Made by a program: the position numbers and the translations under genes. Source: Salipiger abyssi (lineage in GTDB: Bacteria > Pseudomonadota > Alphaproteobacteria > Rhodobacterales > Rhodobacteraceae). Taken from it: DNA of 64,000 nucleotides. The notes under the pieces are model-generated. The model was given only the letters and a program-made list of their open reading frames with translations. It ran no database searches and was not told the DNA's origin. Below, piece after piece: positions 1 to 64,000 of the stretch; positions within the stretch are counted from its first letter, which is position 1, and each line of letters starts with the position of its first letter. Location of the stretch: contig NZ_CP015090.1 of NCBI RefSeq assembly GCF_001975705.1, positions 1 through 64,000 of the forward strand. Direction: 5' to 3'.

Positions 1-1265
1 TTGAGCGCCAGATCGAACTCCCAGGTCGAGAGCGCCTGCGCCCAGCCGGACACGTCCACCCCCTTGATCGACACGTCGAGCCCGGCCTGCGTGAGCTGCT
101 GCGCGATGTATTCCGCCGTGCGGTCCCATTGCTGGCCATAGGGCAGGGGCGTGAGCGTCACCTTCAGATCGTCACCGCTCAGCCCGCTCTCGGCGACAAG
201 GCTCTGCGCTTTCTCGATGTCGAACGGGTAGGGCGTCACGTCAGGCTCGTAGAACGCCGTGCGCGACGAGACCGGGCCGGTCGCCGGCGCCGCCATGCCG
301 AACCAGATATTGTTCGAAATGAAGTCGCGGTCGACCGCATGCATCACCGCCTGGCGGATCTTGAGATTGTCGAACGGCGGCTTGCGCAGGTTCATCTGGA
401 TGAAGGCATGCGGTGCGTAGAACTCTTCGCCCATCGTCGTCATGACCACATCGTCGGTCTCGGACAGGCGGCGCGCCACGAAGCCCTCGACATCGCCCGG
501 CCGCAGCACATCGACCATCTGCTGTTCGAAGGCGGTCTCGCGCGAGGCGGCATCGGGGATCACCAGAAAGGTCACCCGTTCGAGATGCGCGGCGCTGTCG
601 TCCCAATAATCTTCGTAGCGTTCCAGCTCGATCGACTGGCCGCGGTTCCAGCTCACGAATTTGAACGGCCCGGTGCCGATAGGGGCGTTGTTCGCGGGGT
701 TGGTGCGATAATCGGTGCCCTCATAGACATGCCTGGCCATGATCGGCAGCGAGCTCAGCTCGAAGGCGTAGATGAAGGCCGAGAACGGCTCCCTGAGCGT
801 GAAGGTCACGGCGAAATCGCCATCGGCCTCGATGCGCTCCACATAGGTTTCGGCGAGCAGTTTCCAGCGCGGATGCGAGCTGCGCATCATGTCGTCGGCG
901 GTAAAGACCACATCCGCCGAGGTGAAGGGCGTGCCGTCGTGCCAGGTCGCGTTCTGCTGCAACTCGAAACGATAGGTCAGCCCGTCGTCGGAAATGCTCC
1001 AGGATTTCGCGAGCGAGGGCATCGGTTCCAGATCGGTGGTATAGGTCAGGAGGCTCTCGAAGATCTTGCCGCCGACATAGATCGTCGGCGCCTGAAGGTT
1101 CAGGCCGAGACCCAGCGTGGCGGGCTCGGGACGGGCGATCAGCACGAGGCGCCCGCCCTCGACCGGCCCGGTCTGTGCCAAGGCGGTGCGTGGCAGCGTG
1201 AGCAGCGCCGTGGCGCCCAAAAGCGCCATGCGGCGCGTGACGGCAAAGCTGGTCTTGTTCAGCAT
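1..1265 (-). CDS. Peptide/nickel-type ABC transporter substrate-binding protein, partial (C-terminus outside window)
   Basis: Family 5 extracellular solute-binding protein, a periplasmic receptor for an oligopeptide-type ABC importer. Read on the minus strand from an ATG at 1265, the frame stays open to the window edge (about 421 residues; the family is usually 500-540, so roughly the last fifth is missing). The N-terminus carries a Tat-like signal: VTRRMALLG at residues 9-17, then a hydrophobic stretch ending ALAQ. A typical family stretch SLAKSWSISDDGLTYRF lies near residue 85. It is last in the minus-strand run after the deacetylase, aminotransferase and SDR genes, 43 bases past the SDR stop, so it probably imports their substrate. 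Permease and ATPase genes would lie outside the window. Family sure, ligand unknown. Confidence 0.9.
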   Translation of the reverse strand, partial: MLNKTSFAVTRRMALLGATALLTLPRTALAQTGPVEGGRLVLIARPEPATLGLGLNLQAPTIYVGGKIFESLLTYTTDLEPMPSLAKSWSISDDGLTYRFELQQNATWHDGTPFTSADVVFTADDMMRSSHPRWKLLAETYVERIEADGDFAVTFTLREPFSAFIYAFELSSLPIMARHVYEGTDYRTNPANNAPIGTGPFKFVSWNRGQSIELERYEDYWDDSAAHLERVTFLVIPDAASRETAFEQQMVDVLRPGDVEGFVARRLSETDDVVMTTMGEEFYAPHAFIQMNLRKPPFDNLKIRQAVMHAVDRDFISNNIWFGMAAPATGPVSSRTAFYEPDVTPYPFDIEKAQSLVAESGLSGDDLKVTLTPLPYGQQWDRTAEYIAQQLTQAGLDVSIKGVDVSGWAQALSTWEFDLAL

Positions 1266-1308
1266 GTTTTTTCCTCTCTGTTGGTGTTTTTTGATGGTTG
1301 CGCGGGTG

Positions 1309-2064
1309 TCAGCTTTGCTTTGCCCGCGGATTGCGCAGCCCGGCGGTCTCGCCGCCATCGACGGTGAGGACGTCACCGTTCACGAAGGACGATTTCGGAG
1401 AGATCAGCCAAAGCACCGCCTCGGCGATGTCCTCCGGGCGGCCGAGGCGACCGCTGGGAATGCGCGCTTCGAGCTGCGCGCGGCGGCCGGGGAGCAACAG
1501 GGTGTTTTGCATCATCCGCGTCTCGATCTGCCCGGGGCAGACCGCGTTGATCCGGACCTCGGGCGCGATTTCCAGCGCCAGCGCCTTGGTGAGGCCGATC
1601 AGCCCCGCCTTGGACGCGGTATAAAGCGCGATCCCCTCCTCACCGGTCTTGCCCGCGATGGACGAGATCATGACGACGGAGCCGTTCGCCGCTTTCAGCG
1701 CGGGCAGGCACAGGGCGGTCAGCAGGCTCGGCACCTTGAGATTGAGGTCGAAAACCTGATCGCAAAGCTCTTCGGTCGTCTCCTCAAAGGCGTTGCGGGC
1801 ACCGCGCCCGGCATTGTTGACGAGCCCGACAAGGCGGCCATCGCTAAGCGCAAGCGCGCGTTCCGCCAGCGATGCGACGGCGCCGGGCGCGGAGAGATCC
1901 GCTTGCAGGAAACGCGCCTCCGGGATCTCGCCGACGAGCGCCTCGCCGACCTCCGCGTCGCGCCCGGTGAAGATCGGCAGATAACCCTCCTGCGCGAGCA
2001 GCCGGACGCAGGCGCGCCCGATGCCATGGGTGCCGCCGGTGATGAGAACGCGACCGCCGCTCAT
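1309..2064 (-). CDS. Short-chain dehydrogenase/reductase (SDR)
   Basis: Classical SDR of 251 residues, a cytosolic NAD(P)-dependent oxidoreductase. Visible motifs are the nucleotide-binding TGGTHGIG (9-16), NNAG (83-86), and the catalytic Ser about 135, Tyr148 and Lys152 in YTASK. The C-terminal SFVNGDVLTVDGG is also typical. The ATG overlaps the aminotransferase stop by 4 bases (ATGA), so the two are translationally coupled. In this setting it may oxidise or reduce the carbonyl product of the aminotransferase, which is inference. It resembles 3-oxoacyl-ACP reductases in general form, but nothing links it to fatty-acid synthesis here. Confidence 0.88.
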   Translation of the reverse strand: MSGGRVLITGGTHGIGRACVRLLAQEGYLPIFTGRDAEVGEALVGEIPEARFLQADLSAPGAVASLAERALALSDGRLVGLVNNAGRGARNAFEETTEELCDQVFDLNLKVPSLLTALCLPALKAANGSVVMISSIAGKTGEEGIALYTASKAGLIGLTKALALEIAPEVRINAVCPGQIETRMMQNTLLLPGRRAQLEARIPSGRLGRPEDIAEAVLWLISPKSSFVNGDVLTVDGGETAGLRNPRAKQS

Positions 2065-2990
2065 GCCACGGCCCCGGTCAGCGCGGTGGTGTAATCGGGA
2101 TGCTCATGCAGCGCCCAATAGGCTTTGCGCAGCGACAGCGTCACCGGTCCGGGGCGCCCGTTTCCGACCGGGCGGCCATCTATTTCGCACACCGGCATCA
2201 CGCCGCCGGCGGTGCTGGTCAGAAACACCTCGTCTGCCTCGTAAAGCTGTTCGGCGTTCACCCGGCCCACCGCGACCTCGAGCTGATGCGAGGGCGCCAG
2301 CTCGATCACTGTGCGCCGGGTCATGCCCTCGAAAATCCCCTCGGCAGGGGTCGAAAGCGTCCGGCCCTTCAGGCAGAAGACGTTGAAGCCCGCGCCCTCG
2401 GTCAGCCCGCCATGGATGCTGGGATGCACGGCGACATCGGCGCCCTGGTCATAGGCCTCGAAAATGCCGCGCGTCAGATCGAGCCAGTGGAAATTCTTGA
2501 TCCGCTGGTCGACCGCCTCGGACGGAATGCGCGGGGTTTTCGCAACCACCATCTTCAGGCCGCTTTCCTGCTGCTCGGGACGCGAGATCCAGACGAAGGG
2601 CTGCACGAAGAGGCTGAGCCGGTTCTTGCACATGCGGGGATCGCGGCTGCCCGCCGGCGGCACGCCACGGGTGCAGGTCATCTGCACATAGGCATCCTCC
2701 AGCCCGCTGCGGCGCGCGGCCTCAAGGATCAGCGCCCGCAGCTCGGCAGGGGGTTCGTCGATCTCCATCCGCAGCCCGGCCATCGAGGCGTAGAACCGTT
2801 CGATATAATCGTCGAGCCGGAAGAACCGGCCCTTCCACATATGCGTCACGTCATAGGTGGCGTCCGAGCGCACAAAGCCGCGATCCAGCATCGGGATCCG
2901 TGCGTCGGCGAGGGGGATAAAGGCGCCGTCCACATAGGCGCATCCGGGCGCGTCATGGGGGGCGGGCTGTTGGCTGGCGAGGATGGACAT
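2061..2990 (-). CDS. Class IV (branched-chain/D-amino-acid type) PLP aminotransferase
   Basis: PLP fold-type IV aminotransferase, 309 residues from the ATG at 2990. That ATG is preceded by GGGAGA and is preferred over an upstream in-frame start at 3050 that would run into the deacetylase gene. Features seen are MLDRGFVRSDATYDVT near residue 34, the PLP-binding Lys165 within RIKNFHWLDL, and TEGAGFNVF around 197, where the cofactor phosphate and substrate bind. The length is normal for BCAT/DAAT enzymes. It is coupled to the downstream SDR by a 4-base overlap and lies 23 bases after the HDAC-type gene. Amino donor and acceptor cannot be told from sequence; a D-amino-acid or omega-amine substrate is possible. 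Confidence 0.87.
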   Translation of the reverse strand: MSILASQQPAPHDAPGCAYVDGAFIPLADARIPMLDRGFVRSDATYDVTHMWKGRFFRLDDYIERFYASMAGLRMEIDEPPAELRALILEAARRSGLEDAYVQMTCTRGVPPAGSRDPRMCKNRLSLFVQPFVWISRPEQQESGLKMVVAKTPRIPSEAVDQRIKNFHWLDLTRGIFEAYDQGADVAVHPSIHGGLTEGAGFNVFCLKGRTLSTPAEGIFEGMTRRTVIELAPSHQLEVAVGRVNAEQLYEADEVFLTSTAGGVMPVCEIDGRPVGNGRPGPVTLSLRKAYWALHEHPDYTTALTGAVA

Positions 2991-3013
2991 GGTGTTCTCC
3001 CGTGGAAAGTCGG

Positions 3014-4039
3014 TCAGCTTTGAAAGCCGGTGAGGAAGGCGGAGAGGCAATGCGGCACCGCCTCCAGATTGTATCCACCTTCCTGAACCAGCACGGTCGG
3101 CAGGCGCAGCGCGGCAAAGCGTTGTCCGATCGGCCGGTAAGCGTCGGTCGTGAGGCGTAGGCCCTTGCTCGGGTCGTCGACATGCGCGTCGAACCCCATC
3201 GAGACGACAAGCGCGTCGGGGGTTTTGTGCAGAGCCTCCTCAAGCGCGGTGTCGAGCGCGGCCAGATAGGCGTTGTCTTCGGTGTCGCTGGGCAGCGGCA
3301 CATTGCGGGTGAAGCCGGTTCCCGGCCCCGCGCCGCGCTCTTCCGCATGGCCCCAGAAATAGGGATGATACTGCGCCGGATCGCGGTGCAGCGAGACGAA
3401 ATGCACGTCGTCGCGCTCGTAGAAGATGTCCTGCGTTCCGTTGCCGTGGTGAACGTCGATATCCACCAGAAGCACGCGTTTGGCCTCTGACAGCAGCGTC
3501 TGCGCCGCCACCCCCGCATTGTTGAGATAGGTCGCGCCGCCGCCGCAATCCCGGCCCGCGTGGTGGCCGGAGGGGCGGCAGAGCGCATAGGCGGCGCGGT
3601 CGCCGCCCAGAACCGCCTTTGCGGCGGTATCGGCAATCGTCGCCGCTTCGAGCGCGGCGGCAAAGGTATGTTCGTGGATGGGCGCCAGCTGGTCATGCAT
3701 ATGCAGGCCGACGCGGGCCGCCGGGTCGTCGGGATAACGGTCGCCGGTGCGCATGGTGGGGAAGACATTCGGAAAGATGCCGTCGGGCGGCGGGCCATAG
3801 GCCGCGACCCAGTCGGCATAGATGCTGCGCAGGAACGCGACATAGCGGGGGCTGTGCACGCCCTCCAGACAGGCCTCCCGCGCTTCCGTGACCTCGACCC
3901 GCTCCCATCCGCAGCGTTCCGCAGCGGCGGCCAGCAGGCCCGGACGCGCCGCGACATCGTTCGAGCGGCGCGGCTGGGAGAGGGAGAATACGGTCGGAAG
4001 ATGGTGAAGCTCGTGCTTGCACCCGGCAAAATAGCGCAT
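3014..4039 (-). CDS. HDAC-family zinc deacetylase (acetylpolyamine amidohydrolase-like)
   Basis: Class II histone-deacetylase-like amidohydrolase; bacterial members remove acyl groups from small amines such as acetylpolyamines. The core is complete: tandem His159-His160 (GHHAG), zinc ligands Asp195 and His197 in DIDVHHGNGTQD, a further zinc Asp284 in GFDAH with nearby DDP, and the transition-state Tyr323 in EGGY. I chose ATG at 4039 (341 residues); an in-frame GTG at 4051 has no better ribosome site. It is the first gene of the leftward operon. Followed by an aminotransferase and an SDR, it suggests N-deacetylation, then transamination, then oxidation of an imported N-acyl amine, which is inference. 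Confidence 0.88.
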   Translation of the reverse strand: MRYFAGCKHELHHLPTVFSLSQPRRSNDVAARPGLLAAAAERCGWERVEVTEAREACLEGVHSPRYVAFLRSIYADWVAAYGPPPDGIFPNVFPTMRTGDRYPDDPAARVGLHMHDQLAPIHEHTFAAALEAATIADTAAKAVLGGDRAAYALCRPSGHHAGRDCGGGATYLNNAGVAAQTLLSEAKRVLLVDIDVHHGNGTQDIFYERDDVHFVSLHRDPAQYHPYFWGHAEERGAGPGTGFTRNVPLPSDTEDNAYLAALDTALEEALHKTPDALVVSMGFDAHVDDPSKGLRLTTDAYRPIGQRFAALRLPTVLVQEGGYNLEAVPHCLSAFLTGFQS

Positions 4040-4097
4040 CGGTTCGTCCACTGTGTGTTTGGGTAAGTGGATACGAATCCGTGCGCTCAGTCAAGAT

Positions 4098-4111
4098 TAA
4101 TGGATACATTT
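4098..4111. repeat. Candidate operator, copy 1 of 14-bp direct repeat TAATGGATACATTT
   Basis: Exact copy of the word at 4317-4330. Its core AATG-GATA-CATT is an inverted repeat (AATG/CATT around 4 bases), a form expected of a dimeric repressor site. It lies about 60 bases upstream of the leftward deacetylase start. The 10-base core ATGGATACAT matches 7 of 10 positions of the TTGTATACAA operator found at 11998 and 16199. Confidence 0.6.
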
Positions 4112-4316
4112 CTTGAATTTTAGCGTAGAGGCGCTGAATTTCACGAATGCCTTCAGGAGCGGACAGCCACTGTATGTGTCGTGGAGGTGGGGTGGTTTAG
4201 TGTTTTAAATTAATGTATTAATCGGGCGTTCCAGCCGTTTTGGGGTCGACTGCGGTGGCCATGAGCGACATTCAGGCTCGACCTTCTCCCGTTGTTGCGT
4301 GAGCGCCCGACTTCAA

Positions 4317-4330
4317 TAATGGATACATTT
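4317..4330. repeat. Candidate operator, copy 2 of 14-bp direct repeat TAATGGATACATTT
   Basis: Second exact copy, 219 bases from the first. It ends 4 bases before a perfect TTGACA, so a bound protein would sit on the -35 of the rightward operon. The two copies thus bracket the divergent promoters. Confidence 0.6.
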
Positions 4331-4567
4331 TGTGTTGACAGCTCTCTGAGGAACGGTGATGTTCCCGCCCATCGAGGCGGAGCGGCAGCAGCGCTTTTCA
4401 GAGACCGGGGATGGACCACGGCCTTTGAGGCTGATTCACGCAAGCTGCACTCGCGCCGGATCGCGGACGGAAACCAGATCGCGGAACATATAGGCGCCGC
4501 GTGTCGGCGGAGCGGACCCCGCCCGCAGAGGGCCGCAGCATGTTCCGAACCAAAGAGGAGGTGCCTC

Positions 4568-4963
4568 ATGAGGCAGATTCACAACCCAGATATCGCGCCG
4601 CCCTTCGGGCCCTATTGTCACGCGGTGGAGGTCGGCCCCGGCGACTCGCTGCTGGCCTTCTCAGGTCTCGTCGGCTGCGAACCGGACGGCACGCTTCCGG
4701 CGGATGCGGGGGAACAGACCCGACTGATCTTTCAGACGCTGGCACGGCTGCTGGAGGGCGAAGGCCTCGGCACCGAACATGTCGGCAAGCTGAATTTCTT
4801 CGTGACGCGGCGCGAGGATCTGCCCGCGATCCGGGCGGCGCGCGACGCCTGGCTGGGCGATCACCGGCCCGCCATGTCGCTTGTGCTGGTCGCCGGGCTC
4901 GGCAGCGAGGACTGGTTCCTCGAAGTCGATGGCTTCGCCGTGCGCCCGGGGGCGGCGGAATGA
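4568..4963 (+). CDS. RidA/YjgF-family protein lacking the canonical arginine
   Basis: Rid-superfamily protein, 131 residues, starting at the ATG at 4568 behind AGAGGAGGT. Archetypal RidA hydrolyses reactive enamine/imine intermediates made by PLP enzymes, using an arginine in a PARS motif (Arg105 in E. coli RidA). Here the matching stretch is RPAMSLV, with Met103 in place of that Arg, so it belongs to a non-archetypal Rid subgroup and may bind or process a different substrate. Its stop overlaps the amidase start. As first gene of an operon with an amidase and a dehydrogenase complex, it is more likely pathway-specific than a general protection protein. Confidence 0.9.
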   Translation: MRQIHNPDIAPPFGPYCHAVEVGPGDSLLAFSGLVGCEPDGTLPADAGEQTRLIFQTLARLLEGEGLGTEHVGKLNFFVTRREDLPAIRAARDAWLGDHRPAMSLVLVAGLGSEDWFLEVDGFAVRPGAAE

Positions 4964-6378
4964 TGGACGAGATCCTCTCGCTCGACGCCACCGGGCAGGC
5001 GGACCGGATCGCCAAAGGCGATCTCTCGCCCCTGGAGCTGCTGGACGCGACGATTGCCCGCTGCGAAGATCGCAATCCGGCGCTGAACGCGGTCACCGTA
5101 AAATTCTACGACATGGCGCGCGATGCGGTGAAAGCCGGGCGCGTGCCCGCCGGCCCGTTCCACGGTGTGCCCTTCCTGCTCAAGGATTTCTACGCCCACA
5201 AGGCGGGCACGCCGACCACCGCAAGCTCGGCGCTGCTGGCGGGCGGCGTGATGGACCACGACAGCATCCTGACCGAACGGTTCGAGGCGGCGGGGTTCGT
5301 GATCTTCGGCAAGACCAACGTGCCCGAAATGGTCAGCATCGGCACCACCGAGCCGCTGCTTTACGGCCCCGCGCGCAACCCCGTGGATCCAGAGCGCACC
5401 CCCGGCGGGTCGAGCGGCGGCGCGGCGGCGGCGGTGGCGGGCGGCATGGTGGCTGCGGCGCATGCCAATGACGGCGCCGGCTCGACCCGCATCCCGGCCT
5501 CCTATTGCGGGCTCTTCGGCCTGAAGCCGTCGCGGGCGCGGATCACGCTCGGCCCGGATGTGGGCGAATCCATCGGCGGGATCACCTCGGAACATGTGGT
5601 GACGAAAAGCGTACGTGACAGCGCCGCCATTCTCGATGCCACGCAGGGCGCTGCCCCCGGCGACCCCTATGTCGCCCCGGCGGTCTCCGGCAGCTATCTC
5701 GACAGCCTGAGCCAGCCACTCTCGGGCCTGCGGATCGCGGTGTCGACCGATCCGTTCTTCGACGGCTGCACGACCGATCCGCAGGTGGGTGCACAGGTGC
5801 TGAAGGCGGCGGCGCTGCTCGAAACCATGGGTCATGAGGTGAGCGAAACCGCGCCGCCGCTGACCCCGGCGGAGTTCCGCGAGGTGTTTCGCCGCTTCTG
5901 GCCGATGACAGTGTCGCGCGCGGCCTTCGGACTGGCTGCGGCGCGCGATTGTTCCGTCGAGGAGATCGCCGCGCAGATGGAGCCGATCAACCGTCACATG
6001 GTCTCGCTCGGGATCGGTCTGCCCGCCGTGCAATACATCACCGATCTGGTCTATTTCCAGGGGCTCACGCGGCGCATGGGCCGGTTCTTTGAAACGGCCG
6101 ACGTGCTGCTGACGCCGGTGGTGCTGCATCCCGCGCCAAAGCTCGGGCATTACGATGTCGACCGGATCGGGGCCGAACGCGCCTTTGACCGCGTGATGGA
6201 GTCCTTCGCCTTCACCTGCCTCGCCAACGTGACCGGCCTGCCGGCGGCCAGCGTGCCCTTTGGCCACACCAAGGAAGGGCTGCCCGTGGGCATCCAGATC
6301 ACCGCGGCGCTGGGGCGGGAAGATCTGCTGTTCCGGCTGGCGGCGACGATTGAACAGCATCTGCAACAGGAGGTCTGA
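4960..6378 (+). CDS. Amidase-signature-family amidohydrolase
   Basis: Amidase of the Ser-cisSer-Lys family, 472 residues (ATG at 4960, with an adjacent ATG at 4963). It hydrolyses a carboxamide to acid plus ammonia. The triad is visible: Lys75 in FLLKDFYAH, cis-Ser near 152 in [12 protein letters not shown], and nucleophile Ser175 in [11 protein letters not shown], where most relatives have GGS. A strong ribosome site for the next gene lies just before its stop. It overlaps the Rid gene by 4 bases. The broad family includes GatA, indoleacetamide hydrolases and AtzF-type enzymes; no GatB/C partner is present, so tRNA amidation is unlikely. The substrate is unknown. Confidence 0.9.
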
Positions 6379-6381
6379 GCG

Positions 6382-7185
6382 ATGACCGGCATTCCCCTTT
6401 CCATCCCCGGCAGCGCGCGTCTGATCGGCGTCATGGCCGATCCGGTGGCTCAGGTTCGCACGCCGCAACTGCTGTCGGAGGCCTTTGCGGAGGCCTCCGT
6501 CGAGGCGCTTTGCCTGCCGATGCATGTGCCCGCCGGGAATCTGGGCGCGGCGCTGGACGCGGCCCGCAGCATCAGGAATATCTCCGGCTTTGTGCTGACC
6601 ATTCCGCATAAGGAGCAGGGCGTCGCCTTTTGCGACGCCGTGTCCGAGCGCGTCACCCTGTCGGGCAGCGTCAACGCGGTCCGGGTGCAGCCGGATGGCA
6701 GCCTTCTGGGCGAAACCTTCGACGGGCGCGGCTTTGTCGGCGGTTTGAAACAGGCCGGCTATGCCATTGCCGGAAAACGGGTGCTGCTGGTGGGCGCGGG
6801 CGGCGCGGCGGCGTCGATTGCCGCCGAGCTGCTGACCGAAGGCATCTCCGAGCTGCACCTGCTGAACCGCACGCCGGAACGCGCGGAGCGTCTTGCGGCC
6901 CGGCTCGCCCCCGCCTTCCCCGATCGTCGCATCGGCCTTGCAGGTGCCGAAGCGGCGCCGGTCGATCTGGTGGTGAACGCCACCTCCGTCGGCCTACGCG
7001 GTGACGATCCGATGCCGCTGACGGCGGATCGTCTGGCCGGCGCCGATATGGTCGCCGAGGCGCTGGTGCCGCCGCAGCAGACCGCGCTTGGCCGCGCCGC
7101 GCAGGAGGCGGGGATCGCCTATCTCGACGGGCGCGCGATGCTTCAGGGCCAGCTTGGCCTGCTGCGGGATTTCTTCTCCGCCTGA
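6382..7185 (+). CDS. AroE-like (shikimate/quinate dehydrogenase family) NADP oxidoreductase with altered substrate site
   Basis: Shikimate-dehydrogenase-family protein, 267 residues, 3 bases after the amidase with AGGAGG overlapping that gene's end. The catalytic Lys77 (IPHKEQG), Asn98 and Asp114 are kept, as are the GAGGAAAS dinucleotide loop and the NRTPERA NADP motif. However, the N-terminal substrate loop, normally NPxxHSxSP, reads DPVAQVRTP (20-28): the first shikimate-binding Ser is Val25 and the second is Thr27. The NTD triplet before the GF motif is TFD. I therefore infer a related but different hydroxy-acid substrate, not the biosynthetic AroE. Its operon partners (amidase, E1, E2) also argue for catabolism. 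Confidence 0.88.
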   Translation: MTGIPLSIPGSARLIGVMADPVAQVRTPQLLSEAFAEASVEALCLPMHVPAGNLGAALDAARSIRNISGFVLTIPHKEQGVAFCDAVSERVTLSGSVNAVRVQPDGSLLGETFDGRGFVGGLKQAGYAIAGKRVLLVGAGGAAASIAAELLTEGISELHLLNRTPERAERLAARLAPAFPDRRIGLAGAEAAPVDLVVNATSVGLRGDDPMPLTADRLAGADMVAEALVPPQQTALGRAAQEAGIAYLDGRAMLQGQLGLLRDFFSA

Positions 7186-7217
7186 CCGCTTCCGATCTTT
7201 TCCGACTTCCTCAGGCT

Positions 7218-7234
7218 CGGGGCGTTGCGCCCCG
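7218..7234 (+). other. Perfect 7-bp stem-loop in the aroE-like/E1 gap
   Basis: CGGGGCG, loop TTG, CGCCCCG, in the only long gap (93 bases) of this operon. There is no T-run after it, so it is more likely a transcript-stabilising or pause hairpin than a full terminator. Confidence 0.45.
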
Positions 7235-7278
7235 GGCCGCCGGCCTCTGCTTGCCGACTTTCCTGAAAGGCTTCCGAC

Positions 7279-9471
7279 ATGCCCCTCTATGACGACCTCA
7301 CCCCCAAGACCACCTGGCGGGACATCCGGGCCTCCGACGACGAGCGCAGCGCGCTCGATCCCACGCTCGGGCGCACGATGCTGAGCCAGCTCCATCTGAT
7401 CCGTGCCTTCGAGGAAAAGGTGCTGGAACTGGCCGGGCAGGGGCTCGTGCACGGCCCGGCGCATTCCGCCATCGGGCAGGAGGGCGGGGCGGTCGGCTCT
7501 GCCATGGCAATGCGCGCCGCCGATCAGGTCAACGGTTCGCACCGAGCGCATCACCAGTTTCTCGCCAAGGCGCTGACCTATGTGGCGCCCGAGGGGATCG
7601 ACCCGGAGAAGAGCTTTGGCGAAACCCTGCGGCATCTGTCCAAGCGCACGCTGTCGGAAATCCTCGGGCTTGCCGAAGGCTTCTGCAAGGGGCGCGGCGG
7701 CTCGATGCATCTGCGGTGGGCAGAGAGCGGCAATCTCGGCACCAATGCCATCGTCGGCGGTGGTGTGCCCATGGCGGCGGGCGCGGCCTGGGCGCACAGG
7801 CAGGCGGGCAGCGGCGATGTGGTCTACACCTATTTCGGCGACGGTGCGGTGAATATCGGCTCGGTGCTGGAGACGATGAATGTCGCCGCCGCCTGGAAAC
7901 TGCCGATCTGCTTTTTCATCGAAAACAACCGCTACGCCGTCTCGACCCATGTCGGGGAGGTCACCGCCGAAACCCGCCTCTCCTCGCGCGGGCTCGCCTT
8001 TGGCATCCCGGCGCTGCGGGTGGACGGGATGGATACGCTGTCGGTCTATCTCGCGTCCGAGGAAGCCAACAAGATCATGCGCAAGGGCGGCGGGCCGGTG
8101 GTGATCGAGGCGGATGTCTACCGCTATTTCCACCAGAACGGCGCGCTGCCCGGCTCGGCCTTCGGCTATCGCAGCAAGGAAGAGGAAGCCGAATGGCGGG
8201 GGCGCGATCCGCTCGACGCCATGGCGCGCGACCTGATGGAGCGCCAGATCATCGGGGCGCAGGCGGTCGAGGATCTGCGGGCGCAGTGTCAGGCGATGAT
8301 GGACGGGATCGCCGGCGAGCTGGTCGAAGAGGTCGACGGCAAGCGCCGCATCGTGCCCGCGCTCTGGCCCGAGGAGAGTTTCCGCGATTTCGGGTTGCGC
8401 GGCGATCTGTCGGAATTCGACGGCGCGCGGTTCGAAGAGCAGGAGAGCTTTTCCGGCGCGCTCAAGGAGAATGTGAAATTCATCGACGCCGTGGCCGATG
8501 TGATGATGCGCCGGATGGAGACCGACGACCGTGTCGTGGTGCTGGGCGAGGATGTGCACCGGCTCAAGGGTGGCACCAATGGCGCGACCAAGGGGCTGTC
8601 GGACAGGTTCCCCGAGCGCTGTCTCGGCACGCCGATTTCCGAGAATGCCTTTACCGGTATCGCGGGTGGCATGGCCGCCGACGGGCGGGTGCGTCCGGTG
8701 ATCGAGTTCATGTATCCCGATTTCATGTGGGTGGCCGCCGATCAGGTGTTCAACCAGATCGGCAAGGCGCGGCACATGTTCGGCGGCGACAGCGCCATGC
8801 CGGTTGTGCTGCGCACCAAGGTGGCCATGGGCACGGGCTACGGTTCGCAGCATTCCATGGATCCGGCGGGGATCTTTGCCACCGCGCCGGGCTGGCGCAT
8901 CGTCGCGCCCTCGACGCCCTTCGACTATGTCGGGCTGATGAACGCCGCGCTGCATTGCGACGACCCGGTGCTGGTTCTGGAACATGTCGATCTCTACGCC
9001 GCGAAAGGCGCCGCCCCGGCCGACGATCTCGACTACATGATTCCGCTGGGCAAGGCCAAGGTGGTGCGTGAGGGCAACCGGGTCACGGTGCTCACCTATC
9101 TCGCCATGGTCGAAAAGACCCGCGAGGTGGCCGAACGGATGGGGGTCGATGCCGAGATCGTCGACCTGCGCAGCCTCGACCGCGCCGGGCTCGACTGGGA
9201 GACCGTCGAGGCCTCCATCGAAAAGACCGGCAATGTGCTGATCGTCGAGCAGGGCGCGGCGGGCACGTCTTATGGCGGCTGGCTGGCGGATGAGATCCAG
9301 CGCCGCTGCTTCGATGCGCTCGACCAGCCGGTCAAACGCGTTCACGGCGCCGAGGCCTCGCCAAGCATTTCCAAGGTGCTGGAATCGGCGGCCTGCGCCC
9401 GCCTCTCGGACATCGAGACCGGGCTGCGCGACGTCATGGCCGATCAGGGCCTGCCGCTGGCTGCCGAATAA
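7279..9471 (+). CDS. 2-Oxoacid dehydrogenase E1, fused alpha and beta subunits
   Basis: Thiamine-diphosphate-dependent dehydrogenase of 730 residues with the alpha (about 30-340) and beta (about 395-730) chains, usually two proteins, in one. The ThDP motif is complete: GDG at 187-189, then NN at 216-217. The beta part begins with a conserved stretch NVKFIDAVADVMMRRM and contains GEDV and the PDF/ADQ region. E1 decarboxylates a 2-oxoacid (pyruvate, acetoin or branched-chain type) and passes the acyl group to E2. The E2 gene follows 11 bases later; no E3 is visible, so the cell's shared dihydrolipoyl dehydrogenase is probably used. The substrate is not readable from sequence. Confidence 0.92.
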   Translation: MPLYDDLTPKTTWRDIRASDDERSALDPTLGRTMLSQLHLIRAFEEKVLELAGQGLVHGPAHSAIGQEGGAVGSAMAMRAADQVNGSHRAHHQFLAKALTYVAPEGIDPEKSFGETLRHLSKRTLSEILGLAEGFCKGRGGSMHLRWAESGNLGTNAIVGGGVPMAAGAAWAHRQAGSGDVVYTYFGDGAVNIGSVLETMNVAAAWKLPICFFIENNRYAVSTHVGEVTAETRLSSRGLAFGIPALRVDGMDTLSVYLASEEANKIMRKGGGPVVIEADVYRYFHQNGALPGSAFGYRSKEEEAEWRGRDPLDAMARDLMERQIIGAQAVEDLRAQCQAMMDGIAGELVEEVDGKRRIVPALWPEESFRDFGLRGDLSEFDGARFEEQESFSGALKENVKFIDAVADVMMRRMETDDRVVVLGEDVHRLKGGTNGATKGLSDRFPERCLGTPISENAFTGIAGGMAADGRVRPVIEFMYPDFMWVAADQVFNQIGKARHMFGGDSAMPVVLRTKVAMGTGYGSQHSMDPAGIFATAPGWRIVAPSTPFDYVGLMNAALHCDDPVLVLEHVDLYAAKGAAPADDLDYMIPLGKAKVVREGNRVTVLTYLAMVEKTREVAERMGVDAEIVDLRSLDRAGLDWETVEASIEKTGNVLIVEQGAAGTSYGGWLADEIQRRCFDALDQPVKRVHGAEASPSISKVLESAACARLSDIETGLRDVMADQGLPLAAE

Positions 9472-9482
9472 GGAGAGAGCAC

Positions 9483-10721
9483 ATGCCCAAGGATATCGTT
9501 TTGCCCTCGCTTTCGGCGGGGATGGAAGATGCGGTGATCGCGCGCTGGCTCAAGGCGGAAGGTGACGCCGTGGCGCCAGGCGAGGCGCTGGCGGAGGTCG
9601 AGACCGACAAGGCGACGATGGAGCTGGAGGCGGAGGCGGCAGGCACCCTCGGCAGGATCCTTGTGCCGGACGGCGAGCGCGCCGACGTGAACGCGGTGAT
9701 CGCCGTGCTGCTGGAAGAGGGCGAAAGCGCGGATGCGCTGGCGGCATACGCGCCGGGAGGCGCAACGCCCGCCGTGCCGGAAGCGCCGAAAGAGGCCCCG
9801 GTCTTGTCCGAAAAGACGGTCGCGGCGACGCCGCCCGCCACGGACAAGGTGCTCGCCTCGCCGCTCGCCCGCCGGATCGCCGCGCAGAAAGGCGTTGATC
9901 TGGCGGGGCTTTCCGGCTCCGGCCCGCGTGGGCGGATTGTGCGGGTCGATGTCGAACGGGCGGCGGAACAGGCCCAAACCGCTCCGGTGGCGCAGGCGCC
10001 GGAGGCCAAGGTCGCGCCCGACCTGACCGGTCTCGGAGCTTATGAGGCAATCCCGCATACCAACATGCGCCGCACCATCGCCCGCCGTCTGGTGGAATCG
10101 AAAACCACCGTCCCGCATTTCTATCTCGAGGCCGATTGCGATCTCGAGGCCCTGCTGGCGCTGCGCGCGCAGGTCAACGAGGGCCGTGACACGCCCGCGC
10201 GGATCTCGGTCAACGATTTCCTGATCAAGGCCGTCGCCCTCGCGCTTGCGGAGGTGCCCGAGGCGAATGCGGTCTGGACCGACGAGGCGATCCTCCGCCT
10301 TGGCTCCGTCGACATCTCGGTCGCCGTGGCCACAGATGGCGGGCTGATCACCCCGGTGCTGCGCGACGCCGATTGCAAGAGCCTGGGCGCGCTCTCTGCC
10401 GAGATGAAGGCGCTGGCCGTCAGGGCGCGCGAGGGGCGGCTCAAACCCGAGGAATATCAGGGCGGCGGCTTTTCCCTCTCCAATCTCGGGATGTACGGGG
10501 TCAAGCGCTTCTCGGCCATCATCAACCCGCCGCAGAGCTGCATCCTCGCGGTGGGTGCCGCCGAGCGCCGCCCGGTCGAGCGCGACGGCCAGATCGCCTT
10601 TGCGCCGGTGATGAGCGTGACGCTTTCCGTCGATCACCGCTCCGTGGACGGCGCGGTCGGGGCGCAATGGCTGGCCGCATTCAAGGCTGCGGTCGAAAAC
10701 CCGATGTCGCTGCTGGTTTGA
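9483..10721 (+). CDS. Dihydrolipoamide acyltransferase E2 of a 2-oxoacid dehydrogenase complex
   Basis: E2 core protein, 412 residues, start behind AAGGAGAG. Domains in order: one lipoyl domain with lipoyl-Lys43 in ETDKATME; an Ala/Pro-rich linker; an E1/E3-binding domain about 118-155 (SPLARRIA ... GLSGSGPRGRI); and the catalytic acyltransferase domain about 190-412 ending with His385 and Asp389 in HRSVDGAVG. It takes the acyl group from the E1 just upstream and makes acyl-CoA. It is the last gene of the rightward operon, followed by 500 non-coding bases. A single lipoyl domain is usual for branched-chain and acetoin complexes, but is not decisive. Confidence 0.93.
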   Translation: MPKDIVLPSLSAGMEDAVIARWLKAEGDAVAPGEALAEVETDKATMELEAEAAGTLGRILVPDGERADVNAVIAVLLEEGESADALAAYAPGGATPAVPEAPKEAPVLSEKTVAATPPATDKVLASPLARRIAAQKGVDLAGLSGSGPRGRIVRVDVERAAEQAQTAPVAQAPEAKVAPDLTGLGAYEAIPHTNMRRTIARRLVESKTTVPHFYLEADCDLEALLALRAQVNEGRDTPARISVNDFLIKAVALALAEVPEANAVWTDEAILRLGSVDISVAVATDGGLITPVLRDADCKSLGALSAEMKALAVRAREGRLKPEEYQGGGFSLSNLGMYGVKRFSAIINPPQSCILAVGAAERRPVERDGQIAFAPVMSVTLSVDHRSVDGAVGAQWLAAFKAAVENPMSLLV

Positions 10722-11221
10722 CGGCGGAGCGGAAAGGCCCGGGCCTCTTCTGGAAAGCACGTGATGGAAAGCCTGCCCCTGACCGCGCGCCGATCCCTCG
10801 GCGCCGGTTCACACTGCGGACCCAAGCGCGACGCGATGGCGCGTATTCCGGCGCTGGAACAGGGCACGCCACCGACCGTGGTGGCATGTTTCAAGATCGA
10901 ATGCCGCATTCAAAGGCGGCCCCTGGAGGTGCCTTTTGCGGACGGCAGTGGCGACAGCGATTCCGTTGCCTTGTGGAAAAGATCTCCTTTTGAGGGGGTG
11001 CTATAGCTTGAAGCTTCACAAGCTCAGCCGTCACGAAGCTGACTTCCTCGGTCCCGCGACAACAGTCAAACCGATCTCTGGTTGAGCTGCTGTGTCGGTG
11101 GGCACTTGATGGAACCCGACTGCTTCGTGCCGTGCAAACCCGCGCCGTTCGTCGACCGCCGACAAAGCCGTCGCCGCAACCCCGTGGTATTGCGGCACCC
11201 CGGGGGCGTTTGCGGTTGGTG
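10722..11221. other. Non-coding interval between E2 and cysteine hydrolase genes
   Basis: Convergent 500-base gap. A 12-base palindrome AGGCCCGGGCCT (10735-10746) lies 13 bases after the E2 stop and could contribute to transcription end. An 81-codon open frame (10761-11006) has no family resemblance I recognise and no ribosome site, so I do not call it. Otherwise I see nothing assignable. Confidence 0.5.
11173..11196 (-). terminator. Weak stem-loop 3' of the cysteine hydrolase gene
   Basis: GCCGCAA / TTGCGGC, a 7-bp stem with a 10-base loop, 26 bases beyond the leftward stop at 11222. No T-tract follows, so intrinsic termination is uncertain. Confidence 0.3.
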
Positions 11222-11908
11222 TCAGCTATAGCGGGCGACCAATTCGTCCGTCCCGGTCACGTCGCCGAAGAACAGTGCGAAATGGATCAGCGCGAACGCA
11301 TGTTCGTCGTCCCGGATCGAAGCACAACCGTCATGCACCATCGTGGTGCGGAAATTGCGCATCATGGCGTCTCGGGCGGTCGATTCACAGCAGGCGTTGG
11401 TCATGGTGCCGGTGATCAGAAGCGTGTCGATGCCCGCCGCGCACAGTCGGTCCTCCAAGGCACCCGCGCCCTGGATCATCCCGCTGTAGCGGGTCTTTTC
11501 GACAATCATGTCCTCGGGCTGCACATCGAGCGCGGGCCAGAGCTGCGAGCCCTCCGCATCGCGGTTGAGCGCGGCGCAGCGGGTCTCGAAGCGGTCGGGG
11601 GTCAGCAGTTCGTGGTGGAAATGCGGGATCGTCTCTAGCGCGTCTTCGGTGAATAGCGTGCGGATCCAGACCACGCGGCCGCCGGCCGCGCGCAGGGCGG
11701 TGGCGAGCCGGTTGATATTCGGCACGACCGCCCGCGCATTGGGCACCGAGGCGCCGCTTTCGGGGTCGAGAAAGTAATTCTGCATGTCCACCACCACCAA
11801 AGCGGTCGATGACGCGGGCCGGTCCTTGAAAACCAGGGCGCTGCCCTGACGGGCGAGGATGCGCTCTTGCGCCCAGCCCGGCATCTCGAAGGGGTGAATA
11901 TGGCTCAT
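11222..11908 (-). CDS. Isochorismatase-like cysteine hydrolase
   Basis: Isochorismatase-fold hydrolase, 228 residues, starting at the ATG at 11908 behind AGGAGA; a longer upstream frame would cross the operator at 11998 and is rejected. The triad is visible: Asp41 in VVVDMQNYF, Lys138 in VEKTRYSG, Cys173 in TNACCESTARD. The Cys makes it an amide or ureide hydrolase of the nicotinamidase/RutB/N-carbamoylsarcosine-amidase type rather than a true isochorismatase. It diverges from a NitT/TauT ABC operon, with the TTGTATACAA operator in the shared promoter, so it probably acts on the compound that this transporter brings in. Confidence 0.9.
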   Translation of the reverse strand: MSHIHPFEMPGWAQERILARQGSALVFKDRPASSTALVVVDMQNYFLDPESGASVPNARAVVPNINRLATALRAAGGRVVWIRTLFTEDALETIPHFHHELLTPDRFETRCAALNRDAEGSQLWPALDVQPEDMIVEKTRYSGMIQGAGALEDRLCAAGIDTLLITGTMTNACCESTARDAMMRNFRTTMVHDGCASIRDDEHAFALIHFALFFGDVTGTDELVARYS

Positions 11909-11997
11909 TTTCAGTCTCCTGACATTGGATTTTGCCTGATTATTAGGCGTTTTACGGGGGAGTCCAGGATTTGATCCGCAGACTTCCTTTTCGTCTA

Positions 11998-12007
11998 TTG
12001 TATACAA
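11998..12007. promoter_or_regulatory. GntR-type operator TTGTATACAA (divergent promoter site)
   Basis: Perfect 10-base palindrome between the cysteine hydrolase start (11908) and the ABC binding-protein start (12072). The same 10 bases occur in front of the GntR gene at 16199-16208. FadR-subfamily GntR proteins commonly bind T-GT-AC-A palindromes of this form. Confidence 0.75.
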
Positions 12008-12071
12008 AGAAACTAGCCAATAGGGACGCTTCTGCAACCGTTTCGTTATCCTTCGCAACAGGGAAATTCAC

Positions 12072-13073
12072 ATGAAGCTTACGCGCCGACTGACATTCGC
12101 TGCCGGCCTGGCCGCCGCCACTTTCGGACTGACTCCGGCGATGGCCCACGCCGAAGAGGTCACCAAGATCGCCTTTATGGAGGTGATCCATTCGCTCTTC
12201 TACTCTCCGCTCTATGTCGCGCTGGATCGCGGATATTTCGAGGACGAGGGCATCGCCTTCGATCTGGTCGCCGGGCAAGGCAGCGACAAGGTGACCGCCG
12301 CGCTGCTGGGCGGCTCGGTCGATATCGCGCTCGCCGGACCGGAAACCACGATCTATGTCGAAACCGGCAAATCGCCGGAGAAGATCCGCATCTTTGCCGG
12401 TCTCACCGCGACGGACGGGTCGTTTTTGGTCGGTCGTGAACCGGGGGAGGGGGCTTTCGACTGGGCCTCGCTGAAAGGCAAGACGATCCTCGGCTGGCGA
12501 GAGGGCTCTTCACCCGCGCTGTTCCTGCGCGAAGCGCTGACGAAGGCGGGGCTCGATCCCGACGAGGATGTCGAGATCATCACGAATGTGGCCATCCCGG
12601 CGCGTGTCGGTGCCTTTATGTCGGGCGTGGCCGATTACGGCACCTTTTTTGAACCCGACGTGACCAAGCTGGAGGCGAGCGGGCTCCACTCCATGACCAA
12701 TGTCGGCCAGGCCGTGGGCGAGATCGACTATACCGTCTTTATCGCGCGCGAGAGCTATATCGCCGAGCATCCCGAGATCGTCGGTGGTTTTACCCGCGCC
12801 ATCACGCGGGCCGAAGCCTGGATCGACACTGCTCCGGCGGAAGAGGTGGCTTCCTCGCTCACAGGGTACTTCCCAGGCGTCAGTGCGGAAGAGCTGGCCC
12901 AGACCGTTCTGCGTCATCGCGAGGCCGGGGTCTGGAAAACCACTCCTGCCGTGACGCCCGAGGCCGTGGCGGCGTTGCAGGCGCTTCTTGTCGGCAACGG
13001 GCTGATGGCAGCGGGCAGCGAAGTGCCCTTTGAACGCGTCGTCGATCCGCAATTCTTCGAGGCAGCGGAATGA
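12072..13073 (+). CDS. NitT/TauT-family ABC transporter substrate-binding protein (NMT1/THI5-like)
   Basis: Periplasmic binding protein, 333 residues, with a Sec signal peptide of about 27 residues ending AMAHA. The mature start EEVTKIAFMEVIHSLFYSPLYVAL and the GQGSDKVTAALLGGSVDIALAGPE segment are typical of NMT1/THI5-like receptors, which serve transporters of nitrate, taurine, alkanesulfonates, pyrimidines or aromatic acids. The stop overlaps the ATPase ATG by 4 bases. There is no gap or hairpin after it, unlike the other three complete binding-protein genes here. The ligand is unknown; the divergent cysteine hydrolase suggests an amide or ureide compound. Confidence 0.9.
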   Translation: MKLTRRLTFAAGLAAATFGLTPAMAHAEEVTKIAFMEVIHSLFYSPLYVALDRGYFEDEGIAFDLVAGQGSDKVTAALLGGSVDIALAGPETTIYVETGKSPEKIRIFAGLTATDGSFLVGREPGEGAFDWASLKGKTILGWREGSSPALFLREALTKAGLDPDEDVEIITNVAIPARVGAFMSGVADYGTFFEPDVTKLEASGLHSMTNVGQAVGEIDYTVFIARESYIAEHPEIVGGFTRAITRAEAWIDTAPAEEVASSLTGYFPGVSAEELAQTVLRHREAGVWKTTPAVTPEAVAALQALLVGNGLMAAGSEVPFERVVDPQFFEAAE

Positions 13074-13882
13074 CCACGCAAGACACATCTGGGCGGCACC
13101 CCAAGGGGCCGCCCAAGGTCGAATTCCGCAAGGTGAACCTGCATTACTTCTCGGAAGAGGGCGAAACCCACGCGGTCAAGGACATGAGCTTTTCCGTCGC
13201 TCGGGGCGAATTTGTCTCGATTGTCGGGCAGTCGGGCTGCGGCAAGTCCACGCTCCTGTCGCTGCTCAGCGGGTTGATGAAACCGACGAGCGGTCAGGTG
13301 CTGATCGACGGTAAACCCGTCGCGGGGCCGTTGCCGCAGGTGGGGTTCATGTTGCAGCAGGACACGCTGTTCGAATGGCGCACGATCCTGGAAAACGCGC
13401 TGCTGGGCCCCGAGATCCGGGGCATGGACATGGGCGCGGCACGCCAGCGGGCCGAGCGTATCCTGACCAGCTACGGGCTGGGCCAGTTTCTGAATCACAA
13501 GCCGGGGCAACTGTCCGGCGGGATGCGCCAGCGCGCGGCCTTGGGCCGGACCATGTGCATGGAGCCGGACATCCTCTTGCTGGACGAGCCGTTCTCGGCG
13601 TTGGATTTCCAGACCCGGCTGTCCATCGCCGAGGAGATCGGCGAGATCATCCGGCGCGAGGGCAAGACCGCGATCCTGGTGACCCATGACATTCCCGAGG
13701 CCATCGCGCTGGCGGATCGTGTCGTGGTGCTGAGCCCGAGGCCGGGGCGGCTGAAGAGCATTCACGAGATCGGCTTCCCGAGTGCCGGCCCGGCGCGTCC
13801 GGGCAGCATGGCGGCCCGCGAGGCGGAAGAGTTCCGCGATTACTATCATACGATCTGGACGGAGATGGAGACCCATGACTGA
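13070..13882 (+). CDS. NitT/TauT-family ABC transporter ATP-binding protein
   Basis: Cytoplasmic ATPase subunit, 270 residues. Walker A GQSGCGKST (53-61), Q-loop QQDTLF about 96, signature LSGGMRQRA (148-156), Walker B DILLLDEP (167-174) and the H-loop His in VTHDIPEA are all intact. The closest family form is SsuB/TauB/NrtD. The start overlaps the binding-protein stop by 4 bases, and its end overlaps the permease start by 8, giving one tightly coupled unit. Confidence 0.93.
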   Translation: MTTQDTSGRHPKGPPKVEFRKVNLHYFSEEGETHAVKDMSFSVARGEFVSIVGQSGCGKSTLLSLLSGLMKPTSGQVLIDGKPVAGPLPQVGFMLQQDTLFEWRTILENALLGPEIRGMDMGAARQRAERILTSYGLGQFLNHKPGQLSGGMRQRAALGRTMCMEPDILLLDEPFSALDFQTRLSIAEEIGEIIRREGKTAILVTHDIPEAIALADRVVVLSPRPGRLKSIHEIGFPSAGPARPGSMAAREAEEFRDYYHTIWTEMETHD

Positions 13883-14705
13883 GACCGCTCCTGCCACCAC
13901 TCCCCCAAAAGCCACCGCAGCGACACCCAGCGTGGCCTATCGGAACTGGATCGAGAGACAGGCGCGCAACCGACGCAAGGTTCAGGTCGGCCGGGTTGTG
14001 ATCCTGCTGGCCTTTCTGGCGCTGTGGGAGGCCGCCCCGCGCGCGGGCCTCGTCAACCCTATGCTGACCAGCTACCCCTCGGCGGTCTGGGACGGCTTTC
14101 TCGAACTGCTGGCGCAGGGCAGTCTGGGGCTGCATATCGGCGTCACGCTGCTGGAGGTCGTGATCAGCTTTGCCGTGGCGATGATCCTCGGCACCATCGT
14201 GGCAATCTGCCTGTGGCTGTCGCCGATGCTGGAAAAGATCCTCGACCCGTTTCTCGTGGTGGCGAATGCGCTGCCGAAAATCGCGCTGGTGCCGATCTTT
14301 TATATCTGGCTGGGGCCGGAAGGCTCGATCTATGCCGTGGCGATTGCCGTGGCGCTCTTTATCACGATCCTGATGCTTTATACCGGCTTCAGCCAGACCG
14401 ATCCGAACAAGATCAAGCTGGCGCGCACTTTGGGTGCGGGCAAGCGGCAGATCCTGACAAAGGTGGTGCTGCCCGGAAACGTCCATACCTTCATGGCGAC
14501 GCTCAAGGCCAATGTTGGGCTGAGCCTGGTGGGCGTGATCGTCGGCGAGTTTCAGGCCTCGAAAGCGGGGCTTGGCTATCTGATCGTCTATGGCAGCCAG
14601 ATCTTCCGCATGGATATGGTCATGGCCGCGATTGTGATCCTCAGCCTGATCTCGGTCGCCATCTACCTGCTGGTGCAAAAGGCCGAAAGCTGGCTGACCC
14701 GCTAG
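13875..14705 (+). CDS. NitT/TauT-family ABC transporter permease
   Basis: Inner-membrane permease, 276 residues from the ATG at 13875, which overlaps the ATPase end; a longer in-frame start is antisense-like and rejected. Five to six hydrophobic segments follow a charged N-terminus. The cytoplasmic EAA loop is seen as LARTLGAGKRQILTKVVLPG, which contacts the ATPase. It ends in a single-gene permease domain, so the channel should be a homodimer. A strong hairpin follows the stop. Confidence 0.92.
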   Translation: MTETAPATTPPKATAATPSVAYRNWIERQARNRRKVQVGRVVILLAFLALWEAAPRAGLVNPMLTSYPSAVWDGFLELLAQGSLGLHIGVTLLEVVISFAVAMILGTIVAICLWLSPMLEKILDPFLVVANALPKIALVPIFYIWLGPEGSIYAVAIAVALFITILMLYTGFSQTDPNKIKLARTLGAGKRQILTKVVLPGNVHTFMATLKANVGLSLVGVIVGEFQASKAGLGYLIVYGSQIFRMDMVMAAIVILSLISVAIYLLVQKAESWLTR

Positions 14706-14707
14706 GA

Positions 14708-14733
14708 CTGTCCCGCCCGCGGCGGCGGGACAG
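14708..14733 (+). other. Perfect 10-bp stem-loop between permease and TauE/SafE genes
   Basis: CTGTCCCGCC, 6-base loop, GGCGGGACAG, starting 3 bases after the permease stop codon. There is no T-tract. It probably trims or attenuates the operon transcript so the exporter-like gene is expressed at a different level. Confidence 0.6.
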
Positions 14734-14760
14734 CACATCTCAACATGGAAAGAAAAGACG

Positions 14761-15501
14761 ATGGTATCGCTCTTCGAGCAGATGCTGGCCCATCATTGGC
14801 ATTGGATTGCCCTGGTGGTGTTTGCCGGCGCGTTTCTACAGGGTCTCAGCGGGGTGGGGCTGGGCATGGTGGCCTCGCCGCTGCTTGCACTTTTCGCCCC
14901 GGAGCTGGTGCCGGGGCCTTTGCTGATGATCTCCTGCGTGATCGCGGTGATGTCGGTGCTGCGGGAGCACGCTGCGCTGGATATTTCGGGGCTGAGCTTT
15001 GCGCTGGTCGGACGGCTGCTCGCCTCGGTTCCCGCCGCGCTGCTGATCGGCTTTCTGCCGGTGCGGGGGCTGGCGATTGCCTTTGCGCTGGTGATCCTGC
15101 TGGCGGTGGTGGCGAGCCTATTGAAGCTACCGCTGCGTCCGACCCGGCTGAACCTGCTGATCGCGGGCAGTGTTTCGGGGTTCATGGGCACCCTGACCTC
15201 GGTCGGGCTGCCGCCGATTGCGCTGGTCTATCAATCCGTCCCGCCGGCGCAGCTGCGCGCCTCCATCGGCGGATTTCTGGCGGTGGGCGCGCTGATCTCG
15301 ATCCTGGCGCTGGCGGCGGTCGGACGGTTCGGCCCGCATGAGATGGGGCTGGGGCTGGCGATGCTGGCGCCGCTTTTCCTGGGCTTCGCCGTCTCGGGGC
15401 GCCTGCGCCACCTCTTGCCGGCGGCGCATATGCGGCTGATCGTGCTGGCCATCGCGGCGGGCAGCGCGGGGCTTCTCCTGCTGCGTCAGCTCGTGGCCTG
15501 A
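14761..15501 (+). CDS. TauE/SafE (TSUP) family membrane protein
   Basis: Integral membrane protein, 246 residues with about eight hydrophobic helices in two repeated halves, the usual TSUP layout. The N-terminal AGAFLQGLSGVGLGMVASPLLAL and the second-half GFMGTLTSVGLPPIALVYQ are the family repeats. TSUP proteins carry small sulfur-containing or organic anions such as sulfite, sulfoacetate or 3-sulfopropionate, often out of the cell. Placed after a NitT/TauT importer, it may dispose of an anionic catabolic product. Its last 16 bases overlap the convergent GntR gene. Confidence 0.88.
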   Translation: MVSLFEQMLAHHWHWIALVVFAGAFLQGLSGVGLGMVASPLLALFAPELVPGPLLMISCVIAVMSVLREHAALDISGLSFALVGRLLASVPAALLIGFLPVRGLAIAFALVILLAVVASLLKLPLRPTRLNLLIAGSVSGFMGTLTSVGLPPIALVYQSVPPAQLRASIGGFLAVGALISILALAAVGRFGPHEMGLGLAMLAPLFLGFAVSGRLRHLLPAAHMRLIVLAIAAGSAGLLLLRQLVA

Positions 15502-16169
15502 GCGGCCTCGAGCCGTTCGCGCGCCCTGTCGCCGGCCTTCAGAACATGGCTGCGCGACAGGGCTTCCGCCGCGTCCTCATCGCCGTCGAGGATCGCTTGC
15601 AGGATGCCCGCATGTTCCTGCCAGGACTGGGCCTGCACCACCGGATCGCTCATCGCGAATCCGAGCGAGGACTTGAGCCGCATCGAGCCGAGCATCTCGC
15701 TCAGGCTCTCGTTTTCCGACGCCCGCGCCAGTGCCTTGTGAAACTCGTCGTTCAGCCGGCCGAGCGAGCCGGTCTTCTCGGCGCTCAATGCGGCTTGTCC
15801 GCGTTCGAGGATCCGCCCGGCCGCCGCCAGCAGCTTGGGGTTGCCGCGCCGCGCGGCGAGCCGGGCGTTATGGCCCTCCAGCACGGCGCGGATCTCGACC
15901 AGCTCCTGAATTTTCGCCGGGTCTGGCACCGCAATATAAACGCCGCGCCGGGCGTTGACGTCGATCAGCCCGTCGGCGCTGAGCATGCGGATCGCCTCGC
16001 GCACGGGATTGCGCGAGACCCCGAAATCCTCCGCCAGCCTGTCCTCGACCAGCCGGTCGCCGGGGCGAAGCTCACCGCGTTGGATGCGGTCGCGCAGCGC
16101 TTCGTAGATCTGATGGAAAAGCGCTGTATGCGCGGCGCCGAGTGGGCGCGAGGTCTGGGGTTTTTTCAT
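15486..16169 (-). CDS. GntR-family regulator, FadR/FCD subfamily
   Basis: 227-residue transcription factor from the ATG at 16169; longer in-frame starts would run through the operator at 16199. The winged helix-turn-helix spans about 16-82 (QIYEALRDRIQRGEL ... FGVSRNPVREAIRMLSADGL). The FCD ligand domain spans about 88-215, with the usual NDEFHKAL segment. FCD repressors are released by small organic acids. A perfect TTGTATACAA lies 30 bases upstream, with an identical site in the promoter of the neighbouring transporter, which points to autoregulation plus control of the 11.2-15.5 kb module. Confidence 0.92.
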   Translation of the reverse strand: MKKPQTSRPLGAAHTALFHQIYEALRDRIQRGELRPGDRLVEDRLAEDFGVSRNPVREAIRMLSADGLIDVNARRGVYIAVPDPAKIQELVEIRAVLEGHNARLAARRGNPKLLAAAGRILERGQAALSAEKTGSLGRLNDEFHKALARASENESLSEMLGSMRLKSSLGFAMSDPVVQAQSWQEHAGILQAILDGDEDAAEALSRSHVLKAGDRARERLEAAQATS

Positions 16170-16198
16170 TCTGACGTTCCGGGATCGTCCAATGGTAT

Positions 16199-16208
16199 TT
16201 GTATACAA
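16199..16208. promoter_or_regulatory. GntR-type operator TTGTATACAA upstream of the GntR gene
   Basis: Same 10-base palindrome as at 11998-12007, 30 bases before the regulator's start codon, a position that would block its own transcription. Flanks are also similar (TATTTGTATACAATG here, CTATTGTATACAAAG there). Confidence 0.75.
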
Positions 16209-16666
16209 TGTACGGGCTATCACCGATCCGAGGGGCTGAAAAGGGCGCGATCTGTCAGCATCCGACGCCCTGCTTGGATTTCGTCCGACCATTCCGGGCC
16301 CAGGCCGCCAAGGGGCGCCGGCCCGGTCAGTCGCTGCCCCCGTACAGGCCCCGCGCCGTATTCGATACAGCGCCGGATGTGGAGCTGTGCCTCACCGAGG
16401 CGGGTGCGTCTGCCGATGTGCTGGCAGCGCCCAGCGACCGGGGTGACCCTGATGTTCGGTTCTTTCATCATCATCTCAGTGCCGGGCGGCCGAAATCCTC
16501 GCCTGCCGCGTCTCCAAAGCAGACACAGAGCAACGCCACGCCTATAGGCGGATGACCGGATATCATGGACTGGCTCAAGCTCGCGGATCCTCACCAGGAA
16601 GATCGGGCAAGAGCTGCTCATTCTGATTGCAGGCCCGGCGTCTCTTCAGAGCAGCGGTTACGCCGA
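16209..16666. other. Non-coding interval between GntR gene and AroM gene
   Basis: About 460 bases with only short open frames, none with a recognised family or ribosome site. It carries the upstream part of the GntR promoter and the 3' side of the leftward AroM unit. I see no strong terminator or repeat. Confidence 0.45.
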
Positions 16667-17347
16667 TCAGATCCCGGCCAGTTCGCCGGCGAGTCTCGCG
16701 CAGGTGGTCGACGCCAGCAGGGCAGGGCGCCCGTGGATCGAGGCGGCAAGTTTGCGGGCTGCGGAGGTGTAGCTGATGCAATCGTGCAGAACGAGATCCG
16801 GGGCGACCTCCGCCATCTCGGCGGCGGCAGCGCGGATCTCGTCATCCGGGGCACCGGGTGACAGTGGCACACAGTGACAGCTGCGTGTCGCGGTCGTCCA
16901 GCGCTCGATACAGGCGGCCGCCTGTGCGGCGCTCGGGATGAAGACCCCGAGACGTCCGTTTGCGGGCAGGCAACCCTCGACCGCGCCCGCTACGAGGTCG
17001 GAGGCGAAGTGCACGCCCGGCGCTTCGAGCGCGGGAAACTTGCCGGTGCAGCAAACGATGGCGACGGCGGCGTTCATGGCCTCCAGATCCTTCAGCCTCT
17101 GCCCCATGCCCTCGGTGACCGCCGCCTTGCTGATGAGGATCGACCGTCCGTCGGGCAGCGTTGTGAACAGCGTATCGCGGTCGGCGGTCGGGGCGGCGGC
17201 GGCAAGTCCGGCCTCGTCGAGATGATCGAGCGCTCCGAGCATCTTCAGCTCCGCCCCATCGCCAAGCACCGAGGCGAATTCAGCCAGCAGCGCCGGTCGG
17301 GGGGCCTGTCCGATGACAAGCATCCCGATCACCGGTTTCCCGTTCAC
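16667..17347 (-). CDS. AroM-family protein
   Basis: 226 residues, GTG start whose GTGA overlaps the upstream HyuA-type gene's stop. The N-terminal MLVIGQAPRP and the CCTGKFPAL segment are typical of AroM, a family named from the E. coli aroL-aroM neighbourhood; its biochemical role is not settled. Its fold resembles Asp/Glu/hydantoin racemase-like proteins, with Cys residues in the CCTG region as possible catalytic residues. Being the last gene of a HyuA-DUF917-AroM unit suggests a part in hydantoin-type or amino-acid racemisation chemistry, which is inference. Confidence 0.85.
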   Translation of the reverse strand: MNGKPVIGMLVIGQAPRPALLAEFASVLGDGAELKMLGALDHLDEAGLAAAAPTADRDTLFTTLPDGRSILISKAAVTEGMGQRLKDLEAMNAAVAIVCCTGKFPALEAPGVHFASDLVAGAVEGCLPANGRLGVFIPSAAQAAACIERWTTATRSCHCVPLSPGAPDDEIRAAAAEMAEVAPDLVLHDCISYTSAARKLAASIHGRPALLASTTCARLAGELAGI

Positions 17348-18900
17348 GCCGGAACCTCCGCGCGCATCGCTGCCGCATCGCCGACAACGCGGACACGGGT
17401 GCGGATCGCCCGGCCCGGCAGGTAGGACAGCGGCAGATCCTCGACGTCGATCACCTTGACCGTCGCGCGGTCCGCGCCCGAGGCGACCGCCGCGTCGATG
17501 GCGGCCTCGCGGGCATGGGCGATGGCCTCGTCGCGGTCCATGTCGCGATAGATCCGGTCGGTCTCGCCCGAGATCTGCGCCATGGCGGCTCCCACGGCAT
17601 TCGCCACCTCGTTATGCTCCACATGGATCACTTCGGAGATGCCCGGCATCGCGTCGGGGATCAGCATCGCGCCGCCGCCGACCGCGAGCAGCGGCACTTC
17701 GGTGGCGTCGGTCTTCATCCGGTCGACGCCCTCGGAGATGTTGTCGTGCATCTTCTTCAGCGCAGCGGCAACGAAGTCTTGCGGCAGTTCGGCCACCCGG
17801 GCGGTATCGCCAAGCCGGATCAGGCCGGAGGCGACGGCGATATCGGTGGCGGTCACCTGCGCGCCGCCAAAGACCATGGCCTCCTGCGCCAGACGGTAGC
17901 CCACCGATTCCGGCCCCACGGTGACCGGATCGCGGCCGATCTTGGTGCCGCCGCCCACGGCGATGGAGAGCAGATCGGGCATGCGGAACAGCGTGCGCAC
18001 GCCGCCCACCTCGACCACGTTATTGGCCTCGCGCGGGAAGCCGTTCACCAGACAACCGATATCGGCGGTGGTGCCGCCCACGTCGCAGACCATGGCGTTC
18101 TCGATCCCCGCCAGCAGCGCCGCGCCGCGCATCGAGTTGGTCGGACCGGAAGCGAAGCTGAACACCGGATATTCGCGCGCGGCCTCGGCCTTGACCACGG
18201 TGCCATCGTTCTGGGTGATGAAGAGCTGCGCGCCCAGCCCGCTATCGGCGACCGCATCGACAAAGGCCTGCGTCGTCTCGCGGGCCAGCCCGATCAGCGA
18301 GGCGTTCATCAGCGCCACGTTCTCGCGTTCCAGCAGGCCGATGCGCCCGAGGGTGGAGGACATGGTGACATGAACGTCCGGCGCCTCGTTGCGGACGATC
18401 TCGGCGGCGCGCTCTTCGCATTCGGCGGTGAGCGGCGAGAAAGTGGCCGAGATCGCCACCGCCCCGACCCCGTCGGCGGCGATCTTGCGCGCCGCTTTGG
18501 CGATGGCGAGCTCGTCCATCGGCATCAGCGGGCGACCGTCGTATTCGTGCCCGCCCTGTACCAGGTAGATGCCGCCATTGACCTTGGCCGCCAGATCCTT
18601 GGGCCAGTCGCAGAACGGCACCAGGCTGGCCGAGGCGGGCAGCGACACCCGGATCGCGGCAGCGCGCCCGAGGTTGCGCCGCTCGACCACCGCATTGGTG
18701 AAATGGGTGGTGCCGATCATCACCGCGACCACGTCATCGGCGGCGGGTCCGGCCTTGGCGATCACCTCTTTCAGCGCGGTGCGCACACCGGTGGTCACAT
18801 CGGCGGTGGTGAAGGTCTTGACCGCGGCAATCACCCTGTCGCCGTCGAGAAGCGCGGCATCGGTATTGGTGCCGCCGACATCGATTCCGATCCGTTTCAT
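17344..18900 (-). CDS. Hydantoinase/oxoprolinase-family protein (HyuA type)
   Basis: 518 residues. It begins with the actin-like ATPase motif IGIDVGGTNTDAALLD, followed by the hydantoinase/oxoprolinase N-domain and the hydantoinase A domain (DVGGTTADIG near 275 is the second phosphate loop). HyuA-type enzymes open five-membered cyclic amides, usually with ATP and a HyuB partner. No HyuB is present; instead the gene is coupled by ATGA overlap to a DUF917 protein. That pairing is seen in thiohydantoin-type systems. It is shorter than the roughly 690-residue stand-alone HyuA, as expected for this subgroup. Confidence 0.88.
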   Translation of the reverse strand: MKRIGIDVGGTNTDAALLDGDRVIAAVKTFTTADVTTGVRTALKEVIAKAGPAADDVVAVMIGTTHFTNAVVERRNLGRAAAIRVSLPASASLVPFCDWPKDLAAKVNGGIYLVQGGHEYDGRPLMPMDELAIAKAARKIAADGVGAVAISATFSPLTAECEERAAEIVRNEAPDVHVTMSSTLGRIGLLERENVALMNASLIGLARETTQAFVDAVADSGLGAQLFITQNDGTVVKAEAAREYPVFSFASGPTNSMRGAALLAGIENAMVCDVGGTTADIGCLVNGFPREANNVVEVGGVRTLFRMPDLLSIAVGGGTKIGRDPVTVGPESVGYRLAQEAMVFGGAQVTATDIAVASGLIRLGDTARVAELPQDFVAAALKKMHDNISEGVDRMKTDATEVPLLAVGGGAMLIPDAMPGISEVIHVEHNEVANAVGAAMAQISGETDRIYRDMDRDEAIAHAREAAIDAAVASGADRATVKVIDVEDLPLSYLPGRAIRTRVRVVGDAAAMRAEVPA

Positions 18901-20018
18901 GCCTGGTTCTCCTTGAAGACCGAAGTGAAATCGAGGTCGAAGCCGAAGGCGCGCGGCCCCACGGCGGCGAGCCCCTGCTCGGAGAGAAAGACCGACGGGG
19001 CGGGCAGCGCCAGCACGCTCACCCGCTGGCCGAACCGCAGCACATCGGTGCCGATGCCCTCGCCCGACACGCTGTCGAGCAGGCAGATCAGATCCGGGGT
19101 CATGACCACCGGTGCACCGTCGAGATAGGCGACGGAATATTCGTTCTGGAAATGCACCACCATCTCCTTGCCCGCAAAGGCATCCAGCCCCTCGATGCGG
19201 GCCTTGCCGCGCAGGAAGCCCTCGGTCGCGCGGCGTTCGACATCGACGATCTTGCCGGTAAACATGCGCTGACCGGAGGTGATCGAAAGCACCGCCTCGA
19301 TCGGGTCGGTATGTTCGGCCCGGGCGCGCAGCACCTCGGTGCCAAGCGCAATGGCCTTGGAGACGGAATAGAGAACGCCATGCTGCTTGACCTCGGCGCC
19401 GGTGCGCGGCGCCTTGCAGGTCGCGGCGACCGAGCCGATCTCGGTGCAGGCCTTACGGCTGATGCGCTCCATCCAGCGCCAGGAGGCGGCGCGCGGAAAG
19501 ATGATCTCGTTGTCGCGGATATCGGCCATGGTGAGCGGGTAGCAGCGCAGGCCCGCCACCGCGACGGAGGTCATCTGCGCCTCCGGATAGGCGCGGCCCA
19601 TCGTGTCGGCATCGACCACCGGGTAGCCGGTGAGCGCGCCCACCATCATCGGGTGCACGCCGTTGCCGCCGCCGATCTCCAGCGCCATGACCGCATCGAA
19701 CTTGCGGCCGAGATATTCCTCCATCATCCGCACAGGCTTCAGCGCGAATTCCGGGTCGGCCAAACGCTCCTGCCCGACAAGCGGCGCGCCCATGTTGGAA
19801 AGCACCGCCACCAGCGCGTCATCGGCCAGGGTCATCGGGTCGATCAGGGTGGCGCTGCGGCCCGCCTCGTAGAGCAGCCGCATGTTCAGCAGCTTGTGAT
19901 AGGGATCGCCGCCACCGCCCGTGCCGAGGATCCAGGCACCGACGGCAAGCGCCTCGATGTCATCCGCGGAGAGGGTTCGGTGGGTCTGGCTCGGGCTCCT
20001 CTGGGCCAAGGTGGTCAT
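18897..20018 (-). CDS. DUF917 / S-methyl-thiohydantoin desulfurase-domain protein
   Basis: 373 residues. The stretch DIEALAVGAWILGTGGGGDPY is the hallmark N-terminal loop of DUF917, now named for S-methyl-thiohydantoin desulfurase. It is first in the leftward unit and coupled to the HyuA-type gene. It faces a Dpp-type ABC operon across a 386-base promoter region, so substrate import and ring opening are probably co-controlled. Whether the natural substrate is a thiohydantoin, a hydantoin or another cyclic imide cannot be decided from the sequence. Confidence 0.88.
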   Translation of the reverse strand: MTTLAQRSPSQTHRTLSADDIEALAVGAWILGTGGGGDPYHKLLNMRLLYEAGRSATLIDPMTLADDALVAVLSNMGAPLVGQERLADPEFALKPVRMMEEYLGRKFDAVMALEIGGGNGVHPMMVGALTGYPVVDADTMGRAYPEAQMTSVAVAGLRCYPLTMADIRDNEIIFPRAASWRWMERISRKACTEIGSVAATCKAPRTGAEVKQHGVLYSVSKAIALGTEVLRARAEHTDPIEAVLSITSGQRMFTGKIVDVERRATEGFLRGKARIEGLDAFAGKEMVVHFQNEYSVAYLDGAPVVMTPDLICLLDSVSGEGIGTDVLRFGQRVSVLALPAPSVFLSEQGLAAVGPRAFGFDLDFTSVFKENQA

Positions 20019-20404
20019 GCGGGCATCCTTTCGCGCCGGCCCCGGACATACGGAGGGGAACCGGCCTCACGGTTTGTGCTATGGCCTTCATGTCCGCCCG
20101 GCGCGGACCATTTCGCAAATAACGTTTGCCTATGTCGATGATCCGCAGCGGCTATTTTGCCGGGGTGTCACGATGCCATGCGCCGGGAGGTGCACAATTC
20201 TCGGGCGCCATTCCCCAAAATCGCCCACATAATATGCAGCACCTCGGCGCATTATAAGCGCTGCGTATAATACCTATCAGGAATGGCTGTTTTTCCATTC
20301 CGCCGGCTTCTGACTTCAATGGGTGCCACAAAGGCCCCCGCTGGAAGGGGTCACGCATCCGGCCCGGCGATGCTTGCGTAACGGGCCCCAACAAGGAGAC
20401 GACA
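20019..20404. promoter_or_regulatory. Divergent promoter region, DUF917 unit / Dpp-type ABC operon
   Basis: 386 non-coding bases between two outward-facing units. AT-rich stretches at 20226-20236 and 20249-20275 stand out in GC-rich surroundings. The second holds a LysR-type dyad that also contains perfect TATAAT words on both strands (plus 20266-20271; minus 20251-20256), so -10 elements for both directions may lie inside the regulator site. No matching -35 is clear. Confidence 0.6.
20249..20273. promoter_or_regulatory. LysR-type box ATTAT-N11-ATAAT
   Basis: Inverted repeat ATTAT (20251-20255), 11 bases, ATAAT (20267-20271), which fits the T-N11-A rule of LysR regulators exactly; outer bases extend the symmetry to 10 of 12 per arm. 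The operon to its right ends with a LysR gene (25966-26919), the natural candidate to bind here. Confidence 0.7.
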
Positions 20405-21982
20405 ATGACATTCGCACGTTTGACATCGGCGCTGGCCATAGTGGCCTCGCTGGCCGTCGCGGCTCCGGCTTCTGCGGTGGAAAAGCAGGACGGCAAGTTC
20501 TGGATGGTGATCGGCGGTCGCCAGGCGGTCAGCCATGTCGATCCCGGCCAGTCCTATGACTACGCCATCCGCATGATGACCCAGGCGCTCTATGACGGTC
20601 TGGTGAAATACACCGGCAACCCGCCCGAGGTGCAGCCCTGGCTCGCCACCGACTGGGAAACCTCCGAGGACGGGCTGACCTGGACCTTCCACCTCGCGCC
20701 CGAAGCCACCTTCCACAATGGTGACCCGGTCACCGCCGAGGCGGTGGTCTATTCCTATCAGCGCGTGCTGGAGATGAACGAAGGCGTCGCCTGGATGCTC
20801 TCCGACGTGCTTCAGGCCGAGAACATCAAGGCGCTGGACGAGGGCACCGTCGAATTCACGCTCGACCGCCCCTATGCGCCCTTCCTGTCCTTCCTGCCCT
20901 GGTGGTTCGTGGTGAACCCGGCGCAGGTCGAGGCCAATGTGGTCGACGGCGATTTCGGCAAGGCCTGGCTGACCGAGCACGAGGCCGGCTCAGGCCCCTA
21001 CAGCCTCGAGCGGTTCGATCAGGGCACCTCCTACTGGCTGAAGCGCAATCCCGATTACTGGAAGGGCTTCCCCTATGACAATGACGACATGGGCGGCATC
21101 ATCTACCGGCTCATCCGCGAAAGCTCCTCTCAGCGCGCAGGTCTGATTTCCGGCGAAGCGGATCTGGTGACCGACCTGACGCCCGAAGAGCTGCAAGTGG
21201 TGGGCGCGCGCGACGATATCGAGACCACCTCGACGCCGGCGCTTACCTCGTTCGGTCTCAAGATGAACACGCAGGGCGAATACACTTCGGATCTGAACCT
21301 GCGGAAGGCCATCGCCTATGCCTTCGATTACGACACCTTCGTGCAGGTCTATAACGGCAACGCCACGCTCCAGACCTCGCCCTTCACCGACGCGATCCGT
21401 GGCAAGGTCGATATCGACATGCCACGTCAGGACATGGAGACGGCCAAGGAATACCTCGCCCAATCCGCATGGCCCGAGGGCGGCATCACGCTGGAATACG
21501 TCTATGTGCAGAGCCTCGAACAGCAGCGCCAGATGGGTCTTTCGCTGCTCAACAGCCTCAAGGAGCTGAATATCGAGCTTGAGATGGTGCCGCTGACCTG
21601 GCCCAACATGGTCGCGCGTGCCGGTGATGTCGAGCAGAGCCCCGACCTGATGGCGATCTTCTCGACGCCGGTGTCCACCGACCCTGACGCGGTCGCGATC
21701 CAGTATCATCCGAACTCGCACGGGAAATATTACGGCTCGCACTTCCTCGACGATGCCGAGCTGAATGCCATGATCGAAGAGGCCCGCAAGCTCTCGGACT
21801 GGGACGAACGCGCGCCCATCTACGCCGAGATCCAGCAGCGCATCGCCGATCTGCAACCGGAGATCTTCGGCATGATGCGCGAGCGCCAGTTCGCCTACCG
21901 CACCTATGTGCATGGCTACGAGGACAGCCCGATCCGCATGACCGGAGAGGTCGATCTCTACCCGCTCTTCATCCAGCCCTGA
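20405..21982 (+). CDS. Peptide-type ABC transporter substrate-binding protein (family 5)
   Basis: 525-residue periplasmic receptor with a 24-residue Sec signal peptide (ASLAVAAPASA then VEKQDG). The stretch LATDWETSEDGLTWTFHLAPEATFHNGDPVTAEAVVYS (about 80-120) is the family core. Start preceded by CAAGGAGACG. It heads a dppABCDF-type operon divergent from HyuA/DUF917/AroM and followed by a strong hairpin. Family 5 receptors bind peptides, opines, glutathione, nickel chelates or other heterocycles; the neighbours favour a hydantoin-like or peptide-derived ligand, which is inference. Confidence 0.93.
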   Translation: MTFARLTSALAIVASLAVAAPASAVEKQDGKFWMVIGGRQAVSHVDPGQSYDYAIRMMTQALYDGLVKYTGNPPEVQPWLATDWETSEDGLTWTFHLAPEATFHNGDPVTAEAVVYSYQRVLEMNEGVAWMLSDVLQAENIKALDEGTVEFTLDRPYAPFLSFLPWWFVVNPAQVEANVVDGDFGKAWLTEHEAGSGPYSLERFDQGTSYWLKRNPDYWKGFPYDNDDMGGIIYRLIRESSSQRAGLISGEADLVTDLTPEELQVVGARDDIETTSTPALTSFGLKMNTQGEYTSDLNLRKAIAYAFDYDTFVQVYNGNATLQTSPFTDAIRGKVDIDMPRQDMETAKEYLAQSAWPEGGITLEYVYVQSLEQQRQMGLSLLNSLKELNIELEMVPLTWPNMVARAGDVEQSPDLMAIFSTPVSTDPDAVAIQYHPNSHGKYYGSHFLDDAELNAMIEEARKLSDWDERAPIYAEIQQRIADLQPEIFGMMRERQFAYRTYVHGYEDSPIRMTGEVDLYPLFIQP

Positions 21983-22002
21983 TCTCCCCCAGGGCCAACC
22001 TT

Positions 22003-22027
22003 GGCCGGGCGGCGCGACCGCCCGGCC
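22003..22027 (+). other. Perfect 10-bp stem-loop after the binding-protein gene
   Basis: GGCCGGGCGG, loop CGCGA, CCGCCCGGCC, starting 20 bases after the stop codon at 21982 and before the first permease gene. Only a short CTCTTT follows. It probably protects the abundant binding-protein message from 3' decay and reduces read-through. Confidence 0.7.
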
Positions 22028-22075
22028 TCTTTGCCGATTTCCCCGCCGCGCGGGGCCATGACCGCCGAGGCATGC

Positions 22076-23086
22076 ATGAGAAAGATGATCGCAAAACGGC
22101 TTGGCCTGATGGTGGTGATGCTGCTCGGCCTGGCCGTCATCACCTTCACCGTCGCCAATGTCGCGCCGGGCGATCCCGCGCGCCTCGCCGCGGGCCCGGA
22201 CGCCTCTGCGGAGATGGTCGAGGAAATCCGGGTGGAGCGCGGCTTCGACCGGCCGCTGCCGATCCGGTTCGGCATCTATCTCGGCCAGCTCGTGCAGGGC
22301 GATCTCGGCACCTCGGTCTATACCGGACGGCCCGTGCTTCAGGACATTGCGCAGTTCCTGCCCGCCACGGTCGAGCTGGTGCTGTTCTCGATCTTCATCG
22401 CCATTCTGCTGGGTGTGCCGCTCGGCGTGCTGGCGGCGGTGTTCCAGAACCGCGTTCCCGATCATGCGATCCGGCTGCTATCGGTTTCCGGTGTGGCACT
22501 GCCGATGTTCTGGCTGGGCCTGATGCTGCAATGGTATCTGGCGCTGGATCTGGGATGGTTTCCCCTTGGCGGGCGGCTCGGGATCTTTGACGACATACCG
22601 CCGAAGATCACCGGCATGATCACCTTCGACGCGCTGCTCGCGGGCGATCCGGCCACGGCGGGGGCCGCGCTCTGGCATATGATCCTGCCTGCCGCCGCGC
22701 TCAGCTTTCCCGCGCTGGCCGCGATCATCCGCGTCAATCGCGCCGAGATGCTGGAGGTGCTGGGCCGAGACTACGTCACCAATGCCCGCGCACAGGGCAT
22801 CGGCCCGTTCCGCATCATCGCGGTCTATTCGCTGAAAAACGCCATCCTGCCGACGCTGGCGATGATCGGCCTGCGCTTTGGCTGGATGCTGGGCGGAACG
22901 GTGCTGGTCGAGGGCGTCTTCGACTTTCCCGGCATCGGGCTTTACGCCGCCAAGGCCGCGATCTCCTCGGATTTCGAGCCGATCATGGCCGTGACGCTGA
23001 TCCTCGGCGCGGCCTTCATGCTGACCAATCTCGTGATCGACCTTGCCTATGCCGCGCTCGATCCGCGCGTGCGCAACCAGATCTGA
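22076..23086 (+). CDS. Dpp/Opp-type ABC transporter permease (DppB-like)
   Basis: Inner-membrane permease, about 336 residues from the ATG at 22076 (GAGG 5 bases upstream); ATGs at 22058 and 22085 are alternatives. It has the DppB layout: N-terminal helix MIAKRLGLMVVMLLGLAVI, then a periplasmic loop with FDRPLPIRFGIYLGQLVQGDLGTS, five more helices, and an EAA-type loop NARAQGIGPFRIIAVYSLKNA. It pairs with the next permease to form the channel. Confidence 0.92.
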   Translation: MRKMIAKRLGLMVVMLLGLAVITFTVANVAPGDPARLAAGPDASAEMVEEIRVERGFDRPLPIRFGIYLGQLVQGDLGTSVYTGRPVLQDIAQFLPATVELVLFSIFIAILLGVPLGVLAAVFQNRVPDHAIRLLSVSGVALPMFWLGLMLQWYLALDLGWFPLGGRLGIFDDIPPKITGMITFDALLAGDPATAGAALWHMILPAAALSFPALAAIIRVNRAEMLEVLGRDYVTNARAQGIGPFRIIAVYSLKNAILPTLAMIGLRFGWMLGGTVLVEGVFDFPGIGLYAAKAAISSDFEPIMAVTLILGAAFMLTNLVIDLAYAALDPRVRNQI

Positions 23087-23096
23087 CGGAGGCCCC

Positions 23097-23993
23097 ATGA
23101 CCGACCTCACGACCTCGGCAACCGTCCCCGCCAAGCCGCCGATGCGCTTTCGCGAGACCCGCCGCCTGACGCGCACCTATTGCCGCTCCTTTTCCTCGGT
23201 GCTGGGGCTGGCGCTGGTGGCGCTCTTCCTCTTCGTCGCGGCCTTCGGGCCCTGGCTCGCCCCCTATCCCGAAGACGCCTATGGCGCGGTGGATTTCGGC
23301 GCCAAGCTGCTGCCGCCCTCGCCCGAGCACTGGTTCGGCACCGATCAGGTCGGCTCCGACATCCTGTCGCGGGTGTTGATCGGCGCGCGGACCACGCTGC
23401 AAATCGGTCTCACGGTCACCGGCATCGCGATCCTGATCGGCGTACCGCTGGGGCTCATCGCCGGCATGACCGGCGGCTGGATTTCCGAAACCATCATGCG
23501 GATCACCGATATCTTCCTGTCGATCCCCGGCCTGATCCTCGCCATCGCCATCGTCGGCGCGCTCGGCCCCGGCATCCTCAACGCCATGGTCGCGCTCAGC
23601 CTCGTGTGGTGGCCCGGCTACGTGCGGCTCGTGCAGGCCAAGACCCTGAGCCAGCGCAACGAGACCTATGTCGACGCCGCCCGCGCGCTCGGCGCCGGGC
23701 CGCTGCGGGTGGTGTTCGTGCATGTGCTGCCGAACTGCCTGTCGCCGATCATCGTCAAGGCCTCGATGGATATGGGCATGGCGATCCTCGGCGCCGCCTC
23801 GCTGGGCTTCCTCGGGCTCGGCGCGCAGCCGCCCTATCCCGAATGGGGCGCGATGATCTCCACCGGGCGCGCCTACCTGCCGGACTGGTGGTGGTGTACC
23901 TTCTTCCCCGGCCTCGCGATCTATTTCACGGTGCTGGGCTTCAACCTGATGGGCGACGGGCTGCGCGACGTGCTCGACCCGCGCCAGAGGTGA
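23097..23993 (+). CDS. Dpp/Opp-type ABC transporter permease (DppC-like)
   Basis: 298 residues, start at 23097 after GGAGG. The N-terminal cytoplasmic tail is followed by a first helix and the periplasmic segment EHWFGTDQVGSDILSRVLIGARTTL, characteristic of DppC/OppC. The EAA loop is AARALGAGPLRVVFVHVLPNC. It lies 10 bases after DppB and 4 bases before the first ATPase gene. Confidence 0.93.
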   Translation: MTDLTTSATVPAKPPMRFRETRRLTRTYCRSFSSVLGLALVALFLFVAAFGPWLAPYPEDAYGAVDFGAKLLPPSPEHWFGTDQVGSDILSRVLIGARTTLQIGLTVTGIAILIGVPLGLIAGMTGGWISETIMRITDIFLSIPGLILAIAIVGALGPGILNAMVALSLVWWPGYVRLVQAKTLSQRNETYVDAARALGAGPLRVVFVHVLPNCLSPIIVKASMDMGMAILGAASLGFLGLGAQPPYPEWGAMISTGRAYLPDWWWCTFFPGLAIYFTVLGFNLMGDGLRDVLDPRQR

Positions 23994-23997
23994 GACG

Positions 23998-24996
23998 ATG
24001 ACACCGCTTCTCGATATCCGCGACCTCTCGCTGGTCTTCGACACGTTCGACGGCACCTACCACGCTATCGACCAAGTGAGCCTGCAACTGAACCCCGGCG
24101 AGGCGCTCGGCCTCGTGGGCGAAACCGGCTGCGGCAAATCCGTGCTGACCCGCGCCGCCTTCGGCCTCGTGCCGGTGCCGCCGGCGCGGATCACCTCCGG
24201 CTCGGTGCAGCTCGACGGGCGCGAACTGCTGGGCCTGTCCGACCGCGCGCTGCGCGGCATCCGGGGCAGCGAGGTGGCGATGATCTTTCAGGATCCGATG
24301 ACCTATCTCAACCCGGTGTTTCGTGTCGGCACCCAGCTCGTGGACGCGATCCGCGCGCAGTCCGGCGGGCGCATCGGCAAGGCGGAGGCGAAATCCATCG
24401 CGCTCGACATGCTGGACAAGGTCCACCTGCCGAACCCCGACCGCCAGTTCCGCGCCTATCCGCATGAGCTCTCGGGCGGGATGCGCCAGCGGGTGCTGAT
24501 CGCCATGGCGCTGGCGGCGAAACCCAAGCTGCTCATCGCCGACGAGCCCACCACCGCGCTCGATATGACGATCCAAGCGCAGATCCTCGATCTGATGGCC
24601 GAACTGGTGGAGGATCTGGGACTGGCAATGATCATGATCTCGCACGATCTGGGCGTGGTGGCGCAGGTCTGTTCGCGCGTGGCGGTGATGTATGCAGGCA
24701 AGATCGTCGAGGACGCACCCATCGGGCGGATCTTCGATGCCCCGGCGCATCCCTATACCCAAGGGCTGCTGGCCGCGCTGCCGCATCCGTTCAAGCCGGT
24801 GGACCGCCTCGCCTCGATCCCGGGCACGCTGCCCGATCTGCTGCACCCGCCCGCCGGATGCCGCTTTGCGGGCCGTTGCGCACAGTCCCATGCCGCCTGC
24901 GCCGCACCGGTGCCGCTGCGCGCGGTCGGCCCGCGGCATCGGGTGGCCTGCACCCTCTATAAAGACGCCGCGACGGAAGGAGCCGCTCATGTCTGA
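23998..24996 (+). CDS. Dpp/Opp-type ABC transporter ATP-binding protein (DppD-like)
   Basis: 332-residue ATPase. Walker A GETGCGKS near residue 41, signature SGGMRQRVLIAMAL, Walker B LLIADEPTTALD, H-loop SHDLGVVA. The C-terminal extension has the spaced cysteines CRFAGRCAQSHAAC found in DppD/OppD, which may bind an iron-sulfur cluster. Its end overlaps the partner ATPase gene by 8 bases. Confidence 0.94.
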   Translation: MTPLLDIRDLSLVFDTFDGTYHAIDQVSLQLNPGEALGLVGETGCGKSVLTRAAFGLVPVPPARITSGSVQLDGRELLGLSDRALRGIRGSEVAMIFQDPMTYLNPVFRVGTQLVDAIRAQSGGRIGKAEAKSIALDMLDKVHLPNPDRQFRAYPHELSGGMRQRVLIAMALAAKPKLLIADEPTTALDMTIQAQILDLMAELVEDLGLAMIMISHDLGVVAQVCSRVAVMYAGKIVEDAPIGRIFDAPAHPYTQGLLAALPHPFKPVDRLASIPGTLPDLLHPPAGCRFAGRCAQSHAACAAPVPLRAVGPRHRVACTLYKDAATEGAAHV

Positions 24997-25969
24997 GACC
25001 TCCGACGCAATGCTCGCGATCCGCGATCTCAAGGTCCATTTCCCGCTCGCCAATGGACAAGTCGTGCGTGCCGTCGATGGCGTCTCGCTCACGCTGCGTC
25101 CGGGCGAAACCGTGGGGCTCGTCGGCGAAAGCGGCTCGGGCAAGACCACCGTCGGCAAGACCGCTCTGCGGCTGGTGCCCGCCACCGATGGCGAAATCCG
25201 TATCGGCGATCTCGATGTGCTGAATGCCTCGGGCCGCGATCTGCGGCGCTTGCGGCGCAAGGCGCAGATCATCTTTCAGGATCCGCATTCCTCGCTGAAC
25301 CCGCGCATGACCATCCGCCGGGCGGTGGCCGAGGGGCTGATCCTCAACACCTCTCTGCGCGGGCGGGTGCTGCGCGAAAAGGTCTCGGACACGCTGATCG
25401 CCATGGGCCTGCCGCCGCAGTTCCACGACCGCTTCCCGCATGAGCTTTCGGGCGGGCAAAAGCAGCGCGTCTGCATCGCCCGCGCGCTGGTGCTCGATCC
25501 CGACCTGCTGGTGCTGGACGAACCCACTTCGGCGCTGGACGTTTCGGTACAGGCGCAGATCCTCGGCGTGCTCAAGGATCTGCGAGCCGAGCGCCCGTCG
25601 CTGACACAGCTTTTCATATCGCACAATCTTGCCGTGATCCGCTTCCTTTGCCAAAGGGTCGCGGTCATGTATCTTGGCAAGATCGTCGAGGAAGGCCCCG
25701 TGGAGCAAGTGTTCAGCGATCCGCGCCACCCTTACACGCGGGCGCTGCTCTCTGCCGTCCCGGTGCCCGAAGCCGGGCGCAGGCCCGACCGCACCCGCCT
25801 GACCGGCGATATCCCGAGCCCGACCGCCGTGCCCAAGGGCTGCGCCTTTCACACCCGCTGCCCGGTGGCGCGCAAGGGACTCTGCGACACCACCCCGCCG
25901 CCGCAGGTCGCGGCGGGCGGCGGTCATGTCGCGCTGTGCCACTTTGCCGGGGAGATGCAGACCACATGA
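24989..25969 (+). CDS. Dpp/Opp-type ABC transporter ATP-binding protein (DppF-like)
   Basis: 326-residue second ATPase of the heterodimer, from the ATG at 24989. Walker A GESGSGKTT, signature LSGGQKQRVCIARAL, Walker B LLVLDEPTSALD, and the C-terminal Cys-rich GCAFHTRCPVARKGLC segment are present. The start overlaps DppD by 8 bases and the stop overlaps the LysR gene's ATGA, so the regulator is translated from the same message. Confidence 0.94.
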   Translation: MSETSDAMLAIRDLKVHFPLANGQVVRAVDGVSLTLRPGETVGLVGESGSGKTTVGKTALRLVPATDGEIRIGDLDVLNASGRDLRRLRRKAQIIFQDPHSSLNPRMTIRRAVAEGLILNTSLRGRVLREKVSDTLIAMGLPPQFHDRFPHELSGGQKQRVCIARALVLDPDLLVLDEPTSALDVSVQAQILGVLKDLRAERPSLTQLFISHNLAVIRFLCQRVAVMYLGKIVEEGPVEQVFSDPRHPYTRALLSAVPVPEAGRRPDRTRLTGDIPSPTAVPKGCAFHTRCPVARKGLCDTTPPPQVAAGGGHVALCHFAGEMQTT

Positions 25970-26919
25970 GTTTTCCGCTCGACCGGCTGGCGCTTCAGCT
26001 CGACTGGAACCTGCTGCGCACCTTCATGGTGATCGTACAGGAGCGGTCGATCACGGCGGCGTCGCAGCGTCTCAACGTCTCGCAACCTTCGGTCTCGGCG
26101 GCCCTGCGCCGGCTCGAAGAGCGGCTCGACCTGCGGCTGGTCGAACGCGGCGGCGGGCAGACCTTTGTGGTGACGCGGGCCGGTGAGGCGGTCTATCGCG
26201 AGGCGCTGGAAATCTATGGCGGTGTCGTGCGGCTGAACGATATTGGCGCTACCGGCGGGCGGGCGCTGTCGGGCAATGTTGTGATCCACCGCTCCTCGCA
26301 TCTGGAGATGGACCGCATCACCCCGGTGCTGGAGGAATTCCGCGCCCAACACCCAAGCGTCACCTTCTCGATCCGCTCCGCCCCCTGCCACGAGGTGGCG
26401 CAGGCGCTGCAACAGCGCGCCTCTTCGGTCGGGTTTTGCACCCGTATCGACCCCGCGATCCAACGGCTGCGCAGCCAGCCGCTCACGCCGCAGGAATTCG
26501 GCGTCTATTGCGGGCCCGACCATCCGCTCTACCGGCGGCAGGAGGCCGACCCGGATCTGCTCGCGGCCTCCGATGTGGTGGGCTACGAAGAGGATCACAT
26601 CGCCGGGGTCCTGTCGTCTCTGGCCGTGTGGCGCGTGCGTCACGGCATCGGTGGACGGTTCATCGCCTCGACCACCGGGATCGTGGATCTGGTCGAACTG
26701 ATCGAGCAGGGCAGGGCCATCGGCTGCATGGCGCGGGGGCACGCCCACCGCTACGGGAGCCGGCTGTGGCAGATACCGGTCAATGCCACGCCTCCGCTGG
26801 TCGACATGTTCTCGGTGATTGATTTCGAACGCCACATGACACCGGTCGAAGCCGCGCTGATCGACCATCTCGAGGGCGAGGGGCTCGCCAGCCGCCCGCG
26901 CCCCCGCTCGGATGTCTGA
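25966..26919 (+). CDS. LysR-family transcriptional regulator
   Basis: 317 residues, start in the ATGA overlap with the DppF-like gene. The N-terminal helix-turn-helix is about 16-75 (LDWNLLRTFMVIVQERSITAASQRLNVSQPSVSAALRRLEERL) and the rest is the inducer-binding domain. LysR genes usually diverge from their targets; here the gene is the last of the operon it probably controls. The only good LysR box nearby is at 20249-20273, more than 5 kb upstream, in front of that operon and of the HyuA/DUF917 unit. Confidence 0.92.
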   Translation: MSFPLDRLALQLDWNLLRTFMVIVQERSITAASQRLNVSQPSVSAALRRLEERLDLRLVERGGGQTFVVTRAGEAVYREALEIYGGVVRLNDIGATGGRALSGNVVIHRSSHLEMDRITPVLEEFRAQHPSVTFSIRSAPCHEVAQALQQRASSVGFCTRIDPAIQRLRSQPLTPQEFGVYCGPDHPLYRRQEADPDLLAASDVVGYEEDHIAGVLSSLAVWRVRHGIGGRFIASTTGIVDLVELIEQGRAIGCMARGHAHRYGSRLWQIPVNATPPLVDMFSVIDFERHMTPVEAALIDHLEGEGLASRPRPRSDV

Positions 26920-27427
26920 GACACCTGTCGCATCAGAAATGGATGGGATCGTCATGGAGCTGACCGTGGAGCAGCGCCGACCCAGTTGCTCCGCCGGTGC
27001 CGCAGTGTTCCTCTTGATCAAGTGCCATCGTCAGTCTGGCGCAAATCCGCAAGAGTGAGCGGAGCAGAGCTGCGTTTCGGTCACGATGTCCTTTCAGCCC
27101 TTAGCGCCCTGACCCGCTTGAAGCGGCGCAGTTCAGAATGGCCCCGGTGTGAACTCACGATGCCTATAAGGTATGTTATGTAATATTAACCGACTTACGA
27201 CTCGCTGCGAAATTCACGATCCGCCATGCACGGATCTGGACGGACCCGCCTCAAATCAAAGTGTTGCGCTCCGCCCGCATTGCCGGCGTCACCGCTGTCA
27301 TGGAAGGCAAAAGCGGTGGCGGTGGCTTTCACGATATGCTGAAACTTGACACGCAAGGGGCGCACGCGGACATTATCTTTACGCCCGAAAAGTTTTTAGA
27401 CGCAAATGCGAGGCAGCAGGCAGCCCA
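26920..27427. other. Unassigned 500-base interval before the LacI gene
   Basis: Non-coding as far as I can see. An AT-rich stretch (27165-27192) contrasts with its surroundings. A 6-bp hairpin GATCCG/CGGATC lies at 27218-27236. A 70-codon frame (27261-27473) overlaps the LacI start and has no recognised family. Near 27378-27392 there is TTTACGCCCGAAAA, resembling half of the LacI operator at 28463. Codon-like structure is absent, so this may be an eroded sequence plus the lacI-type promoter. Confidence 0.4.
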
Positions 27428-28459
27428 ATGCGACCGGATAAAGTCAGGACGATGGAGGAATTCGCCACGCTGAGCGGCATCTCGCGGCCAACGCTGTCGA
27501 AATATTTCAACGACCCGACCTCGGTGCGGCAATCGACGCGCGAGCGGATCGAAGCGGCGCTTCAGCGCTACGATTACACGCCGAACGTCTATGCCATCAA
27601 CCAGAACCGCCCCCTGACGCGGAATATCGGCATCGTCGTGCCCTATCTCGCCGATCCGTTCTTTGCCGAGGTGGCGCGCAATCTCGAACCGCTCTGCGCG
27701 CAGGCCGGATTCAACCCGATCCTGCTCAGCGCGCATGGCGATCCCGACCGGGAAATCGAGAATCTCGAAAGCCTGCGCGGCATCCGGCCGGCCGGCGTGC
27801 TGCTGGCGCCGCTGGGGCGCCGCTCCCGGCGCGACGATCTGGCGGCGTTCTGCGAAGACGTGCCGACGGTGCTCTTCGATTGCGATATCGACGATGTGGG
27901 CGATGCCTATTTCGGCAACAACAACTTTCAAAGCATTGGCTTAATTGTCGAATATCTCAACCGCACCGGCCAGCCGCCGGCGTTTTTCGAGATGCGGCAC
28001 GCGCCGAACCCCAACGCCAACAAGCGCCGCGCCGCCTATGAGGCGGCCATGCGCGCGCTTGGCCACGCGCCGATGATCCTGGCGGCAGAGGGCACCGGCT
28101 GGAATTTCGAAGAGGTCGCCTGCGCCGAGGCCGGGCGCATGATGGCCGCGCGGCGCCTGCCCACCGACACCGTGCTGTGCAGCAACGACCGGCTCGCCAT
28201 CGGCTTTCTCGCCGCCGCTTACGAGCACGGGCTGCGCGTCGGCATCGGTCATGGCCACGCGCTGCGCGTCGCCGGGCACGACGATCATCCCTATGCGCGC
28301 TTCACCTGCCCCGCCCTGACCACCATGTCGCAGGATTACGAATCCATCGCGCGGCAAAGCCTCGATCTGCTGCTCTCGATCATCGGCGCGGGGCAGCGCC
28401 CCGGCAGCAAGGAATGCACGCATTTCGACGGCACGCTGATCCTGCGGAAGTCGGCATAA
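27428..28459 (+). CDS. LacI-family transcriptional regulator of the polyol operon
   Basis: 343 residues from ATG 27428 (an internal ATG at 27452 is possible). The N-terminal helix-turn-helix reads MEEFATLSGISRPTLSKYFN, then the hinge helix VRQSTRERIEAALQRYDYTPN, then a periplasmic-binding-like effector domain starting RNIGIVVPYLADPFFAEV. It is 88 bases upstream of the SmoE-like gene on the same strand, with a perfect LacI-style palindrome in the gap. It most likely represses the transporter and mannitol dehydrogenase genes until a polyol is present. Confidence 0.93.
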   Translation: MRPDKVRTMEEFATLSGISRPTLSKYFNDPTSVRQSTRERIEAALQRYDYTPNVYAINQNRPLTRNIGIVVPYLADPFFAEVARNLEPLCAQAGFNPILLSAHGDPDREIENLESLRGIRPAGVLLAPLGRRSRRDDLAAFCEDVPTVLFDCDIDDVGDAYFGNNNFQSIGLIVEYLNRTGQPPAFFEMRHAPNPNANKRRAAYEAAMRALGHAPMILAAEGTGWNFEEVACAEAGRMMAARRLPTDTVLCSNDRLAIGFLAAAYEHGLRVGIGHGHALRVAGHDDHPYARFTCPALTTMSQDYESIARQSLDLLLSIIGAGQRPGSKECTHFDGTLILRKSA

Positions 28460-28462
28460 ATC

Positions 28463-28474
28463 TTACGCGCGTAA
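28463..28474. promoter_or_regulatory. LacI-type operator TTACGCGCGTAA
   Basis: 12-base perfect palindrome with a central CG, the usual LacI-family operator form, 4 bases after the lacI-type stop. A TTGACG at 28484-28489 lies just downstream as a possible -35, so a bound repressor would block the promoter of the SmoE-like gene at 28548. Confidence 0.75.
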
Positions 28475-28547
28475 AATTTTTAATTGACGCGGCTCGAGGC
28501 GATGGAGTAGGCCAGAGGGATCACATCCAAGGTCAGGGAGGATACGG

Positions 28548-29852
28548 ATGTCACTCAAGCGCGCTCTTTGCGCCACGACGGCGCTCACGCTCTGCTCCAC
28601 CGCGGCCCTCGCGCAGGACAGCAGCATCACCATCGCCACGGTGAACAACGGCGACATGATCCGCATGCAGGGCTATACCGACGAATTTACCGCCGAGACC
28701 GGGATCGGCGTCGAATGGGTCACGCTCGAGGAAAACGTGCTGCGCCAGCGCGTCACCACCGACATCACCACCAAGGGCGGCCAGTTCGACATCATGACCA
28801 TCGGCATGTACGAAACGCCGATCTGGGGCGCGAATGGCTGGCTTGTGCCGCTCGACGATCTCTCGGCGGAGTACGATGCAGACGATATCCTGCCCGCCAT
28901 GGCCGGCGGTCTCAGCCATGACGGCACGCTTTACGCCGCGCCGTTCTATGGCGAAAGCTCGATGATCATGTATCGCACCGACCTGATGGAGGCCGCCGGG
29001 CTCGAAATGCCCGAGTCCCCGACCTGGGAGTTCGTGCGCGAGGCGGCCATCGCGATGACCGACAAGGACAACGAGATCTACGGCGTCTGCCTGCGCGGCA
29101 AGGCCGGCTGGGGCGAGAACATGGCCTTTCTCACCGCCATGTCGAACTCCTTCGGCGGGCGCTGGTTCGATGAGGACTGGCGGCCCCAGTTCGACACCGA
29201 TGCCTGGTCGGAGACGCTGAATTTCTACATCGACCTGATGAACGAGGCCGGCCCTCCGGGTGCCTCCAACAACGGCTTCAACGAGAACCTGTCGCTGTTC
29301 CAGCAGGGCAAATGCGGCATGTGGATCGACGCCACGGTCGCCGCCTCCTTCGTGACCAACCCCGAAGAGTCTTCGGTGGCCGACAGCGTCGGCTTTGCGC
29401 TGGCGCCGAATACCGGGCTCGGCCGCAACGCCAACTGGCTCTGGGCCTGGGCGCTGGGGATCCCGGCGGGCACCGATCAGGAGGCCGAGGCCAAGCAGTT
29501 CATCGAATGGGCGACCTCCAAGGATTACATCCAGCTGGTGGCGGAAAACGAGGGCTGGGCCAACGTGCCGCCGGGCGCGCGCAGCTCGCTCTACGAGACG
29601 CCGGAATACCAGGAGGTGCCCTTTGCCGAGATGACGCTCCAGTCGATCCTGACGGCGGATCCGCTGAATCCGGCGGTCGATCCGGTGCCCTATGTCGGCG
29701 TGCAATTCGCCGCGATCCCGGAATTCGCGGGCATCGCGACCCAGGTCGGCCAGGAATTCTCCGCCGCACTCGCAGGGCAGACGTCGCCCGAAGAGGCGCT
29801 CGAGAACGCCCAGGCCATCGCCTCCGAGGAAATGGAGGCCGCGGGCTACTGA
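28548..29852 (+). CDS. smoE: Polyol (sorbitol/mannitol) ABC transporter substrate-binding protein, SmoE-like
   Basis: Family 1 solute-binding protein, 434 residues with a 22-residue signal peptide (STAALA then QDSS), start behind GGGAGG. The mature N-terminus ITIATVNNGDMIRMQGYTDEFTAETGI and FDIMTIGMYETPIWGANGWL match the SmoE type known from Rhodobacter polyol operons. It heads smoE-F-G-K-mtlK and is followed by a 10-bp hairpin, as expected for the most abundant component. Confidence 0.9.
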   Translation: MSLKRALCATTALTLCSTAALAQDSSITIATVNNGDMIRMQGYTDEFTAETGIGVEWVTLEENVLRQRVTTDITTKGGQFDIMTIGMYETPIWGANGWLVPLDDLSAEYDADDILPAMAGGLSHDGTLYAAPFYGESSMIMYRTDLMEAAGLEMPESPTWEFVREAAIAMTDKDNEIYGVCLRGKAGWGENMAFLTAMSNSFGGRWFDEDWRPQFDTDAWSETLNFYIDLMNEAGPPGASNNGFNENLSLFQQGKCGMWIDATVAASFVTNPEESSVADSVGFALAPNTGLGRNANWLWAWALGIPAGTDQEAEAKQFIEWATSKDYIQLVAENEGWANVPPGARSSLYETPEYQEVPFAEMTLQSILTADPLNPAVDPVPYVGVQFAAIPEFAGIATQVGQEFSAALAGQTSPEEALENAQAIASEEMEAAGY

Positions 29853-29862
29853 CCCCGGCCCC

Positions 29863-29890
29863 GCGGGCAGCGACACAAGGCGCTGCCCGC
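29863..29890 (+). other. Perfect 10-bp stem-loop after the SmoE-like gene
   Basis: GCGGGCAGCG, 8-base loop, CGCTGCCCGC, starting 10 bases after the stop at 29852 in the only long gap (103 bases) of the operon. No T-tract. Likely a 3'-end stabiliser of the binding-protein message. Confidence 0.7.
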
Positions 29891-29955
29891 CCCACCCTTT
29901 CCGCCCCGACTCCCACCGGACAGGCCGCCGCGCCTGAACAGAGAGGCCTTGCGTC

Positions 29956-30822
29956 ATGGCAACCCAGCATTCCCGCTCCGCCGCACGCCTGATGATGACC
30001 CCCGCCGTGGTCCTCCTTCTGGGATGGATGCTCGTGCCGCTCCTGATGACGCTGTGGTTCTCGTTCCGCCGCTACCTGCCGCTGCGCGGCGGCGATCTCG
30101 GCTGGGCGGGCTTCGACAATTACGTGCGTTTCGTCACCTCCAGCGCCTTCTGGCCAAGCGTCCAGACGACCCTGATCCTGGTCGGCGGCGTGCTCGCCAT
30201 CACCATCGCTCTGGGGGTGCTGCTGGCGCTGCTGCTCGACCAGCCGATGTGGGGTCAGGGCGTCGTCCGCATCCTCGTCATCGCGCCGTTCTTTGTCATG
30301 CCTACCGTCTCGGCGCTGGTCTGGAAGAACATGTTCATGGATCCGGTCAACGGCCTGCTCGCGCATCTGTGGCGGTTTTTCGGGGCCGAGCCGGTGGCCT
30401 GGCTCACCGATGTGCCGCTGGCCTCCATCGTGCTCATCGTCTCGTGGCAATGGCTGCCCTTCGCCACGCTGATCCTGCTGACCGCCGTGCAGTCGCTCGA
30501 CAGCGAACAACTCGAAGCCGCCGAGATGGACGGCGCCAGGCCGCTCTCGCGCTTTGCCCATATCATCCTGCCGCATCTGGGCCGGGCGATCACCATCGTT
30601 GTGCTGATCCAGACGATCTTTCTGCTGTCGATCTTCGCCGAGATCTTCGTGACCACCGGCGGCGCCTTCGGCACAAGGACCCTCACCTACCTGATCTTCC
30701 AGCGCGTGCTGGAAAGCCAGAATGTCGGCCTCGGCAGCGCCGGCGGGGTCTATGCCATCATCCTCGCCAATATCGTCGCCATCTTCCTGATGCGCATCGT
30801 CGGCAAGAACCTGGACCGCTGA
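29956..30822 (+). CDS. smoF: Polyol ABC transporter permease, SmoF-like
   Basis: 288-residue inner-membrane permease of the MalF/UgpA type with six hydrophobic segments. The EAA loop is AAEMDGARPLSRFAHIILPHL, which contacts the ATPase. Its N-terminus RLMMTPAVVLLLGWMLVPLLMTLWFSF is a typical first helix. It is followed after 10 bases by the SmoG-like permease. Confidence 0.92.
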   Translation: MATQHSRSAARLMMTPAVVLLLGWMLVPLLMTLWFSFRRYLPLRGGDLGWAGFDNYVRFVTSSAFWPSVQTTLILVGGVLAITIALGVLLALLLDQPMWGQGVVRILVIAPFFVMPTVSALVWKNMFMDPVNGLLAHLWRFFGAEPVAWLTDVPLASIVLIVSWQWLPFATLILLTAVQSLDSEQLEAAEMDGARPLSRFAHIILPHLGRAITIVVLIQTIFLLSIFAEIFVTTGGAFGTRTLTYLIFQRVLESQNVGLGSAGGVYAIILANIVAIFLMRIVGKNLDR

Positions 30823-30832
30823 GGAGGCCCCC

Positions 30833-31663
30833 ATGGCACGCGCAGTCAAATCCCAACGCAAGGTGCTGAACACCGGTCTGGCCTGGACCATCGGTCTGGT
30901 GATCTTCTTCCCGATCCTCTGGACCATCCTCACCAGCTTCAAGACCGAGGCCGAGGCCATCGCCAGCCCGCCGATCTTCCTCAATTTCAGCTGGACGCTC
31001 GAGAATTACGCAGTGGTGCAGGAGCGCTCCGACTACATGCGGTTCCTGATCAACTCGGTGATCATCGCCGGCGGCTCGACCGTTCTGGGCGTGATCGTCG
31101 CGGTGCCGGCGGCCTGGTCCATGGCCTTCGTGCCGAGCGCCCGGACCAAGGACATCCTGCTCTGGATGCTGTCGACCAAGATGCTGCCGGCGGTGGGCGT
31201 GCTCTACCCGATCTACCTGCTGTTCATCCGGCTCGGCATCCTCGACAGCCGCGTCGGGCTGGTCATCGTGGTGATGCTCATCAACCTGCCGATCATCGTC
31301 TGGATGCTCTACACCTATTTCCGCGAGATCCCCGGCGAGATCCTGGAGGCCGCGCGCATGGACGGCGCCGGGCTGCGCGAGGAGATCCTCTATGTGCTCA
31401 CCCCCATGGCGGTGCCCGGGATCGCATCGACCCTGCTGCTGAACTTCATCCTCGCCTGGAACGAGGCGTTCTGGACCCTCAACCTGACGGCGGCCAAGGC
31501 GGCCCCGCTCACCGCCTTCATCGCCAGCTATTCCAGCCCCGAAGGCCTGTTCTACGCCAAACTCAGCGCGGCCTCGACCATGGCCATCGCGCCGATCCTC
31601 ATCCTCGGCTGGTTCAGCCAGAAGCAACTCGTGCGCGGCCTCACCTTCGGCGCGGTCAAGTAA
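30833..31663 (+). CDS. smoG: Polyol ABC transporter permease, SmoG-like
   Basis: 276-residue MalG-type permease starting behind GAGGAGG. Six membrane segments; the EAA loop reads AARMDGAGLREEILYVLTPM. The C-terminal QKQLVRGLTFGAVK is the conserved end of this family. Partner of the SmoF-like protein in the heterodimeric channel. Confidence 0.93.
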   Translation: MARAVKSQRKVLNTGLAWTIGLVIFFPILWTILTSFKTEAEAIASPPIFLNFSWTLENYAVVQERSDYMRFLINSVIIAGGSTVLGVIVAVPAAWSMAFVPSARTKDILLWMLSTKMLPAVGVLYPIYLLFIRLGILDSRVGLVIVVMLINLPIIVWMLYTYFREIPGEILEAARMDGAGLREEILYVLTPMAVPGIASTLLLNFILAWNEAFWTLNLTAAKAAPLTAFIASYSSPEGLFYAKLSAASTMAIAPILILGWFSQKQLVRGLTFGAVK

Positions 31664-31675
31664 AGGAACGAACCC

Positions 31676-32677
31676 ATGGGACAGATCACGCTTGAGAAAG
31701 TGACCAAGAGTTTCGGCGAGGTCGAGGTGATCCCGCCGCTGGACCTGACCATCGAGGACGGCGAGTTCTGCGTCTTCGTCGGCCCCTCGGGCTGCGGCAA
31801 GTCCACGCTGCTGCGGCTGATCGCCGGGCTGGAGGACATCACCTCCGGGGCGGTTCGCATCGACGGTCAGGATGCTTCCGACACGCCGCCGGCCAAGCGC
31901 GGGCTCGCGATGGTGTTCCAGTCCTACGCGCTCTACCCGCATATGAGCGTGCGCAAGAACATCGCCTTTCCGATGCGCATGGCCGGCATCCCCGCCGAAG
32001 AGCAGACCCGTCGCATCGACGCGGCGGCAAAGGCGCTGAACCTCACCGATTATCTCGACCGGCGCCCGGGCCAGCTCTCGGGCGGGCAGCGCCAGCGCGT
32101 CGCCATCGGTCGCGCCATCGTGCGCGAACCCGCCGCCTTCCTCTTCGACGAACCGCTCTCCAATCTCGACGCGGCGCTGCGGGTGGGCATGCGGCTGGAG
32201 ATCAGCGAGCTGCACGAGCGGCTCAAGACCACGATGATCTATGTCACCCACGATCAGGTCGAGGCGATGACCATGGCCGACAAGATCGTGGTGCTGCGCG
32301 CCGGCCGCATCGAGCAGGTGGGCAGCCCGCTGGAGCTCTACCGCGCGCCGCGCAACCTCTTCGTGGCGGGCTTCATCGGCTCGCCCAGGATGAACCTGAT
32401 CGAGGGCGGCGTGGCGCAGCAGAACGGCGCCCACACGCTCGGCATCCGACCCGAACATATCGACGTGGTGGCGGACGGGCCCTGGCAGGGCACCGTCGGC
32501 GTGGCCGAGCATCTGGGCTCCGACACCTTCCTGCATGTGCACGACACCGGGCTGGCCGAGATCCTCACCGTGCGCGCCACCGGCGATATCGAGCTGCGCC
32601 ACGGCGACCGCGTGAACCTCGCCCCGCGCGAGGACCAGCTGCACCGCTTCGGCCCCGACGGGCTGCGGATCGCCTGA
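31676..32677 (+). CDS. smoK: Polyol ABC transporter ATP-binding protein, SmoK-like
   Basis: 333-residue MalK/UgpC-type ATPase. Walker [10 protein letters not shown] near 36-44, signature [16 protein letters not shown], Walker [15 protein letters not shown]-loop [15 protein letters not shown], then the C-terminal TOBE domain (NLIEGGV ... [10 protein letters not shown]). One ATPase serves both permeases. Confidence 0.94.
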
Positions 32678-32713
32678 TGCGTCTCGCAAAGCTCGCAAAG
32701 AAGGAATGAGCCG

Positions 32714-34207
<1,494 letters not shown>

Positions 34208-34262
34208 CCGCGCCGGGCACCTCTCATGGTGGTACCAAACCCTGCCGGCGCAAGCGACGGAC

Positions 34263-35441
34263 TCAGAACGGCAGCCCGATATAGTTCTCGGCCAGGTCGC
34301 GCCGCGCGGCCTCGGATGTCGCCAGATGCGCCAAAGTCGCCTTGCGCATCTGCTCGGCAAAGGCATCCTCGCCATCGAAGCGATGCATCATCGTGGTCAT
34401 CTGCCAGCTGAACCGCATCGCCTTCCAGATCCGCGCCAGCGCGCGGGTGGAATACGCATCGATGCCGGTGGTTCCGGCGCCTTTCACCGCGTCGATCAGC
34501 GCCGAGTACAGGTAATACACATCCGAGGCGGCCAGATTCAGCCCCTTCGCCCCGGTCGGCGGCACGATATGGGCGCTGTCGCCCACAAGAAACAGATTGC
34601 CCCAGCGCAGCGGTTCGGAAACAAAGCTGCGCAGCGGCGCGATGCTCTTCTCGATAGAAGGGCCAGTGACCAGATGCGCGGCGGCCTCCGACGGGATGCG
34701 GCGCGAAAACGCGTCCCAGAAGCGCTGATCCGACCAGTCCTCGACCGTATCGCTCAACGGCACCTGCACGTAATAGCGCACGAGGTTCGCGTTGCGCATG
34801 GAGGCCAGCGCAAAGCCGTGGCGCGAGTTGGAGTAGATCAGCTCGTCATTCACGGGCGGCGTTTCCGACAGGATCCCGAGCCAGCCAAAGGGATAGACCC
34901 GCTCGAACTCCCTGCGTTTCTCGGCGGGGATGGTCTTGCGCGAGACACCGTGGAACCCGTCGCATCCGGCCACATAGAGGCACTCAAGCCGCTTGCGCGC
35001 GCCCTCATGAGTAAATTCGACATAGGATTTCGTCTGATCGAGGTCGTGGATTTCCACATCCGACACCCCGTGCAGCACCGTGGTGCCGGCGGCGTCCTGC
35101 GCCTGATACAGATCCCGTGTCACCTCCGTCTGGCCATAGACCATGACCCGCTTGCCGGTCAGTTCCTTGAAGTCGATATGCACCATCAACTCATCATCGG
35201 TCATGTAGCAGCCGTCATGCGGAATGCCTTCACCATCCATACGCGCGCCGACACCGGCCTCGCGCAGCAGCTCGACGGTGCCCCATTCCAGAATGCCCGC
35301 CCGGATGCGCGACAATACGTGTTCGCGGGTCGAGCGTTCGAGAATGACGGTTTCGACCCCCGCGCTATTGAGCAGCTGGGACAGCAGCAGGCCGGACGGC
35401 CCGCCGCCGATGATGGCGACTTGTGTGGTCAATACGGTCAT
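34263..35441 (-). CDS. pobA: 4-Hydroxybenzoate 3-monooxygenase
   Basis: FAD- and NADPH-dependent aromatic hydroxylase, 392 residues, that turns 4-hydroxybenzoate into protocatechuate. FAD motif GGGPSGLLLSQLL (about 12-24) is followed by ERSTREHVLSRIRAGILEWGT. The second FAD signature GDSAHIVPPTGAKGLNL is near 285. Length and motifs match known PobA throughout. It diverges from an AraC-type gene 52 bases away, the standard pobA-pobR arrangement. Protocatechuate ring-cleavage genes are not in the window, but a 3-oxoadipyl-CoA-type thiolase is. Confidence 0.95.
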   Translation of the reverse strand: MTVLTTQVAIIGGGPSGLLLSQLLNSAGVETVILERSTREHVLSRIRAGILEWGTVELLREAGVGARMDGEGIPHDGCYMTDDELMVHIDFKELTGKRVMVYGQTEVTRDLYQAQDAAGTTVLHGVSDVEIHDLDQTKSYVEFTHEGARKRLECLYVAGCDGFHGVSRKTIPAEKRREFERVYPFGWLGILSETPPVNDELIYSNSRHGFALASMRNANLVRYYVQVPLSDTVEDWSDQRFWDAFSRRIPSEAAAHLVTGPSIEKSIAPLRSFVSEPLRWGNLFLVGDSAHIVPPTGAKGLNLAASDVYYLYSALIDAVKGAGTTGIDAYSTRALARIWKAMRFSWQMTTMMHRFDGEDAFAEQMRKATLAHLATSEAARRDLAENYIGLPF

Positions 35442-35493
35442 GCGCGTCTCCTCCGGTCTGCTGGCAAACTAACCGCGGGGCCGCAGTACCGGA

Positions 35494-36384
35494 ATGGACG
35501 CGCCCGGCAATGAATGGTACTTTTCCGGCATGCGCGTCGGCAGCCCCATCCCCGCCTTCAATCTTTTCGGCGAAACCAGCGCCTTTCCCGATGTCATTCA
35601 TTGCGAACGGGTGTTCGACCGCGCGCGGCTGCATGACTGGAAAATCTCGCCCCACCGGCACCACCAAATGGCGCAGGTGTTTCACATCGAGCAGGGCGCG
35701 GCGCGCGTAACCCTCGACGGGCGCGAGATAAGGCTGGGAGACGGCGATTTTCTCTATGTTCCGCCGCAGATCGTGCATGGTTTCACCTTCGGCAAGGGCA
35801 CCGAGGGGATCGTTCTTTCCCTGCCCTCTCCAGTGGTGCGGAGGCTGGGGCCGGACTCGCCGGCGCTCGGCACATGGCTCAGCGCGCCACATTGCGGCAG
35901 CCTGTCGGAAACAGCGGCAGGACTGCTTGCGCAGATTGCACAAATCCACGATAAATCTGGTACATTTCGCGCACAGCGTCTCGTCGCGCTGTCGCATGCG
36001 CTGCTCGCCACGCTTGCCGAGGACGGCACCCAAATGCCACCCCCCGAGCAGGACAGGGCCCATCAGATGCAGAGGCTCGACGCACTGATCGCGGTGCATC
36101 TGGCCGAGGGGTGGAGCGCGGCAGACTACGCCCGCGCGCTGCATATGACGCCCGGGCATCTGAACCGCATCGTGCGCCGCGATACCGGCGCCACGCTGAC
36201 GCAATATCTCGAAACCTCGGTGATGACCGAGGCCTGCCGCCTGCTCGCCTTCACCCGGCTGCCGGTGGCCGAGGTGGGCTATCGGCTGGGCTTTGCCGAC
36301 CCGCCCTATTTCACCCGCCGGTTCCGGGCGCGCATGGGTGAGACACCCACCGCCTATCGCGCGCGGGTGGCGGGCGAAATCTGA
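35494..36384 (+). CDS. pobR: AraC-family regulator, probable PobR
   Basis: 296 residues: an N-terminal cupin (HRHHQMAQVFHIEQGAARVTLDG near 50-72) and a C-terminal double helix-turn-helix with AAD-YARALHMTPGHLNRIVRR and the AraC signature VAEVGYRLGFADPPYFTRRFRARMGETPTAYR. It shares a 52-base promoter region with pobA. AraC-type PobR proteins activate pobA in response to 4-hydroxybenzoate, so that role is likely. An internal start at 35530 is possible. Confidence 0.88.
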   Translation: MDAPGNEWYFSGMRVGSPIPAFNLFGETSAFPDVIHCERVFDRARLHDWKISPHRHHQMAQVFHIEQGAARVTLDGREIRLGDGDFLYVPPQIVHGFTFGKGTEGIVLSLPSPVVRRLGPDSPALGTWLSAPHCGSLSETAAGLLAQIAQIHDKSGTFRAQRLVALSHALLATLAEDGTQMPPPEQDRAHQMQRLDALIAVHLAEGWSAADYARALHMTPGHLNRIVRRDTGATLTQYLETSVMTEACRLLAFTRLPVAEVGYRLGFADPPYFTRRFRARMGETPTAYRARVAGEI

Positions 36385-36397
36385 CCCTCCACCGAGC

Positions 36398-36841
36398 TCA
36401 ACCCTGGCCGTCTCCCAGGGCGGCCTGAAGCCTCTGCCGCAACCAGTCGTCGCCCGAGACCTTGGTCAGCGTGCTTTTGGCGACGATCACGCTGGTCAAT
36501 CGCGCGTCAAAACAGCGCTTTCCGCCCTGCTCGGCATATACCACGAATGTCACGCTGCTTGTGCCCAGATGTTCCACGCGGGCCACCAGATCCAGCGGCA
36601 GGCGCGGCGTGATCGGGTGCGAAAAGCTCAGGTTCACGTCCACAAAGGGGGTGCCCCGGTCGTGATCCATGTTCAGTTCGTACCAGCCAATCCCGCCCAG
36701 CACGGATTTCCAGACCGCGTCAATCGCCTCCAGACAATAGTCGAGCGCGCGTGGGGTGTAGAGGATGCCCGCCGGATCGCAATCGCCGAAGGGCACCTCC
36801 CGTGTGCTCCGGATGCAGAGCATTCGGTCGGTCTCGCTCAT
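36398..36841 (-). CDS. Hot-dog acyl-CoA thioesterase (4-hydroxybenzoyl-CoA thioesterase family)
   Basis: 147-residue hot-dog-fold protein. The catalytic motif FGDCDPAGILYTPRALDYC (18-36) includes the Asp-Pro-Ala-Gly typical of the 4-hydroxybenzoyl-CoA/YbgC thioesterase group. It hydrolyses an acyl-CoA thioester. As last gene of the long leftward ali/bad-type unit, 22 bases after etfA, it may recycle CoA from dead-end cyclic or dicarboxylic acyl-CoAs. It ends 13 bases from the convergent AraC gene. Confidence 0.85.
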   Translation of the reverse strand: MSETDRMLCIRSTREVPFGDCDPAGILYTPRALDYCLEAIDAVWKSVLGGIGWYELNMDHDRGTPFVDVNLSFSHPITPRLPLDLVARVEHLGTSSVTFVVYAEQGGKRCFDARLTSVIVAKSTLTKVSGDDWLRQRLQAALGDGQG

Positions 36842-36863
36842 CTCGCCTCCTGCCCCCTCACGT

Positions 36864-37790
36864 TCAGAGCTTTTCGGTCAGCTCGGGCACCGCCTGGAAC
36901 AGATCCGCAACCAGGCCGTAATCGGCGACCTGGAAGATCGGCGCCTCTTCGTCCTTGTTGATCGCGACGATGACCTTGCTGTCCTTCATCCCCGCAAGGT
37001 GCTGAATCGCCCCGGAAATCCCGCACGCGATATACAGATCCGGCGCCACAACCTTGCCCGTCTGGCCGACCTGCCAGTCGTTCGGCGCAAAGCCCGAATC
37101 CACCGCCGCCCGCGACGCGCCCACGGCGGCGCCCAGCTTGTCCGCCAGCGCCTCGATGATCGCGAAATCCTCTTCCGAGCCCACGCCGCGCCCGCCGGAA
37201 ACCACGATCCCCGCCGAGGTCAGCTCGGGCCGGTCGCTCTCGGCCAGCTTGTCCTCGACCCATTCCGAAAGCCCCGGGTTCTCGCCCGCCGCTACGTCCT
37301 CGATGGGCGCAGACCCGCCGGTCGCCGCCGCGTCGAAGGTCGAGGTTCGGAACGTGATAACCTTTTTTTCATCCTTCGATTTTACCGTCTGCATGGCATT
37401 GCCCGCATAGACCGGCCGTTCGAACGTATCCACATCAACCACAGAGGTGACATCCGTCAGAACCATCACATCGAGAAGCGCCGCAACACGCGGCAGGATG
37501 TTCTTGGCATCGGTCGTCGCCGGCGCCACGATATGGCTGTAATCGCCCGCAAGCGACACAACCAGCGCCGCAACCGGCTCTGCCAGGCGGTGGCTGTAAA
37601 GCGCATCCTCCGCCACCAGAACCTTGGCCACGCCGTCGATACTCGCGGCCTCGGCCGCCGCGTCCTTCGCCTGCGCGCCCACCGCCAGAACGGTGACCTC
37701 GCCAAGCGTCGTCGCAGCACTCACAGCCTTTGCGGTGGCGTCCATCGCCAGCGCGCCGTCATTGATCTCTGCCAGAAGAAGAACCGCCAT
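36864..37790 (-). CDS. etfA: Electron transfer flavoprotein, alpha subunit
   Basis: 308 residues from the ATG at 37790; an in-frame GTG one codon upstream is less likely, since [11 protein letters not shown] is the normal EtfA start. The FAD-binding C-terminal domain is visible (VSGGRGVGSEEDF ... LGAAVGASRAAVDSGF ... GKVVAPDLYIACGISGAIQH). EtfAB carries electrons from acyl-CoA dehydrogenases to the respiratory chain through ETF:ubiquinone oxidoreductase. The start is in a TGATG junction with etfB. Placement in this operon supplies the acceptor for its three dehydrogenases. Confidence 0.96.
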   Translation of the reverse strand: MAVLLLAEINDGALAMDATAKAVSAATTLGEVTVLAVGAQAKDAAAEAASIDGVAKVLVAEDALYSHRLAEPVAALVVSLAGDYSHIVAPATTDAKNILPRVAALLDVMVLTDVTSVVDVDTFERPVYAGNAMQTVKSKDEKKVITFRTSTFDAAATGGSAPIEDVAAGENPGLSEWVEDKLAESDRPELTSAGIVVSGGRGVGSEEDFAIIEALADKLGAAVGASRAAVDSGFAPNDWQVGQTGKVVAPDLYIACGISGAIQHLAGMKDSKVIVAINKDEEAPIFQVADYGLVADLFQAVPELTEKL

Positions 37791-38548
37791 CACACCGCCC
37801 CCGCGTCTTTCAGTTTCGCAATCAGCTCATCGACCGAGCCGACCATCTCGCCCGCCTTGCGCGCCGCAGGCTCCGCCGTGCCGACGATCTCAAGCCGCGG
37901 GCTCACATCGACGCCGTAATCGCCGGGCGTCTTCTCCTCGAGCGGCTTCTTCTTCGCCTTCATGATGTTGGGCAGCGAGGCATAGCGCGGCTCGTTGAGG
38001 CGCAGATCGGTGGTCACGATCGCCGGCAGGCCGACCTTGATGGTCTGCAAGCCGCCATCGACCTCGCGCGCCACCACGGCGCTGTCGCCGTCGAGCTCCA
38101 GCGCATTGGCATTGGTGGCCTGCGCCAGCCCCGCCAGCGCCGCCAGCATCTGGCCGGTGGCATTGAGGTCGTTGTCGATGGCCTGCTTGCCGCAGATCAC
38201 CAGCCCGGGCTGCTCTTCCTCGACGATCTTGGCGAGGATCTTGGCCACCGCCAGCGGCTCGATATCCTCGTGCACATCCTCGGCGGCGACCACCAGGATT
38301 GCCCGGTCCGCGCCCATGGCGAGCCCGGTGCGCAGCGTCTCCTGCGCCTGTTTCACCCCGATGGACACCACGATCACCTCATCGGCCTTGCCGGCCTCCT
38401 TCAGCCGGATCGCCTCTTCCACCGCGATCTCGTCGAACGGGTTCATCGACATCTTCACATTCGCCAGATCGACACCCGATCCGTCCGCTTTCACGCGGAC
38501 CTTCACGTTGTAGTCGATCACGCGTTTCACAGGCACCAGGACCTTCAT
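37790..38548 (-). CDS. etfB: Electron transfer flavoprotein, beta subunit
   Basis: 252 residues. I take the ATG at 38548 ([14 protein letters not shown]), 6 bases after GAGGGG; the ATG at 38554 is too close to that site. The conserved [22 protein letters not shown] signature is near 125. It binds AMP and partners EtfA, whose start it overlaps. The first downstream neighbour of the glutaryl-CoA dehydrogenase gene. Confidence 0.96.
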
Positions 38549-38562
38549 AACCATCCCCTCTC

Positions 38563-39750
38563 TCAGAAAAACGCCTGAAGGCCCGTCTGCGCGCGCCCGA
38601 TGATCAGCGCGTGCACGTCATGGGTGCCTTCATAGGTGTTCACGGTTTCCAGATTGACCATATGGCGGATCACCCCGAATTCGGCAGAGATTCCGTTGCC
38701 GCCATGCATGTCGCGGGCGTTGCGGGCAATCTCCAGCGCCTTGCCGCAATTGTTGCGCTTGATGACCGAGATCATCTCGGGCGCCATTTTCCCCGCCTCG
38801 AAAAGCCGCCCGACCCGCAGCGACGCCTGAAGCCCCAGCGAGATCTCGGTCAGCATGTCGGCGAGTTTCTTCTGAAAAAGCTGAGTCTGCGCCAGCGGCC
38901 GGCCGAACTGCTTGCGATCCAGCCCGTATTGCCGCGCAGCGTGCCAGCAGGCCTCCGCCGCGCCCATCACGCCCCAAGCGATGCCGTAACGCGCCCGGTT
39001 GAGGCAGCCGAACGGTCCCGAGAGCCCCTCGGCATTGGGCAGCAGCGCCTCCTCGCCGACCTCGACCCCCTCCATGACGATCTCGCCGGTGATCGAAGCG
39101 CGCAAGGAGACCTTCTTGCCGATCTTCGGCGCCGAGAGCCCCGTCATGCCCTTCTCCAGCACAAAGCCGCGGATCTTGCCGCCATGAGCGTCGGATTTCG
39201 CCCAGACCACAAAGACATCGGCGATGGGGCTGTTGGAAATCCACATCTTGGTGCCGGTGAGCCTGTAGCCGCCGGGGGTCTTCTCGGCGCGGGTCTTCAT
39301 CGCGCCGGGATCGGAGCCCGCATCGGGCTCGGTCAGGCCGAAACAGCCGATCCACTCCCCCGAGGCCAGCCTGGGGAGGTACTTCATCCGCTGCTCTTCC
39401 GAGCCATAAGCGTAGATCGGGTACATCACCAGCGAGCTTTGCACCGACATCATCGAGCGATAGCCGCTGTCCACCCGCTCGACCTCGCGCGCCACAAGGC
39501 CATAGCTCACATAGCCCGCGCCGATGCCGCCATATTGCTCGGGCACCGTCACCCCCAGCAGGCCGAGCGCGCCCATCTCGCGGAAGATCTCCGGGTCGGT
39601 CTCTTCCTCCAGAAAGGCGTGTTCGACGCGCGGCAGCAGCTTGTCCTGACAATAGGTGAAAGCGCTGTCGCGGATCATCCGCTCTTCTTCGGAAAGCTGG
39701 TCGTCCAGCAGGAACGGATCGTCCCAGGCAAAGCGGTTGCTGTCTTTCAT
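38563..39750 (-). CDS. gcdH: Glutaryl-CoA dehydrogenase (decarboxylating)
   Basis: 395-residue acyl-CoA dehydrogenase from the ATG at 39750. The N-terminus [24 protein letters not shown], the segment [19 protein letters not shown] and the C-terminal [43 protein letters not shown] are those of GCDH. The catalytic base is Glu374 in TYEGT. It oxidises and decarboxylates glutaryl-CoA to crotonyl-CoA, passing electrons to ETF. Glutaryl-CoA is the product of pimeloyl-CoA beta-oxidation, which fits the ring-opening enzymes upstream in the same unit. Confidence 0.94.
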
Positions 39751-39766
39751 CGTCTCGTCTCCCTCC

Positions 39767-40972
39767 TCAGGCGCGTTCGAGCAGGATGGCAACGCCCTGC
39801 CCCACGCCCACGCACATGGTGGCCAGCGCATAGCGCCCGCCGGTTTTGCTCAGCTCCAGCGCCGCCGTGCCCGCGATACGCGCCCCCGACATGCCCAGCG
39901 GATGGCCAAGCGCGATGGCGCCGCCATTGCGGTTCACGCGCGGATCGTCATCGGCGATGTCCAACCCCCGCAGCACGGCGAGCCCCTGCGCCGCGAAGGC
40001 CTCGTTCAGCTCGATCACGTCGATCTGGTCGAGCGGCACGCCGCTCAGGGCGCAGAGCTTCTGCACCGCCGGCACCGGGCCATAGCCCATGACGCGTGGC
40101 GCGACCCCCGCCGAGGCGGCGCCGACAATGCGCGCCAGCGGCGTGAGCCCCTGCGCCTTCGCCGCCGCCTTCGAGGCCACGACCAGCGCCGCCGCGCCGT
40201 CATTGACGCCGCTCGCATTGCCCGCCGTCACCGTGCCGTCGGCACGGACGATGGGTTTCAGCCGGGCGAGATCGTCCAGCGTGGTGCCCGCGCGGGGGTG
40301 TTCGTCCTGACTGACCTCGGCGGTTTTGCCACGCCCAAGGTCCACCGTGACTGGCGCAATCTCTTCGGCCAGCCGGCCCGAGCCCATGGCCTCGGCGGCG
40401 CGGGCCTGCGAGCGCAGGGCAAAAGCGTCCTGATCCGCGCGTGAGATTCCGTAGTCGTCGGCGACGTTCTCGGCGGTCTCGGGCATGGAGTCGGTGCCAT
40501 AGGCCGCCGCCATCCTGCGGTTGACGAAGCGCCAGCCAATGGTGGTGTCATGCACCTCGTTGGCGCGACCCCAGGCGGCGCCGGATTTCGGCATCACGAA
40601 GGGCGCGCGGGTCATGCTTTCCACGCCACCAGCCAGTGCCAGCGCCATGTCGCCGGCGCGGATGGCACGGGCGGCAGCGGCAAGCGCCTCCATCCCCGAG
40701 CCGCAAAGCCGGTTGACGGTCACGCCCGGCACCGTCTCCGGCAGCCCCGCCAGCAGCGAAGCCATGCGCGCCACGTTGCGGTTGTCCTCGCCCGCCTGAT
40801 TGGCGCAGCCCAGCCAGACCTCCTCGATGGAGGCCGGATCGAGCGACGGGTTGCGCGCCAGAAGCGCGCTCAGCGGATGCGCGGCGAGATCGTCGGCGCG
40901 CACTTTTGCCAGCGCGCCGCCATAGCGGCCGATGGGCGTGCGGATATAATCGCAGATAAAGGCGTCGGTCAT
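39767..40972 (-). CDS. Thiolase (3-oxoadipyl-CoA / 3-oxoacyl-CoA thiolase type)
   Basis: 401-residue thiolase with catalytic Cys90 ([11 protein letters not shown]), His357 ([10 protein letters not shown]) and Cys387 (TMCVGVGQG). The sequence start [32 protein letters not shown] closely follows the PcaF/PaaJ 3-oxoadipyl-CoA thiolases. In this operon it should cleave 3-oxopimelyl-CoA to glutaryl-CoA and acetyl-CoA, a dicarboxylic substrate one carbon longer; it could also serve the protocatechuate branch fed by PobA. It lies 16 bases before gcdH and 3 bases after the fused HAD gene. Confidence 0.9.
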
Positions 40973-40975
40973 GTC

Positions 40976-43042
40976 TCACCCTCCCTCATGATCGAGATCG
41001 GCCAGGCTCCGCCCCTCCTCCGCCAGCCGCTGCAACAGCGGCGGAACGGACCAGGAGAGCGGATCGGCCTTGGCATAGGTTGCGATGCGGTCGCGCAGTA
41101 CCGGCAGACCGATGCGGTCCGCCTCGCACATCGGTCCGCCGCGCCAGCGCGGAAAGCCGTAGCCATGCAGCAGCACCAGGTCGATATCGGCGGCGCGGCG
41201 GGCGATGCCCTCGTCGAGAATGCGCAGCCCCTCGTCGATCATCGCGGTCAGGGCGCGCTGGCGGATTTCCTCGGCATCGAAGGCGCGGCGGGTGATGCCG
41301 GCCTCGCGCGAGGCCGCTTCGATCAGCGCCTGCACCCCGGCGCCGGGCGTCGGCGCGCCTTCGCCGTAATCGTACCAGCCCGCGCCAGTCTTGTGCCCGA
41401 GGCGACCCAGATCCTCGACCATGCGGTCGGCGACGGGGATATAGCGGAGGCCCTGCGCGTTGCGCAGATTTTTGCGCTGGCGGTTGGCATAGGCGATGTC
41501 GAGCCCCGAGAGATCCTGCACCGCATAAGGGCCCATGGCCATGCCGAAGCCCAGCATCGCCGCGTCCACCTGCCAGGGCAGCGCGCCCTCGATCAGCATC
41601 ACGTCGCAGATCTGCCGGTAGCGGGTCAGGATACGGTTGCCGATGAACCCGTCGCAGACCCCGGCCTCGACGGCGATCTTGCGCAGCTTTGCCGCGAGGC
41701 CGAAGGCGCTGGCGAGGGTCTCGTCCGAGGTGGTCCCGGCGCGGATGATCTCCAAGAGCTTCATCACATGGGCGGGGCTGAAGAAATGCAGGCCAAGGCA
41801 GCGCTCCGGCGCGCGGGTGCCCGCAAAGATCTCGTTCACATCGAGATAGGAGGTATTGGTGGCGAGGATCGCGGTTTCGGGCAGCGCCGCGTCGAGCGCG
41901 GCAAAGACCTCGCGCTTGACGGCAAGATCCTCGAACACCGCTTCGATGGCGATGTCGGCGGCGGGCAAAGCGTCGTAGCCGGTCACCACCGCGATGCGGG
42001 CCTTGCCTTGGGCAGAGGCCTCTGGGCTGGCCTTGCCGCGCTTTACCGCGTCGTCGAAAAGCTTGCCCAGATTGGCCTCGGCGCGGGCGGCGGCCTCCGT
42101 GCCGGTTTCCACCAGCGTAACCGCAAGGCCGATGCCGTCGAGCGCATAGGCGATGCCCGCGCCCATGGTGCCGCCGCCCACCACCACGGCGGTTTTCAGA
42201 TCGCGGGGCGGCACGGAAAAGCGTTTCGCGCGGGCCAGGGCGGCACGTTCGGCAAAGAAGACATGGCGCAGGGCACGGGCCTGCGGACCCCGGCGCAGGT
42301 TGAGGAACTGCGCCCGCTCGCGCGCCAGCCCCTCGGGCAGCGGCAGCTCGGCGCTGGCCGCCACCAGATCGAGCGCCACCTGCGGCGCGAATTGGCCCTT
42401 TGCCCGCTTGCCCGCACGGGCGCGAGCCGCGGCGATGGCCTCGGGATCTGCGACGGGCGCGGGGCGGGCGCTTGCGGGCAGGACATCGGCCAGCGCAGCT
42501 TCGGGCAGCGCCTTTGCGGCGGCAACCGGATCGGCGTCGATGGCATCGACGATGCCCATGCGCAGCGCCTCCTCAGCCGTGAAGCGGCGACCTTCCGAGA
42601 TCAGCGCGGCGGCGCTGGCGATGCCCACCAGCCGTGGCAGCCGTTGCGTGCCCCCCGCGCCGGGCACCACGCCCAGCGTCACCTCGGGCAGCCCCAGAGC
42701 CACCCCGGGCGCCGCAATGCGCATCCGGCAGGCCAGCGCGATCTCCAGCCCGCCCCCAAGCGCCACCCCGTTGATCGCGGCGATGCTGGGCAGGCGTTCC
42801 AGCCGGTTGAGGATGTCGGGCAGATGCGGCGCCAGCGGCGGGCTGTCGAATTCCCGCGTATCCGATCCGGCGGCAAAGGCACTGCCCGCGCCGGTGATCA
42901 CGATGCGCTGCACGCCCGCCGCGTCGGCGGCATCGAGCGCCTCGACCAGCCCCACCCGCGTCTCAAGGCCGATGACATTCACCGGCGGCGTGTCGAGCGT
43001 GATCAGGCAAAGACTGCCCTGAAAGAGCGTATGCACAGGCAT
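40976..43042 (-). CDS. Fused enoyl-CoA hydratase / 3-hydroxyacyl-CoA dehydrogenase
   Basis: 688-residue bifunctional beta-oxidation protein. N-terminal crotonase domain (1-190) with GVALGGGLEIALAC and GLPEVTLGVVPGAGGTQRL, which hold both catalytic glutamates. The NAD-binding HAD domain starts near 295 (VVGGGTMGAGIAYALDGIGLAVTLVE), followed by two C-terminal HAD domains (VCDGFIGNRILTRY is the conserved part). It hydrates and oxidises the enoyl-CoA formed from pimeloyl-CoA or its products. No trifunctional isomerase motif is obvious beyond the crotonase domain. Coupled closely to thiolase and an SDR. Confidence 0.93.
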   Translation of the reverse strand: MPVHTLFQGSLCLITLDTPPVNVIGLETRVGLVEALDAADAAGVQRIVITGAGSAFAAGSDTREFDSPPLAPHLPDILNRLERLPSIAAINGVALGGGLEIALACRMRIAAPGVALGLPEVTLGVVPGAGGTQRLPRLVGIASAAALISEGRRFTAEEALRMGIVDAIDADPVAAAKALPEAALADVLPASARPAPVADPEAIAAARARAGKRAKGQFAPQVALDLVAASAELPLPEGLARERAQFLNLRRGPQARALRHVFFAERAALARAKRFSVPPRDLKTAVVVGGGTMGAGIAYALDGIGLAVTLVETGTEAAARAEANLGKLFDDAVKRGKASPEASAQGKARIAVVTGYDALPAADIAIEAVFEDLAVKREVFAALDAALPETAILATNTSYLDVNEIFAGTRAPERCLGLHFFSPAHVMKLLEIIRAGTTSDETLASAFGLAAKLRKIAVEAGVCDGFIGNRILTRYRQICDVMLIEGALPWQVDAAMLGFGMAMGPYAVQDLSGLDIAYANRQRKNLRNAQGLRYIPVADRMVEDLGRLGHKTGAGWYDYGEGAPTPGAGVQALIEAASREAGITRRAFDAEEIRQRALTAMIDEGLRILDEGIARRAADIDLVLLHGYGFPRWRGGPMCEADRIGLPVLRDRIATYAKADPLSWSVPPLLQRLAEEGRSLADLDHEGG

Positions 43043-43054
43043 GGGAGTAAATCC

Positions 43055-43807
43055 TCACAGATGCGGGCGGATCCCGCCGGAGACCGACAGCATGTCGCCG
43101 GTGACGAAACGGGCCTCGTCGGTCAGGAAAAACGCGATGGCCTCGGCCACCTCTTCGGGGTCCGCCATGCGGCGGTTCATGGCGAGCCCGGTAAGCCGGG
43201 CCTGCTGGTCGTCGGGCATGTTCTCGGTCACCGAGGTGCGGGTCAGCCCCGGCGCCACGCAGTTCACCGTCACATGCGGCGCGAATTCCGCCGCCATGGA
43301 GCGCGACAGCGAGGCGACCGCCGCCTTGGCCGCCGCGTAATCCGCCTGCCCCGCCTCGCCGCCGTAGACGATGGAGGCCACGTTGACGATCCGGCCCCAG
43401 CCGCGCTCCAGCATCACCGGCACAAAGGCGCGGCTCAGATGCAGCGTGCCCGCGAGGTTCAGATCCAGCGTCGCGCGCCATTGCGCGGGCGCGATTTCGA
43501 GCAGCGGGGTATAAAGCTGCCTGCCGCGCAGCCCGCCCACGAGATTGACCAGCAGGTCGATGCCTCCGAAGGCAGCGAGCGCCTCCTCGGCAAAGCTTTG
43601 AGCCTCTTGCGCATCGGTCACGTCACCCCGAATGGCAACATGAGGGAGACCGGGGGGAAGCGCCGCGACAGCCGCATCCAGGCGGCGGGAGGAAATGTCG
43701 GTCAGCGCAACCCCCACGACCCCGCCAGCGACGAGACGGTCGAGCACGGCCCGGCCCATGGGCCCGCCGGCGCCGCTCAGCGCTGCGATGCGGGTGGCAA
43801 AGCTCAT
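43055..43807 (-). CDS. Atypical short-chain dehydrogenase in the ali/bad-type operon
   Basis: 250-residue SDR from the ATG at 43807, which overlaps the CoA ligase stop by 4 bases. Catalytic Ser145, Tyr157 and Lys161 (GQADYAAAKAAVA) are intact. The cofactor loop reads SGAGGPMG (11-18) instead of TGxxxGIG, and the NNAG motif is NLVG (88-91). It may be a second hydroxyacyl-CoA dehydrogenase alongside BadH, or act on a substituted ring. It has no counterpart in the core ali/bad pathway as I know it. Confidence 0.85.
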   Translation of the reverse strand: MSFATRIAALSGAGGPMGRAVLDRLVAGGVVGVALTDISSRRLDAAVAALPPGLPHVAIRGDVTDAQEAQSFAEEALAAFGGIDLLVNLVGGLRGRQLYTPLLEIAPAQWRATLDLNLAGTLHLSRAFVPVMLERGWGRIVNVASIVYGGEAGQADYAAAKAAVASLSRSMAAEFAPHVTVNCVAPGLTRTSVTENMPDDQQARLTGLAMNRRMADPEEVAEAIAFFLTDEARFVTGDMLSVSGGIRPHL

Positions 43808-45453
43808 GCCAGCCCCATCTCCTCGCGCAGCATCTTGCGCAGCGCGAATTTCTGGATCTTGCCGGAGGCGGTCGAAGGCAGCTTGTCGCGCAGCTCCAGC
43901 CGCTCCGGCCAATAGGTCTTGGAGAAGTGGCTTTGCGATAGGAAGGCTGTCATCTCGTCGAAACTCAGGCTCATGCCCGGCTTCGGGACCACAAAGGCGC
44001 AGGCGCGTTCGCCCAGCCGGTCATCGGGATAACCCACGATGGCCACCGAGGCGATGGCGGGGTGTTTGAAAAGGGCCGCCTCGACCTCGATCACCGGGAT
44101 GTTCTCGGCGCCGCGAATGATGATGTCCTTGGAGCGTCCGCAGATGCGGATATAGCCGCTGTCATCGGCCCGCGCGATGTCGCCAGTGTCGAACCAGCCC
44201 TCGGCATCCACATTGTTGAGCTGCGGACGCTTGAGATAGCCACCGAAATTCGAACAGCCCCGCACGAACAGCTCGCCCTCCTCATGCGGCTCGGCGGGGG
44301 TGCCGTCGGATCGGCGGATCTGAAGCTCCATCCCGCGCAGCGGATAGCCGTCGGTATGCACCGAGCGGTCGTCCGGATCGTCGAGATTGGTGAGCGTCAC
44401 CGCGCCGTTCTCGGTCATGCCCCAGGCCGAAACGATCTTGGTGCCCAGCACCGCATGGGCGCGTTCGACCACCGGGCCGGGGATCGCGGTGCCCGCGCAA
44501 AGGAAGGTACGGAGGGTGGAGCTATCGGTGCCGCCCTCCTCCACCGCATTGGCGAGGTCCATGAGGAAAGGGGTCGAGGCCATGGTGAAGGTGCATTTTT
44601 CCTCCTCCACCACGCGGGCGGCGACATCCTTGTCCCAGGTGTCGAGCAGCACCGCCCCGGCCTGAAGCTGCACGGGCATCAAAAGCCCGTACATAAAGCC
44701 AGTCTGATGGGCCATGGGCGAGGCCATCAGAACCACGTCCCCGGACCCGAGCTTCAACCGCTCGGCATAGGGCACGAGGTTGGAATACATGGTGTTGGCG
44801 GTGTGCATCGCGCCCTTGGGCTCGCCCGTGGTGCCAGAGGTATAGATGAGCTGGCAGACCGCGTTCGCGTCGGGTCGGTTTTCCGTGACGATGCGCGCCA
44901 GTTCGGGATCCTTGTCGGAGGCCGGGTCCATCAGCACGCGGTCGAAATCGCGCGCGCCCTCGCCGCCCGCGACGACAACATGCTGGAGGTCCGGCAGATT
45001 GCCGAGCATGCCGTCGGTCATCTCTTCATGGTCGAAGCCGCGAAACAGCTTGGGGATGACAAAGACCTTCGCCTCGCCATGGCGCAGCATGAAGCACAGC
45101 TCATGCTCGCGGAAGATATGCATCACCGGGTTGAACACGGCGCCAAGCCGGGCGCAGCCCAGATAGGTGACGACGAATTGCCAGGAGTTCGGCAGCTGGC
45201 AGGCGACCACATCGTCCTTGCCCACCCCCAGCCGCGACAGGCCCACGGCGGCGCGGTTGGCCAAAACGTCCAGCTCGCGCCAGGTCAGATCGCGGCGTTC
45301 GCCGGTCGAGACCACGATGGAGGTCAACGCCCGCTTGTCCGGGCAATCCCGCAGGCAGGCGTCGAAATAATCGTTGACGGTCTTGCCCTGCCAGAAGCCC
45401 TTTTCGGTCATCTCCTGGATGCGCGGCGCAATCAGGACGGCATCGAATTTCAT
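43804..45453 (-). CDS. aliA: Cyclohexanecarboxylate-CoA ligase-like acyl-CoA synthetase
   Basis: 549-residue AMP-forming ligase from the ATG at 45453, preceded by GGAGGAGA. P-loop YTSGTTGEPKGAMHT near 190, SAWGMTENGAV, the YIRICGRSKDIIIRGAENI hinge motif, and the acylation Lys in STASGKIQKFALR are all present. The N-terminus RIQEMTEKGFWQGKTVNDYFDACL is characteristic of the AliA-type ligases. It activates cyclohexanecarboxylate (or a related alicyclic acid) to its CoA thioester, the entry step of the pathway; the adjacent aliB, badI and badH homologues support this over a fatty-acid role. Confidence 0.87.
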   Translation of the reverse strand: MKFDAVLIAPRIQEMTEKGFWQGKTVNDYFDACLRDCPDKRALTSIVVSTGERRDLTWRELDVLANRAAVGLSRLGVGKDDVVACQLPNSWQFVVTYLGCARLGAVFNPVMHIFREHELCFMLRHGEAKVFVIPKLFRGFDHEEMTDGMLGNLPDLQHVVVAGGEGARDFDRVLMDPASDKDPELARIVTENRPDANAVCQLIYTSGTTGEPKGAMHTANTMYSNLVPYAERLKLGSGDVVLMASPMAHQTGFMYGLLMPVQLQAGAVLLDTWDKDVAARVVEEEKCTFTMASTPFLMDLANAVEEGGTDSSTLRTFLCAGTAIPGPVVERAHAVLGTKIVSAWGMTENGAVTLTNLDDPDDRSVHTDGYPLRGMELQIRRSDGTPAEPHEEGELFVRGCSNFGGYLKRPQLNNVDAEGWFDTGDIARADDSGYIRICGRSKDIIIRGAENIPVIEVEAALFKHPAIASVAIVGYPDDRLGERACAFVVPKPGMSLSFDEMTAFLSQSHFSKTYWPERLELRDKLPSTASGKIQKFALRKMLREEMGLA

Positions 45454-45528
45454 GGTGTCTCCTCCGCTGTCGTGGCAGGCTGGGCGCCGGGGTCTCCTCA
45501 CCCCTGTGGCGCGGCTGCCGGTGTCGGC

Positions 45529-46686
45529 TCAGGCGCTCAGCGCGGCCTTGCCGGCCCGTTCCCGGGCGATGATGTTCTTCATGATGTGCGCGGTGCCGTC
45601 GCCGATCTGGAGGCCCAGCACGTCACGCAGACGCTGCTGGAACGGCAGATCGTCGGCATAGCCCGCATGGCCGTGGATCAGCAGGCAGGCATGGATCGCC
45701 TCATAGGCCAGAAGCGGCGGCCACCATTTGGTCATCGCGGCTTCGGCGGTGTGCGGCAGGCCCTTGTCCTTGAGCCAGAGCGCGTTCATCGACATCAGCC
45801 GCGCCGCCTCGACCTTGGTGTCGAAGTCGGCGAGCTGATGGGTGACGCCCTGAAAGGCGCCCAGCGGTTTGCCAAAGGCGCGGCGCTCGCCGATATAATC
45901 CCAGGTCTCGTCCAGGCTCTGACGTGCGGTGCCAAGCGCCTGAAGCCCGATCAGCGAGCGCGAGAAATCGAAGCCCTGCATGACCTGGGCAAAGCCCTTG
46001 CCCTCATCGCCCAGCAGATACTCCGCCGGCACCCGCACGTTGTCGAACCAGATCGAGCCATGACCCACCGAGTTCTGCCCGCAATTGGAGAACTTCGACG
46101 TGGTGATCCCCGGCGCATCCAGCGGCACAAGCACCGCCGAAACCCCGCGCGCCCGGTCCTCTGCCGTGCCTGTGCGGGCGAAGGTCACCACGCCCTTGGC
46201 GATCTGGTTGGCGGAAATCGAGGTCTTTTCGCCGTTGAGGATATAGTGATCCCCGTCGCGCTCCATCTTGAGCCCGAGATTGGCGGCGTCCGATCCGCCC
46301 CTGGGTTCGGTCAGCGCGATGGCCAGCATATGCTCGCCCGCGATGAGGCCCGGAAGCCAGTCGCGCGCCACTTCGGGTCTGGCGAACTGCTTGAGGATCT
46401 GGCCGTTCAGCGAGGCGAGCAGCGGCGCATAGCCGAATGTGAAATCCGCGCGGCCGATCTCTTCGATGATCACGCCGGAATAGGTCACCTCGGCGCCCAT
46501 GCCGCCGAATTCCTCGGGCAGTTCCGGCGCGATGAGGCCCAGCTCGCCCATCTCGCGCAGAAGCGCCATGTCGAACCTGCCCGATTTCTCGCGCTCCATA
46601 TAGCCCGGCGCCACCCGCTCCTGCGCGAATTTGCGGGCCAGATCGCGGATCTGGGTCAGTTCCTCGGTGTCGAAAATCGTCTGCAC
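45529..46686 (-). CDS. aliB: Cyclohexanecarboxyl-CoA dehydrogenase-like acyl-CoA dehydrogenase with Asp at the catalytic-base position
   Basis: 385-residue FAD acyl-CoA dehydrogenase. The start is a GTG at 46686 behind GGGAGGA; there is no ATG near. TEPRGGSDAANL and the C-terminal HGHAGYADDL are family landmarks. Where most acyl-CoA dehydrogenases have YEGT with the catalytic Glu, this protein has GDGT with Asp363 (codon GAC, plus-strand 45598-45600), which I checked on the sequence. It should introduce the ring double bond (cyclohexanecarboxyl-CoA to cyclohex-1-ene-1-carboxyl-CoA). It lies between badI and aliA homologues; electrons go to the EtfAB encoded downstream. Confidence 0.88.
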   Translation of the reverse strand: MQTIFDTEELTQIRDLARKFAQERVAPGYMEREKSGRFDMALLREMGELGLIAPELPEEFGGMGAEVTYSGVIIEEIGRADFTFGYAPLLASLNGQILKQFARPEVARDWLPGLIAGEHMLAIALTEPRGGSDAANLGLKMERDGDHYILNGEKTSISANQIAKGVVTFARTGTAEDRARGVSAVLVPLDAPGITTSKFSNCGQNSVGHGSIWFDNVRVPAEYLLGDEGKGFAQVMQGFDFSRSLIGLQALGTARQSLDETWDYIGERRAFGKPLGAFQGVTHQLADFDTKVEAARLMSMNALWLKDKGLPHTAEAAMTKWWPPLLAYEAIHACLLIHGHAGYADDLPFQQRLRDVLGLQIGDGTAHIMKNIIARERAGKAALSA

Positions 46687-46714
46687 GCTGTCCTCCCTCA
46701 GCAAACTTCCAGTG

Positions 46715-46735
46715 CCCCCGGCGCAAGGCCGGGGG
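46715..46735 (-). other. Perfect 8-bp GC stem-loop between badI-like and aliB-like genes
   Basis: CCCCCGGC, 5-base loop, GCCGGGGG, in the 58-base gap and just before the GTG start of the aliB-like gene. No T-run. It may set the relative expression of the two halves of the operon. Confidence 0.5.
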
Positions 46736-46744
46736 TGGCGGGGA

Positions 46745-47527
46745 TCACTTCCCGAATTTGCGGAAATCGGGTTTGCGCTTTTCCTTGAAGGCGATGCCGC
46801 CTTCCTTGCTTTCGTCGGTGTCGTAGTAGAGCGACAGCCCCAGCATCCCGAGCCCCGCGATGCCGCGCTGATGTTCGGTGTCCATGTTGAAGCTGCGCTT
46901 GGCGAGCGCGATGGCCGTCGGCGACCGGTCCATGATCTCGGCGCACCAGCCTGCGACCTCGGCGTCGAGCTCCTCATGCGGCACGACCTTGTTGACCAGC
47001 CCCATCTCCAGCGCTTCCTGCGCGGTGTAGCGGCGGCACATGTACCAGATCTCGCGCGCCTTCTTTTCGCCGACGATGCGCGACAGAAAGGCGGTGCCAA
47101 AGCCGGGATCGACCGAGCCGACCTTGGGGCCGACCTGGCCGAACACCGCGCGGTCGCCCGCGATGGTCATGTCGCAGATCGTCGCCAGCACATTGCCGCC
47201 GCCGATGGCAAAGCCCTGCACCTTGGCGATGACCGGCTTGGGGATGTCGCGGATGATCGAATGCAGATCCTCCATCGGCAGGCCGATGGTGCCGCGCCCG
47301 TCATATTGCCCCTCATGCGCCGACTGGTCGCCGCCGGTGCAGAAGGCCTTTTCGCCCGCGCCCGACAGCACCACCACGCCGACGGATTTGTCCCAGCCCG
47401 CGGTGTTGAAGGCGTCGATCAGCTCTTCGCAGGTCTTGCCGCGAAAGGCGTTGTATTTGTCGGGGCGGTTGATGGTGATCCAGGCCGCGCCGTCTTTGAC
47501 CTCGTACAGAATATCTTCGTAGCTCAT
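46745..47527 (-). CDS. badI: 2-Ketocyclohexanecarboxyl-CoA hydrolase
   Basis: 260-residue crotonase-superfamily ring-opening hydrolase. Its whole course (DILYEVKDGAAWITINRPDKYNAFRG, GVVVLSGAGEKAFCTGGDQ, KPVIAKVQGFAIGGGNVLATICD, FGQVGPKVGSVDPGFGTAFL, REIWYMCRRYTAQEALEMG) matches the BadI branch near MenB. It hydrolyses 2-ketocyclohexanecarboxyl-CoA to pimeloyl-CoA, the committed ring-opening step. It follows the badH homologue by 13 bases. Of all genes here this one identifies the pathway best. Confidence 0.93.
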   Translation of the reverse strand: MSYEDILYEVKDGAAWITINRPDKYNAFRGKTCEELIDAFNTAGWDKSVGVVVLSGAGEKAFCTGGDQSAHEGQYDGRGTIGLPMEDLHSIIRDIPKPVIAKVQGFAIGGGNVLATICDMTIAGDRAVFGQVGPKVGSVDPGFGTAFLSRIVGEKKAREIWYMCRRYTAQEALEMGLVNKVVPHEELDAEVAGWCAEIMDRSPTAIALAKRSFNMDTEHQRGIAGLGMLGLSLYYDTDESKEGGIAFKEKRKPDFRKFGK

Positions 47528-47540
47528 GTCCGGCCCTCCC

Positions 47541-48314
47541 TCAGCCGTGCATCGTCAGGCCGCCGGAGACCGACAGCACCTGGCCGGTGATGAACCCGGC
47601 ATCGTCGCTTGCGAAAAAGGCGATGGCGCCCGGCAGATCGCCCGGCAAACCCAGCCGCCCCATGGGCACCGCCCGCGTGAAGGCGGTGCGCAGCTTTTCC
47701 TTGTCGCCCGCCGCCTCCATGAAGGCGTCGAGCATGGCGGTATCGGTCACGCCGGGGCAGACCACATTGACGCTGATGCCCTGACGGGCATGTTCGCGGG
47801 CGATGGTCTTGGAAAAGGCGATGACGCCGGCCTTGCAGGCGGCATAGACCGACTCTCCCGACGACCCGCCGCGTGCCGCGTCAGAGGCCAGCGAGACGAT
47901 CCTGCCCGCCTTGCGCTCGGCCATAAGCGCCAGCACCGGATGGGTGATGTTCAGCACCCCGCGCAGGTTGATGTCGATGATCTTGGTCCAGAATTCCGGG
48001 CCGCTTTTCAGGAAGGGCGTGAAGATGTCCCAGCCCACCCCATTGACCAGCACGTCGATGGGCCCAAGCTCGGCCTCGATCCGCGCCACGGCCGCCGCCG
48101 TCGCCTCCGCATCGGTCAGATCGACCGCCACGGCGAGCCCTTCGCCGCCGATCCCGGCGATCTGCGCCACGACGGTTTCCGCCGCCGCCTGATTCAGATC
48201 GACCACCGCAACGCGGGCGCCTTCCTCGGCAAAGCGCAAACAGGTTGCTGCACCGATGCCGCCACCGCCGCCGGTTACGACAACAATTTTACTTTTCAGA
48301 CCTCTCACGAACAT
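47541..48314 (-). CDS. badH: 2-Hydroxycyclohexanecarboxyl-CoA dehydrogenase
   Basis: 257-residue SDR from the ATG at 48314 behind AGGAG. Motifs TGGGGGIG (14-21), NGVG in place of NNAG (91-94), Ser144, Tyr157, Lys161 (ESVYAACKAGVIAFSKT). The stretch GWDIFTPFLKSGPEFW and RIVSLASDAARGGSSGES follows the BadH pattern rather than general FabG. It oxidises 2-hydroxycyclohexanecarboxyl-CoA to the 2-keto thioester that BadI opens. First gene of the leftward 11-gene unit, 210 bases from the divergent MarR gene. Confidence 0.92.
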   Translation of the reverse strand: MFVRGLKSKIVVVTGGGGGIGAATCLRFAEEGARVAVVDLNQAAAETVVAQIAGIGGEGLAVAVDLTDAEATAAAVARIEAELGPIDVLVNGVGWDIFTPFLKSGPEFWTKIIDINLRGVLNITHPVLALMAERKAGRIVSLASDAARGGSSGESVYAACKAGVIAFSKTIAREHARQGISVNVVCPGVTDTAMLDAFMEAAGDKEKLRTAFTRAVPMGRLGLPGDLPGAIAFFASDDAGFITGQVLSVSGGLTMHG

Positions 48315-48440
48315 TCTCCTTCCAGGTCGCATGGCGCGCGGGAAATCGCGGAAACTTGGCTATTTAAGCCGGATTTCGTGGTTTGCCTCCCAACGCCACA
48401 GCTCCTCAACGTGACAAAGCCAACCTGACTCGGCTCGCAT

Positions 48441-48464
48441 TTTATGTCAAGCTATTTACATTAA
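48441..48464. promoter_or_regulatory. Spaced element TTTATG-N8-TTTACATTAA in the badH/marR promoter region
   Basis: Same words with the same 8-base spacing occur at 50384-50407 in front of the badK homologue. The ends TTTATG and CATTAA form an imperfect inverted repeat over 12 bases, a shape used by MarR dimers. It lies centrally in the 210-base divergent gap, so it could control both directions. Confidence 0.7.
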
Positions 48465-48524
48465 TATTTCGACCAAGAGAGCATTTCGTTGACGCGCCAG
48501 CGAAATCCCGCCAGAGTCCAAGAC

Positions 48525-49028
48525 ATGGACCAAACCGCGCCCCCACAGGCCGATCCGCAGATCGACGATCTGGCGAACCGGCTGTTCTTCCGGCTCTACC
48601 AGTCGGCAAATCTGCTGCACAAAAGCGGCACGAAAGCGCTGGAAGAAACCCACATCACCACCCAGCAATGGGCGATCATCGGCGCGCTCACCCGCCCCGG
48701 CGTCGAAGCCGGAATCGCGGTGGGAGAGTTGTCGCAGTTTCTCATGGTCAGCCGGCAGAACCTCACGGGGATCCTGTCACGGCTTGAACGCGACGGGCTG
48801 ATCGAGCGGGTGACCTCGCCCAGCGATGCGCGCAGCCGGCTGATCCGGCTGTCCGAGCGCGGTCGCGCTCTGTGGCGCAACGATATGGCCAGGCTTATCT
48901 CCGGGTTCTACGACGCCGCGCTGGACGGATTTTCCACCACCGACAAGATCCACACGATCCACTATCTCGACCGGCTGCTGGAGAACATGAAGCACCTCGA
49001 CCCGGAGGCCGAGGCGGATCCGTCATAG
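48525..49028 (+). CDS. badR: MarR-family regulator, BadR-like
   Basis: 167 residues from the ATG at 48525 (an earlier in-frame ATG at 48489 is possible; neither has a strong ribosome site). The winged helix is about 52-120: TTQQWAIIGALTRPG, VGELSQFLMVSRQNLTGILSRLERDGLIERVTSPSDARSRLIRLSERG. MarR repressors are released by small aromatic or alicyclic acids or CoA esters; BadR does this for the ali/bad genes in Rhodopseudomonas palustris. The position divergent from badH is the expected one. Its 3' end overlaps the convergent dehydrogenase gene by 6 bases. Confidence 0.88.
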   Translation: MDQTAPPQADPQIDDLANRLFFRLYQSANLLHKSGTKALEETHITTQQWAIIGALTRPGVEAGIAVGELSQFLMVSRQNLTGILSRLERDGLIERVTSPSDARSRLIRLSERGRALWRNDMARLISGFYDAALDGFSTTDKIHTIHYLDRLLENMKHLDPEAEADPS

Positions 49029-50189
49029 GCCGAGACGCGCGCGGGCCTCGGCGGCCATGGTCCGGGCGATGATGCCCTGCTGGATCTGGGTCGTGCCCTC
49101 ATAGATGCGGAACAGCCGCGCGTCGCGAAAGAGCTGCTCGGCGCGGTATTCGCGGATATAGCCCGCGCCGCCATGCACCTGCACATTGCGGTCGGCGACC
49201 CGCCCCACCATTTCCGAAGCGAACATCTTGGCGCAGGAGGCAAGCGTGGCCACGCTCTCGCCCGCATCGCGGCGGCGCGCCGCATCCTCGACCATGGCGC
49301 GCGCGGCATAGGCCTCGGCCCGGCTGTCCGCGAACATCACCTGAAGCATCTGGAAATCGGCGATCGGCTTGCCGAACTGCTTTCGCGTCACCGCATAATC
49401 CATCATGTCGTCCATGATCCGCTCGGCCAGCCCGACGCAGGCGGCGGCGATGTGCAGCCGCCCCTTGTCGAGCACCTTCATCGCGGTCTTGAACCCCATA
49501 CCCTCGACACCGCCGATCAGCGCGGAAGCCGGCACCCGGCAGTTCTCGAAGATCACGTCGCAGACATGCGCGCCCTGCTGGCCCATCTTCTTTTCCGGCC
49601 TGCCGGTCGACAGGCCCGGCAGCCCCGCCTCGACCGCGAAGGCCGACACACCCTGCGCGCCCTTCTGCGCCGGATCGGTGCGGGCCATCACCGTGAACAG
49701 CCCCGCCAGCGGCGCATTGGTGATGTAGCGCTTGGTGCCGTTCAGGATATAACTGTCGCCGTCGCGCAGCGCGGTCGTGCGCACCGAGCCTGCATCCGAA
49801 CCGACATCCGGCTCGGTCAGCGCGAAGGAGCCGATCAGCTCACCCGACGCGATGCGCGGCAGATATTGTGCCTTTTGCTCGGGCGTACCGTCGATCACGA
49901 GCCCCTGCGAGCCGATGCCGACATTGGTGGCAAAGAGCGACCGGAAGGCCGGCGCGGCACGGCCGATCTCAAAGATCAGCGCCGCCTCTTCCGACATGGT
50001 AAGCCCCAGCCCGCCGAACTCCTCGGGAATCGACAGGCCGAAGAGGCCCAGCTCCTTCATCTCCTCGACGATCAGGTCGGGGATCGAATCGCTTTCAGCG
50101 ACCTCCGCCTCGGCGGGTAACAGCCGCTCGTCGACAAAGCGGCGAATGGTTGCAACAAGTTGCTCGCGCGTCTCCAGGTCCAGAGTCAT
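49023..50189 (-). CDS. Acyl-CoA dehydrogenase (second, with normal Glu base)
   Basis: 388 residues from the ATG at 50189, 8 bases after GGAGGAGG (the ATG at 50204 lies before that site). LTEPDVGSDAGSV, FGKPIADFQMLQVMFADSRAEAYAARAMV and the catalytic Glu364 in FRIYEGTTQIQQ are intact. It oxidises an acyl-CoA to the 2-enoyl-CoA with ETF as acceptor. It could be the pimeloyl-CoA dehydrogenase of the lower pathway, or a BadJ-type cyclohexanecarboxyl-CoA dehydrogenase; the normal Glu contrasts with the AliB homologue. It is a single gene facing left, with its own AT-rich promoter. Confidence 0.87.
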   Translation of the reverse strand: MTLDLETREQLVATIRRFVDERLLPAEAEVAESDSIPDLIVEEMKELGLFGLSIPEEFGGLGLTMSEEAALIFEIGRAAPAFRSLFATNVGIGSQGLVIDGTPEQKAQYLPRIASGELIGSFALTEPDVGSDAGSVRTTALRDGDSYILNGTKRYITNAPLAGLFTVMARTDPAQKGAQGVSAFAVEAGLPGLSTGRPEKKMGQQGAHVCDVIFENCRVPASALIGGVEGMGFKTAMKVLDKGRLHIAAACVGLAERIMDDMMDYAVTRKQFGKPIADFQMLQVMFADSRAEAYAARAMVEDAARRRDAGESVATLASCAKMFASEMVGRVADRNVQVHGGAGYIREYRAEQLFRDARLFRIYEGTTQIQQGIIARTMAAEARARLGL

Positions 50190-50218
50190 CGCATCCTCCT
50201 CCATCAGTATTTAAGCAA

Positions 50219-50236
50219 ATATATTGTCATATATTG
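50219..50236. repeat. Tandem ATATATTG repeat, 10-bp period
   Basis: ATATATTG (50219-50226), TC, ATATATTG (50229-50236): two identical 8-mers exactly one helical turn apart, 30 bases upstream of the dehydrogenase start at 50189. The same region reads TTTAAG-N8-TTGTCATATA (50210-50233), a weak match to the spaced element found at 48441 and 50384. Confidence 0.55.
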
Positions 50237-50383
50237 ATGTTACGCAAGAGACTTTCTCTTTTCTCCGCCACAACGCACCGCAGACGCGCACCCTTCATTC
50301 ACGGAAAATCATGGCAATAAACCCGAATCTCCAGGCCACACGCGACCGCAAAACTGCGCCATCACAAGTACAGGCTTGCCACA

Positions 50384-50407
50384 TTTATGCAAATCTGTTT
50401 ACATTAA
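50384..50407. promoter_or_regulatory. Spaced element TTTATG-N8-TTTACATTAA upstream of badK-like gene
   Basis: Second copy of the element at 48441-48464: both words and the 8-base gap are identical while the gap sequence differs (CAAATCTG here, TCAAGCTA there). It lies about 175 bases before the start codon at 50583. Confidence 0.7.
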
Positions 50408-50582
50408 ATTCAAGAGGGAGGAGACGGATGACGGCAACCATGCCGCACCGGCGGAGCCGTGACGGCTGCGCGGCGGGAGCGATCATTCAACCGAAACCGG
50501 ATGACGGCATCACCCGATGGCCGCGGCCCGCATCAACCTGCCATCCCCAGACAGGCCCCTCCCTGCACAGAGGAGTTTCCAG

Positions 50583-51368
50583 ATGAAAGACCTGCCCTAC
50601 GAGACCGTGCTCACGGAAACCGACGGGCCCGTCGGCATCCTGCGGCTGAACCGGCCCGAGGCGCTGAACGCGCTGAACACGCAGATCACCACCGAGATGC
50701 ATGCCGCGCTCGATGCGTTCGAGGCCGATGACGCCATCCACGCCATCGTCATCACCGGCAGCGACACCGCCTTTGCCGCCGGCGCCGATATCAAGGAGCT
50801 GCGCGACAAGACCATGGTCGAGGTCTGGGACGAAAACCTCATCACCGCCACCTGGGAACGCGCCGCCTCCTGCCGCAAGCCGACCGTGGCGGCTGTCTCG
50901 GGCTTTGCCATGGGCGGCGGCTGCGAGCTGGCGCTGATGTGCGACATCATCGTCGCCTCCGAGACCGCGCGCTTTGCCCTGCCGGAAACGAAGATCGGCG
51001 TGATCCCTGGCGCGGGCGGCACCCAGCGGCTGACCCGCGCGGTGGGCAAGGCCATCGCCATGGACATGATCCTGTCGGGCCGCCCGATGACCGCCGAGGA
51101 AGCGCTGGCGCGCGGGCTGGTCAGCCGCGTCGCCCCCGTCGAAAGCTATCTGCAAGAGGCCGTAACGCTGGCGCAGGAGATCGCGCAAAGCTCGCGCCCG
51201 ATCCTGCGCATGGCGAAAGAGGCGGTGAACCACGCTTACGAGACCCATCTCGCCGAAGGCATCCACCTCGAGCGCCGCCTGCTCTACGCGACATTCGGCA
51301 CCGAAGACCGCCGCGAAGGCATGAGCGCCTTTGCCGAAAAGCGCCCGCCGCAGTTCCGGCATCGCTAA
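50583..51368 (+). CDS. badK: Enoyl-CoA hydratase, probable cyclohex-1-ene-1-carboxyl-CoA hydratase
   Basis: 261-residue crotonase-family hydratase from the ATG at 50583 behind AGAGGAG. FAMGGGCELALMCD and FALPETKIGVIPGAGGTQRLTRAVGK carry both catalytic glutamates, so it is a true hydratase. General enoyl-CoA hydratases look alike; the assignment to the BadK step rests on its place in the cluster and on the promoter element it shares with badH/marR. It would form 2-hydroxycyclohexanecarboxyl-CoA for BadH. A hairpin follows its stop. Confidence 0.85.
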   Translation: MKDLPYETVLTETDGPVGILRLNRPEALNALNTQITTEMHAALDAFEADDAIHAIVITGSDTAFAAGADIKELRDKTMVEVWDENLITATWERAASCRKPTVAAVSGFAMGGGCELALMCDIIVASETARFALPETKIGVIPGAGGTQRLTRAVGKAIAMDMILSGRPMTAEEALARGLVSRVAPVESYLQEAVTLAQEIAQSSRPILRMAKEAVNHAYETHLAEGIHLERRLLYATFGTEDRREGMSAFAEKRPPQFRHR

Positions 51369-51771
51369 GCGCACCGGGCAAGAAATCTGCAATCGGCAAA
51401 GACTGACCCGGGGCGCCAACACCCGCCGGGTCAGGGAGAGGAGACAGTCGGAATGCCCGTACTATTACAAATCGCTCCGCCTGCTGCCGCCCTGCATCGG
51501 CCAAGGGCGCCTCCGTCGCGGCGACTGTAAACCGACACGAAAAGTACAACTTTTTTCCGCCTTTTTTCCATTCAGGCAATGCCGGTTTTTTGGGAGTGTC
51601 AGGGAGGGATCGCGCCGCGTCTGCACCGTTGCGCGACCATGGGAGGAAAGCCTTGGCGGAACAGACTTTCGCGCGCCCTCGGGTCGCGCCGCAAAGACCT
51701 ATTGACCGCGCGCCGCGTGGCGCCGGGCACGCAGAGAGTGCTTCGCAAGACCAGATCACAGGGAGGATATC
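51369..51771. other. Non-coding interval before the TRAP operon
   Basis: About 400 bases. It begins with a stem-loop after the badK-like gene. An AT-richer stretch near 51535-51580 contains AAAAGT-ACA-ACTTTT (51541-51555), a 15-base dyad that may be part of the TRAP promoter. Frames crossing it show no recognised family. Confidence 0.45.
51403..51434 (+). terminator. Stem-loop downstream of the badK-like gene
   Basis: CTGACCCGG / CCGGGTCAG, a perfect 9-bp stem with a 14-base loop, 35 bases after the stop. No T-tract follows, so termination may need Rho, or the element may only stabilise the transcript. Confidence 0.45.
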
Positions 51772-52848
51772 ATGATCATCAAAAAGACACCCGCCGCTTC
51801 GCTTGGGCTCGCTGCCGCCGTTGCGGCCACGCTCACCGCCTCTGCCGCAATCTTCGCTCCCGGCGCCGCCGCGGCGGCCGAGGTCGAGGGCCCGAAGGTC
51901 AAATGGCTGGTCTCGCTCTGGGGCGCCCGGCGCGGCTTTACCGAGGGCGTCGAGGGGCTGAAGGACTACCTTGCCGAAAAGACTGACGGCAATTTCGAGC
52001 TGTCGCTGGAATATGGCGGTGTGCTTTCGGACCCGAAGGAAAATATCGACGGGCTCCAGCTCGGTGCCTTCGAGGCGGCCACGGTCTGCCCGTTCTATCA
52101 CCCCGACAAGACGCCCGCCTCCATGGGGCTCAGCCAGGCCTTCCTGCCGCTGCCGAGCTTCGAGGCGCAGTACAGGGTCTATGCGGAATATCTCAAGCAT
52201 CCGGCGGTGCATGAAGAATGGGACAAGTGGAGCGCCACACCGATCATGTCGGCGCTGATGCCCAACTACGAGGTCATGGGCCGGGGCGAGGCGCCGACGT
52301 CTCTGGCCGATTGGGAAGGCAAGCGGATCAACGCATCCGGCGGCCACGCGGCGCTGATGGAGGCGCTCGGCGCCGTGCCATCGACCATGCCGGCACCCGA
52401 TCTCTACAACTCGCTGGAGCGCGGCGTGATCGACGGCATCGCCTATCCCTACACCTACGCCTTTGTCTCCTACCGGTTTCACGAGCTGTCGGGCTGGGTG
52501 ACCGACGCATGGAACCTGGGCACCATCCAGTGCACCGTCGCGGCCAACACCGATGCCTATAACGCCCTGCCCGATCAGTACAAGGCGCTGCTCGAAGAGG
52601 CTGTGCCCGCCGCCTACGCCCATCAGATCGCGGCTTATGAAGAGATCGACGCCGCCAATGAAAAAGAGTTCGAGGCGCTCGGGCTCGAACGCATCGCGAT
52701 GACCGATGACATCAAGGCGGCGCTGGAAGCGGCGGTGAAGCCGAGCTGGCAGAGCTGGATCGACGATGTCACCTCCAAGGGCTTCCCCGGGCAGGAGCTG
52801 TTCGACCTGATCATGTCGGAAGCCGAAAAGGCACAGGCCGGTCAGTAA
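51772..52848 (+). CDS. TRAP transporter substrate-binding protein (DctP family)
   Basis: 358 residues with a signal peptide of about 35 (long Ala-rich core ending GAAAAA), start behind GGGAGG. ENIDGLQLGAFEAATVCPFY and LADWEGKRINASGGHAALMEALGAVPSTMPAPDLYNSLERGVIDG are typical DctP segments; the conserved Arg that binds a carboxylate would lie near KRINASG. TRAP receptors mostly bind organic acids. It is next to the ali/bad-type cluster and heads the operon with ring-modifying enzymes, so an alicyclic carboxylate is a fair guess. A hairpin separates it from dctQ. Confidence 0.92.
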   Translation: MIIKKTPAASLGLAAAVAATLTASAAIFAPGAAAAAEVEGPKVKWLVSLWGARRGFTEGVEGLKDYLAEKTDGNFELSLEYGGVLSDPKENIDGLQLGAFEAATVCPFYHPDKTPASMGLSQAFLPLPSFEAQYRVYAEYLKHPAVHEEWDKWSATPIMSALMPNYEVMGRGEAPTSLADWEGKRINASGGHAALMEALGAVPSTMPAPDLYNSLERGVIDGIAYPYTYAFVSYRFHELSGWVTDAWNLGTIQCTVAANTDAYNALPDQYKALLEEAVPAAYAHQIAAYEEIDAANEKEFEALGLERIAMTDDIKAALEAAVKPSWQSWIDDVTSKGFPGQELFDLIMSEAEKAQAGQ

Positions 52849-52859
52849 CAGACACACGA

Positions 52860-52880
52860 CCGGCGGCCCTGCGCCGCCGG
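52860..52880 (+). other. Perfect 8-bp stem-loop after the TRAP binding-protein gene
   Basis: CCGGCGGC, 5-base loop, GCCGCCGG, starting 12 bases after the stop, in the 60-base gap before dctQ. Same position as the hairpins at 22003 and 29863. Confidence 0.65.
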
Positions 52881-52908
52881 CCGGAACGACGACGGGAGGA
52901 GCCGGCGG

Positions 52909-53469
52909 ATGCGGGCAATCATCGAAACACTCGACAAGGCGCTTGGCGTGGTGGAACGGTTTGCCGCGCTGATCGCGGGGCTGCTGATCCTGGCGCTGAT
53001 GTCGCTGGTCTGCGCCGAGGTGCTGGGCCGCGGCCTTTTCAACCATGCCATTCGGGGCTCCATCGACATCGTCGAACAGCTCATGGTGGCGCTGGTGGCT
53101 TTGGGCATCGCCTATTGCCAGAGCCATTTCGGCAATGTCCGGATGACGCTGGTCAGCGACCGCTGCCGGGGCCGCGCGAAATGGCTGTCAGAGCTTTTCG
53201 CGCTCGCCGTCGCGCTGTTTGTGGTGGTGATCCTCACCAAGGGCAGCTGGCTGAACTTCATGCGCTCCTGGAACAATGGCGGCGACACGCCCGAGATCGG
53301 TATTCCGCTCTGGCCCGGCATCCTGCTGGTGACCTGCGCGCTAGGGCTGCTGGCGCTGCGGCTGGCGCTGCAATCGGCAGAGGCGCTGCGGCTGCTGGCA
53401 CAGCCCGGCGATGGTTCGAAGCTTTTCGGCCATCCGGCGGACGCCATCGAAACCACCCCCTACGAATAA
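52909..53469 (+). CDS. TRAP transporter small permease (DctQ)
   Basis: 186-residue membrane protein with four hydrophobic segments, the standard DctQ build. Start behind GACGGGAGG. The stretch SIDIVEQLMVALVALGIAYCQSHFGNVRM is a recognisable family part. It forms the membrane complex with the DctM protein encoded 10 bases downstream. Confidence 0.9.
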   Translation: MRAIIETLDKALGVVERFAALIAGLLILALMSLVCAEVLGRGLFNHAIRGSIDIVEQLMVALVALGIAYCQSHFGNVRMTLVSDRCRGRAKWLSELFALAVALFVVVILTKGSWLNFMRSWNNGGDTPEIGIPLWPGILLVTCALGLLALRLALQSAEALRLLAQPGDGSKLFGHPADAIETTPYE

Positions 53470-53479
53470 GGCCCGCATC

Positions 53480-54778
53480 ATGGACCCTATCACGCTCGGC
53501 TATCTTGGCATCGCCGCTCTGATCTTTCTTGTGCTCGTGGGGGTGCCGGTGGCCTATGCCGCCGCCTGCACCGGCATCGTCGGCATGATGCTGCTGCGCA
53601 ATTCCACCGTGGCCATCGGCCTCTCTGGCATCATCCCCTACGCCAATTCCGGGCATTACGCGCTTAGCGTGCTGCCGCTTTTCATCACCATCGGCTTTCT
53701 GGCGATGCATGCGGGGATCACGACCTCCGCCTATGACGCCGCCCGCAAATGGGTGGGCCGGGCGCCGGGCGGGCTTGCCACCGCGACGATCTTCGCCTCG
53801 GCGGGGTTTGCCGCGGTCTCCGGCGCCTCGACCGCCTCGACCGCCGTCTTCACCCGGCTCGCCCTGCCCGAGATGGAGGCGCGCGGCTATGACAGCCGGC
53901 TCGCAGCCGGGGTCGTCGCGGTGGGCGGCACGCTCGCCGCGCTGATCCCGCCCTCGGCCATTCTGGTGATCTACGGCATCATCGTCGAACAATCGGTGGC
54001 CAAGCTGCTGCTGGCGGGTCTGGTGCCCGGGGTGATCTCGATGATCGTCTACCTTCTCGTGATCACCATCGTCGTGAAGATGAAACCCGGCCTCGCGCCG
54101 CTGGAACCGGGCGTCAGCTTCATGGAGAAGATCAAGGCGCTGCCGCAGGTCTCCGGCGTCTTCGCCGTGGTGGGCGTGATCCTGGGCGGGATCTATCTCG
54201 GCTGGATGACCCCCACGGAATCCGCCGGTGTCGCCACCGCGATCATCCTCGTTATGGCGCTCTTCAAGAAGATCGGTCTGCGCGATTTCCATGCCGGGCT
54301 GCTCGATACGGTGCGCACCACGGTGATGATCTTCATGGTGATCTGGGGTGTGATGATCTTTGTCCGCTTCCTCGCCTTCACCGGCCTGCCGGGCACGGTC
54401 ACCGATCTTGTGGTGAACCTCGACGTGCCGCGTTGGGTCATCCTGCTGGGCATCATCGTGATGTATCTGCTGATGGGGATGATCCTCGACGGGCTGGGCA
54501 TGATGATGCTCACCCTGCCGGTGGTGTTCCCGGCAATCACCGGGCTGGGCTACGATCCGATCTGGTTCGGCATCCTGCTGGTCAAGCTGATCGAGGTCGG
54601 CGTGGTGACGCCGCCGGTGGGGCTGAACTGCTACGTCGTGAACGGCATCCGGCCCGACATTCCGCTGGAATCGGTGTTCCGGGGCGTGACGCCCTTCCTG
54701 ATCGGCGAAGTCTTCATCATCGGGATCATCGTCGCCTTCCCCGACCTGATCCTGCTGCTGCCCAACCTGATGAACTGA
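53480..54778 (+). CDS. TRAP transporter large permease (DctM)
   Basis: 432-residue membrane protein with about 12 hydrophobic helices. Landmarks: AGIVGMM-like N-terminal region, GLATATIFASAGFAAVSGASTASTAVF, VAVGGTLAALIPPSAILVIYGIIVEQSVAKLLLAG, and near the end VVTPPVGLNCYVVNGI. It is the ion-coupled (usually sodium) channel of the TRAP system. ATG at 53480 follows dctQ by 10 bases; the stop is 2 bases from the SDR start. Confidence 0.94.
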   Translation: MDPITLGYLGIAALIFLVLVGVPVAYAAACTGIVGMMLLRNSTVAIGLSGIIPYANSGHYALSVLPLFITIGFLAMHAGITTSAYDAARKWVGRAPGGLATATIFASAGFAAVSGASTASTAVFTRLALPEMEARGYDSRLAAGVVAVGGTLAALIPPSAILVIYGIIVEQSVAKLLLAGLVPGVISMIVYLLVITIVVKMKPGLAPLEPGVSFMEKIKALPQVSGVFAVVGVILGGIYLGWMTPTESAGVATAIILVMALFKKIGLRDFHAGLLDTVRTTVMIFMVIWGVMIFVRFLAFTGLPGTVTDLVVNLDVPRWVILLGIIVMYLLMGMILDGLGMMMLTLPVVFPAITGLGYDPIWFGILLVKLIEVGVVTPPVGLNCYVVNGIRPDIPLESVFRGVTPFLIGEVFIIGIIVAFPDLILLLPNLMN

Positions 54779-54780
54779 CC

Positions 54781-55554
54781 ATGACCCGCCGTCCCGTCAC
54801 CATCGTCACCGGCGCCGCCGAGGGGATCGGCTGGGCCACCGCACAGCTTTTCGCCGCACGCGGTCACGCCGTGGTCATCGCCGACATCCAGGCCGACAAG
54901 GCCCGCGCGCGGGCCCGGGAGCTGGGGCCGGAGCATCTGGGCCTTGCCGCCGACATCCGCGACGAGGCGCAGGTGGCCACACTCTTCGAGACGCTCGACA
55001 CGCGCTATGGCCGTTGCGACGGGCTGATCAACAACGCGGGCGTGGGCGACAGCCCGGTGCCCACCGTCGAGCAGACGGCAGAACATTTCCGCCGCGTGCT
55101 CGACATCAACCTGACCGGCGCCTTTGTGATGTCGCAGGCGGCGGCGCGGCGGATGCAGCGCGACGGGCGCGGCGGGGCCATCGTGAATTTCTCCTCCATC
55201 GCGGGGCTTGCCGGCCTGCCGCTGCGCAACGCCTATGGCGCGGCCAAGGCCGGGCTTATCGCGCTGACGCGCAACCTTGCCTGCGAATGGGCGGGCGCGG
55301 GGATCCGGGTGAACGCCGTGGCGCCGGGCTATGTGGACACGCCGCTGGTGCGGGATCTCGCCGCGCGCGGGCTCTTCGATCTGGCGGCGGTCAAGGCGCG
55401 CTGCCCCATGGGGCGGCTGATCGCGCCGGAAGAGATCGCCGAGGCGGTCTGGTTCCTCGCCTCCCCCGCTGCGTCGGCCATCACCGGCACCACTCTCGCG
55501 GTCGATGCCGGATGGACGGCCTACGGCGCGGCGGGCGCCGCTTCCGGCGCCTAG
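54781..55554 (+). CDS. Short-chain dehydrogenase/reductase in the TRAP operon
   Basis: 257-residue SDR, start 2 bases after the DctM stop. Motifs TGAAEGIG (10-17), NNAG (84-87), Ser139, Tyr152, Lys156 (NAYGAAKAGL). Co-transcription with the TRAP genes implies that it acts on the imported compound, probably oxidising a secondary alcohol to a ketone. Its end overlaps the convergent NIPSNAP gene by 4 bases. Confidence 0.88.
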   Translation: MTRRPVTIVTGAAEGIGWATAQLFAARGHAVVIADIQADKARARARELGPEHLGLAADIRDEAQVATLFETLDTRYGRCDGLINNAGVGDSPVPTVEQTAEHFRRVLDINLTGAFVMSQAAARRMQRDGRGGAIVNFSSIAGLAGLPLRNAYGAAKAGLIALTRNLACEWAGAGIRVNAVAPGYVDTPLVRDLAARGLFDLAAVKARCPMGRLIAPEEIAEAVWFLASPAASAITGTTLAVDAGWTAYGAAGAASGA

Positions 55555-56129
55555 CGCAGCGGCGACAGGCTGAGCGGGCGCAACAGCTCATGCCGCGCCG
55601 CCCCCGGCGCGGTGGCAAAGGGGTCTTCCCAGGCTTCATGCGCAAAAAGCGACATCTCCGCCCCCGGCGTACTGCCCGAAATCACCGTCCAGCGCCCGAG
55701 ACGTTCGCCACCCGTCGCGCGCCCGTCCACCATGAGCGACAGCAGGCGCGGCCCGAACATCGGGTCTTCGGGCGTCTGCGCCGCATGCGGCTCCCGCCGC
55801 TCCGCCGTCACCCGGTCGAGCAGCGGCGAGCTGTCCTCGCAGCGCATCAGCATGTTTTCCTGCTTGAGGATCAGCGGAAACCCCTTGGGCACAAAGCCCT
55901 CGGTCCAGTCGCGATCCGTGCCGAGCCCGACCCGTGCCGCCGCGCGTTCCTCCAGCGAGGCATAGATCCACATGTGATAGATCCGGTTCAGCGCGCCGGT
56001 ATCGGTCAGCCAGTACCCCGCCATCGGCAAGTGCCGCGTCACATGCGGCACACCCACGGTGCGGAACAGCTCGAGATATTCCGGCCCCCGGCCTGCGACC
56101 AGATCGTACACGCGCAATTCATAGAACAT
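55551..56129 (-). CDS. NIPSNAP-family protein
   Basis: 192 residues with the ferredoxin-like NIPSNAP fold: MFYELRVYDLVAGRGPEYLELF and the second repeat GRWTVISGSTPGAEMSLFAHEAWEDP. The family occurs next to catabolic genes in many bacteria; no fixed enzymatic role is known. It lies downstream of an AraC gene on the same strand, with a 21-bp-spaced direct repeat in between, so it may have its own AraC-controlled promoter. Possible roles are a small-substrate hydrolase or isomerase, or an accessory factor. Confidence 0.85.
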   Translation of the reverse strand: MFYELRVYDLVAGRGPEYLELFRTVGVPHVTRHLPMAGYWLTDTGALNRIYHMWIYASLEERAAARVGLGTDRDWTEGFVPKGFPLILKQENMLMRCEDSSPLLDRVTAERREPHAAQTPEDPMFGPRLLSLMVDGRATGGERLGRWTVISGSTPGAEMSLFAHEAWEDPFATAPGAARHELLRPLSLSPLR

Positions 56130-56190
56130 CCCGGGGCTCCTCTTCTCTGCCGATCCGGCCCGTTCTACCGGGCGCGGGGCCGCCCCAGAA

Positions 56191-56224
56191 TGCAGCTTTG
56201 CGCATTTGTCTTGCAGATTTGCGC
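56191..56224. repeat. Direct repeat TGCAGMTTTGCGC x2, 21-bp period (AraC-type site)
   Basis: TGCAGCTTTGCGC (56191-56203) and TGCAGATTTGCGC (56212-56224) differ at one base and start exactly 21 bases, two helical turns, apart. AraC-family activators bind direct half-sites with this spacing. The site lies 62 bases upstream of the NIPSNAP start and directly after the AraC gene's stop at 56226. Confidence 0.7.
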
Positions 56225-56225
56225 C

Positions 56226-57137
56226 TCAGCCGCTGCGCGCCAGCCGCTCCTCCGAGCCTTTCAGCATCGCCTTGCGGTAACTGCCCGGCGTCTGCCCCAC
56301 CCGCTTGGTAAAATAGCGGCTGAAATAGGCGGGATCGTCAAAGCCCAGCTCATAGCCGATCTCGGCCACCGAGCGCTCCATGTAGATGAGAAAGCGCTTG
56401 GCCTCGACGATGGTGCGCTCGTGCAGCAGATCGGAGGGCGACTTGCCCGCCCGCGCCCGGCAGGCCTGGTTCAGCCGGTGGGCGGTCACGCCAAGGGCAC
56501 TGGCATAATCGGTGATCGTGCGGGTGATGCGGAACCGTTCCTCCACCGCTTCGCGGAACCGGCAGACCAGAGCGTAATCCTTGTCGCCCGCCGCCAGCGC
56601 CGGCTGGCCGGCGGCATCCGCCGCACGCATCAGCGCCACCAGCACCTGAAGGAATTGACCATAGATCGCGGCGCGGCGCCCCGGCGCCGACCAGACATAT
56701 TCCCGGTAGCACCAACGAAAGACCTCGCCCATGATCTCCTGCCGCATCGGTTCATCTTCGAGCGGATAGACCGCCGCGCGCGAAACAGGTTCGAGCAGCC
56801 GCGAATCCGACCCCGCGACCGCACGCACATAGGAGCTCGCGGCATTGATGACGAAGCCGTCGGTATCGGCGGAGAACTCGAACGCATGCACCATGGCGGC
56901 GGGCACGACGATCATGCTGCGGGTCGGAACCGCCAGCTCCTGCCCCTCGACCCAAAAGCTCCCGCCGCCCCGCTCGACCAGCAGAACCTGGATATGCTCG
57001 GGATGCGAATGCTCGCGAATTATCCAATCGTGCGCCCCGCTCCGTTCCCGGATCGGCTCGATATGCAGAAAGTCCATTTCCACATCGGAAATGGGCTCTC
57101 CGTAAAGAAAACAAAGGGGAATTTTCACATCCAGCAT
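56226..57137 (-). CDS. AraC-family transcriptional regulator with cupin sensor
   Basis: 303 residues from the ATG at 57137, preceded by GAGGAGGG. N-terminal cupin (REHSHPEHIQVLLVERGGGSFWVEG near 44-68) and C-terminal HTH pair with TITDYASALGVTAHRLNQACRARAGKSPSDLL and VAEIGYELGFDDPAYFSRYFTKRVGQTPGSYR. The general form is like PobR/HpaA activators of aromatic-acid catabolism. It faces the flavoprotein gene across 176 bases and should control it, the downstream SDR and the NIPSNAP gene. Confidence 0.92.
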   Translation of the reverse strand: MLDVKIPLCFLYGEPISDVEMDFLHIEPIRERSGAHDWIIREHSHPEHIQVLLVERGGGSFWVEGQELAVPTRSMIVVPAAMVHAFEFSADTDGFVINAASSYVRAVAGSDSRLLEPVSRAAVYPLEDEPMRQEIMGEVFRWCYREYVWSAPGRRAAIYGQFLQVLVALMRAADAAGQPALAAGDKDYALVCRFREAVEERFRITRTITDYASALGVTAHRLNQACRARAGKSPSDLLHERTIVEAKRFLIYMERSVAEIGYELGFDDPAYFSRYFTKRVGQTPGSYRKAMLKGSEERLARSG

Positions 57138-57313
57138 GTTAGCCCTCCTCTCGCCCCGCTCCTCCACGGCCGGCGCTTCGCCGGATTTACGTCTCAAATA
57201 TGCAATTTTTGCCGGCCTCCGTCCATTCTTTCCAGCCCCCTTCCAAGACAGATTAACGGCCAAGGGGCGCGACCTGCAAAGCGGCACCGCGCCGGAATGC
57301 CGGGAGGAGAGAA
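57138..57313. promoter_or_regulatory. Divergent promoter region, AraC gene / flavoprotein
   Basis: 176 bases. A CCGGCG-CTT-CGCCGG hairpin lies at 57170-57184. An AT-rich patch around 57195-57210 includes TGCAATTTTTGCC (57201-57213). This and GCCGGATTTACGT (57180-57192) each match 8 of 13 positions of the 56191/56212 half-site and are again 21 bases apart, so they are weak AraC half-site candidates. Confidence 0.45.
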
Positions 57314-59011
57314 ATGGCAAAGACGCTCAGCGACGGGCAGGTCTGCGACGTGCTGGTGATCGGCTCGGGGGCCGGCGGTCTGGCGACCGCGGTGACCGCG
57401 GCCAAGCACGGTCTGAATGTGGTGGTGATCGAGAAAGAGCCGGTCTTCGGCGGCACGACCGCCTTTTCCGGCGGGGTGCTCTGGGTGCCCGGCAACCGCC
57501 ATTGCGGCGCCCCAGACAGCCGCGATGCGGCGCGGCAATACATGATTGAAGAGACCGGCAATTTCTACGATGCCGAGGCGGTCGAAGCCTATCTGGAAAC
57601 GGCACCACAAATGCTCGACTGGTTCGAGCGCGAGACCTCGGTGGCCTTCGTACCGACGCTCTACCCCGATTATCACCCCGACGCGCCGGGCGGTGTGGAT
57701 GTGGGCCGCTCGGTGCTGGCGGCGCCTTTCGATACCTCGGCTCTGGGCGAGAACATGAAACGCCTGCGCCCGCCGCTGTCGACGATCACCTTCATGGGGA
57801 TGATGTTCAATTCCTCGAATGCGGACATCAAGCATTTCTTCAACGCCACCAAATCCGTCACCTCGTTCCTCTATGTGACCAGGCGGCTGGCGGCACATTT
57901 CGCCGAGCTGATCCGCTACGGGCGCGGCGCCAATGTCACCTCGGGCAATGCGCTGGCGGCGCGGCTCGCCAAGAGCTGTTTTGATCTCGATGTCCCGATC
58001 CATACCTCCTGTCCGGCGAACAAGCTGATCTCCGGCCCCGACGGGATCACCGGTGCCGTGATCGCCACACCGAGGGGCGAGATCACGGTGACCGCGCGCA
58101 AGGGCGTGGTGCTGGCCGCCGGCGGGTTCGCGCAGGATCTGGAGAAAATCCGCCAAGCCTATCCGCATCTCAAGCGCGGCGGCGAGCATTTCACCCCGGT
58201 GCCCGAGGGCAATACCGGCGACGGCATCGACCTCGGCACCTCGGTGGGTGGCAAGTTCGACGTGCAGTTCCCCAACACCTCCGCCTGGATGCCGGTCTCC
58301 AAAGTGCCCACGGGTGGTGGCAAATTCACCGCCTTCCCGCATCTGCTCGACCGCTACAAGCCGGGCATCGTGGCGGTGCTGAAGAACGGCCAGCGTTTCA
58401 CCAATGAAAGCGAAAGCTATCACGATGTGGGCGCCGCGCTGATCGCCGCCTGCGAGGGAGAACAGGAAACCGCCTGCTGGCTCATCGCCGACCGCACGGC
58501 CATCAGGAAATACGGGCTGGGCTTTGCCAAGCCCGCGCCAGTGCCGCTCTCGATCTACCTGCGCAATGGCTATCTCAAATCCGGGCGTACCCTGGCCGAG
58601 CTGGCCGAGGCCTGCGGCATCGACCCCAAGGGGCTCGAAACCAGCATCACCGCGTACAATGCCAGTGCCCGCAAGGGCGAAGATCCCGCCTTTCATCGCG
58701 GCTCCACCGCCTTCAACCGCTACCTCGCCGATCCCGAGGTTCACCCCAACCCCTGCGTCGCGCCGATCGACAGCGGCCCGTTCTACGCGGTCAAGATCGT
58801 CATGGGCGATCTCGGCACCTTCGACGGGCTGGAAACCACCGTCGAGGGGCAGGTGCTGGACCGTCAGGGCGCGGCCATTCCGGGGCTCTACGCGGTGGGC
58901 AACGACCGCGCCTCGATCATGGGCGGCAACTATCCCGGCGCGGGCATCACGCTCGGCCCGGCGATGACTTTCGGCTACATCACCGGCCGTCATCTGGCGG
59001 GCGCGGCATGA
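57314..59011 (+). CDS. FAD-dependent dehydrogenase, 3-ketosteroid-delta1-dehydrogenase/fumarate-reductase type
   Basis: 565-residue flavoprotein, start behind GGGAGGAG. FAD-binding VIGSGAGGLATAVTAAKHGLNVVVIEKEPVFGGTTAFSGG (15-54) and the C-terminal GGNYPGAGITLGPAMTFGYITGRHL define the family. The segment GPFYAVKIVMGDLGTFDGLET near 492-512 matches the KstD active-site Tyr region. No heme or multi-Cys domain is present, so it is not a periplasmic fumarate reductase. KstD-like enzymes place a double bond next to a ring ketone; a cyclohexanone acid would be aromatised by repeated action. The downstream SDR overlaps by 4 bases. Confidence 0.88.
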   Translation: MAKTLSDGQVCDVLVIGSGAGGLATAVTAAKHGLNVVVIEKEPVFGGTTAFSGGVLWVPGNRHCGAPDSRDAARQYMIEETGNFYDAEAVEAYLETAPQMLDWFERETSVAFVPTLYPDYHPDAPGGVDVGRSVLAAPFDTSALGENMKRLRPPLSTITFMGMMFNSSNADIKHFFNATKSVTSFLYVTRRLAAHFAELIRYGRGANVTSGNALAARLAKSCFDLDVPIHTSCPANKLISGPDGITGAVIATPRGEITVTARKGVVLAAGGFAQDLEKIRQAYPHLKRGGEHFTPVPEGNTGDGIDLGTSVGGKFDVQFPNTSAWMPVSKVPTGGGKFTAFPHLLDRYKPGIVAVLKNGQRFTNESESYHDVGAALIAACEGEQETACWLIADRTAIRKYGLGFAKPAPVPLSIYLRNGYLKSGRTLAELAEACGIDPKGLETSITAYNASARKGEDPAFHRGSTAFNRYLADPEVHPNPCVAPIDSGPFYAVKIVMGDLGTFDGLETTVEGQVLDRQGAAIPGLYAVGNDRASIMGGNYPGAGITLGPAMTFGYITGRHLAGAA

Positions 59012-59811
59012 GCGGCGCGGCGATGAGCTGGCTTGAGCTCGCGGGCAAGGTCGCGGTGGTCACCGGCGGCGGCGGCGGCATCGGCCGCGCCTGCCTGGAG
59101 AGTTTCCTCGCGGCGGGCTGCGCAGTCGCCGCGCTCGATCTCGGCGCCGAGGGCGTGGCGGCGCTGAACGAGCGCTACGCCGGGGAGCGGTTTCTGGCCA
59201 TCGACTGCGACGTCACCTCGCCCGACAGCCTCGCGGCGGCGGGCAATGCTGTGGCGGAGCGCTTTGGCGGGGCGGATATTCTGGTCAACAATGCCGGTAT
59301 CCTGCGCCCCGGCCCGCTGACCGACCTGCCGCTGGCGGACTGGAAGGCGATGCTTGCGGTCAATCTCGACGGCGTGCTGCTGACCACGCAGGTCTTTGCC
59401 CGCCAGATGGCGGCGCGGGGCGGCGGCGCAGTGGTGCATGTCTCCTCGATCTCGGCCAGCAACCCGCAGCCCTTTTCCGGCGCCTACAGCGCGGGCAAGG
59501 CCGCCGTCTCGATGCTGTCGCGGCAGCTTGCCTACGAGATGGCGCCACGCGGCATCCGCTCCAACGTGGTGAGCCCGGGGCTGGTGCTGACGCCGCTCAG
59601 CGCCGCTTTCTACAAAGACCCGGCAGTCCATGAGGCGCGCGAGAAACATGTGCCGCTGGGCCGGATCGGCGACCCGCGCGACATGGCCGATACGGTCACC
59701 TATCTCGCCAGCCCGCGCGCCGCCTATGTTACCGGGCAGGAGATCGTCGTCGATGGCGGGCTTTCCCAGACGGTCATGGCCAACGTGCCGCGCCCGGGCT
59801 ACTCGGGCTGA
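59008..59811 (+). CDS. Short-chain dehydrogenase/reductase coupled to the flavoprotein
   Basis: 267-residue SDR starting in an ATGA overlap with the flavoprotein gene. TGGGGGIG (19-26), NNAG (94-97), Ser about 147, Tyr160 and Lys164 (GAYSAGKAAVSM) are present. Coupled expression suggests that it supplies the ketone used by the KstD-like enzyme, by oxidising a ring alcohol. A dyad follows its stop. Confidence 0.88.
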   Translation: MSGAAMSWLELAGKVAVVTGGGGGIGRACLESFLAAGCAVAALDLGAEGVAALNERYAGERFLAIDCDVTSPDSLAAAGNAVAERFGGADILVNNAGILRPGPLTDLPLADWKAMLAVNLDGVLLTTQVFARQMAARGGGAVVHVSSISASNPQPFSGAYSAGKAAVSMLSRQLAYEMAPRGIRSNVVSPGLVLTPLSAAFYKDPAVHEAREKHVPLGRIGDPRDMADTVTYLASPRAAYVTGQEIVVDGGLSQTVMANVPRPGYSG

Positions 59812-59870
59812 CATCCGCCGCCCGTGCCGGCAAGGATCCGCCCGGCGGCGGCGGGAATTCTTTCGGCACC

Positions 59871-59894
59871 GGGGGAGGTTGCGCAACTTCCCCC
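59871..59894 (+). terminator. Stem-loop after the flavoprotein-SDR unit
   Basis: GGGGGAGGTT, loop GCGC, AACTTCCCCC: 10 pairs including one G-T wobble. It lies 60 bases after the SDR stop and 40 before the next gene. No T-tract, so its strength as a terminator is uncertain. Confidence 0.45.
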
Positions 59895-59933
59895 GACACT
59901 TCAGCGTTAGGGACGACCAACAAGTGAGTCCCG

Positions 59934-61715
59934 ATGACCGAAGTGCTTTCCCTCGTCGCAGCCTACGACGCACTGATCGCCCTCGGGCTGATCGTCGCGC
60001 TGTTCCTGTTCTTCGTGCTCGAACTCTACCCGCCGGAAGTGCCCGCCGCCGGGCTCGCCGCGCTGTTCGTGGTCCTGGGCTATGTCGGCCAGGACGAGCT
60101 GCTCTCGGTCTTCTCCAACCCCGCCCCGCTCACCATCGGCGCGATGTTCGTGCTCTCGGGCGCGCTGGTGCGCACCGGCGTGCTCGAAGCGATCTCCGAC
60201 ACGGTGATCTCGCAGGCCCGCGAGCGGCCCGCGCTGGCGCTCGCCGTGATCCTCGGCGTGACGCTGCTGGCCTCGGGCTTCGTCAACAACACGCCGGTGG
60301 TGCTGGTGCTGATCCCGGTGGTGATCCGCCTCGCCGCGGCGCTCGGCAAGGCGCCCACGCGGCTGCTCATTCCGCTCTCCTACGTGGCTATCCTCGGCGG
60401 CACCTGCACATTGATCGGCACCTCGACGAACCTGCTGGTCGACGGCGTGGCGCGCGGCCAAGGGCTGGAGCCCTTCCGCATCTTCGAGATCACCCCGGTC
60501 GGCCTGATGGTGGCGCTCTCGGGCGGCATCACGCTGGCCCTGCTCGGGCGCTGGCTGCTGCCCGACCGCGCCGCGAGCGACCCCGACCAGCTTCTGGGCG
60601 AGACCACCTTTCTCTCCGAGGCCGTGGTGACCGGCGACGCCTATGCCGGCAAGGCTTTGTCCGAGATCGCCCCGCTCAAACGCAGCGGCGTGCGGGTGAC
60701 CGGGCTGCGCCGCAAGGGCAGCCCCCTGCCCGGCCCCCTGGCGGAACAGGTACTGGAGGCCGGTGACACGGTGATCTTTCGCGCCCCCACCTCCGAGCTG
60801 CTGACCCTGCATGACGATCCCGGGCTGAAGATCGGCCTGCGCCGGGGCGAACCGGCGGAGGGGGAGCTGGTCACCGTCGAGGTGGTCGTCTCGCCGCGCA
60901 AATCGAGCCTCGGGCGGTCGCTGCGCAGCATGTCGCTCGGGCGGCGTTTCGGCGTGCGGGTGCTGGGCGCACACCGTCACGAGCATAACCCCGGCCCCGA
61001 TCTCGGCGCGGTGCAGCTCCGCCCGGCGGACAAGCTTTTGCTCGAAGGCCCCGCCACCGCCTTCCAGACGCTCGAGGACGAGGCGCAGCTTGTTTCGGTC
61101 AGCCGCCCGACGGGCCGCGCCTTTCGCCGGGGCCGCGCACCGCTGGTGCTGGGGGCGCTGGCGGCGGTGGTGGGGCTCGCCGCCTTCGGCCTGCTCGACA
61201 TCGCCACCCTGTCGATCCTCGCCGTCGCCGCGATCCTGGTGCTGCGCTGCATCGACGCCGACGAGGCCTGGGGCGCGGTGGACGGCTCCATCCTGGTGCT
61301 GATCTTCTCCATGCTGGTGGTCGGGCTCGGCTTGCAGAACACCGGCGCGGTCGACCTGCTGGTGGGCTGGCTGGCGCCGCCGATCTCCGGCCTGCCGCCC
61401 TTCTTCGCGCTGCTTTCGGTCTATCTGCTGGCCTCGGCGCTGACCGAGACGGTGACGAACAACGCCGTCGCCGTGGTCTTCACCCCCATCGCCATCGGAC
61501 TGGCCGACAGCACCGGGCTCGATCCGCGCGCCCTGACCATGGCGGTGATGTTCGGCGCCTCGGCGAGCTTTGCCACCCCCATCGGCTACCAGACCAACAC
61601 GCTGGTCTATGGCGCGGGCAATTACCGGTTCTCGGATTTCCTCAAGATCGGGCTGGCGATGAACCTCGTGGCCGCCTTCGCCGCCTGTGCCGGGATCCTC
61701 TGGCTCTACGGCTGA
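59934..61715 (+). CDS. SLC13/DASS-type transporter with two internal TrkA-C (RCK_C) domains
   Basis: 593 residues: N-terminal membrane half (about 1-205), two tandem soluble RCK_C domains (about 222-295, SGVRVTGLRRKG..., and about 310-380, FGVRVLGAHRHEH...), then the second membrane half (about 400-593). The ion/substrate motifs GFVNNTPVVLVLIPV with GTSTNLL, and ETVTNNAVAVVFTPIAIGLA with ATPIGYQTNTLVYG, are the paired SLC13 signatures. Such carriers move sulfate, dicarboxylates or other anions with sodium. RCK_C domains bind small regulators and can gate transport. The substrate is unknown. Confidence 0.9.
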   Translation: MTEVLSLVAAYDALIALGLIVALFLFFVLELYPPEVPAAGLAALFVVLGYVGQDELLSVFSNPAPLTIGAMFVLSGALVRTGVLEAISDTVISQARERPALALAVILGVTLLASGFVNNTPVVLVLIPVVIRLAAALGKAPTRLLIPLSYVAILGGTCTLIGTSTNLLVDGVARGQGLEPFRIFEITPVGLMVALSGGITLALLGRWLLPDRAASDPDQLLGETTFLSEAVVTGDAYAGKALSEIAPLKRSGVRVTGLRRKGSPLPGPLAEQVLEAGDTVIFRAPTSELLTLHDDPGLKIGLRRGEPAEGELVTVEVVVSPRKSSLGRSLRSMSLGRRFGVRVLGAHRHEHNPGPDLGAVQLRPADKLLLEGPATAFQTLEDEAQLVSVSRPTGRAFRRGRAPLVLGALAAVVGLAAFGLLDIATLSILAVAAILVLRCIDADEAWGAVDGSILVLIFSMLVVGLGLQNTGAVDLLVGWLAPPISGLPPFFALLSVYLLASALTETVTNNAVAVVFTPIAIGLADSTGLDPRALTMAVMFGASASFATPIGYQTNTLVYGAGNYRFSDFLKIGLAMNLVAAFAACAGILWLYG

Positions 61716-61732
61716 CCCCCGGCACCGGCCCG

Positions 61733-62473
61733 TCAGACCGCGAGGAACCCGCCATCCACGGGCAGCACCGCGCCGGTGATCATCCCGGCATCGGAGGACA
61801 GCAGCAGGGCGATGCTCTGCGCCACCTCCTCGGCCTCGGCAAAGCGGTTCACCGGGTGGCGCACCATCATCGGCTGCGCCTTTTCCGGGTCCGACCAGGC
61901 TTCGGCGGCCAGCTCGGTGAGCGTGATGGTGGGCGCCACGCAGTTCACCCGGATACCGTGCGGGCCGAACTCCTTGGCCATCACCCGGCTCGCGCCCTCC
62001 AGCCCGGCCTTGGAGGCGGCATAACACAGATGCTCGGCAAAGCCCCGGTGCCCGGCGATGGAGGTGATATTGACGATGGCGCCGCCGCCGCCAGCCGCCA
62101 CCCGGGCGCGGGCAAACGCCTGACAGGCGATCAGCGCGGCGCGCAGGTTGATGCCCATGACGGCCTCATAGCCCGCCTCGGTCATGTCGAAACTGCTCTC
62201 CAGCACGTTGATGCCGGCGCTGTTGATGAGGAAATCCGCCGGCCCGGCCTCGGCCATGGCGGCGCGGGCGGCGGCGGCCTCGCTCAGATCCGCCTGCACC
62301 GTGCGGCAGCCGGTTTCGGCGGCGAGGCTGTCGAGATCCGCCTGCGTGCGGGTGATCGCCACGACCTGCGCGCCGCGCGCGGCCATGAGCGTGGCGCAGG
62401 CGCGGCCGATGCCCTTGCCCGCGCCGGTGATGATGACGGTCTTGCCTGTGAAGGCTTGGCCGGTGAGATCCAT
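61733..62473 (-). CDS. L-xylulose reductase (DCXR)-like short-chain dehydrogenase
   Basis: 246-residue SDR. GAGKGIGR near 17-24, Ser138, Tyr151, Lys155. The C-terminal part RVNCVAPTITLTELAAEAWSDPEKAQ and SIALLLSSDAGMITGAVLPVDGGF closely follows dicarbonyl/L-xylulose reductases, which interconvert a ketose and its polyol, and the D-threitol dehydrogenase relatives. It lies 23 bases after a pentulose-kinase gene on the same strand, which fits pentitol or tetritol catabolism. Exact sugar unknown. Confidence 0.87.
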   Translation of the reverse strand: MDLTGQAFTGKTVIITGAGKGIGRACATLMAARGAQVVAITRTQADLDSLAAETGCRTVQADLSEAAAARAAMAEAGPADFLINSAGINVLESSFDMTEAGYEAVMGINLRAALIACQAFARARVAAGGGGAIVNITSIAGHRGFAEHLCYAASKAGLEGASRVMAKEFGPHGIRVNCVAPTITLTELAAEAWSDPEKAQPMMVRHPVNRFAEAEEVAQSIALLLSSDAGMITGAVLPVDGGFLAV

Positions 62474-62496
62474 GTGATGTGTCCTTTGTCCCGGGT

Positions 62497-64000
62497 CTAG
62501 TCGGTCAGCGCCCTGCGCCGGGCGCGGCTGTCGCGCGCGAGGCTCTGAAAGGCGAGGAATGTGTCGTAGCGCGCGCCGTGCAGCGCCGCGGTGAGCCCGT
62601 CCGACGGCGCGCAGCGCCTGGCGACCCGCGACATGGCGGGCATCGCGGCGGGGAGGTCGGGATAGGCGCGCGCCGCCACCGCCCCCAGCATCGCCGCGCC
62701 CAGCAGCACCGGCTCGTCGCTTTCGGTGATCTCGACCACCCGTCCGGTCGCATCGGCGAGGATCTGCCGCGTCAGCGGATGCGCGCCCGCGCCGCCCGAG
62801 ACCGAGATCACCCGCGTCGGCGCGCCGTTGGCGTCCTGCGTCTCGACGATCTGTCGCAGCCCGTAGCCCAGGCCGCAGATGCCCGCCACATAGAGCGCCA
62901 CCAGCGAGTCGACCCCCTGCGCCATGCCCTGCCCGGCGATCACCGCGCGGGCCTCCGGATCGGCAAAGGGCGCGCGGTTGCCGAGGAACTCCGGCACCAC
63001 ATGCAGATCGTCGGCCAGCCGCAGCGCGCCGGCGGCATCGCCGCCCAGCTCCAGCGCCCGGTCGGCAAGCCAGGGCACCAGCCCCTTGTCGCCCGCCAGC
63101 CGCGTGGCCTCGTCATGCGCCGGGTGCAGCGTGACCAGATGCGCGATGGCCGCGCCGGCGGCGCTCTGCCCGCCCTCGTTCAGCCACATGCCCGGCACCA
63201 TGGCCGAGTAATACGGCCCCCAGACACCCGGCACAAAGGCCGGCTCGCGCGTTGTGGTCATGGTGCAGGAGGAGGTGCCGAAGACATAGCCCAGACACTC
63301 CGTCGCCGCCCCTGCCCCGCCGGAGGCCGCGACCGTGCCGATGCCGCCCGCATGCGCGTCGATCAGCCCGGCGGCCACGGCAATGCCCGGCGCCAGCCCC
63401 ATGGCGGCGGCGGCCTCCGCGGTCAGCCCCTGCCCCAGCGCGGTGCCCGGCGGCACCACCGAGGCGCCGATGCGGGCAAAGCCCTGCTCCGCCAGATCGC
63501 CAAGGCCGATGGCGTGGAAATAGCCCGGATCGAACCGCCCCTCATGGGCGAGATAGGTCCATTTGCAGGTCAGCGTGCAGGAGGACCGCTCCAGCGCGCC
63601 GCTCGCCTTCCAGGTCAGGAAATCGGTGAGATCGAAGAACTGCTCCGCCGCCACATAGACCTGCGGACGGCTCTCCTTCAGCCACAGCAGCTTGGGCGTC
63701 TGCATCTCCGGCGAGATCCGCCCGCCGACATATTTCAGCACGTCGTGATCGCCGGCATTGATCCGCTCGGCCTGCGCCGTGGCGCGGTGATCCATCCAGA
63801 CGATGATGTCGCGCTCCGGCGCGCCGTCGTCGCTCACCGGCAGGCCGCCCGCCGCGCCCATCACCACCAGCGAACAGGTGGCGTCAAAGCCGATGCCCGT
63901 CACCCGCGCCGCATCGAGCCCCGCCACCGCCGCGCGCACCGAGGCGCAGACCGCGTCCCAGACCTGCGCCGAGCTCTGCTCCACCAGCCCGGCATCGTCG
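62497..64000 (-). CDS. FGGY-family carbohydrate kinase, D-ribulokinase-like, partial (N-terminus outside window)
   Basis: About 500 residues visible; the frame stays open to the window end and the first visible residues DDAGLVEQSSAQVWDAV correspond to about residue 45 of relatives, so only the first beta-strands are missing. GIGFDATCSLVVM carries the TCSLV motif described for D-ribulokinases of the FGGY group. IVWMDHRATAQAERIN (substrate Asp), EMQTPKLLWLKE, and the ATP-site VISVSGGAGAHPLTRQILADATG are also present. It phosphorylates a ketopentose such as D-ribulose. The next gene is an L-xylulose-reductase-like SDR. Confidence 0.9.
   Translation of the reverse strand, partial: DDAGLVEQSSAQVWDAVCASVRAAVAGLDAARVTGIGFDATCSLVVMGAAGGLPVSDDGAPERDIIVWMDHRATAQAERINAGDHDVLKYVGGRISPEMQTPKLLWLKESRPQVYVAAEQFFDLTDFLTWKASGALERSSCTLTCKWTYLAHEGRFDPGYFHAIGLGDLAEQGFARIGASVVPPGTALGQGLTAEAAAAMGLAPGIAVAAGLIDAHAGGIGTVAASGGAGAATECLGYVFGTSSCTMTTTREPAFVPGVWGPYYSAMVPGMWLNEGGQSAAGAAIAHLVTLHPAHDEATRLAGDKGLVPWLADRALELGGDAAGALRLADDLHVVPEFLGNRAPFADPEARAVIAGQGMAQGVDSLVALYVAGICGLGYGLRQIVETQDANGAPTRVISVSGGAGAHPLTRQILADATGRVVEITESDEPVLLGAAMLGAVAARAYPDLPAAMPAMSRVARRCAPSDGLTAALHGARYDTFLAFQSLARDSRARRRALTD

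Follow-up and report, generated by a model that had tools for sequence, protein, structure and literature searches.

Profile searches of the window, a 64,000-base stretch of Salipiger abyssi DNA, revealed bad/ali and lower-pathway genes at positions 36398–51368. A run on the minus strand encodes, in order, BadH, BadI, AliB, AliA, a short-chain dehydrogenase designated SDR2, a fused enoyl-CoA hydratase/3-hydroxyacyl-CoA dehydrogenase (ECH/HAD), a thiolase, glutaryl-CoA dehydrogenase (GCDH), the electron transfer flavoprotein subunits EtfB and EtfA, and a thioesterase. Genes in the run are separated by gaps of 3–75 bases or overlap by 4 bases. A preliminary description of this DNA listed AliA, AliB, BadK, BadH, BadI and the lower enzymes in pathway order, with eleven genes on one strand behind a MarR gene. 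The named genes are indeed present, except that BadK is only a candidate and BadH scores below its cut-off. Of the eleven named genes, ten occupy the minus strand and one, the BadK candidate, the plus strand. A count of eleven on the minus strand behind the MarR gene is reached only by including SDR2 (43055–43807). The actual order is badH-badI-aliB-aliA followed by SDR2 and the lower genes, rather than that of the pathway. The list was also incomplete, having missed both SDR2 and an acyl-CoA dehydrogenase (ACAD2; 49023–50204) that is a candidate for the missing pimeloyl-CoA dehydrogenase step.

Three of the ring-activating and ring-opening enzymes exceed the cut-offs of their own families. 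AliA, the cyclohexanecarboxylate-CoA ligase (43804–45453, minus strand), scores 818.3 bits against TIGR03208 (cut-off 792.3); AliB, the cyclohexanecarboxyl-CoA dehydrogenase (45529–46686, minus strand, GTG start chosen), scores 581.7 against TIGR03207 (cut-off 575.35); and BadI, the 2-ketocyclohexanecarboxyl-CoA hydrolase (46745–47527, minus strand), scores 491.0 against TIGR03210 (cut-off 467.6). A gene of Polaromonas JS666 named cyclohexanecarboxylate-CoA ligase is 48% identical; it was set aside, as it lies in another neighborhood with no badHI annotated in the stretch. BadH, the 2-hydroxycyclohexanecarboxyl-CoA dehydrogenase (47541–48314, minus strand), has TIGR03206 as its best family with 382.1 bits, under the cut-off of 431.2, and its identity was assigned from context as well as sequence. 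The BadK candidate, an enoyl-CoA hydratase (50583–51368, plus strand), likewise falls below the cut-off of its best family (PRK05862; 371.9 versus 396). It is a hydratase of the general type, 54% identical to a paralogue in the same genome. In a tree it joins alphaproteobacterial hydratases that are likewise cluster-linked (support 99/100) and shows no firm link to the Burkholderiales hydratases encoded downstream of aliA. Synteny and a predicted operator tie this gene to the cluster; its sequence does not separate it from general hydratases. Most bad-ali clusters of Burkholderiales, and some others, are described as having no badK (PMC9795900).

The remaining genes make up a lower pathway, and their families support the earlier claim that the bad/ali route carries its own β-oxidation steps, GCDH and ETF. 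ACAD2, encoded on the minus strand as a separate gene beyond the MarR gene, shares 38–39% identity with its best paralogues in the genome and joins cluster-linked acyl-CoA dehydrogenases of Alphaproteobacteria and Burkholderiales with support of 100/100. Together with a predicted operator in its promoter, this placement makes ACAD2 the best candidate for the pimeloyl-CoA dehydrogenase (AabA role). SDR2, which overlaps aliA by 4 bases on the same strand, matches Pfam adh_short_C2 and contains YAAAK at residue 157. The FadB-like fused enzyme (40976–43042, minus strand; Pfam ECH_1, 3HCDH_N and 3HCDH) carries hydratase and HFFxP motifs. The PcaF-type β-ketothiolase (39767–40972, minus strand) scores above cut-off for both PRK09050, a 3-oxoadipyl-CoA thiolase model (680.2 versus 605), and pcaF (649.4 versus 597); we infer that its substrate is 3-oxopimeloyl-CoA. 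For GCDH (38563–39750, minus strand), the best solved match, 4w9u (E 2e-213), is named only acyl-CoA dehydrogenase, and matches 2–10 of 14 are all named glutaryl-CoA dehydrogenase, starting from E 2.5e-189. The protein also contains TYEGTHD and DSGYRS, which we take to include the catalytic motif expected of a GCDH. EtfB (37790–38554; Pfam ETF), EtfA (36864–37793; Pfam ETF and ETF_alpha) and a 4HBT_2-type thioesterase (36398–36841; Pfam 4HBT_2, 37 bits) complete the run, all on the minus strand. The aab-type steps (dehydrogenase, hydratase, hydroxyacyl dehydrogenase and thiolase) are thus linked to bad-ali as judged by family and linkage, independently of the Aab sequences of Aromatoleum sp. 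CIB.

To place this arrangement among relatives, 80 loci from 517 relatives were kept, with BadI alone as bait. A BadR homologue (at least 45% identity) occurs in 71 of the 80 loci, a BadH homologue in 70, and an SDR2 homologue (at least 55%) in 21. BadR, BadH, BadI, AliB and AliA are found together in 61 of the 80; since the loci were fetched with BadI alone, this grouping goes beyond chance.

Clusters of the bad-ali-aab type were described by Sanz and Diaz (2022), some with gcdH and etfAB (PMC9795900). That of Aromatoleum sp. CIB functions both aerobically and anaerobically; gcdH and etfAB are linked to the cluster in Thauera phenolivorans, and gcdH is linked in other Gram-negatives (PMC9795900). 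The novelty implied by the preliminary description is therefore weak, as aerobic function and the bad-ali/aab/gcdH/etfAB linkage already appear in that paper. As described in PMC9795900, the CIB system has AliA, AliB, BadH and BadI in common with the present locus, as well as a BadR of the MarR type, an acyl-CoA dehydrogenase dedicated to the route and a lower pathway linked to the cluster. The locus differs from CIB in that badR is oriented away from badHI-aliBA, an arrangement shared with Rhodopseudomonas palustris, the lower-pathway hydratase and dehydrogenase are fused, ACAD2 forms a separate unit behind badR, and a TRAP transport system, an additional SDR and a probable plasmid location are found. 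The badHI-aliBA-badK operon of R. palustris has the same badH-badI-aliB-aliA order and divergent badR (PMC9795900), whereas here no badK ends the run, the lower pathway is attached, and the genome contains no gene of the HGD-D family. A plasmid of Azoarcus sp. KH32C, considered as a stand-in for CIB, was unusable for the aab comparison, as the fetched stretch contains badHI and no aliA match. A further close arrangement lies on a plasmid of Paracoccus sp. MC1862 (NZ_CP067226.1), where all eleven genes of the run recur in identical order with a divergent MarR gene. The MC1862 thioesterase is a 36% homologue in the same place, and ACAD2 (79% identical) and the hydratase (72%) are nearby but at the other end; branched-chain-type ABC permease and ATPase genes are also nearby, with no TRAP match in the stretch. 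Plasmid pPAN3 of P. pantotrophus keeps the genes in this relative order, with badI and aliB separated by an insert and the thioesterase gene preceded by a gap. In PMC9795900, Paracoccus appears only in the reference list.

BadR (48525–49028, plus strand; Pfam MarR_2) is encoded divergently from badH. The published core of the BadR operator is CAAN4TTG (PMC9795900). This exact sequence is absent from the three promoters of the cluster, and its total in the window, 7, compares with 7.06 expected; we therefore built a matrix from the sites of 28 relatives, leaving the window out. A scan with this matrix predicts three operators that outrank the remainder of the 64 kb: one between the divergent badR and badH promoters (48440–48461; 38.2 bits, the best in the window), one in the ACAD2 promoter (50213–50234; 29.9 bits, the second best) and one upstream of the BadK candidate and the TRAP genes (50383–50404; 26.2 bits, the third separate place). 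The maximum score in 20 Markov sequences was 12.3 bits. Additional matrix sites were detected at the start of badH (13.9 bits) and elsewhere on the contig with no cluster gene near (15.6 bits; L107 at 540). In the loci of relatives, predicted operators occur at 69 of 70 badH promoters and 19 of 29 ACAD2 promoters. The sites in the window differ at a base whose change abolished binding of CIB BadR (PMC9795900). The three predicted sites suggest a single BadR regulon that includes its own uptake system.

That uptake system would be the TRAP transporter encoded on the plus strand beyond the BadK candidate, consisting of a DctP-type binding protein (51772–52848; Pfam DctP), a candidate binder of alicyclic acids, together with DctQ (52909–53469; Pfam DctQ) and DctM (53480–54778; Pfam DctM). 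The dctP gene lies 403 bases from the hydratase gene with no operator directly before it, and none of eight dctP genes has one. Among the 61 full clusters, the hydratase is accompanied by a similar TRAP system in 7 and an insert of ~4.6 kb is found in 12; the one insert checked (L029) contains ABC transporter genes. None of the 61 has both, for which the chance is about 0.2 by hand calculation, making mutual exclusion of TRAP system and insert suggestive only. Our literature search found no paper joining cyclohexane carboxylate with a TRAP transporter.

The cluster resides on a contig of 188,936 bases that also contains repA-, repB- and repC-type genes and is therefore probably a plasmid of the repABC class, from an alphaproteobacterium of Rhodobacterales type; a simple test of circularity found no shared end. 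HGD-D (PF06050), which we take to be the family of the B/C-type benzoyl-CoA reductase, has no match in the genome; the preliminary description had noted apparently no benzoyl-CoA reductase near the cluster. PF01869 has one match over cut-off on contig C5 (38.8 versus 31.5 bits) and one below (27.1), and 8 of 14 control genomes also contain matches above this cut-off. BoxB was not found in the genome, and neither NirK nor NarG is over cut-off. Together with the absence of HGD-D, these results fit the proposed aerobic role without proving it.

We consider it highly likely that the locus joins a lower pathway (aab type plus gcdH-etfBA) to a bad-ali cluster, is probably carried by a repABC plasmid, and provides oxygen-independent chemistry in a probably aerobic cell. 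In the proposed route, the TRAP system would import cyclohexanecarboxylate, AliA would form its CoA ester, and AliB would dehydrogenate the ester, passing electrons probably to EtfBA. Hydration by the BadK candidate, oxidation by BadH and ring opening by BadI would then yield pimeloyl-CoA. ACAD2 is the candidate for dehydrogenation of this product; the fused enzyme would catalyze hydration and oxidation, the thiolase would release acetyl-CoA and glutaryl-CoA, and GCDH would convert the latter to crotonyl-CoA and CO2. BadR would repress the three promoters until released by a CoA intermediate. Published genetic work on the homologous system covers growth in both the presence and the absence of oxygen (PMC9795900).

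It is extremely improbable that BadI is a MenB, AliA a medium-chain ligase and the cluster not alicyclic. BadI does score 342 bits on a MenB model and the tree does not resolve the deeper split of BadI from MenB sequences, but the score lies under the MenB cut-off of 380, as do those on all MenB models relative to theirs, and AliA scores 818 bits on its own model versus 442 on that for medium-chain ligases. The curated cut-offs argue against this identity, and the tree agrees: BadI falls in a supported set with the BadIs of bad clusters, and three annotated MenBs form their own group (90/100). One long-branched paralogue from the same genome also lies within the deeper fork.

Less improbable, though still doubtful, is that the fused enzyme, thiolase, GCDH and ETF constitute a general dicarboxylate β-oxidation set located beside bad-ali by accident. 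The thiolase matches 3-oxoadipyl-CoA models, the genome contains a second GCDH (81% identity), and within the fetched flanks the fused gene occurs in 16 of 80 loci and GCDH in 2 of 80, counts that are lower bounds because the flanks end at most 10 kb from BadI. Yet the whole run is tightly spaced on one strand, and two Paracoccus plasmids have the lower genes after aliA in the same order. We assign a somewhat greater, if minor, likelihood to the same chemistry acting on another alicyclic acid, such as a substituted or monoterpene-derived cyclohexanecarboxylate or a cyclohexenecarboxylate, with cyclohexanecarboxylate serving only as a mimic. Sequence does not fix the substrate; badKHI without aliAB has a suggested role in monoterpene degradation in Aromatoleum strains (PMC9795900), and SDR2, which stands outside the assigned steps, could act on an additional hydroxyl group. 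Against this, aliA and aliB are both present and over their cut-offs, and an AliA/BadR reporter gave a response with cyclohexanecarboxylate and a slight one with benzoate, but none with cyclohexane-1,2-dicarboxylate or pimelate (PMC9795900).

Returning to the bad-ali reading, the pathway type is already described and opens no new class of metabolism; what the present locus suggests in addition is a probable plasmid location and a predicted three-site BadR regulon that includes TRAP uptake. The chances seem to us evenly balanced that marine and related Rhodobacterales run their alicyclic acid catabolon as a single three-promoter BadR regulon in which uptake is an exchangeable module, either TRAP or an ABC transporter between badI and aliB. 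If so, the DctP described here would be a first cyclohexanecarboxylate-binding protein of the TRAP type. The BadR operator would then extend over a longer near-palindrome, approximately TGTNAAN4TTNACA (read by eye from the matrix-scan sites), of which CAAN4TTG is one form. The genes and promoters identified in this locus offer concrete starting points for studying uptake and control. The locus would represent a self-contained package for degradation of an alicyclic acid, a component of naphthenic acids, carried on a probable plasmid in a host without benzoyl-CoA reductase genes of the HGD-D type.

The cluster is organized around eleven minus-strand genes, transcribed in the order badH (47541–48314), badI (46745–47527), aliB (45529–46686), aliA (43804–45453), the short-chain dehydrogenase SDR2 (43055–43807), a FadB-like fused hydratase/3-hydroxyacyl-CoA dehydrogenase (40976–43042), a PcaF-type thiolase (39767–40972), glutaryl-CoA dehydrogenase (GCDH; 38563–39750), etfB (37790–38554), etfA (36864–37793), and a 4HBT thioesterase (36398–36841). 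The gene for the MarR-family regulator BadR (48525–49028) is divergent from this run and lies tail to tail with that for a second acyl-CoA dehydrogenase, ACAD2 (49023–50204, minus strand). A hydratase (50583–51368) and the DctPQM TRAP transporter (51772–54778) are encoded on the plus strand, divergent from ACAD2. Gene starts were chosen among possible starts and then kept for all later comparisons. The preliminary description placed the genes in pathway order, which differs from this arrangement, and omitted SDR2, ACAD2, and the TRAP genes. SDR2 has a homologue (identity at least 55%) in 21 of 80 relatives' loci, and weakly resembles a cis-4-hydroxycyclohexanecarboxylate dehydrogenase model (130 bits versus a cut-off of 350). 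No gene lies between the hydratase and ACAD2 in the window; a zinc-dependent dehydrogenase (6121–7143) separates them in Paracoccus locus L033. The window also contains a pyruvate-dehydrogenase-like set (7279–10721), in which a single frame encodes E1 alpha and beta and E2 follows, and Hydantoinase/oxoprolinase-like and S-Me-THD-like genes that overlap by 4 bases (17344–20018).

BadI (491.0 versus 467.6), AliA (818.3 versus 792.3), and AliB (581.7 versus 575.35) score above their curated cut-offs, and BadH falls under its own (382.1 versus 431.2). MenB models scored on BadI all remained under their own cut-offs. In a 40-row tree, BadI and cluster BadIs make up a supported set of four, and three annotated MenBs form a separate group (support 90/100); but the fork joining set and group, which includes one long-branched paralogue from the source genome, is not settled. 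The top solved match of GCDH bears the name acyl-CoA dehydrogenase, and ranks two to ten that of glutaryl-CoA dehydrogenase; another contig carries a second copy (81% identity). The thiolase, the fused enzyme, GCDH, ACAD2, the hydratase, and both SDRs all carry catalytic motifs. AliB has GDGT where GCDH and ACAD2 show YEGT, the Asp occupying the position of the usual Glu base; GDGT is kept in 76 of 76 AliB relatives (at least 55% identity).

A dehydrogenase for pimeloyl-CoA is needed ahead of the fused enzyme. ACAD2 has no paralogue above 39% identity in its own genome. It shares 74–90% identity with the acyl-CoA dehydrogenases of alphaproteobacterial bad-ali loci (69% in L020 and L066, whose gene does not adjoin badR; L014 and L025 matched piecewise) and 59–60% with those of nine Burkholderiales loci, in which the gene lies downstream of aliA. 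The alphaproteobacterial and Burkholderiales cluster enzymes group with ACAD2 at 100/100, against ten other acyl-CoA dehydrogenases of the genome. This grouping, the lack of a close paralogue, and the placement of the pimelyl-CoA dehydrogenase AabA directly downstream of badI in Aromatoleum sp. CIB (PMC9795900) make ACAD2, by context, a candidate pimeloyl-CoA dehydrogenase in the AabA role.

Scanning the window with a matrix trained on the stretch between badR and badH in 28 relatives, with the window itself left out, revealed three predicted BadR operators at 48440–48461 (38.2 bits), 50213–50234 (29.9 bits), and 50383–50404 (26.2 bits); because the sites are near-palindromic, overlapping opposite-strand matches also score highly. 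The next-best match in the 64 kb lies inside the badH start (48273–48294; 13.9 bits), the top match away from the cluster reached 6.7 bits, and 20 Markov control sequences of 64 kb gave a maximum of 12.3 bits. The remainder of the contig holds one 15.6-bit site (L107 at 540), by no cluster gene. Across the 80 loci, 28 of which trained the matrix on their badH site, sites of at least 13 bits within 450 bases upstream precede badH in 69 of 70 cases, ACAD2 in 19 of 29, the hydratase in 4 of 29, and dctP in 0 of 8; 34 of 159 peaks fall away from every named gene, and no peak was seen in 7 loci. Nine of the ten site-less ACAD2 genes are Burkholderiales genes lying within the run, downstream of aliA. 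Part of the reason why so few hydratases have a site may be that a zinc-dehydrogenase gene intervenes, an arrangement checked with Pfam in L033 alone. Three Xanthobacter loci carry further operator-like sites (21.8–26.7 bits) 3' of the cluster and near no named gene (L054 18647, L055 19484, L069 20256). The published core CAAN4TTG was not found in the three promoters; this absence, together with the loss of BadR binding in CIB when either of the first two bases of the core is altered (PMC9795900), counts against exact equivalence with the published operator.

In the genome (completeness 100), PF06050, the family of B/C-type benzoyl-CoA reductase, had 0 matches. BoxB likewise had 0 matches in the genome, and NirK and NarG gave nothing over cut-off, with weak partial matches only. 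The broad ATPase family PF01869 had one match over cut-off (38.8 versus 31.5 bits) and one below; 8 of 14 control genomes also exceed the cut-off, and the family is uninformative on benzoyl-CoA reductase. The proposed aerobic role fits the PF06050, BoxB, NirK, and NarG results but is not proved by them.

Among 61 loci having badR, badH, badI, aliB, and aliA, 7 contain the hydratase and TRAP system (at least 60% identity) and 12 a badI-aliB gap of 4.6–4.8 kb; none contains both. The sole insert checked (L029) encodes a periplasmic binding protein, two branched-chain-type permeases, and two ATPases. The nearest solved relatives of DctP are distant (best 56 bits). A listing-level literature search found neither a TRAP system linked to a bad-ali cluster nor the cluster's plasmid setting in Rhodobacterales.

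The window is the start of a 188,936-base contig with repA-, repB-, and repC-type genes, probably a repABC plasmid. Nearest relatives suggest that the host is probably a Rhodobacterales-type alphaproteobacterium; a mobile cluster gives only weak guidance on this point. Among 198 same-family genomes, 6 have BadI at E 1e-100 or better, the source genome included (5 of the 197 others), and in 4 of 198, again with the source genome, it exceeds the curated cut-off; the one same-genus genome listed lacks it. Of 72,556 plasmid records, 6 contain AliA relatives (E 1e-150). A Paracoccus sp. MC1862 plasmid carries the identical eleven-gene set and order; P. pantotrophus pPAN3 has the same relative order but differs by a badI-aliB insert and a gap ahead of the thioesterase. 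Deletion showed that bad-ali serves growth of CIB on cyclohexanecarboxylate with and without oxygen, and the same study describes the aab lower pathway and reports linked gcdH and etfAB for Thauera phenolivorans and linked gcdH for other Gram-negatives (PMC9795900). Since the bad-ali-aab organization and gcdH/etfAB linkage are thus published, the Salipiger abyssi cluster belongs to an already described kind.
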